Position numbers and translations under genes: made by a program
Assembly: GCF_000759535.1 (NCBI RefSeq)
Contig: NZ_CP009455.1
Location: forward strand, 4,402,001 to 4,466,000
Source: Pseudomonas cremoricolorata
GTDB lineage: Bacteria; Pseudomonadota; Gammaproteobacteria; Pseudomonadales; Pseudomonadaceae
Length of the DNA stretch: 64,000 nt
Reading direction: 5' to 3'
Notes under the pieces: model-generated
What the model saw: only the letters and a program-made list of their open reading frames with translations
Database searches by the model: none
What the model was told of the DNA's origin: nothing
Shown: in pieces, positions 1 to 64,000 of the stretch
How positions within the stretch are numbered: position 1 is the stretch's first letter
How the letters are laid out: each line of letters starts with the position of its first letter

Positions 1-676
1 CACGGGTGCTGAAATGGTCGATGTCGTCCAGATCGAAAATACCCGGCTTGACCGCATTGGCCATGGAGAACAGCACTTCACCGTGACCGGCCATGCTCTC
101 GTGGCGGTGGAAGATGTCCATGTCGCCGAAGCGCAGGCCACTTTCGAGGATGTTCTGCAACAGCGCTGGGCCTTTGAAACCACCTGGGTCGCGGGAAATG
201 ACGCTGATCACCAGCACTTCATCCACCGGGGGCAGATCCTTGGCCGGGCTGGCCGCCGCAGCGAAGCCGTTGCTTGCGGTGTGCGCGTCATTGAAATCAT
301 CATCGGTGGCGGCGAACAGTTCCGGCTCGCGCGCTTCGCGCGGCTCGGCGGCCAGCGGCGCATCGCTCGATTGCGGCTCGGCGCGTTTGGCGCGCTTGGC
401 CGGCTTGGCCGGCTTGATGTCACGGTCGCGTCCCGAGGCGCTCATCGACGGCAGGTCGGTTTCGTCCAGTTCAGGTTCCTTGTGGGTGTCGAGCACCCGC
501 GGCGGGCCGAGCACTTCAGCGCTGCCCTCATCGTCCTGGACGTTGGAATAGTTGCGGTCCAGACGGAATTTCAAACGGCCTTTGCCGCCGCGCATGCGCC
601 GCCAACCGTCGAAAAGAATGCCGGCAATGACAATGATGCCGATCAGGATCAGCCACTCGCGCAGACCGATTTCCAT
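1..676 (-). CDS. zipA: Cell division protein ZipA (3' end outside window)
   Basis: ZipA is an inner-membrane protein that tethers FtsZ protofilaments to the membrane at the division site. The visible 225 codons begin [19 protein letters not shown], a single N-terminal membrane anchor with almost no periplasmic part. A basic stretch (residues about 25-40) and a long charged, Pro/Ala-rich linker follow. The start of the FtsZ-binding domain appears near the window edge, with the motifs [15 protein letters not shown] and [20 protein letters not shown]. The ATG is at 676, preceded by an AGAGGCACGGGAA ribosome-binding stretch. It lies downstream of smc in the same direction, separated by about 200 bases, as in other pseudomonads. 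The C-terminus lies beyond base 1. Confidence 0.93.
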
Positions 677-736
677 GTAATTCCCGTGCCTCTGTAAAAA
701 ATGTGCTGAAAAACAAAGGGTTCAAAAGCCCTTTAA

Positions 737-765
737 CACGTAGCGGCAAGCCTATGTTCTGCCAA
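737..765 (-). promoter_or_regulatory. Possible sigma-70 promoter for zipA
   Basis: In the 206-base gap between smc and zipA, the minus strand reads TTGGCA (765-760), then 17 bases, then TACGTG (742-737). The -35 is good but the -10 is poor. It would give zipA its own transcription start in addition to read-through from smc. This is a by-eye call. Confidence 0.3.
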
Positions 766-882
766 GGCTTTTACTGCGTGTAAAACGAGTGACATAAAAC
801 TAGCACGACCTTGGCAAACTTTACACCGTCTGTCGGCCTTGTCAGGAAATTCCCCTACAGGACAGGCTCCATTTTCCCCACA

Positions 883-3800
883 TTAGCCGTCGACCATTGC
901 CATCGCCGCCTCCACATCCACGGCGACCAGCCTGGAACAGCCCGGTTCATGCATGGTGACGCCCATCAACTGGTCGGCCATTTCCATGGCGATCTTGTTG
1001 TGGGTGATGTAGATGAATTGCACGGTTTCGCTCATTTCCTTGACCAGCCTGGCATAGCGTCCCACGTTGGCGTCGTCGAGCGGTGCATCGACCTCGTCGA
1101 GCATGCAGAACGGCGCCGGATTGAGCTTGAAGATGGCAAATACCAAGGCCAGTGCGGTCAAGGCTTTCTCCCCGCCCGACAGCAAATGAATGGTGCTGTT
1201 TTTCTTGCCGGGCGGACGGGCCATGATCGTCACCCCTGTATCGAGTAAATCTTCGCCCGTCAGTTCCAGATAAGCGCTGCCACCACCGAAAACTTTTGGA
1301 AAAAGCGCCTGCAAACCTGCATTTATCTGATCAAAGGTATCCTTGAAGCGATTGCGCGTTTCCTTGTCGATCTTGCGAATGACGTTTTCCAGCGTGTCCA
1401 GGGCTTCGACCAGGTCAGCGTCCTGGGCATCGAGGTAGCGCTTGCGCTCGGACTGCTGCTGGTATTCCTCGATGGCCGCCAGGTTGATCGCACCCAGACG
1501 CTGGATGCGCCCTTCGATCTGCTCGATGGCCTGCTCGGTGAGTGCTTCGGTGGCGTCGTCTTCGAGGGTGGCAAGCACGCCGTGCAGGTCGTAGCCATCG
1601 GCGAGCAACTGTTCCTGCAGGGTCTTGCGTCGTACATCCAGGCCTTGGCTTTCCAGACGCAATTGCTCGAGCTGGCCGCGCAGCAGTTGCGCCTGTTGCT
1701 CGGCCTGGGTACGGCGTTTTTCCACCTCACGCAGTTCGCGGTCGGCGTCTTCCATGTGCAGGCGTGCCTGACGCATTTCCTCGTCCACGCCCATGCGCCG
1801 TTCGAGCAGCTCTTCCAGACGCATGCTCAGCTCTTCCAGCGGCGCGGCACCCTCCTCCAGGTTCAGGCTCAGTTGTTCCTGACGCTCGATCAGCCGCTGC
1901 GATTGCTGGGTCAGGCGCTCGAGCGCCTGGCGGGTGGACTCGTGTTGCGCGCGCAGCGAGCCGAGGCGCACCGCCAGCTGATGGGCGTGATCCTTGTGCT
2001 GGCGAGCCTCCTGACGGATGCGGTCGAGGCGCTCGCGCAGGCCGTCGCGGCGCGCCAGCAACTGCTCGCGCTGTTCGGTGTCGTCGGCCATGACCTCCAA
2101 CGCTTCTTGCAACAGCAGGCGCGCTTCGCCGAGGGCTTCGAGCTCCAGTTCACGCTGTTGCTCCAGCTCGCTCAGTTCGTGCTGCAGGCGCTGGCGGCGC
2201 AGCTCGAGTTGCTCGGCGCGGGCGCAACTGGCCGACAGGCGCGCCTTGAGTTCGCCCAGTTGGCGGTTTTCATCCTGGCCGCGGCGGCGCAGCTGCTCGC
2301 GCTGGGCTTCGTGTTCGCGCAGTTGCTCATCCAGGCCAGCCAGTTGCTGCTCAGCCTGCTCCAGCGCGCTGCTGTGCTGCTGGCGCTCGGCATCGAGCTG
2401 TTCGATTTCCTGCGCCCGCGCCAGCATGCCGCCCTGGGCATCGGCGCCGCGGCTGACCCGCAGGTAATGCTTGCCAACCCAATAGCCATCACGGCTGATC
2501 AGGCTCTGTCCACTGGCCAAGGTGCTGCGCAGCGCCAGGGCCTGCTCAAGGGTGTCCACCGGCCTGACCTGGGCCAGCCACGGCGCCAGATCGGTGCGCC
2601 CGCTGACCTTGTCCAGAAGGCTGCCGGGGGTGGCGGCTGACCCGCTGGTGGCGAGCAGCAGGCATAGCTCACCGCTTTCCAGCAGGCTTGGGTCGAGCCC
2701 GGCAAAATCATCCACCAGCACCGCGTGCAGGTCGGCGCCGAGCACGGTTTCGACCGCCAGCTCCCAACCGGCTTCCACGCGCAGCCCTTCAGCGAGGCGT
2801 GGCGCCGCGTGCAGGCCATGCTGGCGCAACCAGTCACTGGCCCCGGCGCTGGGCTCCAGGGCTGCCTGCTGCAACGCTTCAAGCGAGGCCAGGCGCCCGC
2901 CCAGGCGTTGCAATTCACCCTGGCGGGTCTGCTGCTCGGCGGTGCCCTGGCGCACCTGCTCGCGCAGGCTGTCGAGGCGTTCGACCACCTGCTGCTCGGC
3001 CATTTGCAGCTCTTCGAGCAGCATCTCGCCGCTGGCCACTTGCTCGGTCATGTCCAGAATGAGCGCGTCTTCTGGATCAGCACTAAGCTGGTCACGCTCG
3101 TCTGCAAGCTTGCGCTGGCGTTCGAGCAGGCGCTCAAGGCCGGTTTCCAGTTGCTGCAGGCGGGCCTGCTGGACCTCGGCCTGACGCCGCGGCTCGGCAG
3201 AGCGGGTGTTGAAGGTGTCCCACTGCTCTTGCCAGCCCTGCATGCCCAGTTCGGCCTCCTCGAGCTCGGCGGCGGCCTCTTCAGCGGCTTCCAGGCTCAT
3301 GGCCTGCTCGGGTTCGAGCATCTCCAGCTCTTCACCCAGGGTCGCCAGCAGAGTCTGGTCGTGGCCCAGATGCGACTCGGTTTCCTGGCGGCTGCGCTCG
3401 GCTTCGCGCAGGTCATCCTGCAACTGGCGCAGACGTTGCTGGCCGTGCTGGATGCTCTGTTCGACCCGGGCGATGTCACCGGCCACGGAATAGAAACGCG
3501 CCTGCACCTGATTGAAACGTTCCGACAGCTCGTGATGGCCATCGCGCAAGCGCTCGATACCGGCATCGGCGTTGCGCTGCTCGGCCACCAGGGCCTCGAA
3601 GGCGATTTCCTGGTCGGCGATCACCGCTTCACGCTGACCCACGCGCTGATCGAGGTCGCGCCAGCGCAGCGCTGCCAGGCGCGCCTTGAGCTGGCGTTCC
3701 TGTTCTTTGTATTCGCGGTATTTCTCGGCCGCCTGGGCCTGGCGATGCAGGCGTTCGAGCTGGCGCTCGAGCTCTTCGCGCAGGTCGGTCAGGCGGGCGA

Positions 3801-4371
3801 GGTTTTCCTGGGTGCGGCGGATGCGGCTTTCGGTTTCGCGGCGGCGCTCCTTGTACTTGGAGATACCCGCCGCTTCTTCGATGAAGTTGCGCAGTTCTTC
3901 GGGCTTGGCTTCGATCAGCTTGGAGATCATGCCCTGCTCGATGATCGAATAGCTGCGCGGGCCAAGGCCGGTGCCGAGGAAGATGTCGGTGATGTCGCGG
4001 CGACGGCACTTGGTGCCGTTGAGGTAGTAAGTGTTCTGCGCCTCGCGGGTGACCTTGCGGCGGATGGAGATTTCCGCGTAGGCGGCGTACTCACCGACCA
4101 GGGTGTTGTCGCTGTTGTCGAACACCAGCTCGATACTGGCCTGGCTGACCGGCTTGCGGCTGGTCGAGCCGTTGAAGATCACGTCGGTCATCGACTCGCC
4201 ACGCAGGTTCTTTGCCGAACTTTCGCCCATCACCCAGCGCACGGCGTCGATGATGTTCGACTTGCCGCAGCCATTGGGCCCGACCACGGCAGCCATGTTG
4301 CTCGGGAAGTTGACGGTGGTGGGGTCGACGAAGGACTTGAACCCGGCCAGGCGGATACATTTCAGACGCAT
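883..4371 (-). CDS. smc: Chromosome partition protein SMC
   Basis: SMC is the ATPase subunit of the condensin complex and works with ScpA and ScpB to organise and segregate the chromosome. The protein has 1162 residues, the usual length for Pseudomonas SMC. The Walker A motif GPNGCGKS is at residues 31-38. Two long Glu/Gln/Arg/Leu-rich coiled coils (about 170-500 and 670-1000) flank a hinge of about 120 residues. The C-terminal head has the LSGGEKAL signature at about 1064 and the Walker B motif FCMLDE at about 1088-1093. The start ATG is only 3 bases after the stop of the upstream GntR gene, so the two are almost certainly co-transcribed. The coiled-coil composition produces long open frames on the opposite strand that should be ignored. 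Confidence 0.98.
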   Translation of the reverse strand: MRLKCIRLAGFKSFVDPTTVNFPSNMAAVVGPNGCGKSNIIDAVRWVMGESSAKNLRGESMTDVIFNGSTSRKPVSQASIELVFDNSDNTLVGEYAAYAEISIRRKVTREAQNTYYLNGTKCRRRDITDIFLGTGLGPRSYSIIEQGMISKLIEAKPEELRNFIEEAAGISKYKERRRETESRIRRTQENLARLTDLREELERQLERLHRQAQAAEKYREYKEQERQLKARLAALRWRDLDQRVGQREAVIADQEIAFEALVAEQRNADAGIERLRDGHHELSERFNQVQARFYSVAGDIARVEQSIQHGQQRLRQLQDDLREAERSRQETESHLGHDQTLLATLGEELEMLEPEQAMSLEAAEEAAAELEEAELGMQGWQEQWDTFNTRSAEPRRQAEVQQARLQQLETGLERLLERQRKLADERDQLSADPEDALILDMTEQVASGEMLLEELQMAEQQVVERLDSLREQVRQGTAEQQTRQGELQRLGGRLASLEALQQAALEPSAGASDWLRQHGLHAAPRLAEGLRVEAGWELAVETVLGADLHAVLVDDFAGLDPSLLESGELCLLLATSGSAATPGSLLDKVSGRTDLAPWLAQVRPVDTLEQALALRSTLASGQSLISRDGYWVGKHYLRVSRGADAQGGMLARAQEIEQLDAERQQHSSALEQAEQQLAGLDEQLREHEAQREQLRRRGQDENRQLGELKARLSASCARAEQLELRRQRLQHELSELEQQRELELEALGEARLLLQEALEVMADDTEQREQLLARRDGLRERLDRIRQEARQHKDHAHQLAVRLGSLRAQHESTRQALERLTQQSQRLIERQEQLSLNLEEGAAPLEELSMRLEELLERRMGVDEEMRQARLHMEDADRELREVEKRRTQAEQQAQLLRGQLEQLRLESQGLDVRRKTLQEQLLADGYDLHGVLATLEDDATEALTEQAIEQIEGRIQRLGAINLAAIEEYQQQSERKRYLDAQDADLVEALDTLENVIRKIDKETRNRFKDTFDQINAGLQALFPKVFGGGSAYLELTGEDLLDTGVTIMARPPGKKNSTIHLLSGGEKALTALALVFAIFKLNPAPFCMLDEVDAPLDDANVGRYARLVKEMSETVQFIYITHNKIAMEMADQLMGVTMHEPGCSRLVAVDVEAAMAMVDG

Positions 4372-4374
4372 CGA

Positions 4375-5034
4375 TCAACCCTTCGCCAGCGCCGCCAGGA
4401 CCAGTTCGCAGCTGCGCTGGCAGTAGGCGGTGAGCACCTCGCGGATGCGCGGCAGGTCACGCGCCAGCACCGCTTCGAGCAGGCGTGCGAACAGTTCCAG
4501 GTAGTCGATCATGCTGGCCTTGCGCTGGTCGAGGGCCAGGTAATAGGCGCGGCTCATGGCCGGTTGCAGGTTCTCGACAGTTTCCCGCAGGTACGGGTTG
4601 TCGGCGAACGGATAGGCGGCGCGCATCACCGCGAAGCTTTCGGCGACGAAGGTCTTGATGTCCTGGCGGTCGTGGGCCTGTTGCAGGCGCTGCTGGATGG
4701 CCAGAAACGGCAGCAGGTCGGCCTCGGTGGCCCATTTGCGTGCCACTTCATTGCCCAGCAGGATGTACAACTCGCCCATCAAGGTGCACAGGCTGCGCAC
4801 GCTGCGCTCGTCCAGGCGCGTCACGTGAGCGCCGCGCCTGGCCAGGATGGTCACCAGATGGCGGCGTTCGAGAATCAGCAATGCTTCGCGAACCGAACCG
4901 CGGCTGACGTTCAGCGCCTGGGTGACCTTCTGCTCCTGAATACGCTCGCCAGGGGCGAGTTCGCCGCGAATGATGCGCTCGGCCAGGTGATGGGCGATCT
5001 GCTCGGAGAGACTGTCCGGCGCCTTGAACGTCAT
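4375..5034 (-). CDS. GntR-family (FCD subfamily) transcriptional regulator
   Basis: A 219-residue protein starting MTFKAPDSLSEQIAHHLAE. The N-terminal winged helix contains the typical GELAPGERIQEQ and SRGSVREALLILERR segments (residues about 15-75). The rest is the helical FCD ligand-binding domain found in FadR-like regulators. ATG 5034 is preferred over longer frames because AAGGA sits 6 bases upstream and the family begins here. It lies 3 bases upstream of smc on the same strand and diverges from xdhA. It could control xdhA, itself with smc, or both. The ligand is unknown. Confidence 0.88.
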   Translation of the reverse strand: MTFKAPDSLSEQIAHHLAERIIRGELAPGERIQEQKVTQALNVSRGSVREALLILERRHLVTILARRGAHVTRLDERSVRSLCTLMGELYILLGNEVARKWATEADLLPFLAIQQRLQQAHDRQDIKTFVAESFAVMRAAYPFADNPYLRETVENLQPAMSRAYYLALDQRKASMIDYLELFARLLEAVLARDLPRIREVLTAYCQRSCELVLAALAKG

Positions 5035-5071
5035 GGGTGTCCTTGGGAAGCGGTGAGCGGGCAAAGGCGCG

Positions 5072-5077
5072 ATTGTA
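5072..5077 (-). promoter_or_regulatory. -10 element of the gntR-smc promoter
   Basis: On the minus strand, TACAAT is a near-consensus -10, 38 bases before the GntR start codon. No good -35 hexamer is seen at 16-18 bases. Instead an inverted repeat (GCCCCG/CGGGGC around 5085-5108) occupies that place, which would suit an activator- or repressor-controlled promoter. Confidence 0.45.
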
Positions 5078-5121
5078 GCGCACTTGCCCCGGCGTGGCGC
5101 AGCGGGGCAAGGCGCTTTGTG

Positions 5122-5135
5122 TGACTTTGCGGTCA
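5122..5135. promoter_or_regulatory. TGAC-N6-GTCA inverted repeat, copy 1 (xdh region)
   Basis: The sequence TGACTTTGCGGTCA lies between the divergent GntR-smc and xdhA promoters. The arms TGAC and GTCA are separated by six bases. The same architecture recurs at 5211-5224 and, upstream of the purine permease, at 12449-12462. It is probably an operator for a purine-responsive regulator that I cannot identify. Confidence 0.55.
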
Positions 5136-5209
5136 GACGCGGGATTGGGCGCGAACTATGCTTGCAGCATTGATGAATGAACGCGTGGGACGACCTTGCG
5201 GCTGATTTC

Positions 5210-5225
5210 CTGACTTTAAGGTCAG
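5210..5225. promoter_or_regulatory. TGAC-N6-GTCA inverted repeat, copy 2 (upstream of the xdhA -35)
   Basis: CTGACTTTAAGGTCAG is a 16-base inverted repeat with one mismatched pair. It ends 7 bases before the predicted xdhA -35 hexamer, centred at about -50 from the expected transcription start, a typical activator position. It is flanked by TTCC on the left, as is the copy before the purine permease (TTCCTGAC in both). Confidence 0.6.
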
Positions 5226-5232
5226 AAAAATA

Positions 5233-5261
5233 TTGACCACCCAATCAGCCCTGCATAGAGT
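5233..5261 (+). promoter_or_regulatory. Predicted sigma-70 promoter of xdhA
   Basis: TTGACC (5233-5238), a 17-base spacer, and TAGAGT (5256-5261) make a good -35 with a weak -10, as expected for an activated promoter. Transcription would start near 5268, leaving a leader of about 34 bases before the GTG start of xdhA. Confidence 0.55.
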
Positions 5262-5270
5262 CGGCCCTAC

Positions 5271-5282
5271 AACAACAAAAAC
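5271..5282 (+). promoter_or_regulatory. A-rich (AAN)4 catabolite-activity motif in the xdhA leader
   Basis: AACAACAAAAAC follows the AANAANAA pattern bound by Hfq/Crc in Pseudomonas for translational catabolite repression. It lies 19 bases before the xdhA start codon, next to the ribosome-binding site. The motif is seen directly; its function is inferred. Confidence 0.5.
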
Positions 5283-5301
5283 CCACAGCGAGGCCACCTC
5301 C

Positions 5302-6753
5302 GTGATCCAGTTTCTCGTCAACCAGACGCTGCGCAGCGAGCAGGCACTGGACCCGAACATGACCGTGCTCAACTACCTGCGCCAGCACCTGGGCAAGACC
5401 GGCACCAAGGAAGGCTGCGCCAGCGGCGACTGCGGCGCCTGCACGGTGGTGGTCGGCGAACTGATCGACGACGGCGACGGCCAGCGCCTGCGCTACCGCA
5501 GCCTCAACAGTTGCCTGACCTTCGTCGCCGCGCTGCACGGCAAGCAGTTGATCAGCGTCGAAGACCTCAAGCACCAGGGCCAACTGCACAGCGTGCAGCA
5601 GGCCATGGCCGACTGCCACGGCTCGCAGTGCGGCTTTTGCACCCCTGGCTTCGTCATGTCGCTGTTCGCCCTGCAAAAGAACAGCGATGCTGCCGACACG
5701 CACCAGGCGCACCAGGCCCTGGCCGGCAACCTGTGCCGCTGCACCGGCTACCGACCCATCCTCGACGCTGCGGCGCAGTGCTGCAGCGGAGCCAATTCCG
5801 ACCAGTTCGACGCCCGCCAGCAACAGACCATCGCCCAGCTCAAGGCCATCGCCCCGCAAGGCAGCGCCGAGCTGGCCAGTGCCGATAAACGCTGCCTGCT
5901 GCCGACCACGCTCAACGACCTGGCCGAGCAGTACAGCGCCCTGCCCGATGCCCGACTGCTGGCAGGCGGCACCGACCTGGCGCTGGAAGTCACGCAGATG
6001 CACAAGACACTGCCAGTGATGATCTACCTGGGTGGGGTGGCCGAACTCAGCGGCATCGAGCAGCGCGACGGCTACCTGTACATCGGCGCCGCCACTGCAC
6101 TGAGCGACTGCCATACGGCGCTCGCCGCGCATTACCCGGACTTCGGCGCCTTGCTGCAACGCTTCGCCTCACTGCAGATCCGCAACCAGGGCACCCTGGG
6201 TGGCAACATTGGCAACGCCTCGCCCATCGGCGACTCCCCGCCGCTGTTGATTGCACTGGGCAGCGAGTTGCTCCTGCGCCAAGGTCAACGCCAGCGCCGC
6301 CTGGCCCTTGAGGACTACTTCATCGACTACCGGGTAACGGCCCGCGAACCTGGCGAATTCATCGAGCAGATCATCGTGCCGTGCGCCAGCGACGCCTGGA
6401 CGTTCCGCGCCTATAAGGTCTCCAAACGCCTGGACGATGACATTTCGGCGGTCTGCGGCGCCTTCAATCTGAAACTGCACCAGGGCATCGTCGAAGACCT
6501 GCGCCTGGCCTTCGGCGGCATGGCAGCGATTCCCAAGCGCGCGCGTGCCTGTGAAGCGGCGCTGCGCGGCCAACCCTGGACCCAGGCCAGCATCGAGCGC
6601 GCCTGCCAGGCCCTGGCCGACGACTTCACCCCGCTGTCGGATTTTCGCGCCAGCCAGGCCTACCGCCTGCTGACCGCACAGAACCTGCTGCGCAAGTGCT
6701 TCATCGAGCTGCAATCGCCGCACATCGCCACCCGGGTGACCGCTTATGTCTGA
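5302..6753 (+). CDS. xdhA: Xanthine dehydrogenase small subunit (2Fe-2S and FAD domains)
   Basis: XdhA carries the iron-sulfur and FAD cofactors of the xanthine dehydrogenase that oxidises hypoxanthine and xanthine to urate in the cytoplasm. With the GTG start at 5302 the protein has 483 residues and begins MIQFLVNQTLRSEQAL. This start matches the family and has GAGG upstream; the frame is open further upstream but includes promoter sequence. The plant-type 2Fe-2S cysteines are C39, C44, C47 and C71. The second cluster uses C110, C113, C145 and C147. The FAD domain follows with LLAGGTDLAL and LGGNIGNASPIGDSPP. It overlaps xdhB by 8 bases. Confidence 0.95.
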   Translation: MIQFLVNQTLRSEQALDPNMTVLNYLRQHLGKTGTKEGCASGDCGACTVVVGELIDDGDGQRLRYRSLNSCLTFVAALHGKQLISVEDLKHQGQLHSVQQAMADCHGSQCGFCTPGFVMSLFALQKNSDAADTHQAHQALAGNLCRCTGYRPILDAAAQCCSGANSDQFDARQQQTIAQLKAIAPQGSAELASADKRCLLPTTLNDLAEQYSALPDARLLAGGTDLALEVTQMHKTLPVMIYLGGVAELSGIEQRDGYLYIGAATALSDCHTALAAHYPDFGALLQRFASLQIRNQGTLGGNIGNASPIGDSPPLLIALGSELLLRQGQRQRRLALEDYFIDYRVTAREPGEFIEQIIVPCASDAWTFRAYKVSKRLDDDISAVCGAFNLKLHQGIVEDLRLAFGGMAAIPKRARACEAALRGQPWTQASIERACQALADDFTPLSDFRASQAYRLLTAQNLLRKCFIELQSPHIATRVTAYV

Positions 6754-9160
6754 CCATCACGTCAAGAGCCAGGCCGAAATGGCCGAACTGTTCCGCCAGG
6801 ACCTGCGCACCGGCGTCGGCCGCAGCGTCAAGCATGACAGCGCCGACAAGCATGTCAGCGGCGAAGCGATCTACATCGACGACCGCCTGGAATTCCCCAA
6901 CCAGTTGCACGTCTATGCGCGCACCTCCGACCGCGCCCATGCACGCATTCTGCGCATCGATACCGCGCCGTGCCTGGCCATCGAGGGTGTGCGCATCGTC
7001 ATCACCCATCAAGACATTCCTGGTTTGAAGGACATCGGCCCGGTGGTGGCCGGCGATCCGCTGCTGGCCATCGACACCGTGGAATATGTCGGCCAACCGG
7101 TGCTGGCCGTCGCCGCCTGCGACCTGGACACCGCTCGCCGGGCCGCCATGGCCGCGATCATCGAGTATGAAGACCTCGAGCCAGTGCTGGATGTGGTGCA
7201 GGCGCTGCACGAAAAACACTTCGTGCTCGACAGCCACACCCATCAGCGTGGCGATGCGGCCGCAGCCCTTGCCAGCGCGCCGCATCGCCTGCAAGGCAGC
7301 CTGCACATCGGCGGCCAGGAGCATTTCTACCTCGAGACCCAGGTGTCGTCGGTGATGCCCAGTGAAGATGGCGGGATGATCGTCTACTGCTCGACGCAGA
7401 ACCCCACCGAGGTGCAGAAACTGGTGGCCGAGGTGCTCGGCATCGCCATGAATCGCGTGGTCATCGACATGCGCCGCATGGGCGGGGGCTTCGGCGGCAA
7501 GGAAACCCAGGCGGCCAGCCCCGCATGCCTGTGCGCGGTGATCGCCCACCTCACCGGCCAGCCGACCAAGATGCGCCTGCCGCGGGTCGAAGACATGAGC
7601 ATGACCGGCAAGCGCCACCCGTTCTACGTGGAGTACGACGTCGGCTTCGAAGATGATGGCCGCCTGCACGGCATTCACCTGGAACTGGCCGGCAACTGCG
7701 GCTATTCACCGGACCTTTCGGGTTCGATCGTCGACCGCGCCATGTTCCACGCCGACAACGCCTACTACTTGGGCGATGCCACCATCAACGGTCACCGCTG
7801 CAAGACCAACACCGCCTCCAACACCGCCTACCGCGGTTTTGGCGGCCCGCAGGGGATGGTCGCCATCGAACAGGTGATGGACCACATCGCCCGCCACCTG
7901 GGGCTCGACCCACTGGCCGTGCGCAAGGCCAACTACTACGGCCAGCACGAGCGCAACGTCACCCACTACTACCAGACCGTCGAGCACAACCTGCTCGAAG
8001 AAATCACCGCGGAACTTGAAGCCAGTAGCGACTACATTGAGCGCCGCGCCGCCATCGCCCGCTTCAACGCCGCCAGCCCGGTGCTGAAAAAAGGCTTGGC
8101 GCTGACACCGGTGAAGTTCGGGATCTCCTTCACCGCCACCTTCCTCAACCAGGCCGGCGCGCTGATTCACATCTATACCGACGGCAGCATCCACCTCAAC
8201 CACGGCGGCACCGAGATGGGCCAGGGCCTGAACACCAAGGTGGCGCAGGTGGTGGCCGAGGTGTTCCAGGTCGACATCAGCCGTATCCAGATCACCGCCA
8301 CCAACACCGATAAAGTCCCCAACACCTCCCCCACCGCGGCCTCCAGCGGCGCCGACCTCAACGGCAAGGCTGCGCAGAACGCCGCGCAGATCCTCAAGCA
8401 ACGCCTGGTGGAGTTCGCCGCCCGGCATTTTCAGGTCAGCGAAGAAGACATCGAGTTCCGCAACGGCCACATCCGCGCACGTGAGCAACTGCTGAGCTTC
8501 GAGCAACTGGTTCAACTGGCGTACTTCGCCCAGGTGTCGCTGTCGAGCACCGGCTTCTACCGCACGCCGAAAATCTTCTACGACCGCAGCCAGGCGCGCG
8601 GCCGGCCGTTCTACTACTACGCCTTCGGCGCCGCGTGCGTGGAAGTGCTGATCGACACCCTGACCGGGGAATACAAGCTGCTGCGCGCCGACCTGCTGCA
8701 TGACGTCGGCGACTCGTTGAACCCGGCCATCGACATCGGCCAGGTCGAGGGCGGTTTCATCCAGGGGGTGGGCTGGCTGACCTGCGAAGAGCTGGTGTGG
8801 AACGCCAAGGGCAAGCTGGTGACCAACGGCCCGGCCAGCTACAAGATTCCCGCCGTGGCAGACATGCCGCAAGATTTGCGCGTCAAGCTGGTGGAAAAAC
8901 GCAAGAACCCGGAAGACACGGTGTTCCATTCCAAGGCCGTGGGCGAGCCACCGTTCATGCTCGGTATCGCCGCCTGGTGCGCGCTCAAGGACGCCGTGGC
9001 GAGTCTGGCCGATTATCGCCTGCAACCGCAGATCGACGCACCCGCCACCCCGGAACGGGTGCTGTGGGGCTGCGAGCAGATGCGCCAGGCCCTGGCAGCG
9101 ACGGATACCTGCCCGGCGCCAACGGCCGTCGCGGCGCCGCACACCCCGGTCAACAGTTGA
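6746..9160 (+). CDS. xdhB: Xanthine dehydrogenase large, molybdopterin-binding subunit
   Basis: This 804-residue subunit binds the molybdenum cofactor and the purine and carries out the hydroxylation. Visible family motifs are MGGGFGGKE (about residues 247-255), GTEMGQGLN, AYRGFGGPQG and the C-terminal KAVGEPPFMLG, in which Glu734 is the expected catalytic base. Its start ATG lies inside the end of xdhA, giving an 8-base overlap and probable translational coupling. Downstream are xdhC (maturation) and guaD (which supplies xanthine). Confidence 0.96.
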   Translation: MSDHHVKSQAEMAELFRQDLRTGVGRSVKHDSADKHVSGEAIYIDDRLEFPNQLHVYARTSDRAHARILRIDTAPCLAIEGVRIVITHQDIPGLKDIGPVVAGDPLLAIDTVEYVGQPVLAVAACDLDTARRAAMAAIIEYEDLEPVLDVVQALHEKHFVLDSHTHQRGDAAAALASAPHRLQGSLHIGGQEHFYLETQVSSVMPSEDGGMIVYCSTQNPTEVQKLVAEVLGIAMNRVVIDMRRMGGGFGGKETQAASPACLCAVIAHLTGQPTKMRLPRVEDMSMTGKRHPFYVEYDVGFEDDGRLHGIHLELAGNCGYSPDLSGSIVDRAMFHADNAYYLGDATINGHRCKTNTASNTAYRGFGGPQGMVAIEQVMDHIARHLGLDPLAVRKANYYGQHERNVTHYYQTVEHNLLEEITAELEASSDYIERRAAIARFNAASPVLKKGLALTPVKFGISFTATFLNQAGALIHIYTDGSIHLNHGGTEMGQGLNTKVAQVVAEVFQVDISRIQITATNTDKVPNTSPTAASSGADLNGKAAQNAAQILKQRLVEFAARHFQVSEEDIEFRNGHIRAREQLLSFEQLVQLAYFAQVSLSSTGFYRTPKIFYDRSQARGRPFYYYAFGAACVEVLIDTLTGEYKLLRADLLHDVGDSLNPAIDIGQVEGGFIQGVGWLTCEELVWNAKGKLVTNGPASYKIPAVADMPQDLRVKLVEKRKNPEDTVFHSKAVGEPPFMLGIAAWCALKDAVASLADYRLQPQIDAPATPERVLWGCEQMRQALAATDTCPAPTAVAAPHTPVNS

Positions 9161-9203
9161 TGGCTCATTTGGCCGGCCATGCGCCTTCAGGAGGAACGAG
9201 CCC

Positions 9204-10064
9204 ATGCACACCTGGATAAACGCCCTCGCCGACCACCAGCGCCGTGGTGAGCCGTGCGTGCTGGTGACCATCATCGAAGAGCGCGGCTCGACCCCGCGCA
9301 ATGCCGGCTCGAAGATGGTGGTCAGTGCCAGCGCGCTGTTCGACACCATCGGCGGCGGCCATCTGGAATACAAGGCCCTGCATATCGCCCGGCAGCTGCT
9401 GGCCGAGGGCCGCAGTGCGCCACACCTGGAGCGCTTCAGCCTCGGCGCCAGCCTCGGCCAGTGCTGCGGCGGTGCCACGGTGCTGTTGTTCGAGCCGATG
9501 ATCAGCGTGCAGGCACAGATTGCCGTGTTCGGCGCAGGCCATGTCGGCCGCGCTCTGGTACCCTTGCTCGCCGCGTTGCCGTGCCGGGTGCGCTGGATCG
9601 ATTCGCGAGCTGAAGAATTCCCCGCGCAGATGCCTGACGGTGTGCAGCACATCGTCAGCGACGACCCACTCGACGAGGTCGCCACGCTGCCGGCGGGGTG
9701 CTACTGCATCGTCATGACCCACAACCACGCGCTGGACCTGGAGCTGACCGCAGCGATTCTCAAGCGCAATGATTTCACCTGGTTCGGTCTGATCGGCTCG
9801 CGCAGCAAACGGGTCAAGTTCGAGCATCGCCTGCGCCAGCGCGGCTTTGCCGACCCGCAGCTGGCGCGCATGCGCTGCCCGATGGGCCTGGCCGAGGTCA
9901 AGGGCAAGCTGCCGATCGAGATCGCCGTGTCCATCGCCGCGGAAATCATTGCCACCTACAACGCCCGTTTCGGTCAGCACGACGCTGCCTGCAACGCTGG
10001 CCCCATTGCCCAGTTGCTGCCGCCTTCACGGCGCAGCCACGCCCCTTTGACGAGCCTGACATGA
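9204..10064 (+). CDS. xdhC: Xanthine dehydrogenase accessory protein XdhC
   Basis: XdhC binds the molybdenum cofactor, protects it during sulfuration and delivers it to the large subunit; it is not part of the final enzyme. The protein has 286 residues. N-terminal family features are IIEERGSTPRNAGSKM, TIGGGHLEY and the Cys pair in LGQCCGGATVLLFEP. A Rossmann-like C-terminal half contains VFGAGHVGRALVPLLAALP and FTWFGLIGSRSKRVKF. A strong AGGAGG ribosome-binding site lies 9 bases before the ATG. The stop overlaps the guaD start (ATGA). Confidence 0.94.
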   Translation: MHTWINALADHQRRGEPCVLVTIIEERGSTPRNAGSKMVVSASALFDTIGGGHLEYKALHIARQLLAEGRSAPHLERFSLGASLGQCCGGATVLLFEPMISVQAQIAVFGAGHVGRALVPLLAALPCRVRWIDSRAEEFPAQMPDGVQHIVSDDPLDEVATLPAGCYCIVMTHNHALDLELTAAILKRNDFTWFGLIGSRSKRVKFEHRLRQRGFADPQLARMRCPMGLAEVKGKLPIEIAVSIAAEIIATYNARFGQHDAACNAGPIAQLLPPSRRSHAPLTSLT

Positions 10065-11365
10065 CCGTTACCCGCAAAGCCTACCGCGCCGCCATCCTGC
10101 ACAGCATCGCCGACCCTGCCGAGGTCGGCGTGCAGGCTTCCCATGAGTATTTCGAAGATGGCCTGTTGGTCATCGACCAGGGCCGCATCAACGCCGTGGG
10201 CCATGCCAGCGAGCTGTTGCCGACGCTGGCCGCCGACATCGAGGTGGTGCACTACCAGGATGCGCTGATCACCCCAGGCTTCATTGACACCCACATCCAT
10301 TTCCCGCAGACCGGCATGATCGGCTCCTACGGCGAGCAACTGCTGGACTGGCTCAATACCTACACCTTCCCCTGCGAGCGGCAGTTCGCCGACAAGGCCC
10401 ATGCCGACCAGGTCGCCAAACTGTTCATCGATGAACTGCTGCGCAACGGCACCACCACCGCGCTGGTGTTCGGCAGCGTGCACCCTGAATCGGTCAACGC
10501 CCTGTTCGAGCAGGCCGAGCGCCTCGATCTGCGCCTGATCGCCGGCAAGGTGATGATGGACCGCAACGCCCCGGACTACCTCACCGACACGGCCGAATCG
10601 GGCTACCGGGACAGCAAGGCGCTGATCGAACGCTGGCATGGCAAGGGCCGCCTGCACTACGCGGTGACGCCGCGCTTCGCGCCCACCAGCACCCCCGAAC
10701 AACTGGCTGCGGCCGGCCGACTGCTCAAGGAGCACCCAGGCGTCTACCTGCACACGCACCTGTCGGAAAACCTCAAGGAAATCGACTGGGTCAAGCAGCT
10801 GTTCCCTGAGCGCAGCGGCTATCTGGATGTGTATGACGACTTCGAGCTGCTCGGTGAGCGCTCGGTGTTCGCCCATGGCGTGCACTTGTGCGACCAGGAA
10901 TGCCAGCGCCTGGCCGAGACCGGCTCAGCGGTGGCGTTCTGCCCGACTTCGAACCTGTTCCTGGGCAGCGGGCTGTTCAACCTGCCCCAGGCCGAGCGCT
11001 TCAAGGTCAATGTCGGGCTGGGCACCGACGTAGGCGCCGGCACCAGTTTTTCCCTGCTCAACACCTTGAACGAGGCCTACAAGGTCATGCAGCTACAGGG
11101 CGCGCCGCTGCACCCGTTCAAGTCGCTGTACCTGGCCACCCTGGGCGGCGCTCGCGCCCTGCGCCTGGACGACCGCATCGGTAGCCTGCGCCCCGGCAAC
11201 GACGCCGACTTCGTGGTCCTCGACTACAAGGCCACCCCGCTGCTCGACTACCGCCTGCAGCAGTCCACCAGCATCGAGGAAACCCTGTTCGTACTTGCTA
11301 CCTTGGGCGACGACCGTACCGTGCGCGAAACCTTCGCAGCCGGGCGCTCGGTGCATCGGCGTTGA
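10061..11365 (+). CDS. guaD: Guanine deaminase
   Basis: Guanine deaminase hydrolyses guanine to xanthine and ammonia, feeding the dehydrogenase encoded just upstream. The 434-residue protein is an amidohydrolase-superfamily zinc enzyme. Metal ligands H78 and H80 lie in PGFIDTHIHFPQ. Further motifs are VTPRFAPTST, LHTHLSEN, VFAHGVHL and GLGTDVGAGTSFSLL, the last giving the metal-binding Asp. ATGA overlap with xdhC indicates a single xdhABC-guaD transcript, which ends at an inverted repeat before a convergent GntR gene. Confidence 0.95.
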   Translation: MTVTRKAYRAAILHSIADPAEVGVQASHEYFEDGLLVIDQGRINAVGHASELLPTLAADIEVVHYQDALITPGFIDTHIHFPQTGMIGSYGEQLLDWLNTYTFPCERQFADKAHADQVAKLFIDELLRNGTTTALVFGSVHPESVNALFEQAERLDLRLIAGKVMMDRNAPDYLTDTAESGYRDSKALIERWHGKGRLHYAVTPRFAPTSTPEQLAAAGRLLKEHPGVYLHTHLSENLKEIDWVKQLFPERSGYLDVYDDFELLGERSVFAHGVHLCDQECQRLAETGSAVAFCPTSNLFLGSGLFNLPQAERFKVNVGLGTDVGAGTSFSLLNTLNEAYKVMQLQGAPLHPFKSLYLATLGGARALRLDDRIGSLRPGNDADFVVLDYKATPLLDYRLQQSTSIEETLFVLATLGDDRTVRETFAAGRSVHRR

Positions 11366-11384
11366 GGCGATCGGTGGCGTCGAG

Positions 11385-11453
11385 CGTGCAGGAGCGGGCG
11401 GCAGCGATTGGGGTCGCTTAGCGGCCCATCGCGACCGAAGTCGCGCCTGCACG
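11385..11453. repeat. REP-like inverted repeat between convergent guaD and gntR
   Basis: The 69-base element has terminal arms CGTGCAGGAGCG and CGCGCCTGCACG (11 of 12 positions pair) and an internal GCGACCGAAGTCGC palindrome. It resembles the repeated extragenic palindromes common in P. putida-group genomes. It fills the gap between two converging genes and may act as a bidirectional transcription stop or mRNA stabiliser. Confidence 0.6.
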
Positions 11454-11454
11454 A

Positions 11455-12210
11455 CTACCCGGCAGCCGTCGGCTTGGGCTTTTTCAGCAGGTGGGAAAAC
11501 ACGGCGTGGAGGTCGTCGGAGGCGCTTTCTTCGTCGAGGTTGAGCTTGCTGTCGATGTGATCCATGTGATGCATCATCAGGCTCACTGCCTGCTGCGCAT
11601 CACCGGCCTCGATGGCGTCGATCAGTTGCATGTGCTCGTCGTACGAGCAGTGCGAGCGGTTGCCGCTTTCGTACTGAGCGATGATCAGCGAGGTCTGCGA
11701 CACCAGGCTGCGCTGGAAGCTCACCAGCGGCGCATTGCCGGCCGCCTCGGCCAGCTTGAGGTGAAACTCGCCTGACAGGCGAATGCCCGCGCCGCGATCA
11801 CCCCGCGAAAAACTGTCGCGTTCCTCACGCACCATCTGGCGCAGTTCGCTGAGCTGTTCGGCGGTGGCGTGCTGCACCGCCAGTTCGGTGATGGCGCGCT
11901 CGACCATGCGCCGCGAGAAGAACACCTGGCGCGCCTCTTCCACAGTAGGGCTGGCCACCACCGCGCCGCGGTTGGGCCGCAGCAGCACCACGCTTTCATG
12001 GGCAAGACGCGAGAGCGCGCGGCGGATGATGGTGCGGCTGACCCCGAAAATCTCGCCCAGCGCTTCTTCGCTGAGCTTGGTGCCCGGCGCCAGGCGCTGC
12101 TCGAGGATGGCCTCGAAGATATGCGCGTAGACGATGTCGTCCTGGGTACCACTGCGACCGACCTTGTTGGCGCGCACAGGTTTTTTCAGAGGTTGCAGCT
12201 GTTCGTTCAT
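11455..12210 (-). CDS. GntR-family (FCD subfamily) regulator beside the purine permease
   Basis: The 251-residue protein begins MNEQLQPLKKPVRANKVG. An N-terminal winged helix (LEQRLAPGTKLSEEALGEIFGVSRTIIRRALSRL in segments, residues about 35-80) precedes a helical FCD sensor domain with YDEHMQLIDAIEAGDAQQAV. ATG 12210 has a GAGAG ribosome-binding site; the longer open frame runs into the intergenic region. It is divergent from the NCS2 permease and convergent with guaD, so it probably controls purine uptake and catabolism. Two TTGTACACA boxes in its promoter region are candidate binding sites. Confidence 0.88.
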   Translation of the reverse strand: MNEQLQPLKKPVRANKVGRSGTQDDIVYAHIFEAILEQRLAPGTKLSEEALGEIFGVSRTIIRRALSRLAHESVVLLRPNRGAVVASPTVEEARQVFFSRRMVERAITELAVQHATAEQLSELRQMVREERDSFSRGDRGAGIRLSGEFHLKLAEAAGNAPLVSFQRSLVSQTSLIIAQYESGNRSHCSYDEHMQLIDAIEAGDAQQAVSLMMHHMDHIDSKLNLDEESASDDLHAVFSHLLKKPKPTAAG

Positions 12211-12314
12211 GGGCTCTCGGTGAAGAGGATCGGCCGGCGCATTCCTGGCGCTTGTGACGCCGCAGGAGGGCCTGGCAGGACCGGATGGTGATGATGGGCG
12301 AAAGTATGCGCTCA

Positions 12315-12424
12315 TTGTACACAGGCTCTGGCGTTTCTGCAGTGCGCCAATGGCTTGTTCAGCAGTTGTACGGCAACCGTTGAACACAGAAAAGAAAACA
12401 TTATTTGCATTCTTTGTACACAAA
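12315..12424. promoter_or_regulatory. Pair of TTGTACACA boxes (candidate GntR operators)
   Basis: The 347-base gap between the GntR gene and the permease contains TTGTACACA at 12315-12323 and TTTGTACACAAA at 12413-12424. The latter is an inverted repeat with five-base arms (TTTGT/ACAAA) around AC. FadR-type GntR proteins usually bind short TNGT...ACNA palindromes. A third, weaker TTGTACGGCAA lies at about 12366-12376. Confidence 0.5.
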
Positions 12425-12448
12425 CGCATAATCCAGCGAGCGACTTCC

Positions 12449-12462
12449 TGACCTCACGGTCA
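12449..12462. promoter_or_regulatory. TGAC-N6-GTCA inverted repeat, copy 3 (purine permease promoter)
   Basis: TGACCTCACGGTCA has the same arms, the same six-base spacing and the same G before GTCA as the two copies upstream of xdhA. It shares the left flank TTCC with copy 2. It lies about 96 bases before the permease start codon. Confidence 0.55.
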
Positions 12463-12526
12463 ACAAATAGACAGGCCGTCGCGCCCCACTCACAGGCCGC
12501 CTTGCACCAGGCGTGACTGCGCTCCG

Positions 12527-12538
12527 AACAACAAGAAC
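12527..12538 (+). promoter_or_regulatory. A-rich (AAN)4 catabolite-activity motif before the purine permease
   Basis: AACAACAAGAAC matches the AANAANAA pattern of Hfq/Crc targets. It lies just before the GGAG ribosome-binding site (12546-12549) of the permease, in the same position as the motif in the xdhA leader. Confidence 0.5.
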
Positions 12539-12557
12539 GATTCGAGGAGTACTCGCT

Positions 12558-13907
12558 GTGGAACGCCAAAAACCCGAAGCGCCCGCCGTCGACCGCACCC
12601 CTGCACCTGCCAGCGGCTGGCTGGAACGACTGTTCAACCTGCAGCGCCATGGCACCACGGTCAAAACCGAACTGATCGCCGGCATGACCACCTTCATCAC
12701 CATGGCCTACATCATCTTCGTCAACCCCAACATCATGGCCGATGCGGGCATCGACCATGGGGCGGCGTTCGTCGCCACCTGCATCGCGGCAGCGTTAGGC
12801 TGCCTACTGATGGGCCTGTACGCCAACTGGCCAGTGGGCCTGGCGCCAGGCATGGGCCTGAACGCCTTCTTCACCTACACCGTGGTCGGCACCATGGGCT
12901 ACAGCTGGCAGACCGCCTTGGGCGCGGTGTTCATTTCCGGGGTGCTGTTCATGATCCTGACCCTGTCGCGGGTGCGCGAATGGCTGCTCAACAGCATCCC
13001 ACTGAGCCTGCGCCACGCCATGGGCGCCGGGGTCGGGCTGTTTCTCGGGGTGATCGGGCTGAAGACCGCCGGCATCATCGTCGCCAGCCCGGCCACCTTG
13101 ATCAAGCTCGGCTCACTGCACGAACCGGCGCCGCTGCTGGCCGCGCTGTGCTTCCTGCTGATCGCCATCCTCAGCTATCACCGGGTGTTCGGCGCGATTC
13201 TCATCAGCATCGTCAGCGTCACGCTGATTGGCTGGGGCTTGGGCCTGGTGCAGTACGGCGGGGTGTTCTCGCTGCCACCGAGCCTGGCGCCGACCTGGCT
13301 GGCCATGGACCTGGCCGGGGTGTTCAACGTCAGCATGATCAGCGTGGTGCTGGCGTTTCTCTTCGTGCATATGTTCGACACCGCCGGCACGCTCATGGGC
13401 GTGGCGCAACGGGCCAACCTGGTCAAGGCCGATGGACGCATCGAACACCTTTCCCGCGCGCTCAAGGCCGACAGCGCATCCAGCGTGTTCGGCGCCGCGG
13501 TCGGGGTGCCGCCGGTGACCAGCTACGTGGAAAGCGCCGCCGGGGTCGCTGCCGGTGGACGCACGGGGCTGACGGCGGTGGTGGTCGGGCTGCTGTTCGT
13601 CGCGGCGATGTTCTTCGCCCCGCTGGCCGGGATGATTCCCGCCTACGCCACGGCCGGCGCGCTGATCTACGTGGCGATGCTGATGATGGGCAGCATGGCG
13701 CACATCAACTGGGACGAGGCCACCGACTGCATCCCGGCGATCGTCACGCTGATCATGATGCCGCTGACCTTCTCGGTGGCCGACGGCATCGCGCTGGGCT
13801 TCATCAGCTACGTGGCGCTCAAGGCGGGCACCGGCCGGCACCGGGAGATTTCCGCGAGCCTGTGGGTGCTGTGCGTGATTTTCATCGCCAAGTTCGCGTT
13901 TCTCTAG
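12558..13907 (+). CDS. NCS2-family purine permease (hypoxanthine/guanine/xanthine type)
   Basis: A 449-residue inner-membrane transporter of the AzgA-like NCS2 group. It begins at GTG 12558, which has GGAG 8 bases upstream and reads MERQKPEAPA. Family motifs include GTTVKTELIAGMTTFITMAY, FVNPNIMADAG, GLAPGMGLNAFFTYTVVG and DTAGTLMGVAQRAN. Twelve or more hydrophobic segments follow one another. Its neighbours are purine-catabolic genes, and it shares two kinds of regulatory site with xdhA, so a purine base is the likely substrate. The exact base cannot be decided from sequence. Confidence 0.9.
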   Translation: MERQKPEAPAVDRTPAPASGWLERLFNLQRHGTTVKTELIAGMTTFITMAYIIFVNPNIMADAGIDHGAAFVATCIAAALGCLLMGLYANWPVGLAPGMGLNAFFTYTVVGTMGYSWQTALGAVFISGVLFMILTLSRVREWLLNSIPLSLRHAMGAGVGLFLGVIGLKTAGIIVASPATLIKLGSLHEPAPLLAALCFLLIAILSYHRVFGAILISIVSVTLIGWGLGLVQYGGVFSLPPSLAPTWLAMDLAGVFNVSMISVVLAFLFVHMFDTAGTLMGVAQRANLVKADGRIEHLSRALKADSASSVFGAAVGVPPVTSYVESAAGVAAGGRTGLTAVVVGLLFVAAMFFAPLAGMIPAYATAGALIYVAMLMMGSMAHINWDEATDCIPAIVTLIMMPLTFSVADGIALGFISYVALKAGTGRHREISASLWVLCVIFIAKFAFL

Positions 13908-13910
13908 CGC

Positions 13911-14714
13911 TTACTCCAGCACCTCGACCGACATACCCACCTTGAGCACGCCTTCACCATCGGCGGCCAGGTTCTGTCCGAACACCACATCGCCGTCGCG
14001 GCTGCGGAAGGTCTTGAGGGTCAGCAGCGGCTCCTTGTCGGGGCTGCGCTGGCCGGTGGCGGGGTCGAGTGTGGTGAGGATGCAGCGCACGCTGGGCTTG
14101 AGCAGACGCAAGGTGATGTCGCCGATGCGGATGCGCCGCCAGCGGTCTTCGGCGAAGGGCTCGGCGCCCTCGACCACCAGGTTGGGGCGAAAGCGCAGCA
14201 TCTCCATAGGCCGACCGATGCGGCGATTGAGTTCATCCAGCGAGCCTTGGCCGATCAACAGCAAGGGGAAGCCATCGGGGAACGTCGCACGGTCGCTGTT
14301 CAGGCCATAGCCATTGGGCAGATAGCGCGCCCTGTGCGCCGGGCAGTGCACCAGGCGCAGGGGTTTGCCGAGCAGTGCGCTGAGCCAGTCGGCAGCGGCA
14401 TCACCGGCATCGGGCACCTGCAAGGTGTCGCGCCAGATCGTCACCCCGCGCAGCGCATCGTCCGCCGCCGGCACGGGTACGTTCAGCGAAGCGAAGCCTG
14501 GCGCTTCGAGCCGCAGGCTGCCATCTGGCAGATGCAACGCGCCGATCTGGGTCATCTGCGGCCAGGCACGCTGGGTGAGGAACTGGCCGTTGTCGGCGCG
14601 CACCACCATCCAGCGGCGATCGCCGGTCAGGCCCAAGGCGTCGACCGAGGACTCGGCCAGTGTCTGGGCCTGACCTGACTTCAACGGATACCGATACAAC
14701 GCACTCAACAGCAT
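13911..14714 (-). CDS. MOSC domain protein (YcbX-like)
   Basis: A 267-residue protein with an N-terminal MOSC-associated beta-barrel (LYRYPLKSGQ, LGLTGDRRWMVV, LTQRAWPQM) and a C-terminal MOSC domain (FRPNLVVEGAEPFAEDRWRR in segments). A conserved Cys lies in LKPSVRCILTTLDP and is the likely sulfur or molybdenum-cofactor ligand. Related YcbX/mARC proteins are molybdenum enzymes that reduce N-hydroxylated compounds. It has no ferredoxin domain, unlike E. coli YcbX. It converges on the purine permease with a 3-base gap. Presence near molybdoenzyme and molybdopterin genes is suggestive only. Confidence 0.82.
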   Translation of the reverse strand: MLLSALYRYPLKSGQAQTLAESSVDALGLTGDRRWMVVRADNGQFLTQRAWPQMTQIGALHLPDGSLRLEAPGFASLNVPVPAADDALRGVTIWRDTLQVPDAGDAAADWLSALLGKPLRLVHCPAHRARYLPNGYGLNSDRATFPDGFPLLLIGQGSLDELNRRIGRPMEMLRFRPNLVVEGAEPFAEDRWRRIRIGDITLRLLKPSVRCILTTLDPATGQRSPDKEPLLTLKTFRSRDGDVVFGQNLAADGEGVLKVGMSVEVLE

Positions 14715-14758
14715 GGGGCTACCGCCTCCTGGCTCAGCAAACGCTCAGCTTATACCGC

Positions 14759-15694
14759 TCAGGCCTCGGCGACATCCAGCGACAGGCGATGGCGCACCAC
14801 CTCGACCAGGCGATCGGGCTGGAACTTGGAGAGGAAGTTGTCGCAACCGACCTTCTTCACCATCGATTCGTTGAAGCTGCCCGACAGCGAGGTGTGCAGC
14901 ACCACATACAGGCCACGCAGGCGCGGATCGTTGCGGATTTCGGTGGTCAGGCGGTAGCCGTCCATTTCTGGCATTTCGGCATCGGTGAAGACCATCAGCA
15001 GCTTCTCGCAGATGTCCTCACCGGCATCGGCCCAGGCCTTGAGCATGCGCAAGGCCTTGAGGCCGTCGCTGGCGACGTGCAGTTTGACGTCGAGCTGGGT
15101 CAGGGTGTCGCGCAACTGCGCCAGGGCCACACTGGAGTCGTCCACCAGCAGAATTTCGCGGCCACGGGCCTTGGCCAGCAACGGATCGTCGAGCTTCTCG
15201 CGCGAGACCTTGGCGTTGTACGGCACGATCTCGGCCAACACCTTCTCGACATCGATTACCTCGACCAACTGCTCGTCGACCTTAGTGATGGCGGTCAGGT
15301 AGTGCTGACGTCCGGCGCTGGTCGGCGGCGGCATGATCGATTCCCAGTTGAGGTTGACGATGCGCTCGACGCCACCGACCAGGAACGCCTGCACCGAGCG
15401 GTTGTACTCGGTGACGATGATCGTGCTGTCCGGGCCTGGCTGCAGCGGGCGCATGCCAATGGCCTGGGACAGGTCGATAACCGGCAGGGTCTGCCCACGC
15501 AGGTTGACCACGCCACAGACGAATGCGTGGCGCTGCGGCATGAGGGTCAGTTTGGGCAGTTGCAGCACTTCCTGAACCTTGAACACGTTGATCGCGAACA
15601 ACTGCCGGCCGGCCAGGCGGAACATGAGAATTTCCAGGCGGTTCTCGCCCACCAGTTGCGTGCGTTGATCTACCGTGTCGAGAATGCCCGCCAT
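14759..15694 (-). CDS. cheV: Chemotaxis coupling protein CheV
   Basis: CheV joins a CheW-like coupling domain to a response-regulator receiver and helps chemoreceptor arrays adapt. The 311-residue protein has the CheW domain at residues about 15-160 (LEILMFRLAGRQLFAINVFK, GVVNLRGQTLPVIDL). The receiver runs from about 180 to 305, with acidic residues D185 and D186 and phospho-acceptor D238 in FTDAEMPEMDG. The ATG at 15694 has a CAGGGGCA ribosome-binding site. A FliA-type promoter lies just upstream, linking expression to the flagellar programme. Confidence 0.94.
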   Translation of the reverse strand: MAGILDTVDQRTQLVGENRLEILMFRLAGRQLFAINVFKVQEVLQLPKLTLMPQRHAFVCGVVNLRGQTLPVIDLSQAIGMRPLQPGPDSTIIVTEYNRSVQAFLVGGVERIVNLNWESIMPPPTSAGRQHYLTAITKVDEQLVEVIDVEKVLAEIVPYNAKVSREKLDDPLLAKARGREILLVDDSSVALAQLRDTLTQLDVKLHVASDGLKALRMLKAWADAGEDICEKLLMVFTDAEMPEMDGYRLTTEIRNDPRLRGLYVVLHTSLSGSFNESMVKKVGCDNFLSKFQPDRLVEVVRHRLSLDVAEA

Positions 15695-15731
15695 TGCCCT
15701 GCCCCTGAGGTGAAAAATGTCATTGGCCCTG

Positions 15732-15757
15732 TATCGGCGTCATGCGCGTTAACTTGA
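15732..15757 (-). promoter_or_regulatory. FliA (sigma-28) promoter of cheV
   Basis: Read on the minus strand, TCAAG (15757-15753) is followed after 14 bases by GCCGATA (15738-15732), very close to the Pseudomonas flagellar sigma-28 consensus. The -10 ends 37 bases before the cheV start codon. Confidence 0.8.
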
Positions 15758-15976
15758 TGGGAACGCGCAGCCTGGGTAACGGCAATGATATCACTTCAAT
15801 AGCACTGCAAGGACTGGCCGCACCCTTCATCCATGCCAACGCAAGCCCCGGCCCAGGCGGCTCGCCGCCTTGACCATCGGGGAAACCCTTACCCCATACC
15901 GGGTCGAACCTGATATTCGCGCTATCCATTACCCATTAATGTGATGCCCTTCGCACTGCATGGAAGGAGTCAGGCT

Positions 15977-16033
15977 TTGTTGCCACTAGTGTTCGAAGGC
16001 GCGGCAGCCGCCGCGCGTGGTCCGGGCCATTGA
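15977..16033 (+). CDS. Possible 18-codon leader peptide before the Hpt-like gene
   Basis: A strong GGAAGGAG ribosome-binding sequence (15962-15969) is followed after 7 bases by TTG codons and an 18-residue frame (MLPLVFEGAAAAARGPGH). It ends in TGA only 2 bases before the ATG of the next gene. That next gene has no ribosome-binding site of its own, so translational coupling through this short frame is plausible. Rare TTG initiation and lack of homology evidence keep confidence low. The rest of the gap 15695-15976 shows a GC hairpin near 15860 and no gene I recognise. Confidence 0.3.
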   Translation: MLPLVFEGAAAAARGPGH

Positions 16034-16035
16034 GC

Positions 16036-16509
16036 ATGGATCAGCGCCCGTCCGACACCGCCACCCTGCGGCCGTTTCTTGCCGATGCCCGGCGTCTGCT
16101 GGCCACTGCCGAAGACTGCATGGCGCACCTGCAGCTGATCGACGACGATGCCGATGCCTGCCATTGCCTGCAACAGGCGCTCAGCGCGCTGGCAAGACGC
16201 GCAGCGCTGGCCGGGGTCGACGAACTCACCCGCTATGCCGAGCCACTGCGCTACCTGCTGTCGTTGGCGTGTCAGGCGCCGCGCCTGAGCGAAGTACTGT
16301 TGCTGCGCACCCAGGCCTGCCTTGACCTGCTGGCCTGGCAGCTGGAATTGCTCGACCCCTCGACCGGCCGCATCGACCTCGACGAACAGGAACAACTGCG
16401 CCTGCTCCACGACCTGGCCGGCGCGCTGGATGCGCAGCAACGCCTGATCGCCAGCGCCGACTGCGGCACGCCCTGCACGCAGGGCGGGGGGCACTCCCAG
16501 CCAGACTAA
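16036..16509 (+). CDS. Hypothetical protein with a degenerate Hpt-like helical fold
   Basis: The 157-residue, all-helical, Leu/Ala-rich protein starts MDQRPSDTATLRPFL; an alternative TTG lies 6 bases upstream. The pattern LADARRLLATAEDCMAHL, then a helix HCLQQALSALARRAALAGVD, then YAEPLRYLLSLA and LLLRTQACLDLLAWQLELLD, resembles the P1/Hpt domain of CheA-type kinases. The usual phospho-acceptor His in the HSxKG signature is absent, with Leu49 at that place. It lies between cheV and a two-component pair on the plus strand. A role as a non-phosphorylatable Hpt mimic is inference. Confidence 0.6.
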   Translation: MDQRPSDTATLRPFLADARRLLATAEDCMAHLQLIDDDADACHCLQQALSALARRAALAGVDELTRYAEPLRYLLSLACQAPRLSEVLLLRTQACLDLLAWQLELLDPSTGRIDLDEQEQLRLLHDLAGALDAQQRLIASADCGTPCTQGGGHSQPD

Positions 16510-16651
16510 GTTGCAACTTGCCAGGCGCAGAGGTGATTAAACGCGACAACTAACCCCTCTTAACTATCGTTGTTACGCTGCAACTTGAACGCTGCATAAA
16601 TACTGGCAATTGGCCTTGGTCGAATCCTGCCGGTGCCCCGTAAATACTGGG

Positions 16652-16677
16652 CGCGGCGCCACTTCGGGGGCGCCGCG
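16652..16677. repeat. GC-rich perfect hairpin between the Hpt-like and kinase genes
   Basis: CGCGGCGCC (16652-16660) and GGCGCCGCG (16669-16677) form a 9-base perfect stem with loop ACTTCGGG. There is no T-run after it on the plus strand. Upstream in the same 294-base gap the decamer TAAATACTGG occurs twice (at about 16597 and 16641). It may be a factor-assisted terminator or part of an untranslated RNA. Confidence 0.45.
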
Positions 16678-16803
16678 ACCAAACCAACCCGAAGTGATAA
16701 CATGCGCCCAATCAATTATTCCTGACCCCACCCATACTGCATTGCGGCGCGCTGCCGATGCCATCCGCCGAACGTCCCGTCCTCATTAGCGATCTCTCTG
16801 ACT

Positions 16804-17700
16804 ATGCCGTCATGTGCCAAGCCCCGTTCCCGCCCGTGTCAGCGCAGCGCTTTGTTACGCCGGGTCACTGGCCTTTTGTGCACGGCGTCATTGGCAGCCA
16901 ACCTGTACTACTGGGAACGTGCGCAGGCCTTGCCTGGCGAGGTGTTGCTGTTGCAGGGTCTGGCGCTGCTGGCGGTGCTCGGGCTGTTGCAGCAACGACG
17001 CCGCGCGATCAGCCTGCTGCCCGAGGAGCTGGCGCAGCGCATGCTGATGGTCCAGGAAGGCGAGCGTCAGCATCTGAGTCGCGAGCTGCATGACGATATC
17101 GGCCAGTTGCTCACCGCCGCCACCTTGCAGCTCGATTGGCTGCGGCGGCGCCTGCCCGGCGAACTCAAACCGCATGCCCTGACCCTGCGCGGCACCCTGG
17201 AACAAACCCTCACCCACGTGCGCGACGTCACCTGCCTGCTCAACCCGCGGCAACTGCTCAGCCTGGGCCTGGAGGCGAGCCTGCGCGCGCACCTGCTGCG
17301 AACCCTGCAGGCAAGCCCGGTGCGCTGGACCCTGCATTGCCCGCAGCGCCTGGACGGCGTGCCGACGGCCATCAGCATGGCGGCCTTTCGCATCACCCAG
17401 GAAGCGGTGACCAACCTGCTGCGCCACGCCCATGCCAACAACCTGCACATCGAGCTGCGGCGCAGCGAAGAAGGCCTGCTGCTGCGCATCGAAGACGACG
17501 GCGTCGGCTTCGACCCTGGCGCCGATCCGCAGCTGCTTGGGCAGCGTGGGTTGGCAGGCATGCAGGAGCGTGCGCAGGCCCTGCAAGGCACTTTCAGCCT
17601 CTCCAGCCAGCCGGGGCAAGGCACGCGGATAGAAGCTCGGCTGCCGTGGCCACCGCGCACCCACCCACGCGCCAGGACACCCGTCAGCAATGGCCTGTAG
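16804..17700 (+). CDS. NarL-type sensor histidine kinase (HisKA_3)
   Basis: A 298-residue membrane kinase. Two hydrophobic segments (about residues 18-36 and 45-63) with a very short loop serve as the only input region, so it has no periplasmic sensor domain. The dimerisation/phospho-acceptor motif ERQHLSRELHDDIGQ places the phosphorylated His at 96. The ATPase domain has the N-box QEAVTNLLRHAHA (N204) and DDGVGFDPG (231-239). It overlaps the following regulator gene by 11 bases, indicating a cognate pair. The signal and targets are unknown. Confidence 0.88.
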   Translation: MPSCAKPRSRPCQRSALLRRVTGLLCTASLAANLYYWERAQALPGEVLLLQGLALLAVLGLLQQRRRAISLLPEELAQRMLMVQEGERQHLSRELHDDIGQLLTAATLQLDWLRRRLPGELKPHALTLRGTLEQTLTHVRDVTCLLNPRQLLSLGLEASLRAHLLRTLQASPVRWTLHCPQRLDGVPTAISMAAFRITQEAVTNLLRHAHANNLHIELRRSEEGLLLRIEDDGVGFDPGADPQLLGQRGLAGMQERAQALQGTFSLSSQPGQGTRIEARLPWPPRTHPRARTPVSNGL

Positions 17701-18337
17701 ACTGCTGCTGGTCGACGACCACTCGCTGATTCGCGCCGGGGTCCGCGCGTTGATCGCGGACCTGCCTGGCTACCAGGTGGTCGGCGAAGCCGAAGACGGC
17801 CACCAGCTGCTGGCATTGGTCGAACAGGTGGCCGCCGATATCGTCCTGCTGGATCTGTCGATGCGCTCGACCAGTGGCCTGGACGCCATGGCGCAACTGC
17901 GCGACGCCGGCGCCCCGTGCAAGGTGCTGATTCTGTCGATGCACACCGATCCGCAGACCATCATGCGCGCCCTGCACGCCGGCGCCCACGGCTACCTGCT
18001 CAAGGACACCAGCGCCAGCGAGCTGGAACAGGCGTTACTGGCCCTGCGCAACAACGAACGCTACCTCAGCCCGGCCATCGCCCACACGGTGATCAACCAA
18101 GCCTTGCAGCGCAGCCCGGACCTCAGCGAGCGGCGCAGCCTCACCGCCCGGCAACTGGAGATTCTGCGGCTGATCGTGCGCGGCAAGTCGACCCGGGAAA
18201 TCGCCACGGGTCTGGGCCTATCGATCAAGACCGTAGAAACTCACCGCGCCCAGATCATGAAGCGCCTGCATATCTTCGATGTCGCAGGCCTGGTGCTGTA
18301 CGCGGTGCGCGAGAAGATCATCAACCTCGACGACTGA
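17690..18337 (+). CDS. LuxR/NarL-family response regulator
   Basis: The 215-residue regulator has an N-terminal receiver (acidic pair D9-D10, phospho-acceptor D55 in IVLLDLSMR, K105 in GYLLKDT). The C-terminal LuxR helix-turn-helix is at about 151-207 (LTARQLEILRLIVRGKST, SIKTVETHRAQIMKRL). It is translated from a start inside the kinase gene. Its 3' end overlaps the 3' end of the convergent lipid kinase gene by 17 bases. Confidence 0.92.
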   Translation: MACRLLLVDDHSLIRAGVRALIADLPGYQVVGEAEDGHQLLALVEQVAADIVLLDLSMRSTSGLDAMAQLRDAGAPCKVLILSMHTDPQTIMRALHAGAHGYLLKDTSASELEQALLALRNNERYLSPAIAHTVINQALQRSPDLSERRSLTARQLEILRLIVRGKSTREIATGLGLSIKTVETHRAQIMKRLHIFDVAGLVLYAVREKIINLDD

Positions 18338-19208
18338 GCAGCGGCGAGTTGGCCGGCAGGTGCACGTTGATCGCCCCAGGCTGCGCCTCGAAACGCAGGT
18401 TGTCGCCCTGCAGCGGTTCGCCGTCGAGGTTGACGTCCAGGCCCTTGGCGCTCTTGATCTCGACCCACGGCAGCCGTGCACGCACATACAAGCCGCCACC
18501 GCCGAGCAGTTCACGCAAGGCGCCGACCATGTCCTGGGGCGCCGGCAGGATGCTCACCTCCAGCAGGCCGTCATCGGCCAGGGCCTCGGGGCACAATTCA
18601 TGGCCGCCGCCAGCCTGGCGCCCATTGCCGATGCCCAGCGCCAGCAGGTCGCCCTGCCAGTGGAAATCAGGGCCGTGCAGTTCCACAGAGGCGGCCTGCA
18701 ACTCACTGAAGCGGCTCAACCCGGTGAACAGGTACGCCGCGCCGCCGAGCACTTTCTTCAAGTCTTCCGAGGTATTGGCCGTCACTTGGCTGCCGAAGCC
18801 TCCGGTGGCCATGTTGAGGAACCACTGCTCACCGACCTTGCCCAGGTCGATGGGCCGCGCGGGCTGGTCGAGCAGTGCCAGGGCCTGGGACGGATCCAGC
18901 GGCACGCCGGCGGCGCGGGCGAAGTCGTTGGCAGTGCCCAACGGCAGCAGCACCAGGCTGGCTTGCGTGGCCGCCTTGCCCATGGCCTCGGCGATATCGC
19001 GCAAGGTGCCGTCACCACCGCCGGCAATCAGCGTGCCGTAGCCTGCCTGCAAAGCCTCGTCGACCAGCCTCGCGGCATCGCCGCCTTCCCAGGTCAGGCG
19101 TACATCCAAGGTCCAGCCACGCTTGCGGCAGTGGGCCACGGCGCTGCGCACATCGTCGTTCATGGCCTGTTTGCCATGCAAAATCAGCATTGCCTTGCGC
19201 TGCTGCAT
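18321..19208 (-). CDS. yegS: Diacylglycerol kinase-like lipid kinase (YegS family)
   Basis: The 295-residue protein begins MQQRKAMLILHGKQ. The nucleotide-binding loop GGGDGTL is at 63-69 (TLIAGGGDGTLRDIAEAMG), followed by LPLGTANDFARAAGVP and the GGFGSQVT segment of the DAGK catalytic domain. YegS-type enzymes phosphorylate phosphatidylglycerol or related lipids at the inner membrane. ATG 19208 is chosen over an in-frame ATG 21 codons upstream because GGAGAAG sits 5 bases before it and the length fits the family. Its stop lies within the end of the convergent response-regulator gene. Confidence 0.9.
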   Translation of the reverse strand: MQQRKAMLILHGKQAMNDDVRSAVAHCRKRGWTLDVRLTWEGGDAARLVDEALQAGYGTLIAGGGDGTLRDIAEAMGKAATQASLVLLPLGTANDFARAAGVPLDPSQALALLDQPARPIDLGKVGEQWFLNMATGGFGSQVTANTSEDLKKVLGGAAYLFTGLSRFSELQAASVELHGPDFHWQGDLLALGIGNGRQAGGGHELCPEALADDGLLEVSILPAPQDMVGALRELLGGGGLYVRARLPWVEIKSAKGLDVNLDGEPLQGDNLRFEAQPGAINVHLPANSPLLSRRG

Positions 19209-19344
19209 TGCGCTTCTCCGTTGGTGAGTACTACGGCAATCTCGACACTGCGCAAGGGCGATTTGCTGCATGGCGAAGGAGGTTACGGCGAAAAAAGCTG
19301 TGGCGGCCTACCTGCAAGGGATGGTCAAGCGGCCGCCCCGGCCC

Positions 19345-20571
19345 TCAATCGAGCAGCTCGCTGAAGGGAATGAAACTCACCGCATCGCCGGGCTGCGGCG
19401 TGGTGCCTTCAAGCACCTCGACCAGACCATCTGCCCAGGCCGCGCTGCGCAGCACGCCGGAGCTCTGGTTCTTGTAGATCTGCACCCGGCCCTGTTCGAT
19501 GCGCGCACGCAGGTATTCGCGGCGGCTGCCGACCTTGTTCCAAGCGAACGCCGCAGGCATCTGCACGCGCAGCGGCTCAAGCCTGCTCACCCCCAGGCGG
19601 CGCAGCAGGTAGGGCCGGGCCAACAAGCCGAAGGTGACCAGGGTCGAGGCCGGATTGCCCGGCAGGCCGATCACCGGCACGCCGCGAAAATGCCCAAAGG
19701 TCAGCGGCTTGCCGGGCTTGATGGCCAGTTTCCACAGTGACAGCTCGCCGGCCTCGCGCAAGGCCATGCCCAGATAGTCCGCCTCGCCCACCGACACCCC
19801 ACCGGTGGAGAGGATCAAGTCGACATCACCCAGACGTGCCAGGCACTGGCGAGTCAGCTCCAGGTCATCGGCCAGAATGCCGGCATCGGTGACCTCACAA
19901 CCCATGCGCTGCAACCAACTCACCAGCAATCGTCGGTTGCTGTTGTAGATCTGCCCCGCGGCCAGCGGCTGGCCGGGCTCGACCAGTTCATCGCCAGTGG
20001 ACAGCACAGCGACCCGCGCGCGCCGAATGACTGGCACGTGACCATGACCGAGGGTCGCGACCAGACCCAGTTCGATTGGGCCAAGCCGTGCGCCAGCGGC
20101 CAGCACCTGATCGCCAATCCGCGCCTCCTGACCTTGCGGACGCACGTTCTGCTCAGGCGTAAGGCTTTCCAGAAAGCGCACCTTGCCGTCGGCCAGCACC
20201 TCGACGTTCTCCTGCATCTCGACGCAGTCGGCACCCGCCGGCAGCGGCGCGCCGGTGAAAATGCGCGCGCACGTCCCAGGCTGTAGCGGTTCGGGGGCGT
20301 GGCCTGCGAAAATACGCTGGCTGACCGCCAGCGGCTCGCCCTGCCAGTCGGCGAGACGTAACGCATAGCCGTCCATGGCGCTGTTGGGCCATGGCGGCAG
20401 GTCGATGCTCGACACCAGGTCTTGGGCCAGCACCCGGCCATCGGCGTCGGCCAGGGCCACCTGCTCGACTTCGCGGATCGGCTTGGCATCGGCCAGGCTC
20501 AGCAACTGCGCAAGGGCTTGTTCGACCGGCATCAATGGCCGGCTCTGGCTCGCCTCAGCCACGGCTTTCAC
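19345..20571 (-). CDS. moeA: Molybdopterin molybdenumtransferase MoeA
   Basis: MoeA inserts molybdate into adenylylated molybdopterin, the last common step of molybdenum cofactor synthesis. The protein has about 408 residues. Motifs are DLPPWPNSAMDGYALR, RIFTGAPLPAGADCVEMQE, VLSTGDELVEPGQPL, IYNSNR and STGGVSVGEADYLG, then KPGKPLTFGHF and GLPGNPASTLVTF. The start is uncertain: GTG 20571 gives the usual short leader before LMPVEQALAQLL and overlaps moaB by 17 bases, while ATG 20532 is the alternative. Neither has a clear ribosome-binding site. It supplies cofactor for xanthine dehydrogenase, among others. Confidence 0.93.
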   Translation of the reverse strand: MKAVAEASQSRPLMPVEQALAQLLSLADAKPIREVEQVALADADGRVLAQDLVSSIDLPPWPNSAMDGYALRLADWQGEPLAVSQRIFAGHAPEPLQPGTCARIFTGAPLPAGADCVEMQENVEVLADGKVRFLESLTPEQNVRPQGQEARIGDQVLAAGARLGPIELGLVATLGHGHVPVIRRARVAVLSTGDELVEPGQPLAAGQIYNSNRRLLVSWLQRMGCEVTDAGILADDLELTRQCLARLGDVDLILSTGGVSVGEADYLGMALREAGELSLWKLAIKPGKPLTFGHFRGVPVIGLPGNPASTLVTFGLLARPYLLRRLGVSRLEPLRVQMPAAFAWNKVGSRREYLRARIEQGRVQIYKNQSSGVLRSAAWADGLVEVLEGTTPQPGDAVSFIPFSELLD

Positions 20572-21094
20572 ACGGCGCAGCCTGCTTGAGGTGCGGGACG
20601 AAATTGCACGGACGGTGACGGGCGTCGAGCTGCTCGGCGAGGATGCCGTCCCAACCTGTACGCACCGCATTGGTCGAGCCAGGCAGGCAACACACCAGGG
20701 TGCCATTGGCCAGCCCCGCCAGAGCGCGCGATTGCACGGTCGAGGTGCCGATATCGGGTACGGAAATCTGTCGGAACAGCTCGCCGAAGCCGTCGACCTG
20801 TTTGTCCAGCAGGCAGGCAACCGCCTCAGGAGTGCTGTCGCGGCCAGTGAAACCGGTGCCGCCGGTGATCAGCACCACCTGTACGGTGTCCTCGGCGATC
20901 CAGGTGGCGACCTGGGCGCGAATCTTGTACAGGTCGTCCTTGAGCAGCACCCGCGCAGCCAGGTTATGGCCGGCGGAGGTGAGACGGTCGACGAAGGTCT
21001 GGCCGGAAGTATCGGTGTCCAGGGTGCGGGTGTCGCTGACCGTCAGCACGGCGATGTTCAGCGGCACGAAAGGGGTATCTGCCTTGGCTTTCAT
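20555..21094 (-). CDS. moaB: Molybdenum cofactor biosynthesis protein MoaB
   Basis: The 179-residue MogA/MoaB-type protein adenylylates molybdopterin before metal insertion. Diagnostic segments are LNIAVLTVSDTRTLDTDTSG, VVLITGGTGFTGRDSTPEAV (split here), LSMRS-like GELFRQISVPDIGTSTVQSRA and LVCCLPGSTNAVRTGWD. It is directly upstream of moeA on the same strand and likely co-transcribed. Divergent from it is a small lipoprotein gene. Confidence 0.93.
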   Translation of the reverse strand: MKAKADTPFVPLNIAVLTVSDTRTLDTDTSGQTFVDRLTSAGHNLAARVLLKDDLYKIRAQVATWIAEDTVQVVLITGGTGFTGRDSTPEAVACLLDKQVDGFGELFRQISVPDIGTSTVQSRALAGLANGTLVCCLPGSTNAVRTGWDGILAEQLDARHRPCNFVPHLKQAAPCESRG

Positions 21095-21256
21095 GGGGGT
21101 CCATCACAGAGGAAATGTTGCCGTGGTTATATCACAGCGGGCCCCACGAACCATTGACCTGGAAAGAACCTCGCGACTGTGCTGCACTGTGCAAGGAACT
21201 TGCGTAGACCTCATGCGTCTGACGGACACCTAGCACCCTCGATGTGGAGAAACACG

Positions 21257-21478
21257 ATGATCAAGCGGACCCTTCCCGCCTTCCTGCTTGCCCTGGGCAT
21301 GGGCGCCCTTGCCGGCTGCGCATCGCCAAGCGTCATCACCCTGAACGATGGCCGCGAGATTCAGGCGGTCGACACGCCCAAGTACGATGAAGACTCCGGC
21401 TTCTACGAATTCGAGCAGCTCGACGGCAAGCGCACTCGCCTGAACAAGGATCAGATCCGCACCGTCAAGGAGCTCTGA
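21257..21478 (+). CDS. Small YgdI/YgdR-family lipoprotein
   Basis: The 73-residue protein has a lipoprotein signal peptide ending LAGC, with Cys21 as the lipidation site. The mature part (PSVITLNDGREIQAVDTPKY, then DSGFYEFEQLDGKRTRLNKD) is the YgdI/YgdR domain. ATG 21257 is chosen because GGAG precedes it by 6 bases and the signal peptide begins there. The function of the family is not established. It diverges from moaB. Confidence 0.85.
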   Translation: MIKRTLPAFLLALGMGALAGCASPSVITLNDGREIQAVDTPKYDEDSGFYEFEQLDGKRTRLNKDQIRTVKEL

Positions 21479-21520
21479 TCCGACGCCTTTTCGCACAACA
21501 ACCTTATTTACAACAAGGGC

Positions 21521-21549
21521 TTGCGTGCCAAAAGGCGATACAGTAGGAT
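21521..21549 (+). promoter_or_regulatory. Promoter of tRNA-Pro
   Basis: TTGCGT (21521-21526), a 17-base spacer and TAGGAT (21544-21549) place a transcription start a few bases before the mature tRNA 5' end. Confidence 0.5.
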
Positions 21550-21558
21550 TTCCTTCAT

Positions 21559-21635
21559 CGGAGTGTAGCGCAGCCAGGTAGCGCGTCTCGTTCGGGACGA
21601 GAAGGCCGCAGGTTCGAATCCTGTCTCTCCGACCA
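21559..21635 (+). tRNA. tRNA-Pro (anticodon CGG)
   Basis: The 77-base cloverleaf includes an encoded 3' CCA. Acceptor ends CGGAGTG and the matching 3' strand pair. The anticodon arm is TCTCG-TT-CGG-GA-CGAGA, giving anticodon CGG for the codon CCG. The T-arm GTTCGAATC is canonical. A T-rich intrinsic terminator follows 9 bases later. I see no integrase or attachment repeat next to it. Confidence 0.97.
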
Positions 21636-21644
21636 AATCCTCAC

Positions 21645-21671
21645 AAAAAACCCGCCCAGTGCGGGTTTTTT
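21645..21671. terminator. Intrinsic terminator, probably bidirectional
   Basis: The hairpin CCCGC-CCAGT-GCGGG is flanked by A6 on the left and T6 on the right, so it can end both the tRNA transcript and the converging ABC exporter transcript. Confidence 0.85.
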
Positions 21672-21680
21672 GTTGCCCGC

Positions 21681-23444
21681 TCACAACTCCCGAGCGCCGA
21701 ACTGCAAGGCCGCCAACCGCGCATACAGCGGGCTGGTTTCGATCAGTTGCGCATGCGTACCCACCGCCACCACCCGCCCTTGATCCATTACGGCAATACG
21801 CTCGGCATGCTGCACCGTGGCCAGGCGATGGGCGATCACCAGGGTGGTGCGCCCAGCCATCAAGGTCGGCAGCGCCTGCTGCACCAGGTATTCGCTCTGC
21901 GCATCCAGAGCACTGGTGGCCTCGTCGAGCAGCAGAATCGGCGCATCTACCAGCAAGGCGCGGGCAATCGCCAGGCGTTGACGCTGTCCGCCCGACAGCC
22001 CCGCGCCGCCCTCGCCTATCAAGGTCTGATACCCCAGCGGCAGGCGCTCGATGAACTCATGGGCGTGGGCACTGCGCGCTGCGGCCTCGACCTGTTCGAA
22101 GCTGGCCTCGGGACGGCCATAGCGCAGATTGGCCTCGACGGTGCCGCGAAACAGCGCAGGTTGCTGCGCCACCAGGGCGAACTGGCTGCGTAGGGTTGCC
22201 GGGTCGAGGTGTGCGATGGGCTGGCCGTCGAGCAGGATGCGTCCTTGTTGCGGGTCATAGAAACGCAGCAACAGGTCGAACAGCGTCGACTTACCCGCCC
22301 CCGAGGGGCCGACCAGGGCCAGGGTCTGACCCGGCTCTATCCGTAGGTCGAGCCCGTCGATGGCCGCCTGCTGCGGCCGCGACGGGTAGGCGAAATGCAG
22401 CCCTTGCAGCTCGATCAGGCCAACCGCCCTGGGCAGCTCGGCGGGCAGCGCTGGGGCGACGATGGCCGGGCGCGCTGCCAGCAGTTCAGCGATACGCTGC
22501 GCCGCGCCTGCCGCTCGCTGCAATTCACCGAGCACTTCACTGAGGGTGCCCACCGCGCTGCCGACGATCAGGCTGTAGAACACGAACGCGGCCAGATCGC
22601 CGGCCGACATGCGTCCGGCAATCACGTCCATGCCGCCGACCCACAGCATCACCCCCACTGCGCCCAACACCAGCACGATCACCAGGGTGATCAGCCAGGC
22701 GCGTTGGCGGATGCGCAGGCGCGCCACCTCGAACGCTGCTTCCACGGTGTCTGCGAACAACGCGCGGTCGCGCGGCTGGTGATTGTAGGCCTGCACGGTC
22801 TTGATCTGGCCCAGGGTCTCGGCCACATAGCTGCCGACATCGGCGATGCGGTCCTGGCTTTGCCGCGACAGACTGCGCGCACGCCGGCCCATCAGCAGGA
22901 TCGGCGCCAGCACCAGCGGCAGGGCCAGCACCACGATGCTGGTGAGCTTGACGTTGGTGATGAACAGCAGCACCACGCCGCCCACCACCATCAAGGCATT
23001 GCGCAGGAACATCGACAGCGACGAGCCGATCACCGACTGCAGCAAGGTGGTGTCGGCGGTCAGCCGCGACTGGATTTCCGAGCTGCGGTTGTCTTCGAAA
23101 AAGCCTGGGTGCAGGGTCAGCAGATGATCGAACACCGCGCGGCGGATGTCGGCGACGCACCGCTCGCCGATCCACGACACCAGATAAAAGCGGCTGAAGG
23201 TGCCGAGCGCCAGGGCCAGCACCAGCAGCAGGAACAGGCCCAAGGTGCGGTTGAGCTGCTCGGCCGAGCCGGTCATGAAACCGTGATCGACCAGCAGCCG
23301 CACGCCCTGGCCCATCGACAGCGTGACCAGCGCGGTGAGCACCAGTGCCAGCAGCGCCAGCAACACCTGACGCCGATACGGGCGAATGAAGCGCCAGGCC
23401 AGACCCAGGGCGCGCGGAGGGAGTGCGGAAGCAGTCTGTGACAT
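21681..23444 (-). CDS. ABC-type multidrug/lipid exporter half-transporter (MsbA-like)
   Basis: The 587-residue protein fuses an N-terminal six-helix ABC exporter membrane domain (about residues 20-315) to a C-terminal ATPase. Walker A GPSGAGKS is at 379-386, the signature LSGGQ at 483-487 and Walker B LLLLDE at 504-508, with the switch His in VIAHRLATV. Such half-transporters act as homodimers at the inner membrane. Likely cargo is a lipid or hydrophobic compound, but sequence alone does not decide. Essential msbA usually lies beside lpxK, which is not here, so this is probably a paralogue. Confidence 0.9.
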   Translation of the reverse strand: MSQTASALPPRALGLAWRFIRPYRRQVLLALLALVLTALVTLSMGQGVRLLVDHGFMTGSAEQLNRTLGLFLLLVLALALGTFSRFYLVSWIGERCVADIRRAVFDHLLTLHPGFFEDNRSSEIQSRLTADTTLLQSVIGSSLSMFLRNALMVVGGVVLLFITNVKLTSIVVLALPLVLAPILLMGRRARSLSRQSQDRIADVGSYVAETLGQIKTVQAYNHQPRDRALFADTVEAAFEVARLRIRQRAWLITLVIVLVLGAVGVMLWVGGMDVIAGRMSAGDLAAFVFYSLIVGSAVGTLSEVLGELQRAAGAAQRIAELLAARPAIVAPALPAELPRAVGLIELQGLHFAYPSRPQQAAIDGLDLRIEPGQTLALVGPSGAGKSTLFDLLLRFYDPQQGRILLDGQPIAHLDPATLRSQFALVAQQPALFRGTVEANLRYGRPEASFEQVEAAARSAHAHEFIERLPLGYQTLIGEGGAGLSGGQRQRLAIARALLVDAPILLLDEATSALDAQSEYLVQQALPTLMAGRTTLVIAHRLATVQHAERIAVMDQGRVVAVGTHAQLIETSPLYARLAALQFGAREL

Positions 23445-23741
23445 GGCGTGGGTCGATCCGGGGCAAAGGACGTGCAGCCTACCACTGTGGCAGGGGCAAA
23501 CCTCTGTCGTTGACGCCGAGCGGTTTGACGGAACTCGAGCAGCCGCGGCGACGTCGCACAGTCTGGTGACGATGCACAGGGGTAATGGCCAGTGATGGCG
23601 CTATGCCCATTCGGTCTAATCGGCGACTAGCCATCGGCCAGCATCTCTGGTGCACTGTCGTCGTCAATCTGACCCGAAGCCGACACACCGACGTCATGCC
23701 TTCGGATTACCGTGAGCCAGCACCTGAAGAGGAGACAGGAC

Positions 23742-23921
23742 ATGAGCACTGAGCACAGCCACGACCCGCAAAAACCCCATACCCAGGCTCCCCAGCAGCC
23801 CTGCGGCTCGATCATCGATGCCCAGGGCCGTGAAGTGCCGATCACCGAGCAGATGATTCAGCAGGCCTGCCAGGCTCTGGAGCAGAGCCGCAAGAGCGTG
23901 ACGGCAGGCGTTGGGGCGTAA
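23742..23921 (+). CDS. Small conserved hypothetical protein
   Basis: A 59-residue, soluble, Gln/His-rich protein starting MSTEHSHDPQKPHTQ. Its C-terminal half (CGSIIDAQGREVPITEQM, then IQQACQALEQSRK) looks like a compact folded segment. A strong AAGAGGAGA ribosome-binding site precedes the ATG, and the reading frame ends just before a REP-like palindrome, both supporting a real gene. No function is recognised. The 297 bases between the ABC exporter start and this gene hold only presumed promoters. Confidence 0.7.
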   Translation: MSTEHSHDPQKPHTQAPQQPCGSIIDAQGREVPITEQMIQQACQALEQSRKSVTAGVGA

Positions 23922-23928
23922 GTTTCAT

Positions 23929-23978
23929 CCGGCCCTTCGCGGGTAAACCGCAGCGGCGGACCGCCCGCGAAGGGCCGG
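23929..23978. repeat. REP-like palindrome (15-base perfect stem)
   Basis: CCGGCCCTTCGCGGG (23929-23943) pairs perfectly with CCCGCGAAGGGCCGG (23964-23978) around a 20-base loop. A shorter relative with the same CCCTTCGCGGGTAAACCGC core is at 29661-29685. It lies between converging genes and probably acts as a REP element and transcription barrier. Confidence 0.75.
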
Positions 23979-24012
23979 TCTACCATCAACCTCCTGCAAC
24001 GTGACCGCGCCC

Positions 24013-25155
24013 TCAGACCAACACCGCGCCCAACGCACTGACCATCTGCGCCAACTGCGGCGCCTCGCCCTGCACACGCACGTGCAAGCCTTCGATTTCC
24101 CGGCGTGGCGGATAGTGTTTGCGCAGGCGGTCGAAGGCGGCGCGCTGCGCAGCGGTGTCGCTGCTCAGGCTACGGCGAAAATCGGCGTCATCGCGGCGTG
24201 GGTCGTACACCACGCGGCACAGCGTGGCCAAGGCCCAGTCCAGCTCGGCGCTGGCGGCGAACTCAAGCTTGGCCAGCGCTACCGGCGGCAGCAGATCGGC
24301 CAGGCGTACAGTGGGCGCGATGCCGCGCCATTGGCACAACGCCTGGTAGATCTGCGCCGTGCCGCGCTGGCGGCCATCGAGGCTGTAGCCGGCGATGTGC
24401 GGGGTCGCCAGGGTGCACAGGTCGGCCAGTTGCAGGTTCACTTCAGGCTCGCCTTCCCAGACATCGAGCACCGCGTGTACATCATCGCGCTCAGCAAGCA
24501 ACGCGCGCAGCGCCTGGTTGTCGACGATCGGCCCGCGGGCCGCATTGATCAGCCAGCTGCCGGGGCGCAACTGCGCCAGTTCCGCCGCGCCGAGCAGGTG
24601 CCAGGTGGGGTGCTCGCCATCGCGCTGCAAGGGGGTGTGCAGGCTGATCACATCGCATTGGGCAAGAATGGTTTCCAGGCTGACGAAGTCGCCGCCTTCC
24701 TGCGCCTCGCGCACCGGGTCGCACACCAGCACGCGCCAGCCCAGGCCGTGCAGCACGCGCACCAGACGCCCCCCCACTTCACCGGCGCCCACCACCCCAT
24801 ACACACGCTGCGATAGCGCTACGCCTTCCAGCTCGGCAAGCGTCAGCAGGCTGCCGAGCACATAATCGACCACACCGCGGGCGTTGCAGCCCGGAGCGCT
24901 GCGCCAGTGGATGCCGGCTTCGGCGAGGTAGTCGAGTTGCAGGTGGTCGGTGCCGATGGTGCAGGTGCCGACGAAGCGCACGCGGCTGCCTTCGAGCAGT
25001 TGCCGGTCGACGCGAGTCACCGAGCGCACCAGCAGCACGTCGGCATCCTTGACGCAGGCCGCATCGATGGCGCGCCCCGGATAGCGGCGGATTTCGCCGA
25101 GCCCTGCGAAAAAGGCATCGAGCAGGGGGATGTTTTCATCGGCAACTATCAGCAT
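24013..25155 (-). CDS. pdxB: Erythronate-4-phosphate dehydrogenase
   Basis: PdxB oxidises 4-phosphoerythronate in the pyridoxal phosphate pathway. The 380-residue protein begins [16 protein letters not shown], with AAGGAG upstream of ATG 25155. The D-2-hydroxyacid dehydrogenase fold is shown by the NAD loop [16 protein letters not shown], the catalytic Arg in [12 protein letters not shown], Glu in WEGEPE and His in [11 protein letters not shown]. The C-terminal PdxB dimerisation domain ([11 protein letters not shown]) is present. Confidence 0.95.
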
Positions 25156-25214
25156 GGCGCACTCCTTATCGGGGTGCGCAGTGTAGGCGCTCGGCGGTAA
25201 GGCTTCCAGCCGGG

Positions 25215-25457
25215 TCAACCGGCGTTCTTGCGGATCCAGTACAGGTAGGTGCCCGCCTGCTCCTGCTGCTCGACCAGATCATGGCCAAGAAACACGCAGA
25301 ACTTGGGGATGTCGCGGCGGGTCGAGGGATCGGTGGCGATCACCTTGAGCAGGCCGCCGGCGGCCAGGTCGCGCACGTGCTGGTGCAGCATCATCACCGG
25401 CTCCGGGCAGTTCAGGCCGCTGGCGTCGAGCACCGCGTCCGGGGTGAGGTCAGTCAT
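25215..25457 (-). CDS. tusA: TusA-family sulfur carrier protein
   Basis: The 80-residue protein contains the CPEP motif with Cys17 ([16 protein letters not shown]), which accepts persulfide sulfur and passes it to tRNA thiolation or cofactor synthesis. The rest of the fold ([20 protein letters not shown]) is typical. It lies between rlmM and pdxB on the same strand, with short gaps, so the three may form one transcript. Confidence 0.92.
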
Positions 25458-25485
25458 GTCAGGCTCCGTGGCAGATCAATGGGGG

Positions 25486-26550
25486 TCAGCGTGCGCTAAG
25501 GTCAAGCCGGCGCAGGTGGCAGGTGACCTCCTCGCGGTCGTGGTAGAGCTGCTTGCAGGCAATCGACACGCGTACCTGGCGCGCCTTGAAGGTCGCCTGC
25601 ATGCGTTCGAGCAGGCGGCGCACCTCCGGGTAGCGCTGTTTCATCGGCAGCTTGAGGTTGACGATGGCCTCGCGGCACAGCCCTTCGCCCAGCCAGGTCT
25701 CGATCAGCGCAGTACTGCGCGCTGGCTTCTCGACGATGTCGCAGACCATCCAGTCGACCCGCTGCCTGGGCTTCCAGGTAAAGCCATCGGCCATCAGGTG
25801 CTGCACCAGGCCGGTGTCCATCAGGCTTTCGGCCATCGGGCCGTTGTCGATGGCGGTGACCAGCATGCCGCGCTTGACCAATTGGTAGGTCCAGCCACCG
25901 GGCGAAGCGCCCAGATCGACCCCGGTCATGTCGTCGCCCAGGCGCGCCGGCCACTGCTCGCGAGGAATGAACTGATGCCAGGCTTCTTCCAGCTTGAGGG
26001 TCGAGCGGCTGGGCGCTTCGCGGGGGAATTTCAAGCGCGGAATGCCCATTGGCCACAGCGCCGAGTTGTCCTGGTCGGCCAGGCCGACGAACACCCGACG
26101 ACCACTGATGAAGGTCAGCAACAGGCGTGGCCTGGCGGCGTCATCGACCAGTCGCCCGGCCTTCTCCAGGGCCTTGCGCAGCGGCCCTTCAAACTTGCGG
26201 CAGAAGGTCGACAGTTCCTTGCCGTCGTTGCTGTCGAGCACCTCCAGCCACAGGCTGCCGAACACCGGCAGCTCGGCCAGGTGCGCCAGCAGCACGCTGA
26301 TGCGATCGGTTTCCGGCAGCTCGACGAACTCACCACGGGCCCACTGGCGCGGGAAGATCAACTCGCTGAAACGCAGCTCGGCCATCAGTCGCTCACTGCC
26401 GCCGTCTTCGCTGCAGACGAATTCGGCGCAGGCGCTGTGCGGCTTGGCCTTGGCATAACCGGCCACGCCCAGGCGTGCAGCGTGCTCGCTGAGTTCAGCG
26501 CAAACCTCGCCCTCGAAGCCGGGCCGGCAATGCATCAACAGGGTACTCAT
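25486..26550 (-). CDS. rlmM: 23S rRNA C2498 2'-O-ribose methyltransferase
   Basis: RlmM methylates the ribose of C2498 in 23S rRNA before subunit assembly. The 354-residue protein has an N-terminal THUMP-like region (MHCRPGFEGEVCAELSEHAA) and a C-terminal Rossmann methyltransferase. The S-adenosylmethionine loop is VDLGASPGGWTYQLVKRG, and catalytic-type residues lie in MVCDIVEKP and LKLPMKQRY. Its start diverges from acnA. Confidence 0.94.
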   Translation of the reverse strand: MSTLLMHCRPGFEGEVCAELSEHAARLGVAGYAKAKPHSACAEFVCSEDGGSERLMAELRFSELIFPRQWARGEFVELPETDRISVLLAHLAELPVFGSLWLEVLDSNDGKELSTFCRKFEGPLRKALEKAGRLVDDAARPRLLLTFISGRRVFVGLADQDNSALWPMGIPRLKFPREAPSRSTLKLEEAWHQFIPREQWPARLGDDMTGVDLGASPGGWTYQLVKRGMLVTAIDNGPMAESLMDTGLVQHLMADGFTWKPRQRVDWMVCDIVEKPARSTALIETWLGEGLCREAIVNLKLPMKQRYPEVRRLLERMQATFKARQVRVSIACKQLYHDREEVTCHLRRLDLSAR

Positions 26551-26795
26551 GTCTCACTCCACGGCGCTGGCGCAGTGCGCGCCAACCTTGCGCCAGCGCA
26601 AGGTAGCGCCGGCAAGGCGGCGAATGATAAAGGAAGATCGGAACCAGCGACACGCCCCGCCGGTCCAGAAGAGAGTCGGCCGGGCGAGCCCTGGCCTTAC
26701 GTTTCAGCCAGGCCCGTACCGTGCGGGCCGTCATACCGAGGTGACACCGGCAACCTTCGCATGATTGCCGGGCACCGGCGCAGAAGGAGTTGGCA

Positions 26796-29546
<2,751 letters not shown>

Positions 29547-29660
29547 TGCACTGAACAGGGGGCGTGGGGGGCCTGTAACAGTTGCGCCTCCTGTCCTTTT
29601 TGCGCTCGCCAACAGCCTCGCGACTGTGTGGGGCACGCAAGAGAAAGGGCCGCTTTGCAG

Positions 29661-29685
29661 CCCTTCGCGGGTAAACCGCGAAGGG
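29661..29685. repeat. REP-like palindrome between acnA and gdhB
   Basis: CCCTTCGCGG-GTAAA-CCGCGAAGGG is a perfect 10-base stem. A small TCGC-GTA-GCGA hairpin follows at once. It shares its core with the palindrome at 23929-23978 and sits in the 209-base gap between convergent genes. Confidence 0.7.
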
Positions 29686-29755
29686 TCGCGTAGCGACCCC
29701 AGTGCATTGAGGGTGGCCGGCATCACTGCCGGCCACCTCTCACTTCACCCAGCGC

Positions 29756-32700
29756 TCAGGACGGCACCACCACTGCCTGCCCGCTCAGCGCCAGGTCGAC
29801 CAGCTCGCGGTTGGCCACCGCGTACATCGCATAGTCGTGACCGGTGGCGTTGCGCAGGTCGTCGAGCATCGCGCGCCAGCGTTCGGCCATGACGCGATGC
29901 TGCTCGATCCACAGCGCCACGCGGGCGTCCATGTCCTGCGGGGCGTTGGCCATTTGCAGCACCGAGATGGTGATCGCGCGCTGCTGCAGGTCGATGTCGT
30001 CGCGGAAGGCTTCGCGGGCCAGTGCCTGCCAGTTGTTTTCCACCGGCAGGTTGCTGATTTCCTGCAAGTACCAGGTCAGGTCCAGGGCGCTGCCGACTGC
30101 GAAGAACGCCTTGGCGACCTGGGCAGGATCGTGGCCGGTGACGTCCGAGGCCTCGATGATCGGCAGCAGGGTGTACAGGTGCGTGGTGCCGGCCACCATG
30201 CGCGCCAGCAGCTCCGGCACACCGGCTTCGACGAAGCTCTGGTAGCGCACCTGCCAGCGTTCGCGGGTCGGGCCTTCCAGCAGTTCGTCGAGTTTGAGCC
30301 CCAGTTGAGCGATCTTCGGCCCGAAGTGGGCGATGTCGCGTCCGGCGTCCTGCTCGTTGCGGCGGCTGCGCAGGAACCAACGGGTGGCACGACGGCCCAG
30401 GCGCATCAGCTCGTCCATCAGGGTCAGCTGGATGTCTGCCGGCACCTGGTAGTCGAGCGCCTCGATCTGGCGGAACCAGTGCGGCAGGTGGAAGATGTCG
30501 CGCACGATGACATAGGCACCGGCCACGTTGGCCGCGCTCATGCCGGTGGATTCCTTCAGGCGCTGAACGAAGGTGATGCCCATGTTGTTGACCAGATCGT
30601 TGGCGATCTGCGTGCTGACGATTTCGCGTTTGAGGCGGTGGCGGCGCATCGACTCGGCGAACTTGCTCACCAGCGAAGGTGGGAACGCGGTTTCCATGTC
30701 ACGGGTCAGGTAGTCGTCATCCGGTACCTGGGACTTGAGCAGTTGCTCCTTGAGGTCGATCTTGCTGTAGGAAATCAGCACCGACAGCTCGGCGCGGGTC
30801 AGGCCCTGGCCTGCGGCCAGACGCTCGGCCAGTTGTTCCTCGGACGGCAGGAACTCGATGGCGCGATCCAGCTTGCCGCGCGACTCCAGATCAGCCATCA
30901 GGCGCTTGTATTCGGCGATCCGCTCGCGGGCGCGGCGGGCGGCCAGCGACAGCGCCTGGGTCTGCTTGTAGTTGTTGCCCAGCACCAGGTGGCCGACTTC
31001 CTCGGTCATGCTGCCCAGCAGCTGGTTGCGCTGCTTCTCGGTCATGTCGCCACCCTGCACCACTTCGTTGAGCAGGATCTTGATGTTGACCTCGTGGTCG
31101 GAGCAGTCGACGCCACCGGCGTTGTCGATGAAGTCGGTGTTGGTGGCGCCGCCATTGAGGCCGTACTCGACCCGGCCCAGCTGGGTCATGCCGAGGTTGC
31201 CGCCCTCGCCCACCACCTTGCAGCGCAGCTCGTTGCCGTTGACCCGCAGGGCGTCGTTGGCCTTGTCGCCGACGTCAGCATGGCTCTCGCTGCTGGCTTT
31301 CACATACGTGCCGATACCGCCGTTCCACAGCAGGTCGACCGGCGCCTTGAGCAAGGCATTAAGCAGCTCGGTCGGCGTCAGGCGGTCTGCGGTAATGGCG
31401 AAGCGTTCTTTCATCTGCGGGCTGATGGCGATGCTCTTGGCACTTCGCGGGAAGATCCCGCCGCCTTCGGACATGATGCTGGTGTCGTAGTCGCTCCAGG
31501 CCGAACGCGGCAGCTCGAACAGGCGTTTGCGCTCGGCAAAGCTGTTGGCCGTCTCGGGGTTGGGGTCGATGAAGATGTGCAGGTGGTTGAACGCGGCCAC
31601 CAGTTGCAGCTTGTCGGACATCAGCAGGCCGTTGCCGAACACGTCGCCAGCCATGTCGCCCACGCCGATGACGGTGATCGGGTCTTCCTGCACGTTGATG
31701 CCGCGCTCGCGGAAGTGCCGCTGCACACCGACCCAGGCGCCACGGGCGGTGATGCCCATCTTCTTGTGGTCGTAACCGGCCGAACCACCCGAGGCGAACG
31801 CATCGCCGAGCCAGAAGCCGTAGTCGATGGCGATACCGTTGGCGATGTCGGAGAAGGTCGCGGTGCCTTTGTCGGCCGCCACCACCAGGTACGGGTCATC
31901 CTCATCGTGACGCACCACGTTGGCCGGAGGCACCACACCACCGTCCTTGAGGTTGTCGGTGATGTCGAGCAGGCCGCTGATGAAGATGCGGTAGCAGGCG
32001 ATACCCTCGGCGGCGATGTCGTCACGGCTGCCGCCCAGTGGCAGACGGCGTGGCAGGAAGCCACCTTTGGCACCGACCGGCACGATCACCGAGTTCTTCA
32101 CCTGCTGCGCCTTGACCAGGCCCAGCACCTCGGTACGGAAGTCTTCCTCGCGGTCGGACCAGCGCAGGCCACCACGGGCTACGTTGCCAAAGCGCAGGTG
32201 CACGCCCTCGACGCGCGGCGAGTAGACGAAGATTTCAAACTTCGGCACCGGCTTGGGCAGCTCGGGGATCAGTTTGGGGTTGAACTTGAAGCTGAAGTAC
32301 GACTTGGCCTGGCCATCGGCGTCAGGCTGGTAGAAGTTGGTGCGCAGGGTGGCTTTGATCAGGTCGAGGTAGCGGCGCAGGATGCGGTCTTCGTTGAGTA
32401 CCTGCACCTCATCCAGAGCGCTGAGAATCGCCTGTTCCAGACGCTGCTGCTTGTTGTCCAGATCATCCTGGGTGAGCTTGCGCGCCAGGTAGAAACGGGT
32501 CTTGAACAGGCGCGTCAGCTCGCGGGCGATGTCGGTGTGGTTGTTCAGGGTCGCGGCGATATAACCCAGGTCGAAGCCCAGGCGAATCTGCTTGAGGTAA
32601 CGAGCGTAGGCCCGCAGCAGCGCCACGTCGCGCCACGGCAGGCCGGCGGTCAGCACCAGGCGGTTGAAGGCATCGTTCTCGGCATCGCCGCCCACGATAT

Positions 32701-34621
32701 GGATGAAGGCGTCCTGCAGCACGTCGTTGAGCTGCTGGATGTCCAGGTCCAGGCCTTCGCTGTAGGTGAAGGCAAAATCATGAATCCAGAACTCGCGGCC
32801 GTTGGTGTGACGCAGACGGTACGGGAATTCACCCAGCACGCGCAGGCCGAGGTTCTCCAGAATCGGCAGCACGTCCGACAGCGCCAGCGGCGTGTCGGCG
32901 TGGTACAGCTTGCAATGCAGGGTGCGCTCGCCGATCTGCGTCAGCGGCTGGTAGAAGCTCATCGCCAGCGGACGTTTGTCGTTCAGCGCCACCACGTGCT
33001 GCAGGTCGACCACCGCCGAATGCGGGGCGAAGCGCTCGCGGTAACCGGCCGGGAAGCCTTTGGGGAAGTCGGCGAGGATGTTGGTGCCCTGGGCTTCGCC
33101 GAAGTTCTCCACCACCAGCGCCGAGTAGTCGTCGTTCCACGAACGGCAGGCCTGGATCACTTCCTTTTCCAGCTGCTGCGGGTCGATGTCGATACGGTTC
33201 TTCGGATCGACGCGCAGAATCAGCTGCACGCGGGCCAGTACCGATTCGGAGAAGAACGTCCAGAACTCGCAGTCGCTGGCCTTGAGGCGCTCCATCAGCA
33301 CCTGCTGGATCTTCTGCCGCACTTCGGTGGAGTAGATTTCCCGCGGCACGTAGGCCAGGCAGTAGCAGAAGCGCCCGTACGGGTCTTTGCGCAGGAACAC
33401 GCGAATCTTGTTGCGTTCCTGGATCTGCACGATCGACATGACGGTGTTGAACAGCTCGTCGATCGGCGTCTGGAACAGATCGTCACGCGGCAGCACTTCC
33501 AGCACCTGGGTCAGTTCCTTGCCCAGGTGCGCCTTGGCGTCGAAGCCGGAGCGACGTTCGATCTCGGCCACCTTGACCCGCAGGTAGGGAATGGCATGCA
33601 CGTTCTCGCCATACACCGAGGAGGTGTACAGGCCCATGAAGCGGCATTCCTTGATGACCTTGCCGTCGGCGTCGAGCTGGCGAATCGACACGTAGTCCGG
33701 ATACGCCGGGCGGTGCACGCGGCTGGGCAGCGCGGCCTTGGCGAACGACAGCAGCAACGGCTCGTTGAGGTAGGCGGCGGCGTAGTCTTCGATGCGCAGC
33801 TCTTGCTCGCTCAGGCCCACGCGCAGCAGCGACGGCAGGCCGAGGAAGGACTGCTCGTCGTAGTTGATGCGCCCACCTTCGCTGTCACCGGTGACGGTGA
33901 ACTCTTCATAGCCGAGGAAGGTGAAGTGGTTGTCCAGCAGCCATTCGAGGAAGGCGGCGACTTCGGCCTTTTCGTTCTGCGCCGGGGCGTAGGGGCTTTG
34001 CTCGACCAGCGCCACGACTTCACGCAGGCGCGCTTTCATCGGCTCGAAATCGGCCACCGCCACGCGCACTTCGGCCAGCACTTGCTCGATCTCGCGGGCC
34101 AGTACGCTCAACTCGTTGGCATTGGCGCAGCGGTCGATCTCCAGGTACATCAGCGATTCATGCTGCACGCCCTCGCCCTGGCTGCCCTTGGGCAGCAGTT
34201 CGAGCAGCTCGCCCTTGGCGCCACGGCGCACGCTGAGCACGGTGGTCTGCAGGGTGTGGATGCTGTAGCCACGGCGGTTCAGCTCGGTGCGCACCGAGTC
34301 GACCAGAAACGGCAGGTCGTGGTGCAGCACCTCGACCACGCTGTGGGTCGACTGCCAGCCGTTGCGTTCGTAATCGGGGTTGTACACCCGCACTTGCGGG
34401 TGTTCGGGGTCGAAGCGCTCGACGATGCGCCAGGCCGAGAGGGTGCAGCCGACCAGGTCGGAAAGGCGGCGTTGGGTAAGTTCGTCCAGAGAGATGATGC
34501 CGAAGAACTGGTCAGCGAACAGCGCCACTTGTGGCAGGGCTTGTTCGCTGATGTGCTGCGCCAGGGCCGATCGCAGTTGCTGCTGGAAATCGGCCTTGCT
34601 GGCTGCGGTGAAAAACGCCAT
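29756..34621 (-). CDS. gdhB: NAD-specific glutamate dehydrogenase, large type
   Basis: This 1621-residue protein belongs to the 180-kDa GDH class found in Pseudomonas. It oxidises glutamate to 2-oxoglutarate with NAD and serves catabolism. The N-terminal half carries ACT-like regulatory domains. The catalytic core contains VARGGLRWSDREEDFRTEV, IVPVGAKGGFLPRR (active-site Lys) and the dinucleotide-binding region GVGDMAGDVFGNGLL. The C-terminal helical domain ends in VANRELVDLALSG. The length is normal for the class. GGAGT precedes the ATG at 34621. Strong codon bias leaves a 1640-codon open frame on the opposite strand, which is not a gene. Confidence 0.97.
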   Translation of the reverse strand: MAFFTAASKADFQQQLRSALAQHISEQALPQVALFADQFFGIISLDELTQRRLSDLVGCTLSAWRIVERFDPEHPQVRVYNPDYERNGWQSTHSVVEVLHHDLPFLVDSVRTELNRRGYSIHTLQTTVLSVRRGAKGELLELLPKGSQGEGVQHESLMYLEIDRCANANELSVLAREIEQVLAEVRVAVADFEPMKARLREVVALVEQSPYAPAQNEKAEVAAFLEWLLDNHFTFLGYEEFTVTGDSEGGRINYDEQSFLGLPSLLRVGLSEQELRIEDYAAAYLNEPLLLSFAKAALPSRVHRPAYPDYVSIRQLDADGKVIKECRFMGLYTSSVYGENVHAIPYLRVKVAEIERRSGFDAKAHLGKELTQVLEVLPRDDLFQTPIDELFNTVMSIVQIQERNKIRVFLRKDPYGRFCYCLAYVPREIYSTEVRQKIQQVLMERLKASDCEFWTFFSESVLARVQLILRVDPKNRIDIDPQQLEKEVIQACRSWNDDYSALVVENFGEAQGTNILADFPKGFPAGYRERFAPHSAVVDLQHVVALNDKRPLAMSFYQPLTQIGERTLHCKLYHADTPLALSDVLPILENLGLRVLGEFPYRLRHTNGREFWIHDFAFTYSEGLDLDIQQLNDVLQDAFIHIVGGDAENDAFNRLVLTAGLPWRDVALLRAYARYLKQIRLGFDLGYIAATLNNHTDIARELTRLFKTRFYLARKLTQDDLDNKQQRLEQAILSALDEVQVLNEDRILRRYLDLIKATLRTNFYQPDADGQAKSYFSFKFNPKLIPELPKPVPKFEIFVYSPRVEGVHLRFGNVARGGLRWSDREEDFRTEVLGLVKAQQVKNSVIVPVGAKGGFLPRRLPLGGSRDDIAAEGIACYRIFISGLLDITDNLKDGGVVPPANVVRHDEDDPYLVVAADKGTATFSDIANGIAIDYGFWLGDAFASGGSAGYDHKKMGITARGAWVGVQRHFRERGINVQEDPITVIGVGDMAGDVFGNGLLMSDKLQLVAAFNHLHIFIDPNPETANSFAERKRLFELPRSAWSDYDTSIMSEGGGIFPRSAKSIAISPQMKERFAITADRLTPTELLNALLKAPVDLLWNGGIGTYVKASSESHADVGDKANDALRVNGNELRCKVVGEGGNLGMTQLGRVEYGLNGGATNTDFIDNAGGVDCSDHEVNIKILLNEVVQGGDMTEKQRNQLLGSMTEEVGHLVLGNNYKQTQALSLAARRARERIAEYKRLMADLESRGKLDRAIEFLPSEEQLAERLAAGQGLTRAELSVLISYSKIDLKEQLLKSQVPDDDYLTRDMETAFPPSLVSKFAESMRRHRLKREIVSTQIANDLVNNMGITFVQRLKESTGMSAANVAGAYVIVRDIFHLPHWFRQIEALDYQVPADIQLTLMDELMRLGRRATRWFLRSRRNEQDAGRDIAHFGPKIAQLGLKLDELLEGPTRERWQVRYQSFVEAGVPELLARMVAGTTHLYTLLPIIEASDVTGHDPAQVAKAFFAVGSALDLTWYLQEISNLPVENNWQALAREAFRDDIDLQQRAITISVLQMANAPQDMDARVALWIEQHRVMAERWRAMLDDLRNATGHDYAMYAVANRELVDLALSGQAVVVPS

Positions 34622-34952
34622 CTGTGGTACTCCGCGTGGGCTCTTAATCGTGGGAACACTGTGCGCGCGTGCGCCCCGTACGGATCAACCATAGCCAACC
34701 CGTGCAGCGGGACGGACAAAAACCGGGCGTTGGCCGTGCCGGGCACGGTCAGCGTGTGATGGGCATCTGCAAAAGCGCCTGCGTCGCGGCGCTGGGCCTT
34801 TACGGGTGTCCATCGACTGCGCAGCTTAACGACTGGCACAGGCTTGCGGCTTGCAGCGCTGCGACATATTCGGTCAAGGTGAGGCAATATGCCGCACGGT
34901 TGGGCATTTCCCGGCTGGCAAAATTCCCTTCATTCGTACGAAAGAGCCAAAC
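34622..34952. other. 331-base intergenic region between gdhB and a small acidic gene
   Basis: It should hold the gdhB promoter on the minus strand and the promoter of the 34953 gene on the plus strand. I see no clear sigma-70 pair, hairpin or RNA gene. Confidence 0.4.
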
Positions 34953-35306
34953 ATGCAACTGAACACGACCCAATTTCTCGCCACGCCCTGCGACGATGAA
35001 GAAGACGACATGGCCACCTTGTGCTGCATCAGCGACAAGGGGCAGATGTTCCTGCTGACCCGCTACCCGGATGAAGACACCGTCGATCTGACCCTGGACG
35101 ACGAGCCTTCGACCCTCGATGGCCTGAAAGTCACCTTGGGCGCTACCCACTTGGTCATCGAGGTGGCGCCCGGGGACCGTGATGCGCTCAAGGGCGACGC
35201 ACAGCTGCACATCACCCACGCTACCCCGGCCAGCGACCTGCCCGAGGTGCTGCTGACCCTGCGCAACCTGCTCGACGGCACCGGCGAGCTGATCAGCGAG
35301 GTGTAA
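34953..35306 (+). CDS. Conserved hypothetical acidic protein
   Basis: The 117-residue soluble protein begins MQLNTTQFLATPCDDEEDDM and is strongly acidic. Alternating beta-strand-like segments (CCISDKGQMFLLTRYPDEDTV, LKVTLGATHLVIEVAPGD in parts) suggest a small beta-rich fold. The start is chosen at ATG 34953 with AAAGAG upstream; the frame is open for 34 codons before it, but that stretch is promoter-like. It lies upstream of and divergent from gdhB and converges with the DUF2235 gene with an 11-base gap. No function is recognised. Confidence 0.65.
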   Translation: MQLNTTQFLATPCDDEEDDMATLCCISDKGQMFLLTRYPDEDTVDLTLDDEPSTLDGLKVTLGATHLVIEVAPGDRDALKGDAQLHITHATPASDLPEVLLTLRNLLDGTGELISEV

Positions 35307-35317
35307 GCGCCCGCCTG

Positions 35318-36601
35318 CTAACCCAGTGGGTTGGCATGCACCAGGCGCACGCCATCGGCGGTGGGGCGATTGACGAACAGCACGTCGGGGCTGGCGTCGC
35401 GCAGCTCTGCCGCCGGGTTCCAGTGCGCCGAGGTGTGAATGTAGCGCTGCAACACTTCACGCTGCCCGGCAGTGAGGTGCAGCTCGGCGCTGTGGCCCAG
35501 GGCGTAGGCGTGCAGGGCCTGGCTGATCGGCTGCAACTGCGAAGGTAGCTGCGCCAGCCACTCGCCGGGCAGTGGTGCGAGCGGCACGCCGTGCTGCACC
35601 GCCAGCTCACGCATGATGCTCAGGTACACCTGCGACAACTGCCCCGGCACCTCGCGGGTCTGGCTTACGGTTGCGAACACCCGCTTGTACGGCGCCTCGC
35701 GCCGTGCGCGGTGATCCTCATCGAGCACTTCCCAGGTGTGCAGTTGCAGTTGCCCCGCCGCACGCGGGCTGTGTTCATCCAGCCATTGGGCCGCTTGGGC
35801 GTAGGCTGCGGTGGCCTCGGGCCGGTTGCTGGCCGGCACCCGGCAGCTGAACGGCTTGCACAACAGCACCTGTTCGCGCACCTGCGCCGGATAGCCGCCA
35901 CCGATATCGGAATGCGCCCCTGGCAACAGGCAATCGTTGCCGCTGGCGACCAGCGCAAAATGCTGGCGAAACTCGTCGGCAGCGGCCAGTTGCACGACCT
36001 TTCGGGCGATGCCATCAGCCAGGCCCAGGCGCAGCGTGCCGAACTGCATGCCGGGCGATGGGTGGGCCATTGGGTCGAAAATTGCCGCCACCGTGTCGAA
36101 CAGGCCGATGAAGTTCAGGGTCACGGCCAAGTCGCTGCCCACCTCCCCCGCAACCAGTCGGTTGGCGCAGTGCCGCGCAGCCGCAGCGCCGCGGCTGAAA
36201 CCGAACAGATCGACCTCCACGCCCTGCAGTGGCGGCTGCGGGTGTTGCTGGCGCCAGCGCGCTACCTGCTCGCGCAACCACTGCATGGCCTGTTCGACAC
36301 GGGCCTCGACACCTGTAGCGCCCAGCCCCGTGGCCTGGCTGAGCATCGAGTCCGGTGCGCCCTGGCGGGTGCCGATACCCTCGACGTACAGGCTCAGACA
36401 ATGGACGCCCGGATGCAGGTCCGCAGCATCAGGATACAGGCCGTACAACAGGGCGATGTTGCTGGGCGCGTTGGCATAGCTGCCGCTTGGCGCTCGCGCT
36501 GATACCCCGCCAGTGCCTGCCAAAGCATTGGTCAGATTGTTGCCTGTGCCATCGAAAAACAGCCCGATGCGCAGGATGTTGGTGCTGCTGGAATGCGTCA
36601 T
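35318..36601 (-). CDS. DUF2235 alpha/beta hydrolase (T6SS phospholipase-like)
   Basis: The 427-residue protein begins with the DUF2235 signature LRIGLFFDGTGNN. The nucleophile elbow GFSRGAAAARHCAN gives the catalytic Ser. IGLFDTVAAIF and the GAHSDIGGGYP motif (with conserved His and Asp) complete the family pattern. DUF2235 proteins include the Tle1-type phospholipase effectors of type VI secretion. There is no VgrG, PAAR, chaperone or immunity-like gene beside it and no signal peptide. It could therefore be an orphan effector or a housekeeping hydrolase. It diverges from the MoxR operon. Confidence 0.8.
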   Translation of the reverse strand: MTHSSSTNILRIGLFFDGTGNNLTNALAGTGGVSARAPSGSYANAPSNIALLYGLYPDAADLHPGVHCLSLYVEGIGTRQGAPDSMLSQATGLGATGVEARVEQAMQWLREQVARWRQQHPQPPLQGVEVDLFGFSRGAAAARHCANRLVAGEVGSDLAVTLNFIGLFDTVAAIFDPMAHPSPGMQFGTLRLGLADGIARKVVQLAAADEFRQHFALVASGNDCLLPGAHSDIGGGYPAQVREQVLLCKPFSCRVPASNRPEATAAYAQAAQWLDEHSPRAAGQLQLHTWEVLDEDHRARREAPYKRVFATVSQTREVPGQLSQVYLSIMRELAVQHGVPLAPLPGEWLAQLPSQLQPISQALHAYALGHSAELHLTAGQREVLQRYIHTSAHWNPAAELRDASPDVLFVNRPTADGVRLVHANPLG

Positions 36602-36827
36602 GACGTGTGCCCGCTCAAGAATGGCAGTGCAGCAAACGCCGATGAGTCAGAGCGGACGATCGGACAATTCCGTTGTTATTGCAGGGGGTTTCGCCACTTT
36701 GGTTGCGAATCACACGAAAATAGCCCTGCGCCGATTGGTCGGCACCCCCGCGGATGGATTAAAGTAGCAGCCCCTGCCAGGGCGGCTGCACATGCAACCC
36801 CCGGCGTTTCCCCAGGAACCACCTCCG

Positions 36828-37787
<960 letters not shown>

Positions 37788-37791
37788 CGCC

Positions 37792-38736
37792 ATGCCCGCC
37801 ACCCACTCCCTCGAACCCGGCATCCGCATCGGTCTGGCCGAGCTGATCGACATGCGCCATCGGGTGCGGGAAATCCAGCTGTTCGCTCGCCCCGGCCAGC
37901 GTGGCCCGTTGGTGGGGCTGCACCATTCCAAGTTGCGTGGGCGCGGGGTGGATTTCGACCAGGTGCGGGTCTACCAGGCCGGTGATGACGTGCGCAACAT
38001 CGACTGGCGCGTCACCGCGCGCACCCAGGAGCCGCACACCAAGCTGTTCCACGAGGAGCGCGAGCGGCCAATCTTCATTCTCATCGAACAAAGCCAGCGG
38101 CTGTTCTTCGGCTCGGGGCTGATGTTCAAGTCGGTGCTCGCCGCCCAGGCTGCCGCGTTGTTCGGCTGGGCGGCGCTGGAACACAATGACCGCATCGGCG
38201 GGCTGGTGTTCGGCGCCAGCGAGCCCCATGAAATCAAGCCGCGGCGCAGCAAGCAGAGCCTGCTGCAACTGCTCAACCGCCTGGCCAGGATCAACCAGGC
38301 GCTGCACAGCGACAGCGCCTCGGGCACCGACAGTCTGGGCCTGGCTCTGCGCCGCGCGCGCGAAGTGCTGCGCCCCGGCAGCCTGGCGATCATCATCTGC
38401 GACGAGCGGGCGTTGAGCGCCCAGGCCGAGCAGCACCTGTCGATGCTCTCACGCCATTGCGACCTGCTGCTGTTGCCGGTGGCCGACCCGCTCGACCACG
38501 CCCTGCCCGCCGCTGGCCTGCTGCGCTTCGCACAAGGCGATGAACAACTCGAACTCGACACCCTCGACCTGGGCCTGCGCCAGGCCTATCACCAGCAGGC
38601 CGAAGCGCGCATCGAGCGCTGGGAAGTGCTGGCGCAGAAGCTGCGTGTGGTGCTGATGCCGCTCAATACCCAGCGCGAGCTGATCGAGCAGTTGCGCGAG
38701 CACCTGAGTGAACAGCGCCCAGGGATCGTGCGATGA
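37792..38736 (+). CDS. DUF58 domain protein of the MoxR operon
   Basis: The 314-residue protein carries the DUF58 signature LRGRGVDFDQVRVYQAGDDV followed by RNIDWRVTARTQEPHTKLF, a degenerate VWA-like fold. It begins 4 bases after the moxR stop and ends with an ATGA overlap into the next gene. In related operons DUF58 proteins are thought to be partners of MoxR. No signal peptide is visible, so it should be cytoplasmic or peripheral. Confidence 0.9.
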   Translation: MPATHSLEPGIRIGLAELIDMRHRVREIQLFARPGQRGPLVGLHHSKLRGRGVDFDQVRVYQAGDDVRNIDWRVTARTQEPHTKLFHEERERPIFILIEQSQRLFFGSGLMFKSVLAAQAAALFGWAALEHNDRIGGLVFGASEPHEIKPRRSKQSLLQLLNRLARINQALHSDSASGTDSLGLALRRAREVLRPGSLAIIICDERALSAQAEQHLSMLSRHCDLLLLPVADPLDHALPAAGLLRFAQGDEQLELDTLDLGLRQAYHQQAEARIERWEVLAQKLRVVLMPLNTQRELIEQLREHLSEQRPGIVR

Positions 38737-39227
38737 ACCCCCTCGACGAGCTGCAACCGCTGCTGGCGCCGCAGGCCATCGGCAGCTGGCCGCCGGCGCC
38801 AGGCTGGTGGTTGCTCCTGGGCGCGCTAGTGATCCTGAGCTGGGGCCTGTGGCGGCTGCGCCACTGGCGCCCCAGACGCCCGGCGCCGGCTGCGCCAGAA
38901 CCGGGCCTGGACCCGGCACGCAGTGAAGCCCTGGCGGAACTGGCGCGGCTACCGCGCCCCTACGACGGTGCCCCGGCCGGTGCCTGGCTGCAACAGCTCA
39001 ATGCCTTGCTCAAGCGCTTGTGCCGCAGTCATTACCCCGGTGCCCACAGCCATACCCTCAACGGTCGGCAATGGCTGGCGTTTCTCGACAACCGCTGCCC
39101 GGCAGCGGGCCTGACGCGCTGGATGGTGCTGGTAGAGGGCGCCTACAAGCCTGAGTGCAAGCTCGACGACAAAGCCATCGCCGGCCTCAGCCAGGCGGTC
39201 GAAACCTGGATTCGCAAACATGTTTGA
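38733..39227 (+). CDS. DUF4381 membrane protein of the MoxR operon
   Basis: The 164-residue protein has a short N-terminus (MNPLDELQPLLAPQAIG), one membrane segment at about residues 25-45 (PGWWLLLGALVILSWGLW) and a cytoplasmic C-terminal part (ALAELARLPRPYDG, LNGRQWLAFLDNRCP). This matches DUF4381, found regularly in moxR-bat operons. It overlaps its neighbours by 4 and 8 bases. Confidence 0.85.
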   Translation: MNPLDELQPLLAPQAIGSWPPAPGWWLLLGALVILSWGLWRLRHWRPRRPAPAAPEPGLDPARSEALAELARLPRPYDGAPAGAWLQQLNALLKRLCRSHYPGAHSHTLNGRQWLAFLDNRCPAAGLTRWMVLVEGAYKPECKLDDKAIAGLSQAVETWIRKHV

Positions 39228-40296
39228 GCTGGCCTGGCCGTGGCTATTGCTGCTGACGCCGCTGCCCTGGCTGCTGCGCGCGCTGCTGCCGCCTGCCGAC
39301 AGCGGCGAGCCGGTGCTCAAGGTGGGTTTCCTGCGCGAGCTGGAAAGCCTGGCCGGACGCCGCGCACGCCTGCACTTGCCGAGCTGGCGCCAGCAGGCGC
39401 CGCTGGTGCTGATCTGGGCGCTGCTGCTGTTGGCCGCAGCACGTCCGCAGTGGTTGGGCGAGCCGGTGCAGGTGGCAGCCAGTGGGCGCGACCTGCTGGT
39501 GGCCGTGGATGTGTCCGGGTCGATGGACTACCCCGACATGCAGTGGCAAGGCGAAGACGTCAGCCGCCTGGACCTGGTCAAGGCGCTGCTCGGCGACTTC
39601 CTGCAAGCGCGCAAGGGCGACCGCGTCGGGCTGATCCTGTTCGGCAGCGAGGCCTACCTGCAAGCGCCGCTGACCTTCGACCGCCGCACCGTACGCACCT
39701 TCCTCGATGAAGCGCTGATCGGCATCGCCGGCAAGAACACCGCCATCGGCGACGCCATCGGCCTTGCCGTCAAGCGCCTGCGCGAGCGTCCGGCGCAGAG
39801 CCACGTGCTGATCCTGATCACCGACGGCGCCAACAATGGCGGGCAGATTCCGCCGCTCACCGCCGCGCGCCTGGCCGCCCAGGAAAACGTGCGCATCTAC
39901 ACCATCGGCATCGGTGCCAACCCCGAGGCCAGTGGCACGCCTGGCCTGCTCGGCCTCAACCCCAGCCTGGACCTGGACGAAGCGTCGCTGCGCGAGATCG
40001 CCGGGCTGACCCACGGCAGCTACTTCCGCGCCCACGACGGTGCCGAACTGGCCGCCATCGGCCAGACCCTCGACGAACTGGAGCCTGTGGCGCAACAACC
40101 GACCCAGGCCCGCGCCGCCCAGGCGCTGTATGCCTGGCCGCTGGCCCTGGCCTTGCTGCTCAGCGTGCTGCTGGTGTGCGCCACGCTGTGGCCCGACAAC
40201 CTGTTGCAACGCCAGTTGCGCCGGCCGCGCTTTCTGCAACCGCATCCGCAGTGGCGCCAGCGCCTCAAGCGCCTGCGCCTGAGGAGTCGGCGATGA
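39220..40296 (+). CDS. batA: VWA domain membrane protein, BatA-like
   Basis: The 358-residue protein is anchored by N-terminal and C-terminal hydrophobic segments that flank a von Willebrand factor A domain. The metal-binding MIDAS motif is intact (LLVAVDVSGSMDYPDM), with the later Thr/Asp positions in SEAYLQAPLTFD and LITDGANNGG. BatA-like proteins occur with MoxR and are linked to stress tolerance in other bacteria; the molecular role is unclear. It overlaps the next gene by 4 bases. Confidence 0.88.
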   Translation: MFELAWPWLLLLTPLPWLLRALLPPADSGEPVLKVGFLRELESLAGRRARLHLPSWRQQAPLVLIWALLLLAAARPQWLGEPVQVAASGRDLLVAVDVSGSMDYPDMQWQGEDVSRLDLVKALLGDFLQARKGDRVGLILFGSEAYLQAPLTFDRRTVRTFLDEALIGIAGKNTAIGDAIGLAVKRLRERPAQSHVLILITDGANNGGQIPPLTAARLAAQENVRIYTIGIGANPEASGTPGLLGLNPSLDLDEASLREIAGLTHGSYFRAHDGAELAAIGQTLDELEPVAQQPTQARAAQALYAWPLALALLLSVLLVCATLWPDNLLQRQLRRPRFLQPHPQWRQRLKRLRLRSRR

Positions 40297-42008
40297 GCGA
40301 ACTGTTGCCCCACAGCCTGCGCCCGCTGTGGCTGCTGGCCCTGCCGCTGCTGGCCTGGCTGCTGCTGAGATTGTGGCGCAGGCGCCAGCGCGCCGGCCGC
40401 TGGCAGATGATCCTGCCGCCGCAGTTTCACGCGGCGCTGCTCGGCGGTGGCAAGGGCGGGGCCAGCAAGTGGCCGTGGATCCTCTTGGGCAGCGCCTGGC
40501 TGCTGGCCGTGCTGGCCCTGCTCGGGCCAAGCTGGGAGCGGCTCGAACAGCCCCATCAGCGTCCGGCCGATCCGCTGGTGATCGTGCTGGAACTGACCCC
40601 GCAGATGCTGGCCGAAGACAGCCCGCCGAACCGCCTGGAACAGGCCCGGCGCAAGGTCAGCGACCTGCTCGAACAACGCCGCGACAGCCAGACCGCACTG
40701 ATCGTCTATGCCGGCAGTGCGCACACGCTGGTGCCGCTGTCGGACGATCTTGGCACCACGCGCAATCTGCTCGAAGCCCTCGACCCCTCGATCATGCCCC
40801 AGCCCGGCCAGCGCGCCGATCTGGCAGTGCGCAAAGCCCTCGCCCTACTAGCACAGAGCCATCTAGGCCAGGGTCGCCTGTTGCTGATCGGCTCCTCGCT
40901 CAGTGAGCAGGAGCAAGCCGGCATCCGCCAGGCCCTCGGCCGCCACGGCCCGAGCCTGCTGATGCTCGGTATCGGGAGCGCCGCGGGTGCGCCGGTGCGC
41001 CAGAGCAACGGCGAGTACCTCAAGGATGAACAAGGCGCAATTGTGCTGCCACGGCTCGACGGTGCCGCACTCAAGCGCTTCATCAACGACAACGGCGGAC
41101 GCTATCGCCACGCCCGCATCGATGACCTGGACTTGCGCGGCCTGGGCCTGTTCGATCCGCCCCAGGCACTGCGCAGCGATGGTCAGACCGTGCAGCTCGA
41201 CCGATGGTCAGACCAAGGCTACTGGTTGCTGCTGCCGCTGTTGCTGCTGGCCGCCTGTGCTGGCCGGCGTGGCTGGCTACTGTGCCTGCCGCTGCTGCTG
41301 GCGCTGCCGCAACCGAGCTATGCGCTGAGCTGGGACGACCTGTGGCTGCGCCCGGACCAGCAAGGTCAGCGCCTGCTGGAACAGCAACAGCCCGCCGAGG
41401 CCGCACAGCGCTTCGTCAGCGCCCAATGGCGCGGCGTTGCGCTGTACCAGGCGGGCGACTTCGCCGGCGCCGCCGCGGCCTTTGCCCAGGACGATAGCGC
41501 CGAGGGCCACTACAATCGCGGCAATGCCCTGGCCCGCGCCGGCGAACTCGACGCGGCGCTGGACGCCTATGACCAGGCCCTGGAGCGCCAGCCCGACCTG
41601 CAGCCGGCCCTGGCCAATCAGGCGCTGCTCAGGCACGTGATCGAACAGCGCCAGGCCGGCGGCCAGGCCCAGGCGTCGGGCAGCGACAGTCAGGGCGCGC
41701 CGGGTGCCGAAAGTGAAGGCAACAGCGCCTCCAGTGGCACCCCGCTGCCCGGCCAGGCAGGCGATCAAGCGCGCCCTGGCAACGATCAACAGGCCAATCA
41801 GGCCGCAACCCCGGGCGAAGGTGCGGGCAACGCGGCCGGCGCCGACGATGGCGCAAGCTCAGCTCAGCGCCCAGCAGCCACGCCCTTGGATGCCGAGCAG
41901 CGTCAGGCACTGGAGCAGTGGCTGCGTGATATTCCCGACAACCCTGCGCAGTTGCTACGGCGCAAATTCTGGTACGAACAGCAATTGCATCAGGAATCCT
42001 CACGATGA
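40293..42008 (+). CDS. VWA-TPR fusion protein, BatB/BatC-like
   Basis: The 571-residue protein joins a membrane-anchored VWA domain (about 80-290), two hydrophobic segments near 310-345, a TPR unit (about 390-455: GHYNRGNALARAGELDAALD, then AYDQALERQPDLQPALANQ), a low-complexity Gly/Ser/Gln/Ala linker and a conserved tail (EQRQALEQWLRDIPDNPAQL, then LRRKFWYEQQL). The MIDAS position reads VLELTPQM instead of DxSxS, so metal binding is probably lost, in contrast to the neighbouring BatA. The start is ATG 40293, which overlaps the BatA stop. Confidence 0.87.
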   Translation: MSELLPHSLRPLWLLALPLLAWLLLRLWRRRQRAGRWQMILPPQFHAALLGGGKGGASKWPWILLGSAWLLAVLALLGPSWERLEQPHQRPADPLVIVLELTPQMLAEDSPPNRLEQARRKVSDLLEQRRDSQTALIVYAGSAHTLVPLSDDLGTTRNLLEALDPSIMPQPGQRADLAVRKALALLAQSHLGQGRLLLIGSSLSEQEQAGIRQALGRHGPSLLMLGIGSAAGAPVRQSNGEYLKDEQGAIVLPRLDGAALKRFINDNGGRYRHARIDDLDLRGLGLFDPPQALRSDGQTVQLDRWSDQGYWLLLPLLLLAACAGRRGWLLCLPLLLALPQPSYALSWDDLWLRPDQQGQRLLEQQQPAEAAQRFVSAQWRGVALYQAGDFAGAAAAFAQDDSAEGHYNRGNALARAGELDAALDAYDQALERQPDLQPALANQALLRHVIEQRQAGGQAQASGSDSQGAPGAESEGNSASSGTPLPGQAGDQARPGNDQQANQAATPGEGAGNAAGADDGASSAQRPAATPLDAEQRQALEQWLRDIPDNPAQLLRRKFWYEQQLHQESSR

Positions 42009-43630
42009 AGCCCTTGGCCGTGTGCCTGCTGAGCCTGCTCTGGACCGCACTGGCCCAGGCCGAGCCGACCCTGCAAGCCAGTGTCGACCGCACCCGCGTG
42101 GAAGCGGGCGAAACCCTTGAGCTGATTCTCGAAAGCCAGGACGTGACCCAGTTCGGCAAGCCCGACCTGTCGAGCCTGGAAGCCGACTTCGATGTACGCG
42201 GCACGCGCCAGCTCAACAGCCTGCACACCCTCGACGGCGAAACCCGCGCCAGCACCCGCTGGATCATCACCCTGCTGCCACGGCGCAGCGGCAGCCTGGT
42301 GATCCCGGCCTTGCAACTGGGCCAGTCGCACAGCCAGGCCATCGAGCTGCAAGTGCTGCAGGCCGATGCCAGCCGCCCCGGCAACGCCGCCCAGGTGTTC
42401 GTCGAAACCACCCTGGACGCCAGCGAAGTGTACGTGCAGGCCCAGGCCGTGCTGACCGTGCGCGTCTACCACTCGGTGCCGCTGTACGACGACAGCCATC
42501 TGAGCACCGTGCAGGCCGACGACGCCAGGGTCGAGGCCCTGGGCGAGTCGCGCACCTATGAGAAAGACATCAATGGCGTACGCCATGGCGTGATCGAAAC
42601 CCGCTATGCCGTGTACCCGCAACACAGCGGGCTGCTGCAGGTGGCGCCGCTGACCTTCGACGCCACCGCTGTCGACGATGGTGGCAACGCCGCTACCAGC
42701 GGCCACGGCGGGCGCGCGGTGCAAGCCAGTTCCAGCGCCCTGGCGCTGACCGTCAAGCCGATACCTGCCAACTACCCCAAGGACGTGCCGTGGCTGCCGG
42801 CGCGCAGCGTCAGCATCGAAGAGCGCTGGAGCCCCGACCCTACGCAGCAACCCACGCAGATCGGCGACTCGCTGACGCGAAACGTGGTGCTGCGCGCCGA
42901 AGGGCTGTCGAGCAACCAGTTGCCACCGCTGCCGGCCACCGAGGTCGACGGCCTGCGCCGCTACCCCGATCAGCCGGTGCTGGGCAACCAGCTCAGCGAG
43001 CGCGGCATGACCGCCAGCCGCGAAGAACGCGAAGCGCTGGTGCCCACCCGCAGCGGCGCCATCGACCTGCCCACCGTCGATGTAACCTGGTGGAACACCC
43101 GCGAAGATCACCTCGAACACAGCAGCCTGCCCGCCCGCAGCCTGCTGGTGCAGGACAACCCGGCCCTGGACGGCGACAGCCCCGGCAGCGATCCGCGTGC
43201 CGGCACCGGCGTGCTGTGGCCCTGGCAACTGGCAACCGTGCTGCTTGGCGCCAGCACGGTCGCAGGCTTCGCGCTGTGGTGGCGCGCCCGCTCGCGCCCC
43301 GCGGTACTGCGCGTGGCCCAGGCCGGCCCCAGCCCGCGCACCTTGCTCGATGACCTCAAGCGCGCCTGCCAGGCCAATGACCCGCACGGCACGCGCCAGG
43401 CGCTCGACGCCTGGGCCCGGCAGCAGCCGGAAACCCTCGCTGACATGGCCGCCCGCTTCGTGCCGCTTTCCGAAGCGCTCGACAGCCTCAACGGTGCGCT
43501 GTACAGCGAAACCGGGCAGTACTGGCAGGGCACCGAACTGTGGCGGGCGATCGGTGACATTCCAGCGCTCGAAGCGATGCAGTTACCGGCGGCTGAAAGT
43601 GCGGGCTTACCGCCGCTGTATCCGAAATAA
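42005..43630 (+). CDS. batD: BatD-like oxygen-tolerance protein
   Basis: The 541-residue protein has a signal peptide (LAVCLLSLLWTALAQA, cleavage before EPTLQAS), a long periplasmic beta-rich region with repeated immunoglobulin-like units (VDRTRVEAGETLELILESQD, VRVYHSVPLYDDS) and one C-terminal membrane helix at about 395-420, then a cytoplasmic tail. This is the BatD architecture. It ends the MoxR operon, in which every junction is an overlap or a gap of 4 bases. Confidence 0.87.
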   Translation: MKPLAVCLLSLLWTALAQAEPTLQASVDRTRVEAGETLELILESQDVTQFGKPDLSSLEADFDVRGTRQLNSLHTLDGETRASTRWIITLLPRRSGSLVIPALQLGQSHSQAIELQVLQADASRPGNAAQVFVETTLDASEVYVQAQAVLTVRVYHSVPLYDDSHLSTVQADDARVEALGESRTYEKDINGVRHGVIETRYAVYPQHSGLLQVAPLTFDATAVDDGGNAATSGHGGRAVQASSSALALTVKPIPANYPKDVPWLPARSVSIEERWSPDPTQQPTQIGDSLTRNVVLRAEGLSSNQLPPLPATEVDGLRRYPDQPVLGNQLSERGMTASREEREALVPTRSGAIDLPTVDVTWWNTREDHLEHSSLPARSLLVQDNPALDGDSPGSDPRAGTGVLWPWQLATVLLGASTVAGFALWWRARSRPAVLRVAQAGPSPRTLLDDLKRACQANDPHGTRQALDAWARQQPETLADMAARFVPLSEALDSLNGALYSETGQYWQGTELWRAIGDIPALEAMQLPAAESAGLPPLYPK

Positions 43631-44115
43631 GGGCCGGCCCCGCGCGCAGCCCATCGATCGTTCACGCTCTGCCAGCCCGTCGTGCCTCGGTTACTGTCCG
43701 CCTTCACTGCATGAACGGGTGTTCAACGCACTCCCAGCACCGCTTGCACCCGGTCACCCACCGCCGCTGCCCCATCGAACCCACGTTCAGCGCGTTGCCA
43801 GCGCACACGAAACGTGTGCCCCTGGCGCTCGCCCTTGCCCTTGTCGCAGCCCACACAGCCAACCCTGCAGCCGTCTATCAGCCTGATTTCATTGATGTTC
43901 ATTGTGGTTGAAACGTTACAGAAGCGGCGTTTCAACACCGTTCGTTAACCGTTTGCCAACTTCTCGAACGGCTTTGGCCCTGAGCATCATTGCCCCAGCC
44001 CAGCGCAGTGTGTCGATCGACCGGCGCGCCGCACAGGGCACGACCACCCATGAAGAGCTCAAGCCCCAAGGGCTTCGACACAACAACAATGACAAGCAAT
44101 GGCGAGGTACTTACG
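43631..44115. other. 485-base intergenic region upstream of the desaturase
   Basis: It separates batD from the desaturase gene. It contains an inverted repeat (43907-43936) and the A-rich stretch AACAACAAT (44082-44090), a possible weak Hfq/Crc site. Short open frames on both strands have no ribosome-binding sites or family resemblance. No RNA gene is recognised. Confidence 0.5.
43907..43936. promoter_or_regulatory. Inverted repeat GTTGAAACG/CGTTTCAAC, candidate operator
   Basis: GTTGAAACG (43907-43915) and CGTTTCAAC (43928-43936) are perfect 9-base arms separated by 12 bases, giving 21-base centre-to-centre spacing, about two helical turns. It lies about 180 bases upstream of the desaturase start. 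This looks more like a dimeric regulator site than a terminator because there is no T-run. Confidence 0.45.
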
Positions 44116-45096
44116 ATGACACTCCAGTCACTCTGGGAATCGATTGTCGCGTTCTACGAACCCACACTCGAAATCTTCAGTCTATGGGCCTTCGGCCTGC
44201 CGCTGTTCGTCACGGTGTTGGCGGTGATGTTCATCGTGGCGCAGAAATTCGAGACGCCGCTCACGCTGCGTTCGCTGAAACAGGCCGCCTTCCCAACCGA
44301 ACAGTACGACCACGCCTCCTCACGGGTGGACATGTGGAACGGCATCATCCTGCTGGCGCTGGGCTTTCCCCTGGTGGGGATCATGGCCATCAACGGCCTG
44401 GCCATCGCCGATAACGTTGGGGCCTATGTCAGCGCTGAATATGGTGCCCGCGCCCCGCTGATCACCTCGACCTGGGCGCTGGTCGCGGTGCAGTTTCTGG
44501 TGTATTTCCTGAGTGTCGACTTCGTCGGCTACTGGGTGCACCGCTGGTGCCATACCACACCCATCCTGTGGCACCTGCACAAGCCACACCACACCGCCGA
44601 AACCCTCACGCCGTGGACACTGTTCCGCCAGCACCCGATCGAGTTCTTCGGCCTGAACATCATCCCGGCCGTGGTCGGCGGCGCCTTCACCGGGCTGGTG
44701 CTGTATGCCACCGGCAGCCAGATTCAGCCCGGCACCATCGCCGCCATCACCACCACCGCCTACATCGCCTTCTTCGTCATCGACGTGTTCTCCCACGTAC
44801 ACATGCCGATTTCCTACGGCTGGATGAACCGCATCGTGCTGGCGCCGGTGATGCACAACCTGCACCACAGCATGGAGCCGCACCACTGGGACAAGAACAA
44901 CGCGGTGATCCTGACCCTGTGGGACTGGATGTTCGGCACCCTGTACCTGCCGAAAAAAGGTGAAACCTGGCGCTGGGGCTGCAACGACGAAGAGTACGGC
45001 GACAACAACCCGCACCGGACCCTGCGCGGCTTTTACTTCGACCCATTCAAGACGCTGTGGCGCCATGTGAAGGAAGGCGAAAGCTCCAACCTCTAG
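44116..45096 (+). CDS. Fatty acid hydroxylase / sterol desaturase superfamily membrane protein
   Basis: The 326-residue integral membrane protein has the eight-His di-iron pattern: HRWCH (142-146), HLHKPHH (153-159) and HNLHH (247-251), with additional His at 227 and 229. Four or more hydrophobic segments surround these. The superfamily hydroxylates or desaturates lipids, sterols or carotenoids; the substrate here is unknown. ATG 44116 (with GAGG upstream) gives MTLQSLWESIVAFYEP; two in-frame ATGs upstream (44050, 44089) lack a ribosome-binding site. Confidence 0.85.
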   Translation: MTLQSLWESIVAFYEPTLEIFSLWAFGLPLFVTVLAVMFIVAQKFETPLTLRSLKQAAFPTEQYDHASSRVDMWNGIILLALGFPLVGIMAINGLAIADNVGAYVSAEYGARAPLITSTWALVAVQFLVYFLSVDFVGYWVHRWCHTTPILWHLHKPHHTAETLTPWTLFRQHPIEFFGLNIIPAVVGGAFTGLVLYATGSQIQPGTIAAITTTAYIAFFVIDVFSHVHMPISYGWMNRIVLAPVMHNLHHSMEPHHWDKNNAVILTLWDWMFGTLYLPKKGETWRWGCNDEEYGDNNPHRTLRGFYFDPFKTLWRHVKEGESSNL

Positions 45097-45224
45097 GCAC
45101 CGATACGTGACAGCGCTTTGCATCCAGGCCACAGGCGACGCTCAGCGAGCGCGCCGGGCCTGACCGACAGCGCGGCGCACACACCCACGCCGCTGCTGCT
45201 CTTTTTCGACCCAAGGACACTCCC

Positions 45225-45857
45225 ATGGCACTGCTAGATTCGCTCCACTGGCGCTACGCAACCAAAAGCTACACCGCCGAAACCATCGCCCAGGACCAGC
45301 TCGAGTTCATCCTCGAAGCCATTCGCCTGGCCCCCAGCAGCTCCGGCCTGCAGCCCTACACGGTGTTCGTCATCCGCGACCCGGCTCTGCGCGCGCGCCT
45401 GCGACCGCTGTGCTACGACCAGGCGCAGATCACCCAGGCCTCGCACCTGCTGGTGTTCGCGGCCTGGGATGCCTACACCGCCGAACGCATCAACGGCTTT
45501 TTCCAGTTCAGCAACGACATCCGCCAATTGCCCGGCAGCGTCACCGACGACTACCGGCTGTCACTGCTCGACTCGTTCGGGGCCATGAGCCAAGCACAAC
45601 AGACCGCCCACGCCGCCAAACAGTGCTACATCGCCCTAGGCTTCGGCCTGCTGGCAGCGGCAGAAGCGCGCATCGACGCATCGCCCATGGAAGGCTTCGA
45701 CAATCAGGCGGTCGACGAGCTGCTGCAACTGCCCGAGCAGGGCCTGCACAGCGCCGTGCTGCTGGCCCTCGGTCACCGTGACAGCGACAACGATTGGTTG
45801 GTGGGCATGAAGAAGGTGCGCCGCGACAAGGCGCAGCTGTTCATCGAGCTCCCCTGA
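45225..45857 (+). CDS. NAD(P)H-dependent nitroreductase family oxidoreductase
   Basis: The 210-residue protein begins MALLDSLHWRYATKSY, typical of NfsB-like FMN enzymes. Family segments are RLAPSSSGLQPYTVFVI (FMN-binding Ser/Gln), QTAHAAKQCYIALGFGLLAAA and the C-terminal LLALGHRDSDND. Such enzymes reduce quinones and nitro compounds; the physiological substrate is unknown. AAGGA precedes the ATG by 8 bases. A long hairpin terminator follows. Confidence 0.87.
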   Translation: MALLDSLHWRYATKSYTAETIAQDQLEFILEAIRLAPSSSGLQPYTVFVIRDPALRARLRPLCYDQAQITQASHLLVFAAWDAYTAERINGFFQFSNDIRQLPGSVTDDYRLSLLDSFGAMSQAQQTAHAAKQCYIALGFGLLAAAEARIDASPMEGFDNQAVDELLQLPEQGLHSAVLLALGHRDSDNDWLVGMKKVRRDKAQLFIELP

Positions 45858-45901
45858 AGTTCGGGGCCTGGGCGAATGCCGTCCGCCGAGGCCCCGCACC
45901 C

Positions 45902-45934
45902 GCCCCGCCGAATCGCAGTTCGATTCGGCGGGGC
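45902..45934. terminator. Long perfect hairpin between converging genes
   Basis: GCCCCGCCGAATCG and CGATTCGGCGGGGC form a 14-base perfect stem with loop CAGTT. It lies between the nitroreductase stop and the stop of the minus-strand regulator, so it can serve both directions. The T-run is weak. Confidence 0.75.
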
Positions 45935-45938
45935 ACCC

Positions 45939-47228
45939 TTATTTCGTCGCAGCTCCAGGTGCTGCAACCACCTGCGCCACCCCAGCCTTGCGACTGCGCC
46001 ACAGCGTGCCGACCTCCAGCGGGCGAGCGATGAGTCGTTCGGCGGCGACGTTGGACGGGCCGAAAGTGCGCACTTCATACAGCGCCTCGAACGCAGCGCT
46101 GTCGCCCACTGCCGCTTGCAAGCGGCCCAACTCCACCGCGCTCGAAGCGAGCTTGGCCGCTTCCACCAGCGCCGGGTCCATGATCCCGGCGACCACCACG
46201 ATGTGATTGCCTGCAGGCCCGGGAAAGCGCGCCAGGTAGGCGTAGTCGTGGCGCATGATGCGCTCGGTGGACGGCTCGTCCCAGTCCGATTCGAAGCGCT
46301 CGCCGCTGGCCTTGTCGATCAGCGCCGCGCCGTTAGCGGTGAGGGTGAACCCCGACAGGTCGAAGAACGGCTCCTTGAGATCGCCCAGGCTGTCGAGCAG
46401 CCCGACATAGACGATGTCGTGGTTGCTGAGCATTTCGTTGGTAAAGCGTGAGGTGGTGACGTTGCTGACCAGGTTCGGCTGGCGTGGCCGGGTGGCGCTG
46501 GCCACCGGCGCCACGGCCACCAGCGCCGAAGCCAGGCCGCTGGGCAGGTGGTAGGTATTCATGTCGACGTAGCGCTGGCTGAGGTTGGGCATGCGCTGCT
46601 TGTAGTGCTCGAGTGCGGCGCTGGAGGTGATCGACTCGTCGGCAACCATGCGCGTGATGGCGCCGGACGCGTTCTGTTCACCGAACACGTAGAAATCCCC
46701 CGAGACCACCAGCACCGGCGCCGAGCCGCTGGCCACGCCCTGCCACAAGCGGCTCTGAGTGCGCGTGTCCTGCGGCCCCTGCCCGCCCCACAAGGCCCAG
46801 CCGGCCCCGTTCAGGGCCAGCAGCAAAGCGGCGCCGGCAGCAAAACGCCAACGGCGCCAATGCTGCGGCAGCGGCAGCTCATCAGTGCTCGGTGTATCGC
46901 CGCTGGCAAGCACCAGGCGGTAGTCGCCACGCGGTAGCATCAGCCGCTGGCCGTGCTCATCGACCGGCACGCCAGCGAGTTTCTTGCGCAGCCGGTGAAT
47001 GTGTACGCGCACCGTGGCGTCGGCGGTCAGGTCGACGTCGGTGGTACGCCCGAACACCACCTGGGCGATCTCGATTTCCTTGGTGGCCGTGCCGCTGATC
47101 GAGCGTTCGAGGAGGAACTCGAACAGGCGAATCATCCGCCGCGACTTGCCCAGCACACCGCTGTTGACAATTTTCTCGCCGTACGCAGCAAGCTGCGCTG
47201 GCTCCTGCAACCTCTGCGTGGTGTCCAT
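45939..47228 (-). CDS. Membrane-anchored winged-helix regulator (ToxR/CadC-like architecture)
   Basis: The 429-residue protein has an N-terminal OmpR-type winged helix (about residues 20-110, including TKEIEIAQVVFGRTTDVDL and TADATVRVHIHRLRKKLAG). One membrane helix follows at about 133-152 (WRFAAGAALLLALNGAGWAL). A C-terminal domain of about 275 residues lies in the periplasm (PVLVVSGDFYVFGEQNASG). This is the layout of one-component membrane regulators such as ToxR and CadC. ATG 47228 has AGGGGA upstream. It lies next to an AraC regulator and an aminotransferase operon; its own targets and signal are not evident. Confidence 0.75.
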   Translation of the reverse strand: MDTTQRLQEPAQLAAYGEKIVNSGVLGKSRRMIRLFEFLLERSISGTATKEIEIAQVVFGRTTDVDLTADATVRVHIHRLRKKLAGVPVDEHGQRLMLPRGDYRLVLASGDTPSTDELPLPQHWRRWRFAAGAALLLALNGAGWALWGGQGPQDTRTQSRLWQGVASGSAPVLVVSGDFYVFGEQNASGAITRMVADESITSSAALEHYKQRMPNLSQRYVDMNTYHLPSGLASALVAVAPVASATRPRQPNLVSNVTTSRFTNEMLSNHDIVYVGLLDSLGDLKEPFFDLSGFTLTANGAALIDKASGERFESDWDEPSTERIMRHDYAYLARFPGPAGNHIVVVAGIMDPALVEAAKLASSAVELGRLQAAVGDSAAFEALYEVRTFGPSNVAAERLIARPLEVGTLWRSRKAGVAQVVAAPGAATK

Positions 47229-47398
47229 TGCATGATCCCCTGTGCTGGCGCAACACCTGCCCATACGCAACCTGCCCTTCAGGCGTCGAGTGTGCGCCGG
47301 GCGAGGCGATGGACACGATGAGCGCGACCCTAGCCTAGCCGTCAGGCCACGGTGACCCGTAGCCTGAATCGGCACCCGACGCGTGCTGGCGAACGCGC

Positions 47399-48367
47399 TC
47401 AGGCACAGCAGCGCGCGGGGATCGCGGCGCGGGTGGTACGCGAAGGCAGCTCGGCGAACAGCTCGGCGTATTCGGCGGCGAAGTGGCTGAGGTGGTAGAA
47501 GCCCCAATTGGCCGCCGCATCGCCGATGGACAACTCAGCAGCGCAGGTCGACATCAGGGTGCGGCGCACGCCGTTCAGGCGTACCGAGCGCAGGTAATTG
47601 AGCGGTGTGGTTTCGGCCACCGCGCGGAAGCTGTTCTGCAGCGTCCGGCGGCTGACCTGCAGGCGCTCACACAGGTCCATGACACTGGGTGATTCGAGCA
47701 ACTGGGCAAGGGCCATGCGGTGGCATTTCTCGACGATGAAACTGCGCGTCGAGCTGGGGCTGCGCTGCTGTTTGTCACAGGCCGGGTCGATCATCAGGTT
47801 CAGCACTTCGCTGAGCATGGTCTGCTCCAGTGCCGACTCACGCTCAGGCAGGGCATCGAGTTCATCCTGGGCCAGGGTATCGGCGAACAGCGCCAGCAGG
47901 CGTCGGCGGGTCTGCGCGAAGCGCTGCGGGGAAACGCGAATCACCGGCTGGCGCAGCAGTTGCTGCAGCTCGGTGGTCGCCATGGTCTGTTCCAACGCCT
48001 GCTCGAACAGCGCGCGGTCGAAGGTGATCGACAGCAGTTGCATGCCTTGGGGCATGTGAAACATGAACTCTTCGCCACCGTGGAGGAAGAACAGGCTGCT
48101 CTCGTCGACGTCGCGCCCCTGCATGCGGATCGAGCCGGGCACATTCAGTGGCAAGGCGAAACACATCTTGCCGCGCGGCGCGACGCCGTTCTGCACCACG
48201 CGCTGGTTGATCTGTTCGAGAAACACGTGGCAGCCGGCGGTGGTCAGTTGCATCAGCGAGCATTCGGCCGAGCCTGCGGTCAGCTGGCTGTAGTCCTGGT
48301 GCCACTGCTGAACCGTGGCAGCATGCACGTGAATGTCGTGAAAATGGCTGATCGTCTGATGTCGCAT
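47399..48367 (-). CDS. AraC-family regulator
   Basis: The 322-residue protein has an N-terminal sensing half that begins MRHQTISHFHDIHVHAAT and a C-terminal AraC helix-turn-helix domain (about 225-305: LAQLLESPSVMDLCERLQVS, SRRTLQNSFRAVAETTPLNY, LSIGDAAANWGFYHLSHFAA). The second helix-turn-helix has the typical W/GFYHLSHFA signature. ATG 48367 is supported by GGAGG at complement 79-83 of the 48300s. The frame is open far upstream but there overlaps the aminotransferase. It diverges from the aminotransferase-aldehyde dehydrogenase genes and is their likely activator. Confidence 0.88.
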   Translation of the reverse strand: MRHQTISHFHDIHVHAATVQQWHQDYSQLTAGSAECSLMQLTTAGCHVFLEQINQRVVQNGVAPRGKMCFALPLNVPGSIRMQGRDVDESSLFFLHGGEEFMFHMPQGMQLLSITFDRALFEQALEQTMATTELQQLLRQPVIRVSPQRFAQTRRRLLALFADTLAQDELDALPERESALEQTMLSEVLNLMIDPACDKQQRSPSSTRSFIVEKCHRMALAQLLESPSVMDLCERLQVSRRTLQNSFRAVAETTPLNYLRSVRLNGVRRTLMSTCAAELSIGDAAANWGFYHLSHFAAEYAELFAELPSRTTRAAIPARCCA

Positions 48368-48388
48368 GGGATTGCAAGCCTCCAGCAC

Positions 48389-48401
48389 TTTTATTGTTTT
48401 T
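48389..48401 (-). promoter_or_regulatory. A-rich catabolite-activity-like motif in the araC leader
   Basis: On the minus strand AAAAACAATAAAA lies just upstream of the GGAGG ribosome-binding site and 22 bases before the AraC start codon. It fits AANAANAA, the Hfq/Crc target pattern. Confidence 0.4.
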
Positions 48402-48577
48402 GGGATCGCCGTCTTTTTCGATACTGGCATACCGCTTAAGGCCTGCAAGCGTTTTATGACGCCCGGTAGCCCACAGGCGCGGTTCAGACGCAGGATGTGC
48501 CGATTCGGGATACCGCAGGGTCTGGGGCGCCATGGATCATCGATGACACTCGAAGAATTCACCCCGGAGAACACCCC

Positions 48578-49954
48578 ATGAACGAAGCCCAACTCGAAGC
48601 CCTGCACTTCGCCGATGCCCCGCGCATCGTCTCGAGCGAACTGCCTGGCCCCAACACCCGTGAAGCGCTGGCGCTGTCGGCCAGTACCGAGTCGATGGCG
48701 CGCGGTGGCGGACGCATGCCGATCGCCATGGACCGCGCGTTCGGCGCCACCTTCAAGGACCCGGACGGCAACACCTTCATCGACCTCTCTGCCGGCGTTG
48801 GCGTGAGCAGCGTGGGCCGCTGCCACCCGCAGGTGGTGCAGGCCATCCGCGAGCAGTCCGAAGTGCTCATGCACGCCCTGGAAATCAACAGCACGCGGCG
48901 TACCGAACTGGCCGCCAAGCTGTCGGAAATCGCCCCGCCGGGGCTGCGCGGCGACTGCATCACCTTCTTCACGCAAAGCGGTAGCGACGCCCTGGAAGCG
49001 GCGGTCAAGTTCGCCAAGCGCATCACCGGCCGGCACCAGATCATCGCGTTCCATGGCGGCTACCATGGCGTCTGGCATGCCTCCGGCGCGCTGACCACCG
49101 GCACTGCCTACCGCAAAGGCTATGGCGCGCAGATGGGCGGGGTGATTCACGCGCCCTACCCCTACGCCTACCGTTTCCCCTTCGACACCACCCACAAAAG
49201 CGCCGAGCAGATCGCCGGCGAGTACGTCGACTACCTGCTCAACACGCCCTACACCGCCGCCGATGACGTCGCTGCGGTGATCGTCGAGCCGGTCCAGGGT
49301 GAAGGCGGCTACGTGCCGCCGTCGCCAGAATTCCTGCAACTGCTGCGCAAGGCCTGCGACCGCAGCGGCGCGCTGCTGATCGTTGATGAAGTGCAGGCCG
49401 GTGCCGGCCGCACTGGCAAGATGTGGGCAGTGGAGCATTCCGAGGTCAAGCCCGACATGCTCACCTTCGGCAAAGGCATCGGCAGCGACCTGCCCATGGC
49501 CGGCCTGATGATGCGCTCGGACCTGGCGGCGCAGATTCCGGACGGCTCGATGCCCAACACCTTCGCCGCCAACTCACTGTCTTCGGTGGTGGCGCTGACC
49601 AATATCAGCATTCTTCAAGACCCTGAGCTGGACCTGCTCAACCGTGCTCACGCCCTGGGCCTGGAGGCGCAGGAACGCATTCGGGGCTTCAACAGCCGGT
49701 TGGTTGGCGAGGTGCGCGGGCGCGGCCTGATGATCGGCATCGAGCTGGTCGAAGACCCTGTCACCAAACAGCCGTTGGCCGGCGAGAAGATTGGCCAACT
49801 GATGGGCTACCTGATGAACCACGGCGTGCTGATGATTCCCTGCGGGCGCTACAGCAACGTGATGCGCATCATGCCGTCGCTGACCATCTCGCGGTCGCTG
49901 TTCTTCAAGGCCCTGGACATCTTCGGCGACGCGCTGGCCTCGCTCGAGGCGTGA
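48578..49954 (+). CDS. Class III pyridoxal-phosphate aminotransferase
   Basis: The 458-residue enzyme has the class III (omega-type) pattern: SAGVGVSSVGRCHPQVV, FTQSGSDALEAAVKFAKRIT, HGGYHGVWHAS, LLIVDEVQAGAGRTGKM and the PLP Lys at 299 in TFGKGIGSDLPM. Such enzymes transfer amino groups from omega-amino acids or amines to 2-oxo acids. With the following aldehyde dehydrogenase it forms the standard two-step route from an amine or omega-amino acid to a carboxylic acid. The substrate is not defined. GGAGA precedes ATG 48578. Confidence 0.9.
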   Translation: MNEAQLEALHFADAPRIVSSELPGPNTREALALSASTESMARGGGRMPIAMDRAFGATFKDPDGNTFIDLSAGVGVSSVGRCHPQVVQAIREQSEVLMHALEINSTRRTELAAKLSEIAPPGLRGDCITFFTQSGSDALEAAVKFAKRITGRHQIIAFHGGYHGVWHASGALTTGTAYRKGYGAQMGGVIHAPYPYAYRFPFDTTHKSAEQIAGEYVDYLLNTPYTAADDVAAVIVEPVQGEGGYVPPSPEFLQLLRKACDRSGALLIVDEVQAGAGRTGKMWAVEHSEVKPDMLTFGKGIGSDLPMAGLMMRSDLAAQIPDGSMPNTFAANSLSSVVALTNISILQDPELDLLNRAHALGLEAQERIRGFNSRLVGEVRGRGLMIGIELVEDPVTKQPLAGEKIGQLMGYLMNHGVLMIPCGRYSNVMRIMPSLTISRSLFFKALDIFGDALASLEA

Positions 49955-49982
49955 GCCTGCCCATTTCCCAAGGGACATACCC

Positions 49983-51434
49983 ATGACTCAGCATCTGAAT
50001 CACTTCATCGCAGGCAAGTCGGTCGAGGGCAGCGGTGCGCGCATCGAGCTCATCGACCCGGTCACCGAACAGGTCTACGCAAGCTCAGCACGCGGCACCG
50101 CCGCAGACGTCGAGCGCGCCGTCGCTGCCGCCCATGCCCAGCTCGAGGGCGGCGCCTGGAGCCAGCTCGACGGCGCCCAGCGTGGGCGCCTGCTGACCAA
50201 GCTGGCCGACCTGGTGGAACGCGACAGCGAGCAGTTGGCCGACATGGACGCCAACGCCATCGGCCGGTCGCCGATGGAGCCACGGCGCATGGACTTGCCC
50301 AACGCCATCGCCAACCTGCGCGCAGCCGCAGGCTGGGCCAACCAGCTGGAAGGCCGCACCATCCCCACCGGCGGCTACTTCGGCAGCAAGACCTTGTCGT
50401 ACACGGTGCGTGAGCCGGTGGGCGTGGTCGGCGCGATCGTGCCGTGGAACTCGCCCTTGATGATCACCGTGTGGAAGCTGGCGGCGCTGCTCGCAGCGGG
50501 CTGCACGGTGGTCATCAAGCCATCGGAGGAAACCCCGCAGTCAGCCTTGCACCTGGCCGCACTGGCCCAGGAAGCGGGCTTTCCCGACGGTGTGATCAAT
50601 GTCGTCACCGGCTACGGCGCGGAAGTCGGCAAGGCCCTGTGCGAACACCCGCAGGTGGCCAAGATCAGCTTCACCGGCAGCCCCGAGGCTGGCCGCGAGA
50701 TTCAGCGCACCGCCGGCGTGCTGTTCAAGCAGGTGGCGCTGGAGCTGGGCGGCAAGAGCCCGCAGATCGTCTTCGACGATGCCAGCTTCGAAGACGCCGT
50801 GCGCGGCTGCGCCCTGGGGCTGTTCGCCAACCAGGGCCAGGTCTGCGCGGCCGGCTCGCGTATCCTGGTGCAGCGCAACCTGGCCGAACGCTTCGGCGCC
50901 GCGCTGGCCGAGGCGGCGCAGGCGGTGCAGGTCGGCGACCCACGCGAGGATGGCGTGCAGATGGGCCCGGTGGCCAAGAAGACGCAGTTCGAGCGGGTCA
51001 ACCGCTACATTCAGCTGGGCATCGACCAGGGCGCCACACTGGCAGCCGGTGGCGTCTCGACGCCGGAGCGGGGATGGTTCGTACGCCCGACGATCTTCAC
51101 CAACGCACGCAATGACATGGCCATCGCCCAGGAGGAAATCTTCGGCCCGGTGGGCACGCTGATCGTGTTCGACACCGAAGCCGAAGCGATTGCCCTGGCC
51201 AACGACTCTGCGTATGGTCTGGCCGCCACGGTGTGGACCGGCAATCTGGTGCGTGCGCACCGCGTGGCCGCAGCGATCAAGGCCGGTGCGGTGGGCATCA
51301 ACTGCTGGAGCCCGCTGGATGCCAACCTGCCGTGGGGTGGGGTCAAGACCAGCGGCATCGGTCGTGAAGGCGGGTTCAGCGGCGCGCTGGCCTACACCGA
51401 AGAAAAGGTCATCACGGTGCTGCTGCCGAGCTGA
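49983..51434 (+). CDS. NAD(P)-dependent aldehyde dehydrogenase
   Basis: The 483-residue enzyme has all hallmarks of the ALDH superfamily: VVGAIVPWNSPLMITVWKLA, VIKPSEETP, SFTGSPEAGREI, Glu254 in ALELGGKSPQIVFDD and the catalytic Cys288 in GQVCAAGSR. It follows the aminotransferase by 28 bases and should oxidise the semialdehyde that enzyme produces. It is in the same transcription unit under the divergent AraC regulator. Confidence 0.93.
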   Translation: MTQHLNHFIAGKSVEGSGARIELIDPVTEQVYASSARGTAADVERAVAAAHAQLEGGAWSQLDGAQRGRLLTKLADLVERDSEQLADMDANAIGRSPMEPRRMDLPNAIANLRAAAGWANQLEGRTIPTGGYFGSKTLSYTVREPVGVVGAIVPWNSPLMITVWKLAALLAAGCTVVIKPSEETPQSALHLAALAQEAGFPDGVINVVTGYGAEVGKALCEHPQVAKISFTGSPEAGREIQRTAGVLFKQVALELGGKSPQIVFDDASFEDAVRGCALGLFANQGQVCAAGSRILVQRNLAERFGAALAEAAQAVQVGDPREDGVQMGPVAKKTQFERVNRYIQLGIDQGATLAAGGVSTPERGWFVRPTIFTNARNDMAIAQEEIFGPVGTLIVFDTEAEAIALANDSAYGLAATVWTGNLVRAHRVAAAIKAGAVGINCWSPLDANLPWGGVKTSGIGREGGFSGALAYTEEKVITVLLPS

Positions 51435-51515
51435 CCTGCGCCGGCGCCCCGGCGAGCAACCTGCGTCGGGGCGTCGGTTCATTGCGCAGGTTGCGCCAAG
51501 CGTGGAGAAACCGTG

Positions 51516-52079
51516 ATGACCGCCTACCAACAAACGGCACTCGACCGTTACCCGACCGCCCTGCGGGTATTGCACTGGACCCGCGCGGTGCTGATTCTAG
51601 GCCTGCTCTGGGCCGGCTGGCACATGACCGGCATGGACGACGAGATACCCAGCAAGTTCGAGCTCTACTACCCCTGGCACAAGTCATTCGGCGTGCTGGC
51701 CTTCCTGCTGGTGCTGACCCAGATCGCCGTGCGCCTGCGCACACCGCACATCCCCCGCCCCTTGCAGACCCTGGCGCCCTTCGAGCGGACCTTGTCGAGC
51801 CTGGTGCAACGGGCCATGTACGTGCTGCTGGTGGTGGTGCCGCTGATGGGCTACTCGATGTCGAGCACCTTCACCATGAGTGACGGGGTGTTCTTCTTCG
51901 GCGTCGACCTGCCGGAACTGCTGCCCAAGAACGATGACTGGTTCGTGGTGTTCCAGTGGCTGCACAAGGTGCTGGCCTACACCCTGCTGGCGCTGATCGC
52001 CCTGCACGTCGCCGGGGCGCTCAAGCACCGTTTCCTGGACCGTGATCCGAGCAAGGATGTCTTGCGCCGGATGCTGTGA
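51516..52079 (+). CDS. Cytochrome b561 family membrane protein
   Basis: A 187-residue, four-helix membrane protein of the bacterial CybB type. Candidate haem ligands are H20 (RVLHWTRA), H55 (YYPWHKSFG), H150 (QWLHKVLAY) and H164 (IALHVAGALKHRFLDRD). These proteins move electrons between quinones and periplasmic or other acceptors. The start is ATG 51516; GTG 51513 is adjacent. It follows the aldehyde dehydrogenase by 81 bases and may be part of its transcript. Confidence 0.9.
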   Translation: MTAYQQTALDRYPTALRVLHWTRAVLILGLLWAGWHMTGMDDEIPSKFELYYPWHKSFGVLAFLLVLTQIAVRLRTPHIPRPLQTLAPFERTLSSLVQRAMYVLLVVVPLMGYSMSSTFTMSDGVFFFGVDLPELLPKNDDWFVVFQWLHKVLAYTLLALIALHVAGALKHRFLDRDPSKDVLRRML

Positions 52080-52101
52080 GGGGAACGCGGGACATCGACG
52101 G

Positions 52102-52118
52102 GGCCGGCTTTGCCGGCC
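52102..52118 (+). terminator. Hairpin after the cytochrome b561 gene
   Basis: GGCCGGC-TTT-GCCGGCC is a 7-base perfect stem 22 bases after the stop codon, followed by TTCGCG. It resembles REP-type hairpins and probably limits transcription into the degraded transposase region. Confidence 0.5.
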
Positions 52119-52209
52119 TTCGCGCAAGGTTCGCCGATGCGCTGAGCGCACTGCCGGCCAGTCGCTGCCATGGCCTATGCAACGCCAGTGGGATCGCCGT
52201 AGCCGTGCT

Positions 52210-52560
52210 TCAAATCCATGCCGTGTGCCAATGCGAATACTCGCCGACTGTCCTCACCCGCCCCGCCCGAACAGCGTTGGTCACGGTCTATCTGGCAACG
52301 CTCAGCACGTTCTCCTCTCGACGCAGCGCAGGGTCGTGGTAGCCGGCCTGCCAGATCGGATACCCCCGCAACCCTGCCCGGTGCAGCAGCCCACTCGAAC
52401 GCGATTCGAAACGACGCATCAGGGGTGTCAGGGACGCATCCTCGAGTTCGATCAACCAGTGTATGGGGCCGCGCATCACCACCCACGCCAGCGACCGGCA
52501 GGCATCCTCATGATCTGACGGTCGCAGGTGTCGAATGACGGTACGCGTGTGTGAGCCCGC
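52210..52560 (-). pseudogene. Remnant of a REP-associated tyrosine transposase (RAYT)
   Basis: The minus-strand frame reads SLAWVVMRGPIHWLIELEDA, then LTPLMRRFESRSSGLLHRA, then YPIWQAGYHDPALRREENVL and SVAR, followed by an in-frame TAG. The frame then resumes with TNAVRAGRVRTVGEYSHWH to a TGA at 52210. This matches the IS200-like RAYT family along its central and C-terminal parts. Three lesions show: no N-terminus (frame opens after TGA 52561-52563), a stop where the family has the Tyr of ARYIVANP, and RGPIHW in place of the metal-binding DHIHW motif. It should be inactive. Confidence 0.8.
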
Positions 52561-52590
52561 TCAACAAAGGCTGACGGTGGTGGCCGACCG

Positions 52591-53928
52591 TTAGAACGAC
52601 AACCAGACAATGAACTGCAAATACACGTTGGTAGCGGCACTGCCACTCTGCACGCCGCCGTTGCCTTGCCATTTGTCGGGCTTGTAGAAGCCCACCAGGG
52701 GCGACAGGGTGACGTGGTCGGTCACTTGCCAGTCGAGGAACAGGTCGATCTCGCGGGCGCTGAAGTCCAGCTCATCACGGCGTGACATCTGCTTGAAATC
52801 GAAGGCCATGGCGTTGAGGGTCAGGCGCTCGGTGGGTTTGAGTTGCAGCAGCACGTCGTTGATTTCCATGTTGGCCGTCACCGAGCCGCCATAGTTGACT
52901 GCCACCTCGCCCTGATACCGGCCGCGGTAGCCGCCCTGGAAAAAGAAGTCCCAGCCTTCGGAGTAGCGTGAATAGCGGTAGCTCACGGTGGGCTGCCAGG
53001 GCGTATCGACGAAGGTGTAGCCGGCATCGAAGAACATGCCGCGCTGCGAGCCGGAGCGTTTTTCCTGACGCGCCACTTCGAAGGCGAAATCGGCGTTCTC
53101 GATGCCGGCATTACCCTGGCCGCGAATGCTGTAGATGTTCATGCCCTTGCGCTCGCCACGGTCGCCGAACACGTAACGTTCGTCGACATCCAGCCCGCGC
53201 ACGTAGGTCGAGCCGAGCGAGCCGATCGGTGTGCTGTAGTCGACCGTGGCCACGGCCATTTCGGTCTTCGACTGCCCGGGGTTGTCCGATTTCAGCCAGA
53301 TGAGGCTGCCATGCAAGCCTTCAGTGCCGCCCAGCTTGAGCACCGCCGTATTGCCAAAGGCCAGGCGCTGGCCGAGGTAGAACGCACCGCCGCGGTCGAA
53401 GCGCCCGTCGCTGACACCCGGGATGGGGCTGAAGGCCTTGCCGGTGTTGAAGCCGTCGTCGGTGATCAGAAAGCCGTCCACCGTGACCAGTTGCCGGCCA
53501 AAGGAAAAGTCCACGCCGTCCTGCCCCAGCCAGGGGATCGCATCGCCTGAACGCCAACCGAGAAAGGCATCTTCCAGGGCACTGGTGCGCTCGGTGCCGG
53601 CGGTGATGGCGCCGATGTCGCCGTCACCCCAGGTGCCCGAGCTGAGCATGCTCAAGCCGCCATAAACCGAGCCGGCCCCGAGCTTGTCGGTGCTGCCGGT
53701 CAAACCGTACTTGGCATAGCCCTCCTGCCAGTGCATGCGTCCCGGGTACTGCTCCGGGTTACCGCGGTAATTGCGCGAGGCGCTGTACCAGCCAAAGCCT
53801 GCGCCAAGTTCTGCGTTGAGCACCGTGGCGCCGTCATCTTCGTTGTACAGCTCGTAGGCCTGGGTCGGCGGCGCCAGCGCACAGAGTGCGAGCAACGGCA
53901 ATAACGACGGGCGGCGGGAAGTGCGCAT
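52591..53928 (-). CDS. Outer-membrane porin-like beta-barrel
   Basis: The 445-residue protein has a signal peptide (LLPLLALCALAPPTQA, cleavage before YELYNEDD). The mature chain is built of amphipathic strands rich in aromatic and acidic residues (GAGFGWYSASRNYRG, VDFSFGRQLVTVDGFLI) and ends in an aromatic residue (LQFIVWLSF), the outer-membrane insertion signal. It resembles alginate-export/porin-type barrels rather than classical OprD; the exact family is uncertain. It diverges from the twelve-gene metal-transport-like operon, with a shared promoter region, and may be its outer-membrane channel. Its leader carries a strong A-rich motif. Confidence 0.8.
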   Translation of the reverse strand: MRTSRRPSLLPLLALCALAPPTQAYELYNEDDGATVLNAELGAGFGWYSASRNYRGNPEQYPGRMHWQEGYAKYGLTGSTDKLGAGSVYGGLSMLSSGTWGDGDIGAITAGTERTSALEDAFLGWRSGDAIPWLGQDGVDFSFGRQLVTVDGFLITDDGFNTGKAFSPIPGVSDGRFDRGGAFYLGQRLAFGNTAVLKLGGTEGLHGSLIWLKSDNPGQSKTEMAVATVDYSTPIGSLGSTYVRGLDVDERYVFGDRGERKGMNIYSIRGQGNAGIENADFAFEVARQEKRSGSQRGMFFDAGYTFVDTPWQPTVSYRYSRYSEGWDFFFQGGYRGRYQGEVAVNYGGSVTANMEINDVLLQLKPTERLTLNAMAFDFKQMSRRDELDFSAREIDLFLDWQVTDHVTLSPLVGFYKPDKWQGNGGVQSGSAATNVYLQFIVWLSF

Positions 53929-53940
53929 GACGTCTCTCCT

Positions 53941-53955
53941 GTTCTTATTGTTGTT
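53941..53955 (-). promoter_or_regulatory. (AAN)5 catabolite-activity motif in the porin leader
   Basis: On the minus strand AACAACAATAAGAAC runs directly into the AGGAGA ribosome-binding site, 12 bases before the porin ATG. Five consecutive AAN triplets are a textbook-quality Hfq/Crc target in Pseudomonas, predicting strong catabolite repression of the porin. Confidence 0.6.
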
Positions 53956-54102
53956 AGGCGAGCGCCGAGTGTTCGACTTGGGACGGGCGAGCGTTAACCC
54001 AAATCAGCACATGCAGGTATTTGCACGGCGGGGTCATGCCCAGCGGCAGCAGTTGCCGTTTTCGGATACGGCCAGGGGCCGGGCTGGCCGTAGGCTGGAC
54101 CC

Positions 54103-54120
54103 ATAAGAACGTATAAGAAC
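54103..54120 (+). repeat. Tandem ATAAGAAC repeat before the DUF6152 gene
   Basis: ATAAGAAC occurs at 54103-54110 and 54113-54120, just upstream of the first gene of the operon. The same octamer is on the other strand in the porin leader (53941-53948). It may include the -10 region (TATAAG) of the operon or be a weak Hfq/Crc site. Confidence 0.4.
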
Positions 54121-54133
54121 CGAGGCGCTCGCC

Positions 54134-54517
54134 ATGAAACCGATGTCATCCCTGCGCAAGGGCCTGGGCCTGCTGGCCCTGGTGACCTGCATCGCGCTGC
54201 CGGCCATTGCCACGGCGCACCATTCCTTCGCCATCTTCGACCAGACCAAGACCATCACCGTCAAAGGCGTGGTCGCCCGTTTCGTGTGGAGCAACCCGCA
54301 TATCTCGATCTATTTCGATGTGCCTGGCCCGCCCGAACAGCAGCTGAAAATCGAGACCGGCAGCGTCAACGCCATGAGCCGCGCCGGTTGGAAAGCCAGC
54401 TCGATCAAGGCCGGCGATGCCGCCGAGCTGACCTTCAAGCCGCTGAAGAACGGTGACCCGGGCGGGCTGCTGGTGGAAATCAAGACCGCTGAGGTGACGC
54501 TGTCGGGTGGCGGCTGA
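54134..54517 (+). CDS. DUF6152 family exported protein
   Basis: The 127-residue protein has a signal peptide (GLLALVTCIALPAIATA) predicted to be cleaved before H29, so the mature chain begins HHSFAIFDQ. The DUF6152 pattern (TVKGVVARFVWSNPHISIYF) follows, predicting a small periplasmic beta-sandwich. An N-terminal His pair plus the internal NPH His could bind a transition metal; this is inference. It is the first gene of the operon that leads to metal ABC transporter genes. The start at ATG 54134 gives a standard signal peptide. Confidence 0.8.
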   Translation: MKPMSSLRKGLGLLALVTCIALPAIATAHHSFAIFDQTKTITVKGVVARFVWSNPHISIYFDVPGPPEQQLKIETGSVNAMSRAGWKASSIKAGDAAELTFKPLKNGDPGGLLVEIKTAEVTLSGGG

Positions 54518-54567
54518 ACCTGCTCGTTCCTGCGCGTGAACATCCCCCCTGGCTGGAGACGCTGGCA

Positions 54568-55335
54568 ATGAAATCGACCCACCGCAATGCCCTGGCCTGC
54601 ACGGCCCTGGGCCTGATCCTCAGCACCGTCAGCACCCTCAGCGGTGCAGCGCCCGACGCGGCAAAAGCAAGCCCGCGCGCCGACATCAGCGGCACCTGGG
54701 AGCGCACCCCGGACGACTGGTTCGGCGAAGATCCCGACGATCCGGTACACCCCGGCGGCCCGATGCCGCTCAAGCCGGCCTATGCCCGCGACTACGCCGC
54801 GCTGAAAAAGCGCCAGGCCGCCGCCAACGAAGCCGGAACGCCGCTGGTCACCACCAGCTCGCGCTGCCTGCCCGAAGGTATGCCGGTGATGATGGCGGCG
54901 CTGTTTCCCATCGAGATCATTCACGACGACAAGCAAGTGATCGTGCTAGGCGAATACCTGCAGCAGGTGCGGCGCATCGTCCTCAACGAGCCGATGCCGC
55001 CGCTCAAGGACCTGGACCCCAGTTACCAGGGCTATTCGCGCGGGCACTGGGAAGGCGACACCCTGGTGGTGCAGACCCGCGGCGTGCGCACCGACGATGT
55101 GATGTTCTACGACGTGCCCCACGGCAGTGAGATGACCATCACCGAGCGCCTGCGCCTCAAAAGCCCCGACCTGCTGGAAAACCAGGTGCAGATCGACGAC
55201 CCGCAGGTGCTCACCGGGCCTTATCGCTTCACCTTCGACTACAAGCGCTCGGACTACCGCATTCACGAATACGTCTGCGAGAACAACCAGCTTGAAGTCG
55301 ACAGCGACGGCAAGACCCACCTCAAGCGCGACTGA
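54568..55335 (+). CDS. Exported protein of unknown function
   Basis: The 255-residue protein has an N-terminal signal peptide (ALACTALGLILSTVSTLSGA) and a mature region with the recognisable pattern ISGTWERTPDDWFGEDPDDP, SRCLPEGMPVMMAALFPIEI and GHWEGDTLVVQTRG. This pattern is shared with uncharacterised exported proteins that accompany DUF6152 genes. It has no obvious catalytic motif. It is 50 bases after the DUF6152 gene and 36 bases before the hydrolase gene, both on the same strand. Confidence 0.7.
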   Translation: MKSTHRNALACTALGLILSTVSTLSGAAPDAAKASPRADISGTWERTPDDWFGEDPDDPVHPGGPMPLKPAYARDYAALKKRQAAANEAGTPLVTTSSRCLPEGMPVMMAALFPIEIIHDDKQVIVLGEYLQQVRRIVLNEPMPPLKDLDPSYQGYSRGHWEGDTLVVQTRGVRTDDVMFYDVPHGSEMTITERLRLKSPDLLENQVQIDDPQVLTGPYRFTFDYKRSDYRIHEYVCENNQLEVDSDGKTHLKRD

Positions 55336-55371
55336 CGCTATCGCCCATCGACCCGTTCAAGGAGGTTGCCG

Positions 55372-56877
55372 ATGCCACCCCTGATGCCCTGTGCCCGCAC
55401 GCGCCTGCTGCCTGGCGCCCTGCTCGCGCTGCTGCTGAGCAGCCCTGCCCTCGCTGAAGTACCGCGCATGCCCAGCGTCAGCGCGGTGCCGCCCTCCGGC
55501 CAGTTGCCGCTGTCCTCGGCCAAGCGCCAGGGCACCGAGTACAGCGATCTTGCGCACTACGGCTATGTCGAAGAAGAGTACTACCTGCAAGGCACCGCCC
55601 CGGCCATTACCGCGGCCGGCAAGAGCCTGCTCGAGGCGCCGTACACCACGCGGATACTGGTGCGCAAACCGGCCGACCCGGCGCGCTTCAACGGCACCGT
55701 GGTGATCGAGCCGTTCAGCTGGTTCGGTGAGCGCGCCGCCGGCTGGATCCTGACCCGTGACTACCTGCTGCGCCGCGGTTATGCCTACGTCGGCTACACC
55801 CTGAACATCAACAAGCCCGAGGTCGACCCCAAGTTCATCGCCGCCACGCCCGAAGACACCGCCGCGCAGATCGCCCAGTACGGGCGCATCGTCAACTTCG
55901 ACTTCATGCGCCGCTTCGACTACGCCCGCTATGCGCCGCTGGCCAGCTACTACGACCCGCAGCGGTTCCAGCGTGGCGATGGCCCCGACCCTTTCGTGCC
56001 GCAATCCCAGGGCATCGGCGCGCAACTGGCGCTGCTGCTCAAGAGCGACGAGGCCCACGGCCCGCTGGCCGGCCTCAAGGTCGAGCGGGTGTATGTCGAC
56101 AGTTGGGCAGTGACCGCGCAGGTGTGGATGGACTACCTCGACCAGGGCCGTCACCAACAGTGGCGCATGCCCGACGGCAGGCCGCTAATCGACGCCTACA
56201 TGACCGGGCGCATGGCCTACGGCGAAGTCGGCGGCGAGGTGCTTCGAGTGCCACGGCAAATGCCCGGCGACGTGCCCTTCGTCACCGTCTACAGCCAGTC
56301 GGAACTGATGCACGACGTGCTCGAAGGCATCGCCCTGCCCGCCGACAGCGACCAACCCAGGCTGCGCTACTTCGAGGTGACCGGCATGCCGCACCTGCGT
56401 CTGGCCGACCTGGGCACCGAGCACACCGAACAGGTCGCCGCCGACATCGGCAAGGGCGACGACCCGCAGTGCCGCACGCTGTCTGACGAGCCGGTGCAAC
56501 TGGTGGTCGCGGCGCTGCTCGACGGCATGGACCGCTGGGTCCGCGAGGGCACGCCGATGCCCAAGGCGCCGCGAGTGCTGCGTAACGGCAAGACGGTGGT
56601 GCGCGACCCGGCCACCGGCAACATGCAAGGCGGTGTGCGCCCGCCCTGGGTGCAGGTGCCCAGCGCCACCTACCTGACCGACCAGGAAAGCGGCTGCGGG
56701 CTGATCTACGACACCAAGGTGCCGTACTCGGCGCAGCGTCTGCGCCAGCGCTACGGCAGTTTCAGCCAGTACCAACAGGCCTTCGACAACGCCAAGCGCG
56801 CCTCGGTCGAGCAAGGCTACCTGCTGCCCGAAGATGCCGCGGGCCTGCGCCCGACCGCGGCACCTGAAGATTTCTAA
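55372..56877 (+). CDS. Exported alpha/beta-hydrolase domain protein
   Basis: The 501-residue protein has a signal peptide (RLLPGALLALLLSSPALA, cleavage before EVPRMPSV). The mature part resembles the alpha/beta-hydrolase-domain family PF20091 (TRILVRKPADPARFNGTVVI, LLRRGYAYVGYTLN, VTVYSQSELMHD, RYFEVTGMPHLRLADLG). The nucleophile position appears to read YVDSWAVTA, not a standard GxSxG elbow, so activity is uncertain. ATG 55372 has AAGGAGG 6 bases upstream. The natural substrate is unknown. Confidence 0.72.
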   Translation: MPPLMPCARTRLLPGALLALLLSSPALAEVPRMPSVSAVPPSGQLPLSSAKRQGTEYSDLAHYGYVEEEYYLQGTAPAITAAGKSLLEAPYTTRILVRKPADPARFNGTVVIEPFSWFGERAAGWILTRDYLLRRGYAYVGYTLNINKPEVDPKFIAATPEDTAAQIAQYGRIVNFDFMRRFDYARYAPLASYYDPQRFQRGDGPDPFVPQSQGIGAQLALLLKSDEAHGPLAGLKVERVYVDSWAVTAQVWMDYLDQGRHQQWRMPDGRPLIDAYMTGRMAYGEVGGEVLRVPRQMPGDVPFVTVYSQSELMHDVLEGIALPADSDQPRLRYFEVTGMPHLRLADLGTEHTEQVAADIGKGDDPQCRTLSDEPVQLVVAALLDGMDRWVREGTPMPKAPRVLRNGKTVVRDPATGNMQGGVRPPWVQVPSATYLTDQESGCGLIYDTKVPYSAQRLRQRYGSFSQYQQAFDNAKRASVEQGYLLPEDAAGLRPTAAPEDF

Positions 56878-56903
56878 ACCCCGTTCGCTGCGAGAGAACG
56901 CCC

Positions 56904-57392
56904 ATGTCTTCCCTACCGATCGTCGAGTGGCTGTATGCCACGCCTGTCAGCAGCGCCATCCGTGACCTGCTGTGGGTGGTGCCCAGCGTACAGAGCCTGC
57001 ACATCATCGCCATCGCCGTGATCTTCGCCAGCGCGGTGCTTTCCGATCTGCGCCTGGCCGGCCTGTTCGCCCGCGACCTGCCCACGGCGCAGGTGATCCG
57101 CCGCTATTACCCGTGGATGCGCGGTGCGCTGCTGGTGCTGCTCGCCACCGGGCTGGTGATGGCCATCGGCGAGCCAGACCGGGTGCTGGTCAACAGCGTG
57201 TTCTGGCTGAAGATGGCCCTGGTGATCGTGGCTTTCCTGCTCGCCTGGCAGGTGCGCCGGCCCTTTCTGCGCAGCCGCCAGGGGCCTGGCAGCGACGTCG
57301 AGCGCCCCGGCCTGGCGCCCCTGGCGTGGCTGTCGATAGGCCTGTGGTGCGTGGTGATCTTCTGCGGCCGCTGGATCGCCTACGCGATCTGA
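56904..57392 (+). CDS. DUF6644-like four-helix membrane protein, copy 1
   Basis: The 162-residue protein has four hydrophobic helices and family-type segments SVQSLHIIAIAVIFASAVLS, DLRLAGLFARD and the C-terminal VVIFCGRWIAYAI. A His in the first helix (LHIIAI) is shared with copy 2. It is the same length as the next gene and clearly its paralogue. It probably forms a hetero-oligomeric membrane unit with that protein; the function is unknown. Confidence 0.72.
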   Translation: MSSLPIVEWLYATPVSSAIRDLLWVVPSVQSLHIIAIAVIFASAVLSDLRLAGLFARDLPTAQVIRRYYPWMRGALLVLLATGLVMAIGEPDRVLVNSVFWLKMALVIVAFLLAWQVRRPFLRSRQGPGSDVERPGLAPLAWLSIGLWCVVIFCGRWIAYAI

Positions 57393-57426
57393 GCCGCTTT
57401 CCTTTGACCTCAACCGGGTACTTTCC

Positions 57427-57915
57427 ATGGACCTACAAGCCGTGCTGCAAAGCCTCGAGTCCACCGCACTCGCCACCACCCTTCGCGAATCGGCCAACGC
57501 CTTCCCGGCCCTGGAGTCGGTGCATGTGATCGGTATCGCCCTGGTGTTCGGCACCATCAGCGTGGTCGACCTGCGCCTGCTGGGCCTGACCGCGCATCGC
57601 CACAGCGCGCAGCGGTTGATTGCCGAGCTGCTGCCATTCACCTGGGTGGCGTTCGTAGTCTGTGTGCTGACTGGCTCGCTGATGTTCATCGCCAACGCCA
57701 GCACCTACGCGCAGAACCCGATGTTCCTCGGCAAGCTGGCGCTGCTGGCACTGGCCGGGCTGAACATGGCGGTGTTTCACCTTGGCGCGTTCCGCCGCAT
57801 CAGCGAGTGGGACACCACCCTGCCGCCGCCACGCCCGGCGCGCCTGGCAGGCCTGGGTTCGATAGCCCTGTGGGCCGGGGTGATCTTCCTCGGGCGCTGG
57901 ATCGCCTTCGTCTGA
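57427..57915 (+). CDS. DUF6644-like four-helix membrane protein, copy 2
   Basis: This 162-residue paralogue of the preceding protein has matching segments: ALESVHVIGIALVFGTISVV, DLRLLGLTAHR and the C-terminal GVIFLGRWIAFV. The shared His, DLRL and GRWIA positions suggest conserved functional sites in the membrane. Its stop TGA overlaps the next start by one base (TGATG), the beginning of a run of fully coupled genes through 63296. Confidence 0.72.
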   Translation: MDLQAVLQSLESTALATTLRESANAFPALESVHVIGIALVFGTISVVDLRLLGLTAHRHSAQRLIAELLPFTWVAFVVCVLTGSLMFIANASTYAQNPMFLGKLALLALAGLNMAVFHLGAFRRISEWDTTLPPPRPARLAGLGSIALWAGVIFLGRWIAFV

Positions 57916-58619
57916 TGAATACGCCAATCCAGCCTGCGCGCACCCGCATACGACCCCGCTCGGGGCGCGGCGAAACGCTGATGCTGCTGATGGTCACCCT
58001 GGCAGTGCTACTCAGCGTCACCGGTTACCTGCTGTGGCGTCCCGAGCGCAGCGGCCCGCCGACGCCGCTGAGCTGGCAGGTGCGTTCCTTCGACGGCCTG
58101 GGGCCGGTCGATCAGGCGATTCACAGCGCGCTGCTGCCGGCTGGCGAAGAGATCATCTGGAACAACGACGACACCGGCGAGTGGATCAGCCTGGAACGCG
58201 CCCAGAAGATGCTGTTGCCGCCGTTCTACCGCGACGGCTTCTGGCGCAGCAACGGCGAGGTGCACTGGCAACTGGTCTTGCCAGGCACCCACCTGGGCCA
58301 CCAGAACCCCGAGGCCAGCCACGCCGAAGATGCTGCGCCCGCCAGCGAGGTGTCCCAGGCCACCCAGGGCCAGGGCGCCACCGTGTACTACGGCAGCGGC
58401 GGCCATGCGCCTGGACAAAGCGCCTACCTGCTGGTCATCGGCCATGCCCATGCCGGGGTGATGTGGGCCAACCAGGCAACGATCTGGATTCATTCCAACC
58501 CCAATGCGCCCTACCCGGCCATCGTCAAGGCCGAGTCACTGGTCGGCGAAGGCTGGCGTCAGGTCATTCCCTACGACGGCAGCCGTGAACTTGAACGCGT
58601 ACAAGGAACCCCGCCATGA
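57915..58619 (+). CDS. DUF6162-like membrane-anchored protein
   Basis: The 234-residue protein has a basic N-terminus, one membrane helix (about 23-41: LMLLMVTLAVLLSVTGYLL) and a soluble, probably periplasmic domain with several His (FWRSNGEVHWQLVLPGTHLG, GHQNPEASHAED, VIGHAHAGVMWANQ). It resembles DUF6162 proteins, which, as I recall, occur with metal ABC transporters. The His-rich stretches around residues 115-140 and 175-185 could bind metal. Its start overlaps the previous stop and its stop overlaps the next start by 4 bases. Confidence 0.68.
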   Translation: MNTPIQPARTRIRPRSGRGETLMLLMVTLAVLLSVTGYLLWRPERSGPPTPLSWQVRSFDGLGPVDQAIHSALLPAGEEIIWNNDDTGEWISLERAQKMLLPPFYRDGFWRSNGEVHWQLVLPGTHLGHQNPEASHAEDAAPASEVSQATQGQGATVYYGSGGHAPGQSAYLLVIGHAHAGVMWANQATIWIHSNPNAPYPAIVKAESLVGEGWRQVIPYDGSRELERVQGTPP

Positions 58620-59548
58620 ATGCCCAAGCCCTCTACCGCGCACGCCTGTACCGCTGGCTGGCGCTGCTGATGCTGCTGCCGCTGATCGCCCTGGCCGCAG
58701 ATGAACCCGGCGCCGGCAAACGCCTGCAGATCGGAGTCACCCTGCACCCCTACTACAGCTTCGTGGCCAACATCGTCGGCGACCGCGCCGACGTGGTGCC
58801 GCTGATTCCGGCCGAGGCCAACCCGCACAACTACCAGCCGCAACCCGACGACATCACCCGAGCCATGAAGCTCGACGCCCTGGTCGTCAACGGCATCGGC
58901 CACGATGAATGGGCGCGGGAGATCGTCAAGGCCGCCGGCCGTCAGGACACCCTGCCGCTGATCCAGGCCAATGCCGCCGTGGCGCTGATCCCCATTGGCG
59001 GCGATCAGGACGGGCTCAAGGTGGTCAACCCGCATACCTTCGTCTCCACCACCGCAGCGATCCAGCAGGTGTTCGAAATCACCCGGCGCCTGAGCGAACT
59101 GGACCCGCGCAACGCCAGTGTCTACCGGCACAACGCGCTGGCCTACGCCGGGCGTATCCGCGCCATGCGGGCGCAGTACATGCGCCGCTTCGCCGCCCTC
59201 GACCTGTCGCAGTTTCGCTGCGCCACCACCCACGCCGGCTACGACTACCTGTTGCAGGAATTCGGCCTGTTCGTCACGGCGGTGATCGAGCCGCGTCACG
59301 GCGTGGCGCCGACCGCCCGGCAACTGGCCAACACCGTCGACACCATCAAGAAAGCCAACGTGCGCGTGCTGTTCGCCGAGAAGAACTTCTCCCTCGACCT
59401 GGCCAAGCCGATCGAAGACGCCACCGGGGTGAAAGTGTTCGCCCTGTCGCACATCACAGGCTCGGCCTACAGCGCCGATGAATACGAGAACGCCATGCGC
59501 GAGAACCTGGAAACCCTGGCCGCCGCCGTGGAGTACACCCAGCCATGA
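58616..59548 (+). CDS. TroA/ZnuA-type metal-binding protein of an ABC importer
   Basis: The 310-residue periplasmic binding protein has a signal peptide (LALLMLLPLIALA, cleavage before ADEPG). The cluster A-I metal ligands are at expected places: H71 in EANPHNYQP, H140 in VNPHTFVS and H206 in ATTHAGYDYLLQEFG, with an acidic residue at E255 in LFAEKNFSLD. Three His favour zinc over manganese. Its stop overlaps the ATPase start (ATGA). The permease and ATPase that complete the importer follow immediately. Confidence 0.9.
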   Translation: MNAQALYRARLYRWLALLMLLPLIALAADEPGAGKRLQIGVTLHPYYSFVANIVGDRADVVPLIPAEANPHNYQPQPDDITRAMKLDALVVNGIGHDEWAREIVKAAGRQDTLPLIQANAAVALIPIGGDQDGLKVVNPHTFVSTTAAIQQVFEITRRLSELDPRNASVYRHNALAYAGRIRAMRAQYMRRFAALDLSQFRCATTHAGYDYLLQEFGLFVTAVIEPRHGVAPTARQLANTVDTIKKANVRVLFAEKNFSLDLAKPIEDATGVKVFALSHITGSAYSADEYENAMRENLETLAAAVEYTQP

Positions 59549-60240
59549 ACCAGGCCAGCGCGGTACGCGGCCCGGCCGTGGTATTCGATGACGTATCGCT
59601 GCGCCTGGGCGGGCAGACGGTGCTCGAGCAGGTGAGCTTTCGTATCGAACCTGGCGCGCTGCATTGCCTGGTCGGCCCCAACGGCGGCGGCAAGACCTCG
59701 CTGCTGCGCAGCCTGCTCGGGCAAATGCCGCATAGCGGGCAGATTCACCTCGAAGGCGCAGCGACACCGCTGGGCTACGTGCCGCAATCGCTGGACTTCG
59801 ACCGCAACGTGCCGATGACGGTGAACGACGTCATGGCCCTGCTCGGCCAGCGCCGCCCGGCCTTCTTCGGCGCCGGTCGGCGGCAACGGGCCGTCTACGC
59901 GCAGGCGCTGCAACGCACCGGGGTGGGTGAGCTGGGCGCGCAGGCGTTCGGCAGTCTCTCCGGCGGTCAGCGCCAGCGCGTGCTGCTGGCCCAGGCGCTG
60001 AGCCCGGCGCCGCGCCTGCTGCTGCTCGATGAGCCCAGCGCCGGCATCGACGAAAGCGGCGTGCGTCTGCTCGAGGCGCTGGTCGGCGAACTGCACGCCA
60101 GCGGCGTCACCGTGCTGTGGGTCAACCACGATCTGCAGCAGGTCCGGCGTATCGCCCAGTCGGTGACGCTGATCAACCAGCGCGTGCTGGCCCACGGCCC
60201 GGCCAGCCTGCTCGACGACCTGCCTGGAGCTGCCCGATGA
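59545..60240 (+). CDS. Metal ABC transporter ATP-binding protein
   Basis: The 231-residue ATPase has Walker A VGPNGGGKTSLLRSL, the signature LSGGQRQRVLLAQAL, Walker B LLLLDEPSAGID and the switch His in LWVNHDLQQV. It is similar to ZnuC/TroB. It overlaps both neighbouring genes by 4 bases and pairs with the ABC-3 permease downstream. Confidence 0.92.
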   Translation: MNQASAVRGPAVVFDDVSLRLGGQTVLEQVSFRIEPGALHCLVGPNGGGKTSLLRSLLGQMPHSGQIHLEGAATPLGYVPQSLDFDRNVPMTVNDVMALLGQRRPAFFGAGRRQRAVYAQALQRTGVGELGAQAFGSLSGGQRQRVLLAQALSPAPRLLLLDEPSAGIDESGVRLLEALVGELHASGVTVLWVNHDLQQVRRIAQSVTLINQRVLAHGPASLLDDLPGAAR

Positions 60241-61142
60241 ACGCCTTCTACGATTTCATCCGCGAACAGCTGCAAGCGCTTGCCGCCAGTGGCGTGCTGC
60301 CGCAGCCCTTCGAATACACCTTCGTCATCAACGCGCTGCTGTGCGCGGTGTTGATCGGCCCGCTGCTCGGGGTGCTCGGCTCGATGGTGATGATCAAGCG
60401 CATGGCCTTCTTCAGCCAGTCGGTCGGCAATGCGGCGATGACCGGGGTTGCCATCGGCGTGCTGGTCGGCGAGTCGTACACCTCGCCGTACCTGTCGATG
60501 TTCGGCTTCTGCCTGTTGTTCGCCCTGACCCTGAAGTACACCCAGCAGCGCACGCAGTTGGCCAACGACACGCTGATCGGCGTGTTCCTGTCGATTTCGT
60601 TGGCGGTCGGCGCCTCGCTGCTGCTGTTCGTCTCGGCGAAGATCAACACCCACGTAATGGAAAGCGTGTTGTTCGGCTCGATCCTGGCGGTCGACCACAC
60701 CGATATGAACGTGCTGCTGGCGGTCATGCTCGCCTGCGCGTTGATCGGCCTGCCGCTGTACAACAGCATGCTGCTGGCCAGCCTCAACCCGAGCCTGGCG
60801 CATGCCCGCGGCATTTCCATTCGCACGGTCGAGTACCTGTTCGTGGTGCTGGTGACCCTGGTCACGGTGGCCTGCCTGAAGATCATCGGCGCGGTGCTGG
60901 TCGAGGCGCTGCTGCTGATTCCTGCCTCCGCGGCGCGCAACGTCACCCGCTCGCTGCCGGCGATGGTCGCCCTCGCCGTGCTGATCGCCACCTTCTCGTG
61001 CGTGGTCGGCATTCTGCTGCCCATGCAGTTTCACATCCCGGTGCCCACCGGTGGCGCGATCGTGCTGGTCGCGGCGCTGGTGTTCCTCGCCACCACCGTC
61101 ATCCGCGCGACCTCACCGCGCTTCAGGGGAGCCAGCGCATGA
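60237..61142 (+). CDS. Metal ABC transporter permease (ABC-3 family)
   Basis: The 301-residue inner-membrane protein has eight or more hydrophobic segments and the ABC-3 family motifs LLGVLGSMVMIKRMAFFSQS, DTLIGVFLSISLAVG, AHARGISIRTVEYLF and IGAVLVEALLLIPASAARN. It forms the channel for the metal delivered by the preceding binding protein. A longer open frame begins upstream in the ATPase gene; ATG 60237 matches the family and overlaps the ATPase stop. Confidence 0.92.
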   Translation: MNAFYDFIREQLQALAASGVLPQPFEYTFVINALLCAVLIGPLLGVLGSMVMIKRMAFFSQSVGNAAMTGVAIGVLVGESYTSPYLSMFGFCLLFALTLKYTQQRTQLANDTLIGVFLSISLAVGASLLLFVSAKINTHVMESVLFGSILAVDHTDMNVLLAVMLACALIGLPLYNSMLLASLNPSLAHARGISIRTVEYLFVVLVTLVTVACLKIIGAVLVEALLLIPASAARNVTRSLPAMVALAVLIATFSCVVGILLPMQFHIPVPTGGAIVLVAALVFLATTVIRATSPRFRGASA

Positions 61143-62158
61143 GCCGAACCCGTCGTCCATCCCAGACACTCTTCACGCTGCTGCTGGCCATGCTGTTGAG
61201 CACGCCGCTGGCCGCCATGGCCGAGGGCAAGCGTCAGCAGGTGCTGGTCGCCCTGCCCGCGCTGCAGGCGCTGACTGCGCAGCTCAGTGAAGGCACGCAG
61301 ATCGATGTCGTGCGTGTGCCGCAGCAGCAGGCGGTGCCGATGGAAAGCCTGGGCAGCGCCCTGGCGCGCCTGGACCCGGCGCCGTTGCAGCGCGCCGATG
61401 CGGTGGTCACCTTGAGCCGCCTGTGGCCAGCCGACCCGCTGTACGCGGCAGCGCGCCGGCAACAGCTGCGCACCGTCGAGATCGACGCCTCGCGCTCATG
61501 GGATGCGCACATGCCCGCCGTGGCGGTGGTGCACGTGCCAGCCAACGACGTGCCTTGGGCCGCGCCCAGCACGGCCGAGCAGCCGCTGTCGCCGTTCGTC
61601 TGGCTTGGTCCGGTCAACGCCATGCGCATGGCCGCGCTGATCGCCGCCGACCTGGCGCGGCTGTCACCGCCCGATGCGCCGCGCATCACCGCCAACCTCA
61701 GCCAGTTGGAAAGCGGCTTGCGCCAGCTCAAGGCCGAGTACGGCGCGCGCATGCTGGCGCTAAACGATGTGCGGGTGCTGTCGCTGGCCACCGAGTTCAG
61801 CTACCTGTTCGATGAATTTGGCGTGTACGTGGAGGGCGTGTTCGCCCGTCAGGACCTGGACTGGAGCGCCGCCGACCGCGCCGCGCTGAGCGCCTACCTG
61901 CGTGAGCGTGACATTCGCGTGGTGGTGCACAAGTGGCCTCCGGCTGACGACATCGCCGCCGCCATCACCGCTGGCGGTGCGCGCCTGGTGATTCTCGACA
62001 GCGGCAACCCCGGCCTGCTGGCTGACCCATCGGTGCGTTACGACGCCCTGCTGCGCAGCAATCTCGAGGCCTTGCTCAAGGCCTTCGACGCCAAGCCCGA
62101 GCCCGCGACCGCACCCGGCGCAGTGGCGACCACGACCCTGGAGACACACACCCGATGA
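61139..62158 (+). CDS. Second TroA-like binding protein without canonical metal ligands
   Basis: The 339-residue exported protein (signal peptide LLLAMLLSTPLAAMA) has the cluster A-I fold outline: QVLVALPALQALTAQLSEGT, LQRADAVVTLSRLW, PFVWLGPVNAM, LATEFSYLFDEFGVYVEG and VVHKWPPADDIAAAI. In contrast to its neighbour, the three ligand His are absent: the NPHxY segment is missing, the second site reads FVWLGP, and the third has Glu219 (ATEFSYLF against ATTHAGYDYL). It may bind another metal form or serve as a regulator or docking partner. ATGA overlaps mark both ends. Confidence 0.75.
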   Translation: MSRTRRPSQTLFTLLLAMLLSTPLAAMAEGKRQQVLVALPALQALTAQLSEGTQIDVVRVPQQQAVPMESLGSALARLDPAPLQRADAVVTLSRLWPADPLYAAARRQQLRTVEIDASRSWDAHMPAVAVVHVPANDVPWAAPSTAEQPLSPFVWLGPVNAMRMAALIAADLARLSPPDAPRITANLSQLESGLRQLKAEYGARMLALNDVRVLSLATEFSYLFDEFGVYVEGVFARQDLDWSAADRAALSAYLRERDIRVVVHKWPPADDIAAAITAGGARLVILDSGNPGLLADPSVRYDALLRSNLEALLKAFDAKPEPATAPGAVATTTLETHTR

Positions 62159-62469
62159 ACACCACCGCTCACCTGTTGCTGGCCGCCGCACTGCTCACGG
62201 CACCGGCTGCCTTCGCCCACGGCCCGGCCTTCGACTGCTATCTGGAGGGCGCCGGCGGGGTGAAATGCGAAGCCGGTTTCACCGACGGCAGCTCGGCCGC
62301 CGGACGCACCATTCAGGTCCGCGACAGCCGCGGCAAAGTGCTGCTCGAAGGCCCGGTGGCGGCCGATGGCAGCTACCGCTTCCAGGCGCCGAGCGGCGAC
62401 TACGCCGTGACCTTCCTCGGCGGCGACGGCCATGACGCCACGCTGCAGTCCTTCGACATCACCCAATGA
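62155..62469 (+). CDS. Small exported protein with predicted N-terminal His
   Basis: The 104-residue protein has a signal peptide (LLLAAALLTAPAAFA) predicted to be cleaved before H22, giving a mature chain that starts HGPAFDCYLEG. Two Cys (CYLEGAGGVKC) could form a disulfide. The rest (IQVRDSRGKVLLEGPVAADG) resembles a small carboxypeptidase-regulatory-like beta-sandwich. It is placed between the second binding protein and the DUF4198 protein with 4-base overlaps. The function is unknown; a metal chaperone role is inferred from context. Confidence 0.68.
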   Translation: MNTTAHLLLAAALLTAPAAFAHGPAFDCYLEGAGGVKCEAGFTDGSSAAGRTIQVRDSRGKVLLEGPVAADGSYRFQAPSGDYAVTFLGGDGHDATLQSFDITQ

Positions 62470-63296
62470 GCACGCCCATGACCTATCAACGCCCCCTGCA
62501 CGCCCTGGCCGCCGCCACTGCCCTGAGCCTGAGCGGCGCCGCCCAGGCGCATTTCCAGGTGCTGTACGTCGACGACACCGCCCTGCCACGGGCGCACCCG
62601 CTGGAACTGGCGATGGTGTTCACCCACCCGTTCAGCGGTGGCCCGACCATGGCCATGGGCAGCCCGCTGGCGTTCAACCACATCAGCGCCCGCGGCGAGA
62701 AAACCGACCTGCGCAGCTACCTGCGCCCGGTGCAATGGCACAGCCCGGACAACGCGGCGACGGCCTACCGCGCCTCACTGCCCCGCGAGCTGGTGCGCAG
62801 CCTGGGTGATCACACCTTCGTGCTCGAACCCGAGCCGTACCTTGAAGCCGAGGAAGGCTTGTACATCCAGCAGTTCACCAAGCTGGTGATCAATGTCGGC
62901 GGGGTGCCGGGCAACTGGTCCGAACCCCAGGACCTGCCCGTGGAAATCCAGCCGCTGAGCAAGCCCTACGCGAACTGGACCGGCGGCGTGTTCCGCGCAC
63001 GGGTGCTGGCCGACGGCAAGCCGGTGCCGTTCGCCAAGGTGGAAATCGAGTACCTGAACCACCCCGTCGAGTTCAACGCCAATGGCTTTGCCAAGACGCC
63101 CCAGGTCAAGGCGCCACAGGCCTCGTTCAACGTGCAGAGCACCTACGCCGACGACCTGGGCATCGTCACCGTGGGCCTGCCGCGCGCCGGCTGGTGGGGC
63201 ATTGCCGCACTGGACATCGGTGCGAAGAAGACCTACCAGGGCAAGGCGCTGTCCCAGGATGCGGTGCTGTGGGTGCAGGCCACCGACATGCAATGA
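62466..63296 (+). CDS. DUF4198 family exported protein
   Basis: The 276-residue protein has a signal peptide ending LSLSGAAQA with the mature chain starting H29-F-Q-V-L-Y. DUF4198 features are FQVLYVDDTALPRAHPLELA, FTHPFSGGPTMAMG and VFRARVLADGKPVPFAKVEI. Some members of this family are associated with nickel or cobalt uptake and use the mature N-terminal His as a ligand, as I recall. It is the last gene of the operon and is followed by an 11-base-stem hairpin. Confidence 0.8.
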   Translation: MSTPMTYQRPLHALAAATALSLSGAAQAHFQVLYVDDTALPRAHPLELAMVFTHPFSGGPTMAMGSPLAFNHISARGEKTDLRSYLRPVQWHSPDNAATAYRASLPRELVRSLGDHTFVLEPEPYLEAEEGLYIQQFTKLVINVGGVPGNWSEPQDLPVEIQPLSKPYANWTGGVFRARVLADGKPVPFAKVEIEYLNHPVEFNANGFAKTPQVKAPQASFNVQSTYADDLGIVTVGLPRAGWWGIAALDIGAKKTYQGKALSQDAVLWVQATDMQ

Positions 63297-63308
63297 GCGC
63301 AGCAATGA

Positions 63309-63335
63309 CTGCGCCAGCCGCAAGGGCTGGCGCAG
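63309..63335. terminator. Perfect hairpin at the end of the metal-transport-like operon
   Basis: CTGCGCCAGCC (63309-63319) and GGCTGGCGCAG (63325-63335) form an 11-base perfect stem with a five-base loop. It lies between the DUF4198 stop and the stop of the converging hydratase gene. No clear T-run is present, as at the other convergent junctions here. Confidence 0.65.
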
Positions 63336-63352
63336 GATCGAGCACAGCTGTT

Positions 63353-64000
63353 TCAGACAGCCGTGTCGGCCGCGGTAAAGCGCAGGGCCAGGGCGGTGCC
63401 GAGCATGTCCAGACGATACTCACCGGCCTGCACATCGATCGGTGGCAGCAGCGCACCCGAGAGAATCACCTGCCCAGCCCGCAGGCGCTGCCGGTCAGCC
63501 AGCACCCGGCGAATCAGCCAGCAGAGGTTCTCGTGCGGCGAATCTGCGCTGAGGCTGCTGCGGCCTTCACCGAGCACCCGGCCATCGAGGCTCAGGCAAA
63601 AGTCGAGCTGGCGATGCTGCTCGGGCTGGTAGCGAACGCCCTCGCCCAGGCAGTACAGCCCGGCAGCGGCGTTATCGGCGAGAAACGCACCGGCTGCGAA
63701 CGACCAGCCCTGCCAGCGGCAGTCGGCGATCTCGAAGGCCGGGGCGATGTCGGCGATGGCGTCGAGCAGTGCCTGGTCGCTATGAAAGCCTGGCGCCAGG
63801 TCGCAGCCCAAGGTCAACGCCACTTCGATTTCCAGCTTCGGTCGGATCAGCCGGCTCAGCGCCACCGCCTCGCCGGGCGCCACCTGCATGGCGTCGGTCA
63901 ACGCGCCGTAGGCTGGCTCGCTGAGGCCAAAGCGCCGCTGCGCGGCCTCACCGGCAAATGCCACCTTCCAGCCGCTGACCCGCTCACCGCGCGCTTCGCG
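63353..64000 (-). CDS. 2-keto-4-pentenoate hydratase family protein (5' end outside window)
   Basis: The visible 215 residues belong to the fumarylacetoacetase/2-hydroxypenta-2,4-dienoate hydratase superfamily. They include the VSGWKVAFAG segment near the window edge (family GWKIGLT), LIRPKLEIEVALTLG with acidic metal-binding residues, and IADCRWQGWSFAAGAFLADN. The C-terminal part (GQVILSGALLPPIDVQAGEY) is typical. Such enzymes act late in meta-cleavage or related catabolism; the substrate is unknown without neighbours. The frame runs beyond base 64000, so the start codon is not in the window. Confidence 0.83.
   Translation of the reverse strand, partial: REARGERVSGWKVAFAGEAAQRRFGLSEPAYGALTDAMQVAPGEAVALSRLIRPKLEIEVALTLGCDLAPGFHSDQALLDAIADIAPAFEIADCRWQGWSFAAGAFLADNAAAGLYCLGEGVRYQPEQHRQLDFCLSLDGRVLGEGRSSLSADSPHENLCWLIRRVLADRQRLRAGQVILSGALLPPIDVQAGEYRLDMLGTALALRFTAADTAV

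Follow-up and report, generated by a model that had tools for sequence, protein, structure and literature searches.

A conserved twelve-gene operon in Pseudomonas cremoricolorata with a pyoverdine-type metal import core and operators common to amine-catabolic genes

We analysed a 64,000-nucleotide stretch of the Pseudomonas cremoricolorata genome (the window), and favour, with modest confidence, the reading that the products of a twelve-gene operon within it work in the periplasm to strip a metal from an organic complex, after which the bare ion is imported, and that this operon supplements a regulon for amine catabolism. The sequences directly show the conservation of the unit, its homology to FpvJ-K-C-D-E-F, the ligand pattern of its binding proteins, the separability of genes g0-g5, a shared operator motif and the co-occurrence of a regulator.

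Gene content and conservation

The twelve genes are a genuine conserved unit. All twelve open reading frames (g1 to g12, 54134-63296) proposed in the initial annotation were confirmed on the forward strand, with the porin-like barrel g0 diverging from them, as had been described (Table 1). Their order is kept in 13 of 14 Pseudomonas loci, including a P. cremoricolorata locus (L008) and 11 of the 12 further loci fetched, and also in a Variovorax locus (L009). The barrel gene adjoins g1-g12 in L008, L009 and 11 of the 12 further Pseudomonas loci, and is cut by a contig end in L044. The overlaps of stops and starts noted previously from 57427 onward are present at every junction from g5/g6 to g11/g12, with 1 base at g5/g6 and 4 bases each at g6/g7, g7/g8, g8/g9, g9/g10, g10/g11 and g11/g12. 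A pattern scan returned four terminator-like sites against 6.0 expected, a single one of them on the forward strand, within g8.

Table 1. Features of the operon and its upstream neighbourhood in the window (positions from the first letter of the window).
Feature	Position	Strand	Evidence
AraC-type regulator c15, start uncertain	47399..48253	-	HTH_18 65.2 bits; best NCBIfam EutR 108, below cut-off 319
Operator site between c15 and aminotransferase	48497..48514	-	PWM 21.9, outside training set
Class III aminotransferase c16	48578..49954	+	Aminotran_3 323.7 bits for 48497-49954
Aldehyde dehydrogenase, downstream of c16	49983..51434	+	nearest NCBIfam StyD phenylacetaldehyde dehydrogenase 631.8, below cut-off 800
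Cytochrome b561, downstream of aldehyde dehydrogenase	51513..52079	+	Ni_hydr_CYTB 91.4 bits, cut-off 30.1
g0, porin-like outer-membrane barrel, divergent	52591..53928	-	Alginate_exp 20.3 bits, below cut-off 25.2
Operator site 1	53993..54010	+	PWM 25.2
Operator site 2, inverted	54053..54070	-	PWM 26.8
g1, DUF6152, exported	54134..54517	+	Pfam 82.5 bits, cut-off 27; predicted mature N-terminus His-His
g2, exported, no known family	54568..55335	+	no Pfam/NCBIfam/PDB match; 280 homologues at E<=1e-5
g3, exported Abhydrolase_10	55366..56877	+	Pfam 366.6 bits, cut-off 23
g4, DUF6644 membrane protein	56904..57392	+	DUF6644 77.1 bits, cut-off 27; borderline CopD 32.4, cut-off 32.1
g5, DUF6644 membrane protein	57427..57915	+	Pfam 33.1 bits, cut-off 27
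g6, DUF6162, FpvK-like	57915..58619	+	Pfam 27.5 bits, cut-off 27; 25% to own FpvK-type, E 1.8e-12
g7, metal-binding protein 1, FpvC-like	58616..59548	+	47% to own FpvC-type; PDB 6ru4 288 bits
g8, ABC ATPase, FpvD-like	59545..60240	+	52% to own copy
g9, ABC permease, FpvE-like	60237..61142	+	55% to own copy
g10, binding protein 2, FpvF-like	61139..62158	+	Pfam ZnuA 60.3 bits, cut-off 29; 33%, E 1e-35 to own copy
g11, small exported protein, FpvJ/NikL-like	62155..62469	+	37%, E 2.8e-15 to own FpvJ-type; NikL 52.6 bits, cut-off 100
g12, DUF4198, exported	62466..63296	+	Pfam 169.7 bits, cut-off 34

The family assignments of g1, g4, g5, g6 and g12 made previously are borne out by Pfam matches above cut-off, and in a search of the own genome both g7 and g10 exceed the Pfam ZnuA cut-off. 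For g3, 197 homologues were found at E<=1e-80 among 7994 candidates scored. A literature search retrieved no paper mentioning DUF6162, DUF6644, DUF6152, PF20091, PF20349, PF19649, PF19659 or Abhydrolase_10. In each of the 15 orthologues of g1, g11 and g12, as judged by eye, a histidine follows a signal-peptidase-like end, so that all three are predicted to carry an N-terminal histidine. His33 and His118 of g5 are invariant in all 20 g5-like proteins; in g4 the counterpart of His33 is invariant and the second invariant histidine is absent, which counts against the favoured reading.

The import core and the pyoverdine machinery

Sequence comparison showed that each of g6-g11 has its own homologue among the FpvK, C, D, E, F and J-type genes of the same genome. 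Because of these six matches the import core is not undescribed, and the earlier proposal of an undescribed metal acquisition system holds for the coherent conserved unit with its unusual exported and membrane proteins, and not for this core. The pyoverdine-type copy in the same genome is preceded by a PepSY_TM gene and has a Lys/Orn oxygenase nearby, and a similar gene order occurs on Azospirillum and Vibrio plasmids.

Six of the eight genes of the P. aeruginosa FpvGHJKCDEF system thus have homologues in the operon, and the likeness extends to a first binding protein with the same seven histidines, a second one without them and one ABC transporter. In contrast, the operon lacks FpvG and FpvH (at E<=1e-3 neither the own PepSY_TM nor the own FpvH-type protein has a match in the operon) and an adjoining Lys/Orn oxygenase, places its FpvJ-like g11 after the ABC genes rather than before them, has operators common to amine-catabolic genes, and adds DUF6152, g2, Abhydrolase_10, two DUF6644 and DUF4198 proteins and a porin. 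Excerpts of PMC6954188 describe FpvF as a pyoverdine-binding protein and FpvC as an apparent binder of ferrous iron.

Aligned with the own FpvC-type protein, the seven FpvC histidines are invariant in 15 of 15 g7 orthologues, and not one of them is kept in any of the 15 g10 orthologues. Six of the seven coincide with positions that differ (His/Gly) between PDB chains 6ru4/6r3z and 6r6k, all of which we take to be FpvC; a literature search found no paper tying 6r3z/6ru4 to FpvC. An unrooted tree groups the 15 new second binding proteins in a single clade (support 0.88), separate from the 18 FpvF-type proteins; those of Azospirillum and Vibrio fall between the two groups, and we therefore rejected g10 as a recent duplicate of the own FpvF. 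A plasmid search with g10 gave 13 records, all with less than 80% coverage of the protein.

Operators, regulator and amine-catabolic neighbours

Two operator sites are present in all 14 g0-g1 intergenic regions. The motif also precedes the regulator/aminotransferase pair and an amino-acid-type permease, and in single cases the aldehyde dehydrogenase and the cytochrome b561. The operator PWM yielded 49 sites scoring >18 in 763,841 bases, against none in two Markov resamples, and 48 of these lie <=400 bases upstream of g0, g1, c14, c15/c16, aldehyde dehydrogenase or cytochrome b561 genes. The regulator c15 was identified in 12 of 13 carriers of the operon versus 18 of 285 non-carriers (Fisher p 1.3e-12, with kinship of the genomes ignored). 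As judged from sequence, c15 probably regulates the operon and would bind the motif, and c16 is probably co-regulated. The segment 47399-54070 belongs with the operon reading, as operator sites, the regulator and genes probably under joint control lie there.

Several observations count against this picture. Related AraC-type genes adjoin similar sites, the near neighbour L008 has no c15/c16 within 15 kb, Novosphingobium stretches with g1-g5-like genes have no operator motif scoring over 11, and no site >18 accompanies the tyramine-oxidase-type genes of L051 and L052. In favour, genes of the own genome led by 'tyramine oxidase subunit B' (704.6 bits, cut-off 362) have a similar site upstream; operator matches in this genome at <=2 mismatches numbered 64 versus 42 for a backward control, the two-mismatch matches being largely chance. 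Arcos (2010) reportedly describes a tyramine/dopamine catabolic unit in Pseudomonas putida U, to which these own-genome genes are possibly related and which is not known to be linked to metal import. All 25 NCBIfam families shown for c16 score below cut-off, and literature searches gave nothing decisive for histamine, tyramine, dopamine, norepinephrine or octopamine, which were set aside as named substrates. Fur control gained no support in a weak test, in which the best Fur-like site before the operon matched 10-12 of 19 consensus positions, versus a mean of 9.9 and a maximum of 13 in shuffles, and the own fpvG-type control stretch hardly did better, at only 12.

The metal, alternative readings and a proposed mechanism

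We infer iron as a tentative first choice of metal, with copper a possible second and any other metal unlikely. The best surviving alternative, a copper importer in which the FpvC-like g7 carries copper after reduction, overlaps the favoured explanation and differs from it in the metal alone; we regard it as unlikely, if worth serious attention. It draws on relatives, since receptors near g1-g5 in Variovorax L009 and in L061 (G1305, Variovorax family) match the Bordetella copper-chelate receptor CrtA (9rvq/9rvx) at 344 and 340 bits (next-best match of the L009 receptor, 139 bits), and the L061 residue aligned by eye with the essential His358 of CrtA is a histidine, as checked in L061 only. PepSY_TM sequence lies after the receptor in L061 and in a second Variovorax copy, and after g12 in L009; these neighbours of g1-g5 in L009 and L061 speak for the favoured reading as well. 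The borderline CopD match of g4 is also consistent with copper, as are the resemblance of DUF6644 to CopD and that of the N-terminal-histidine proteins to CopC.

However, at E<=1e-40 no CrtA-like receptor was found in four of five Pseudomonas carriers tested, including the genome of the window (the fifth carrier has a match of 40% identity), and no PepSY_TM gene was found in the Pseudomonas operons or among the window proteins scanned with Pfam, a lack that also weighs on the favoured reading. A Variovorax PepSY_TM query found nothing at E<=1e-5 in any of five Pseudomonas carrier genomes, which excludes close relatives only, because even the FpvG-type PepSY_TM known to be in the window's genome escaped this search. 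The PepSY_TM sequence in L061 is in three pieces in differing frames, the largest scoring 20.7 bits, below the Pfam cut-off of 28.8, and the second Variovorax receptor/PepSY_TM pair has a ZnuABC-type transporter and a COG0523-like GTPase as neighbours (both identified by eye), which may mean that this family of receptors is not restricted to copper. Searches of 11 genomes revealed no copper amine oxidase, which counts against the copper reading and led us to reject copper supply to such an oxidase as the role of the operon. Unlike the CrtA-CrpH system of Bordetella pertussis, which the Variovorax and G1305 loci resemble, the operon of the window contains neither receptor nor PepSY_TM; excerpts of PMC12914433 and PMC13038864 place PepSY_TM genes after crtA in >75% of loci, and mention neither an ABC importer nor an amine regulon for CrtA.

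The genes g0-g5 are separable from the ABC genes. They occur without them in L061 (36 kb read), as do g1-g5-like sets on Novosphingobium plasmids (L054 and L055, 29 kb each), and a second Abhydrolase_10-DUF6152-g2-like set without ABC genes is present in L048 and L049. These loci would fit two unrelated, adjoining units, one a hitchhiking iron importer encoded by the ABC genes, the other a g0-g5 set that processes some organic substrate. This we consider rather improbable: the genes overlap, metal-related neighbours are present even where the ABC genes are missing, and g3, present in 12 of the 13 Pseudomonas carriers that g10 identified, is absent at E<=1e-20 from all 18 regulator-positive Pseudomonas non-carriers, and also from G527, which retains only part of g6-g12. 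The objection anticipated in the initial annotation, that the first five genes might occur mostly without the ABC genes, is partly borne out: they do so outside Pseudomonas (L061, L054/L055), and within it g3 was not found apart from the ABC genes in those 18 non-carriers.

A system dedicated to zinc, manganese or some other metal and responding to its shortage, as first proposed, appears quite improbable. The TroA-type ABC genes agree with it, as do the NCBIfam models matched by g7, which describe zinc, manganese and iron binding proteins, but all of these fall far below cut-off (AztC 125 bits, cut-off 350; ZnuA 44, cut-off 268), g7 matches the 6ru4/6r3z protein far more strongly, the operators are common to catabolic genes, and the Fur-like site, in a weak test, is not above shuffles. 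With every NCBIfam cut-off missed, a zinc/manganese importer was rejected. By fold family, its ATPase, permease and binding proteins are of the same kind as those of ZnuABC, AztABC and TroABC, but the operon has two binding proteins, one without metal ligands, and extra modules. It likewise differs from the NikMNQO-KL nickel/cobalt ECF transporter, whose NikL g11 resembles below cut-off, in that its transporter is a TroA-type ABC system and not ECF; DUF4198 is the NikK family, on which a literature search returned nothing of use. Least probable of all is import by the ABC transporter of an organic ligand, alone or as a metal complex, bound by g10, which agrees with the lack of all seven histidines in g10 but not with their retention in g7, the 52-55% identity of ATPase and permease to FpvD/E-type proteins, or the separate amino-acid-type permease with the same operator.

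Returning to the release and import of a bare ion, we infer a scheme for the binding of regulator to motif, the electron path, the hydrolase substrate, the ligand and the metal. The AraC-type regulator would sense an amine or amine product, bind the inverted operators at 53993-54070, and switch on the porin and operon together with the aminotransferase, aldehyde dehydrogenase, cytochrome b561 and permease. The metal complex would cross via the porin and, in Variovorax, perhaps also via the CrtA-like receptor; g3 may cleave the ligand, and the DUF6644 proteins and cytochrome b561, replacing FpvG, may pass electrons to the metal. The predicted N-terminal-histidine proteins g1, g11 and g12 may shuttle the metal, g7 would receive the ion and hand it to g8/g9, and g10 would retain the organic part in the way that FpvF binds pyoverdine.

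As an Fpv-like importer is apparently induced with amine-breakdown genes, the bacterium may take metal from a complex whose organic part serves as food. A fuller version, in which copper or iron and an aromatic-amine-type ligand are used together, by periplasmic splitting, Fpv-like metal import and catabolism of the ligand under the same operator, is a doubtful extension. If it is true and the metal is copper, this would be the first TroA-type copper importer known to us. The pyoverdine-type release machine is known from one siderophore pathway, and its core is found here in another setting, without the reductase, with extra proteins and under an operator common to carbon/nitrogen catabolism. 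DUF6152, DUF6644, DUF6162, DUF4198 and the unnamed g2 family thereby gain a common testable context, and the findings suggest that in some bacteria the supply of a metal is tied to degradation of the molecule that chelates it.

Operon layout and the import core

The initial annotation proposed a run of twelve genes with a divergent barrel (g0), and all of these frames were found (see table), with the proposed family names agreeing with Pfam. The genes are referred to here as DUF6152 (g1), a family-less exported protein (g2), Abhydrolase_10 (g3), DUF6644 (g4, g5), DUF6162 (g6), binding protein 1 (g7), ATPase (g8), permease (g9), binding protein 2 (g10), a small exported protein (g11) and DUF4198 (g12). 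The overlapping stops and starts were likewise confirmed, g5 through g12 being linked by overlaps of 1 or 4 bases.

The genome, a single contig of 4,780,403 bases, contains five ZnuA-type matches, of which four form two pairs and the fifth is a lone binding protein. At L006, the second pair is part of a gene row encoding PepSY_TM, an unknown protein, a NikL-like protein, DUF6162, binding protein 1, ATPase, permease and binding protein 2, close to a Lys/Orn oxygenase; we take this row to be fpvGHJKCDEF. Gene orders similar to this row were found on Azospirillum and Vibrio plasmids. The order and roles of fpvGHJKCDEF, in the portions available of PMC6954188 and of PMC10866019, agree with the L006 row.

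Operon proteins g6 to g11 are respectively 25%, 47%, 52%, 55%, 33% and 37% identical to this Fpv-type copy; no match to its proteins was found for g1 to g5 or g12, nor did the PepSY_TM and FpvH-type proteins of this genome match any operon protein at E ≤ 1e-3. Seven histidines are common to g7 and the FpvC-type protein of the same genome, and are kept in 15/15 g7 orthologues; none of the seven is kept by g10 in 15/15 orthologues, or by the FpvF-type protein of this genome. The best PDB match of g7 is 6ru4/6r3z (288 bits), the next different protein being YfeA (101 bits). In an unrooted FastTree phylogeny, the 15 new second binding proteins resolve into one clade (support 0.88), apart from 18 FpvF-type proteins. 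The operon likely works like the Fpv system, but is not a member of the Fpv pyoverdine system, because FpvG and FpvH, found in that system, are both missing.

Features of the window and of related loci (L-numbers)
Feature	Location	Strand	Remark
Twelve-gene operon, g1 to g12	54134-63296
Barrel, g0	52591-53928
AraC-type regulator, c15	47399-48253	-
Class III aminotransferase, c16	48578-49954	+
Look-alike protein, window copy	45939-47228	-
Look-alike proteins, other copies	L050:13367-14623; L054:5990-7246; L054:8747-10096
Operator-like site	47358		score 16.1; upstream of window look-alike
Operator site	L044:10168		not within 400 bases upstream of the listed genes
Tle1-like T6SS phospholipase effector family	35318-36601	-	55.5 bits (cut-off 27)
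MoxR-DUF58-DUF4381-VWA-BatD type operon	36792-43630	+
Fatty acid hydroxylase	43990-45096		follows MoxR type operon
Catabolic set	L067:2354-11684		right of window
Second mini-module	L048:1830-2582 and neighbours; L049		between cytochrome b561 and barrel; without DUF6644 or ABC genes
Second CrtA-like receptor/PepSY_TM pair	L127:7180-14471		Variovorax

Distribution of the operon and of a separable g1 to g5 module

A g10 orthologue (at least 61% identity) was identified in 13/298 Pseudomonas genomes, that of the window included, the next among the matches listed reaching at most 39%. Genes g0 to g12 occur in order in 11 of 12 fetched loci (g0 of L044 is cut by the contig end), and, counting the window and its close relative Pseudomonas cremoricolorata L008 (proteins 95-98% identical), the full order is present in 13/14 Pseudomonas loci. 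The g1 of L043 is apparently shortened (104 aa). L045, in genome G527, has just the stretch from the end of g6 through g12; the operon is cut inside g6, and a 4638-aa ORF occupies the place of g0 to g5. Outside Pseudomonas, Variovorax beijingensis (L009) keeps the g1 to g12 order, with proteins 55-80% identical, and has its barrel gene at the opposite end.

The Abhydrolase_10 protein g3 is rare, found in 2/390 genomes of the order (E ≤ 1e-60) and 2/398 of the phylum (E ≤ 1e-40), overlapping draws that each include the window's genome, and in 2/399 of the Variovorax family (E ≤ 1e-100), Variovorax among them. Within Pseudomonas, it is absent at E ≤ 1e-20 from 18/18 genomes that have the regulator c15 without g10, and from G527; the same query does detect genome G251 in the order and phylum searches. 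Protein searches returned at least 197 g3 homologues (E ≤ 1e-80), those among the 120 matches listed coming from Pseudomonas, Burkholderia, Acidovorax, Variovorax, Sphingobium and others, together with 280 g2 and at least 120 g10 homologues. Variovorax sp. 22077 and Burkholderia sp. LMU1-1-1.1 have both g3 and g10 matches, on equally long contigs.

We additionally identified g1 to g5 apart from the import genes. In L061 (genome G1305, Variovorax family), cytochrome b561, g0 and g1 to g5 are followed by a TonB receptor and a PepSY_TM sequence, and g6 to g12 were not found in the 36 kb read. Novosphingobium plasmids (L054, L055) carry DUF6152, a g2-like gene, Abhydrolase_10, two DUF6644 genes and a second DUF6152, without g6 to g12 in 29 kb each. 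DUF6152 occurs with one DUF6644 in Achromobacter and in Azospirillum, in the latter with annotated siderophore ABC genes 1.6 kb away. A second Abhydrolase_10-DUF6152-g2-like set adjoins the barrel in L048 and L049.

A shared operator motif and a proposed amine regulon

Two inverted blocks, of the form GGTARCCCAAAWCRGCAA, are common to the intergenic regions between g0 and g1 at 14 loci. A weight matrix built from 25 g0-g1 sites identified 49 sites scoring above 18 in 16 loci (763,841 bases), versus none when each locus was resampled twice under a first-order Markov model. The g0-g1 sites account for 28/49, and 20 of the remaining 21 lie within 400 bases upstream of c15/c16, the permease c14, g0, g1, an aldehyde dehydrogenase (ALDH) or cytochrome b561, with gene starts taken from our own ORF calling. 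The c15/c16 site is present in 9/9 Pseudomonas loci with this pair, and also before c16 in Variovorax, where further sites precede g0, g1 and an ALDH; c14 has six sites in five loci, and in L061 a site precedes cytochrome b561.

In the window's genome, nine places fit the operator pattern with at most one mismatch, five of them at 4.449-4.478 Mb. One outlying site precedes an ornithine-cyclodeaminase-type/RidA/FAD-oxidase set, the leading member of which is named tyramine oxidase subunit B (704.6 bits, cut-off 362), and is flanked on the opposite side by an AraC-type gene. Two more share a stretch in which one gene is AraC-like by eye; one site precedes that gene (score below 14) and the other an ALDH-barrel pair (15.1).

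Genes for c15, c16, ALDH and cytochrome b561 lie upstream of g0 in 9/14 Pseudomonas loci. The regulator c15 (E ≤ 1e-70) is present in 30/298 Pseudomonas genomes, 12/13 carriers of g10 versus 18/285 others (Fisher p 1.3e-12, kinship ignored; the draw is apparently identical to that for g10, and L008 is outside it). Thus, the regulator also occurs without the operon. The sole carrier without c15 at this threshold is G527, whose operon is cut, and so no intact operon lacks c15 in this sample; the L045 stretch of that genome has no operator site above 11. The family closest to the window ALDH is phenylacetaldehyde dehydrogenase, with a score under the cut-off, and the involvement of an aromatic amine is therefore a guess.

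Look-alike proteins, recognised by eye, adjoin the module in Novosphingobium and directly follow the operon in L050. Two have a weak N-terminal Trans_reg_C match (window copy 20.5 bits, cut-off 26.2); they are possibly a second regulator. Separately, a catabolic set recurs near the operon in L067, L008, L051 and L052, comprising a hydratase, a 3-(3-hydroxyphenyl)propionate hydroxylase-type FAD enzyme (755 bits, cut-off 546), a hydrolase, AA_synth, a glyoxalase, a BNR-repeat protein, an SDR, an ALDH, a TPP enzyme and an IclR-like regulator.

Candidate metals

A TonB receptor lies upstream of g1 in L009, where a PepSY_TM gene follows g12 (50.4 bits, cut-off 28.8); in L061 both follow g5, the PepSY_TM sequence being in three pieces in differing frames (largest 20.7 bits, below the cut-off). 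The two receptors match Bordetella pertussis CrtA (9rvq) at 344 and 340 bits, respectively, the next PDB matches of the L009 receptor being CntO and FoxA at 139 bits. In the accessible part of PMC12914433, 9RVQ/9RVX is CrtA, a copper-chelate transporter, and crtA is trailed by PepSY_TM genes at more than 75% of loci. By eye, the L061 residue aligned with the essential His358 of CrtA is a histidine. The second Variovorax receptor/PepSY_TM pair (L127) has as neighbours, identified by eye, a ZnuABC-type transporter and a COG0523-like GTPase, suggesting a receptor family that is not restricted to copper. Among five Pseudomonas carriers, one has a relative of the Variovorax receptor (E ≤ 1e-40, 40% identity) and none has one of its PepSY_TM protein at E ≤ 1e-5, in a search that also missed the FpvG-type protein of the window's genome.

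Judged by eye, a signal-peptidase-like end (A at -1; A/V/T at -3) precedes a histidine in 15/15 orthologues of g1, of g11 and of g12. His33 and His118, which in g5 are candidate heme ligands, are invariant in 20/20 g5-like DUF6644 proteins, and in g4 only His33 is. Iron is a candidate metal because of the FpvC homology, and copper because of the neighbours in two relatives. Our best reading is of an Fpv-like metal-release and import machine that would free and take up metal, coupled to an amine regulon.
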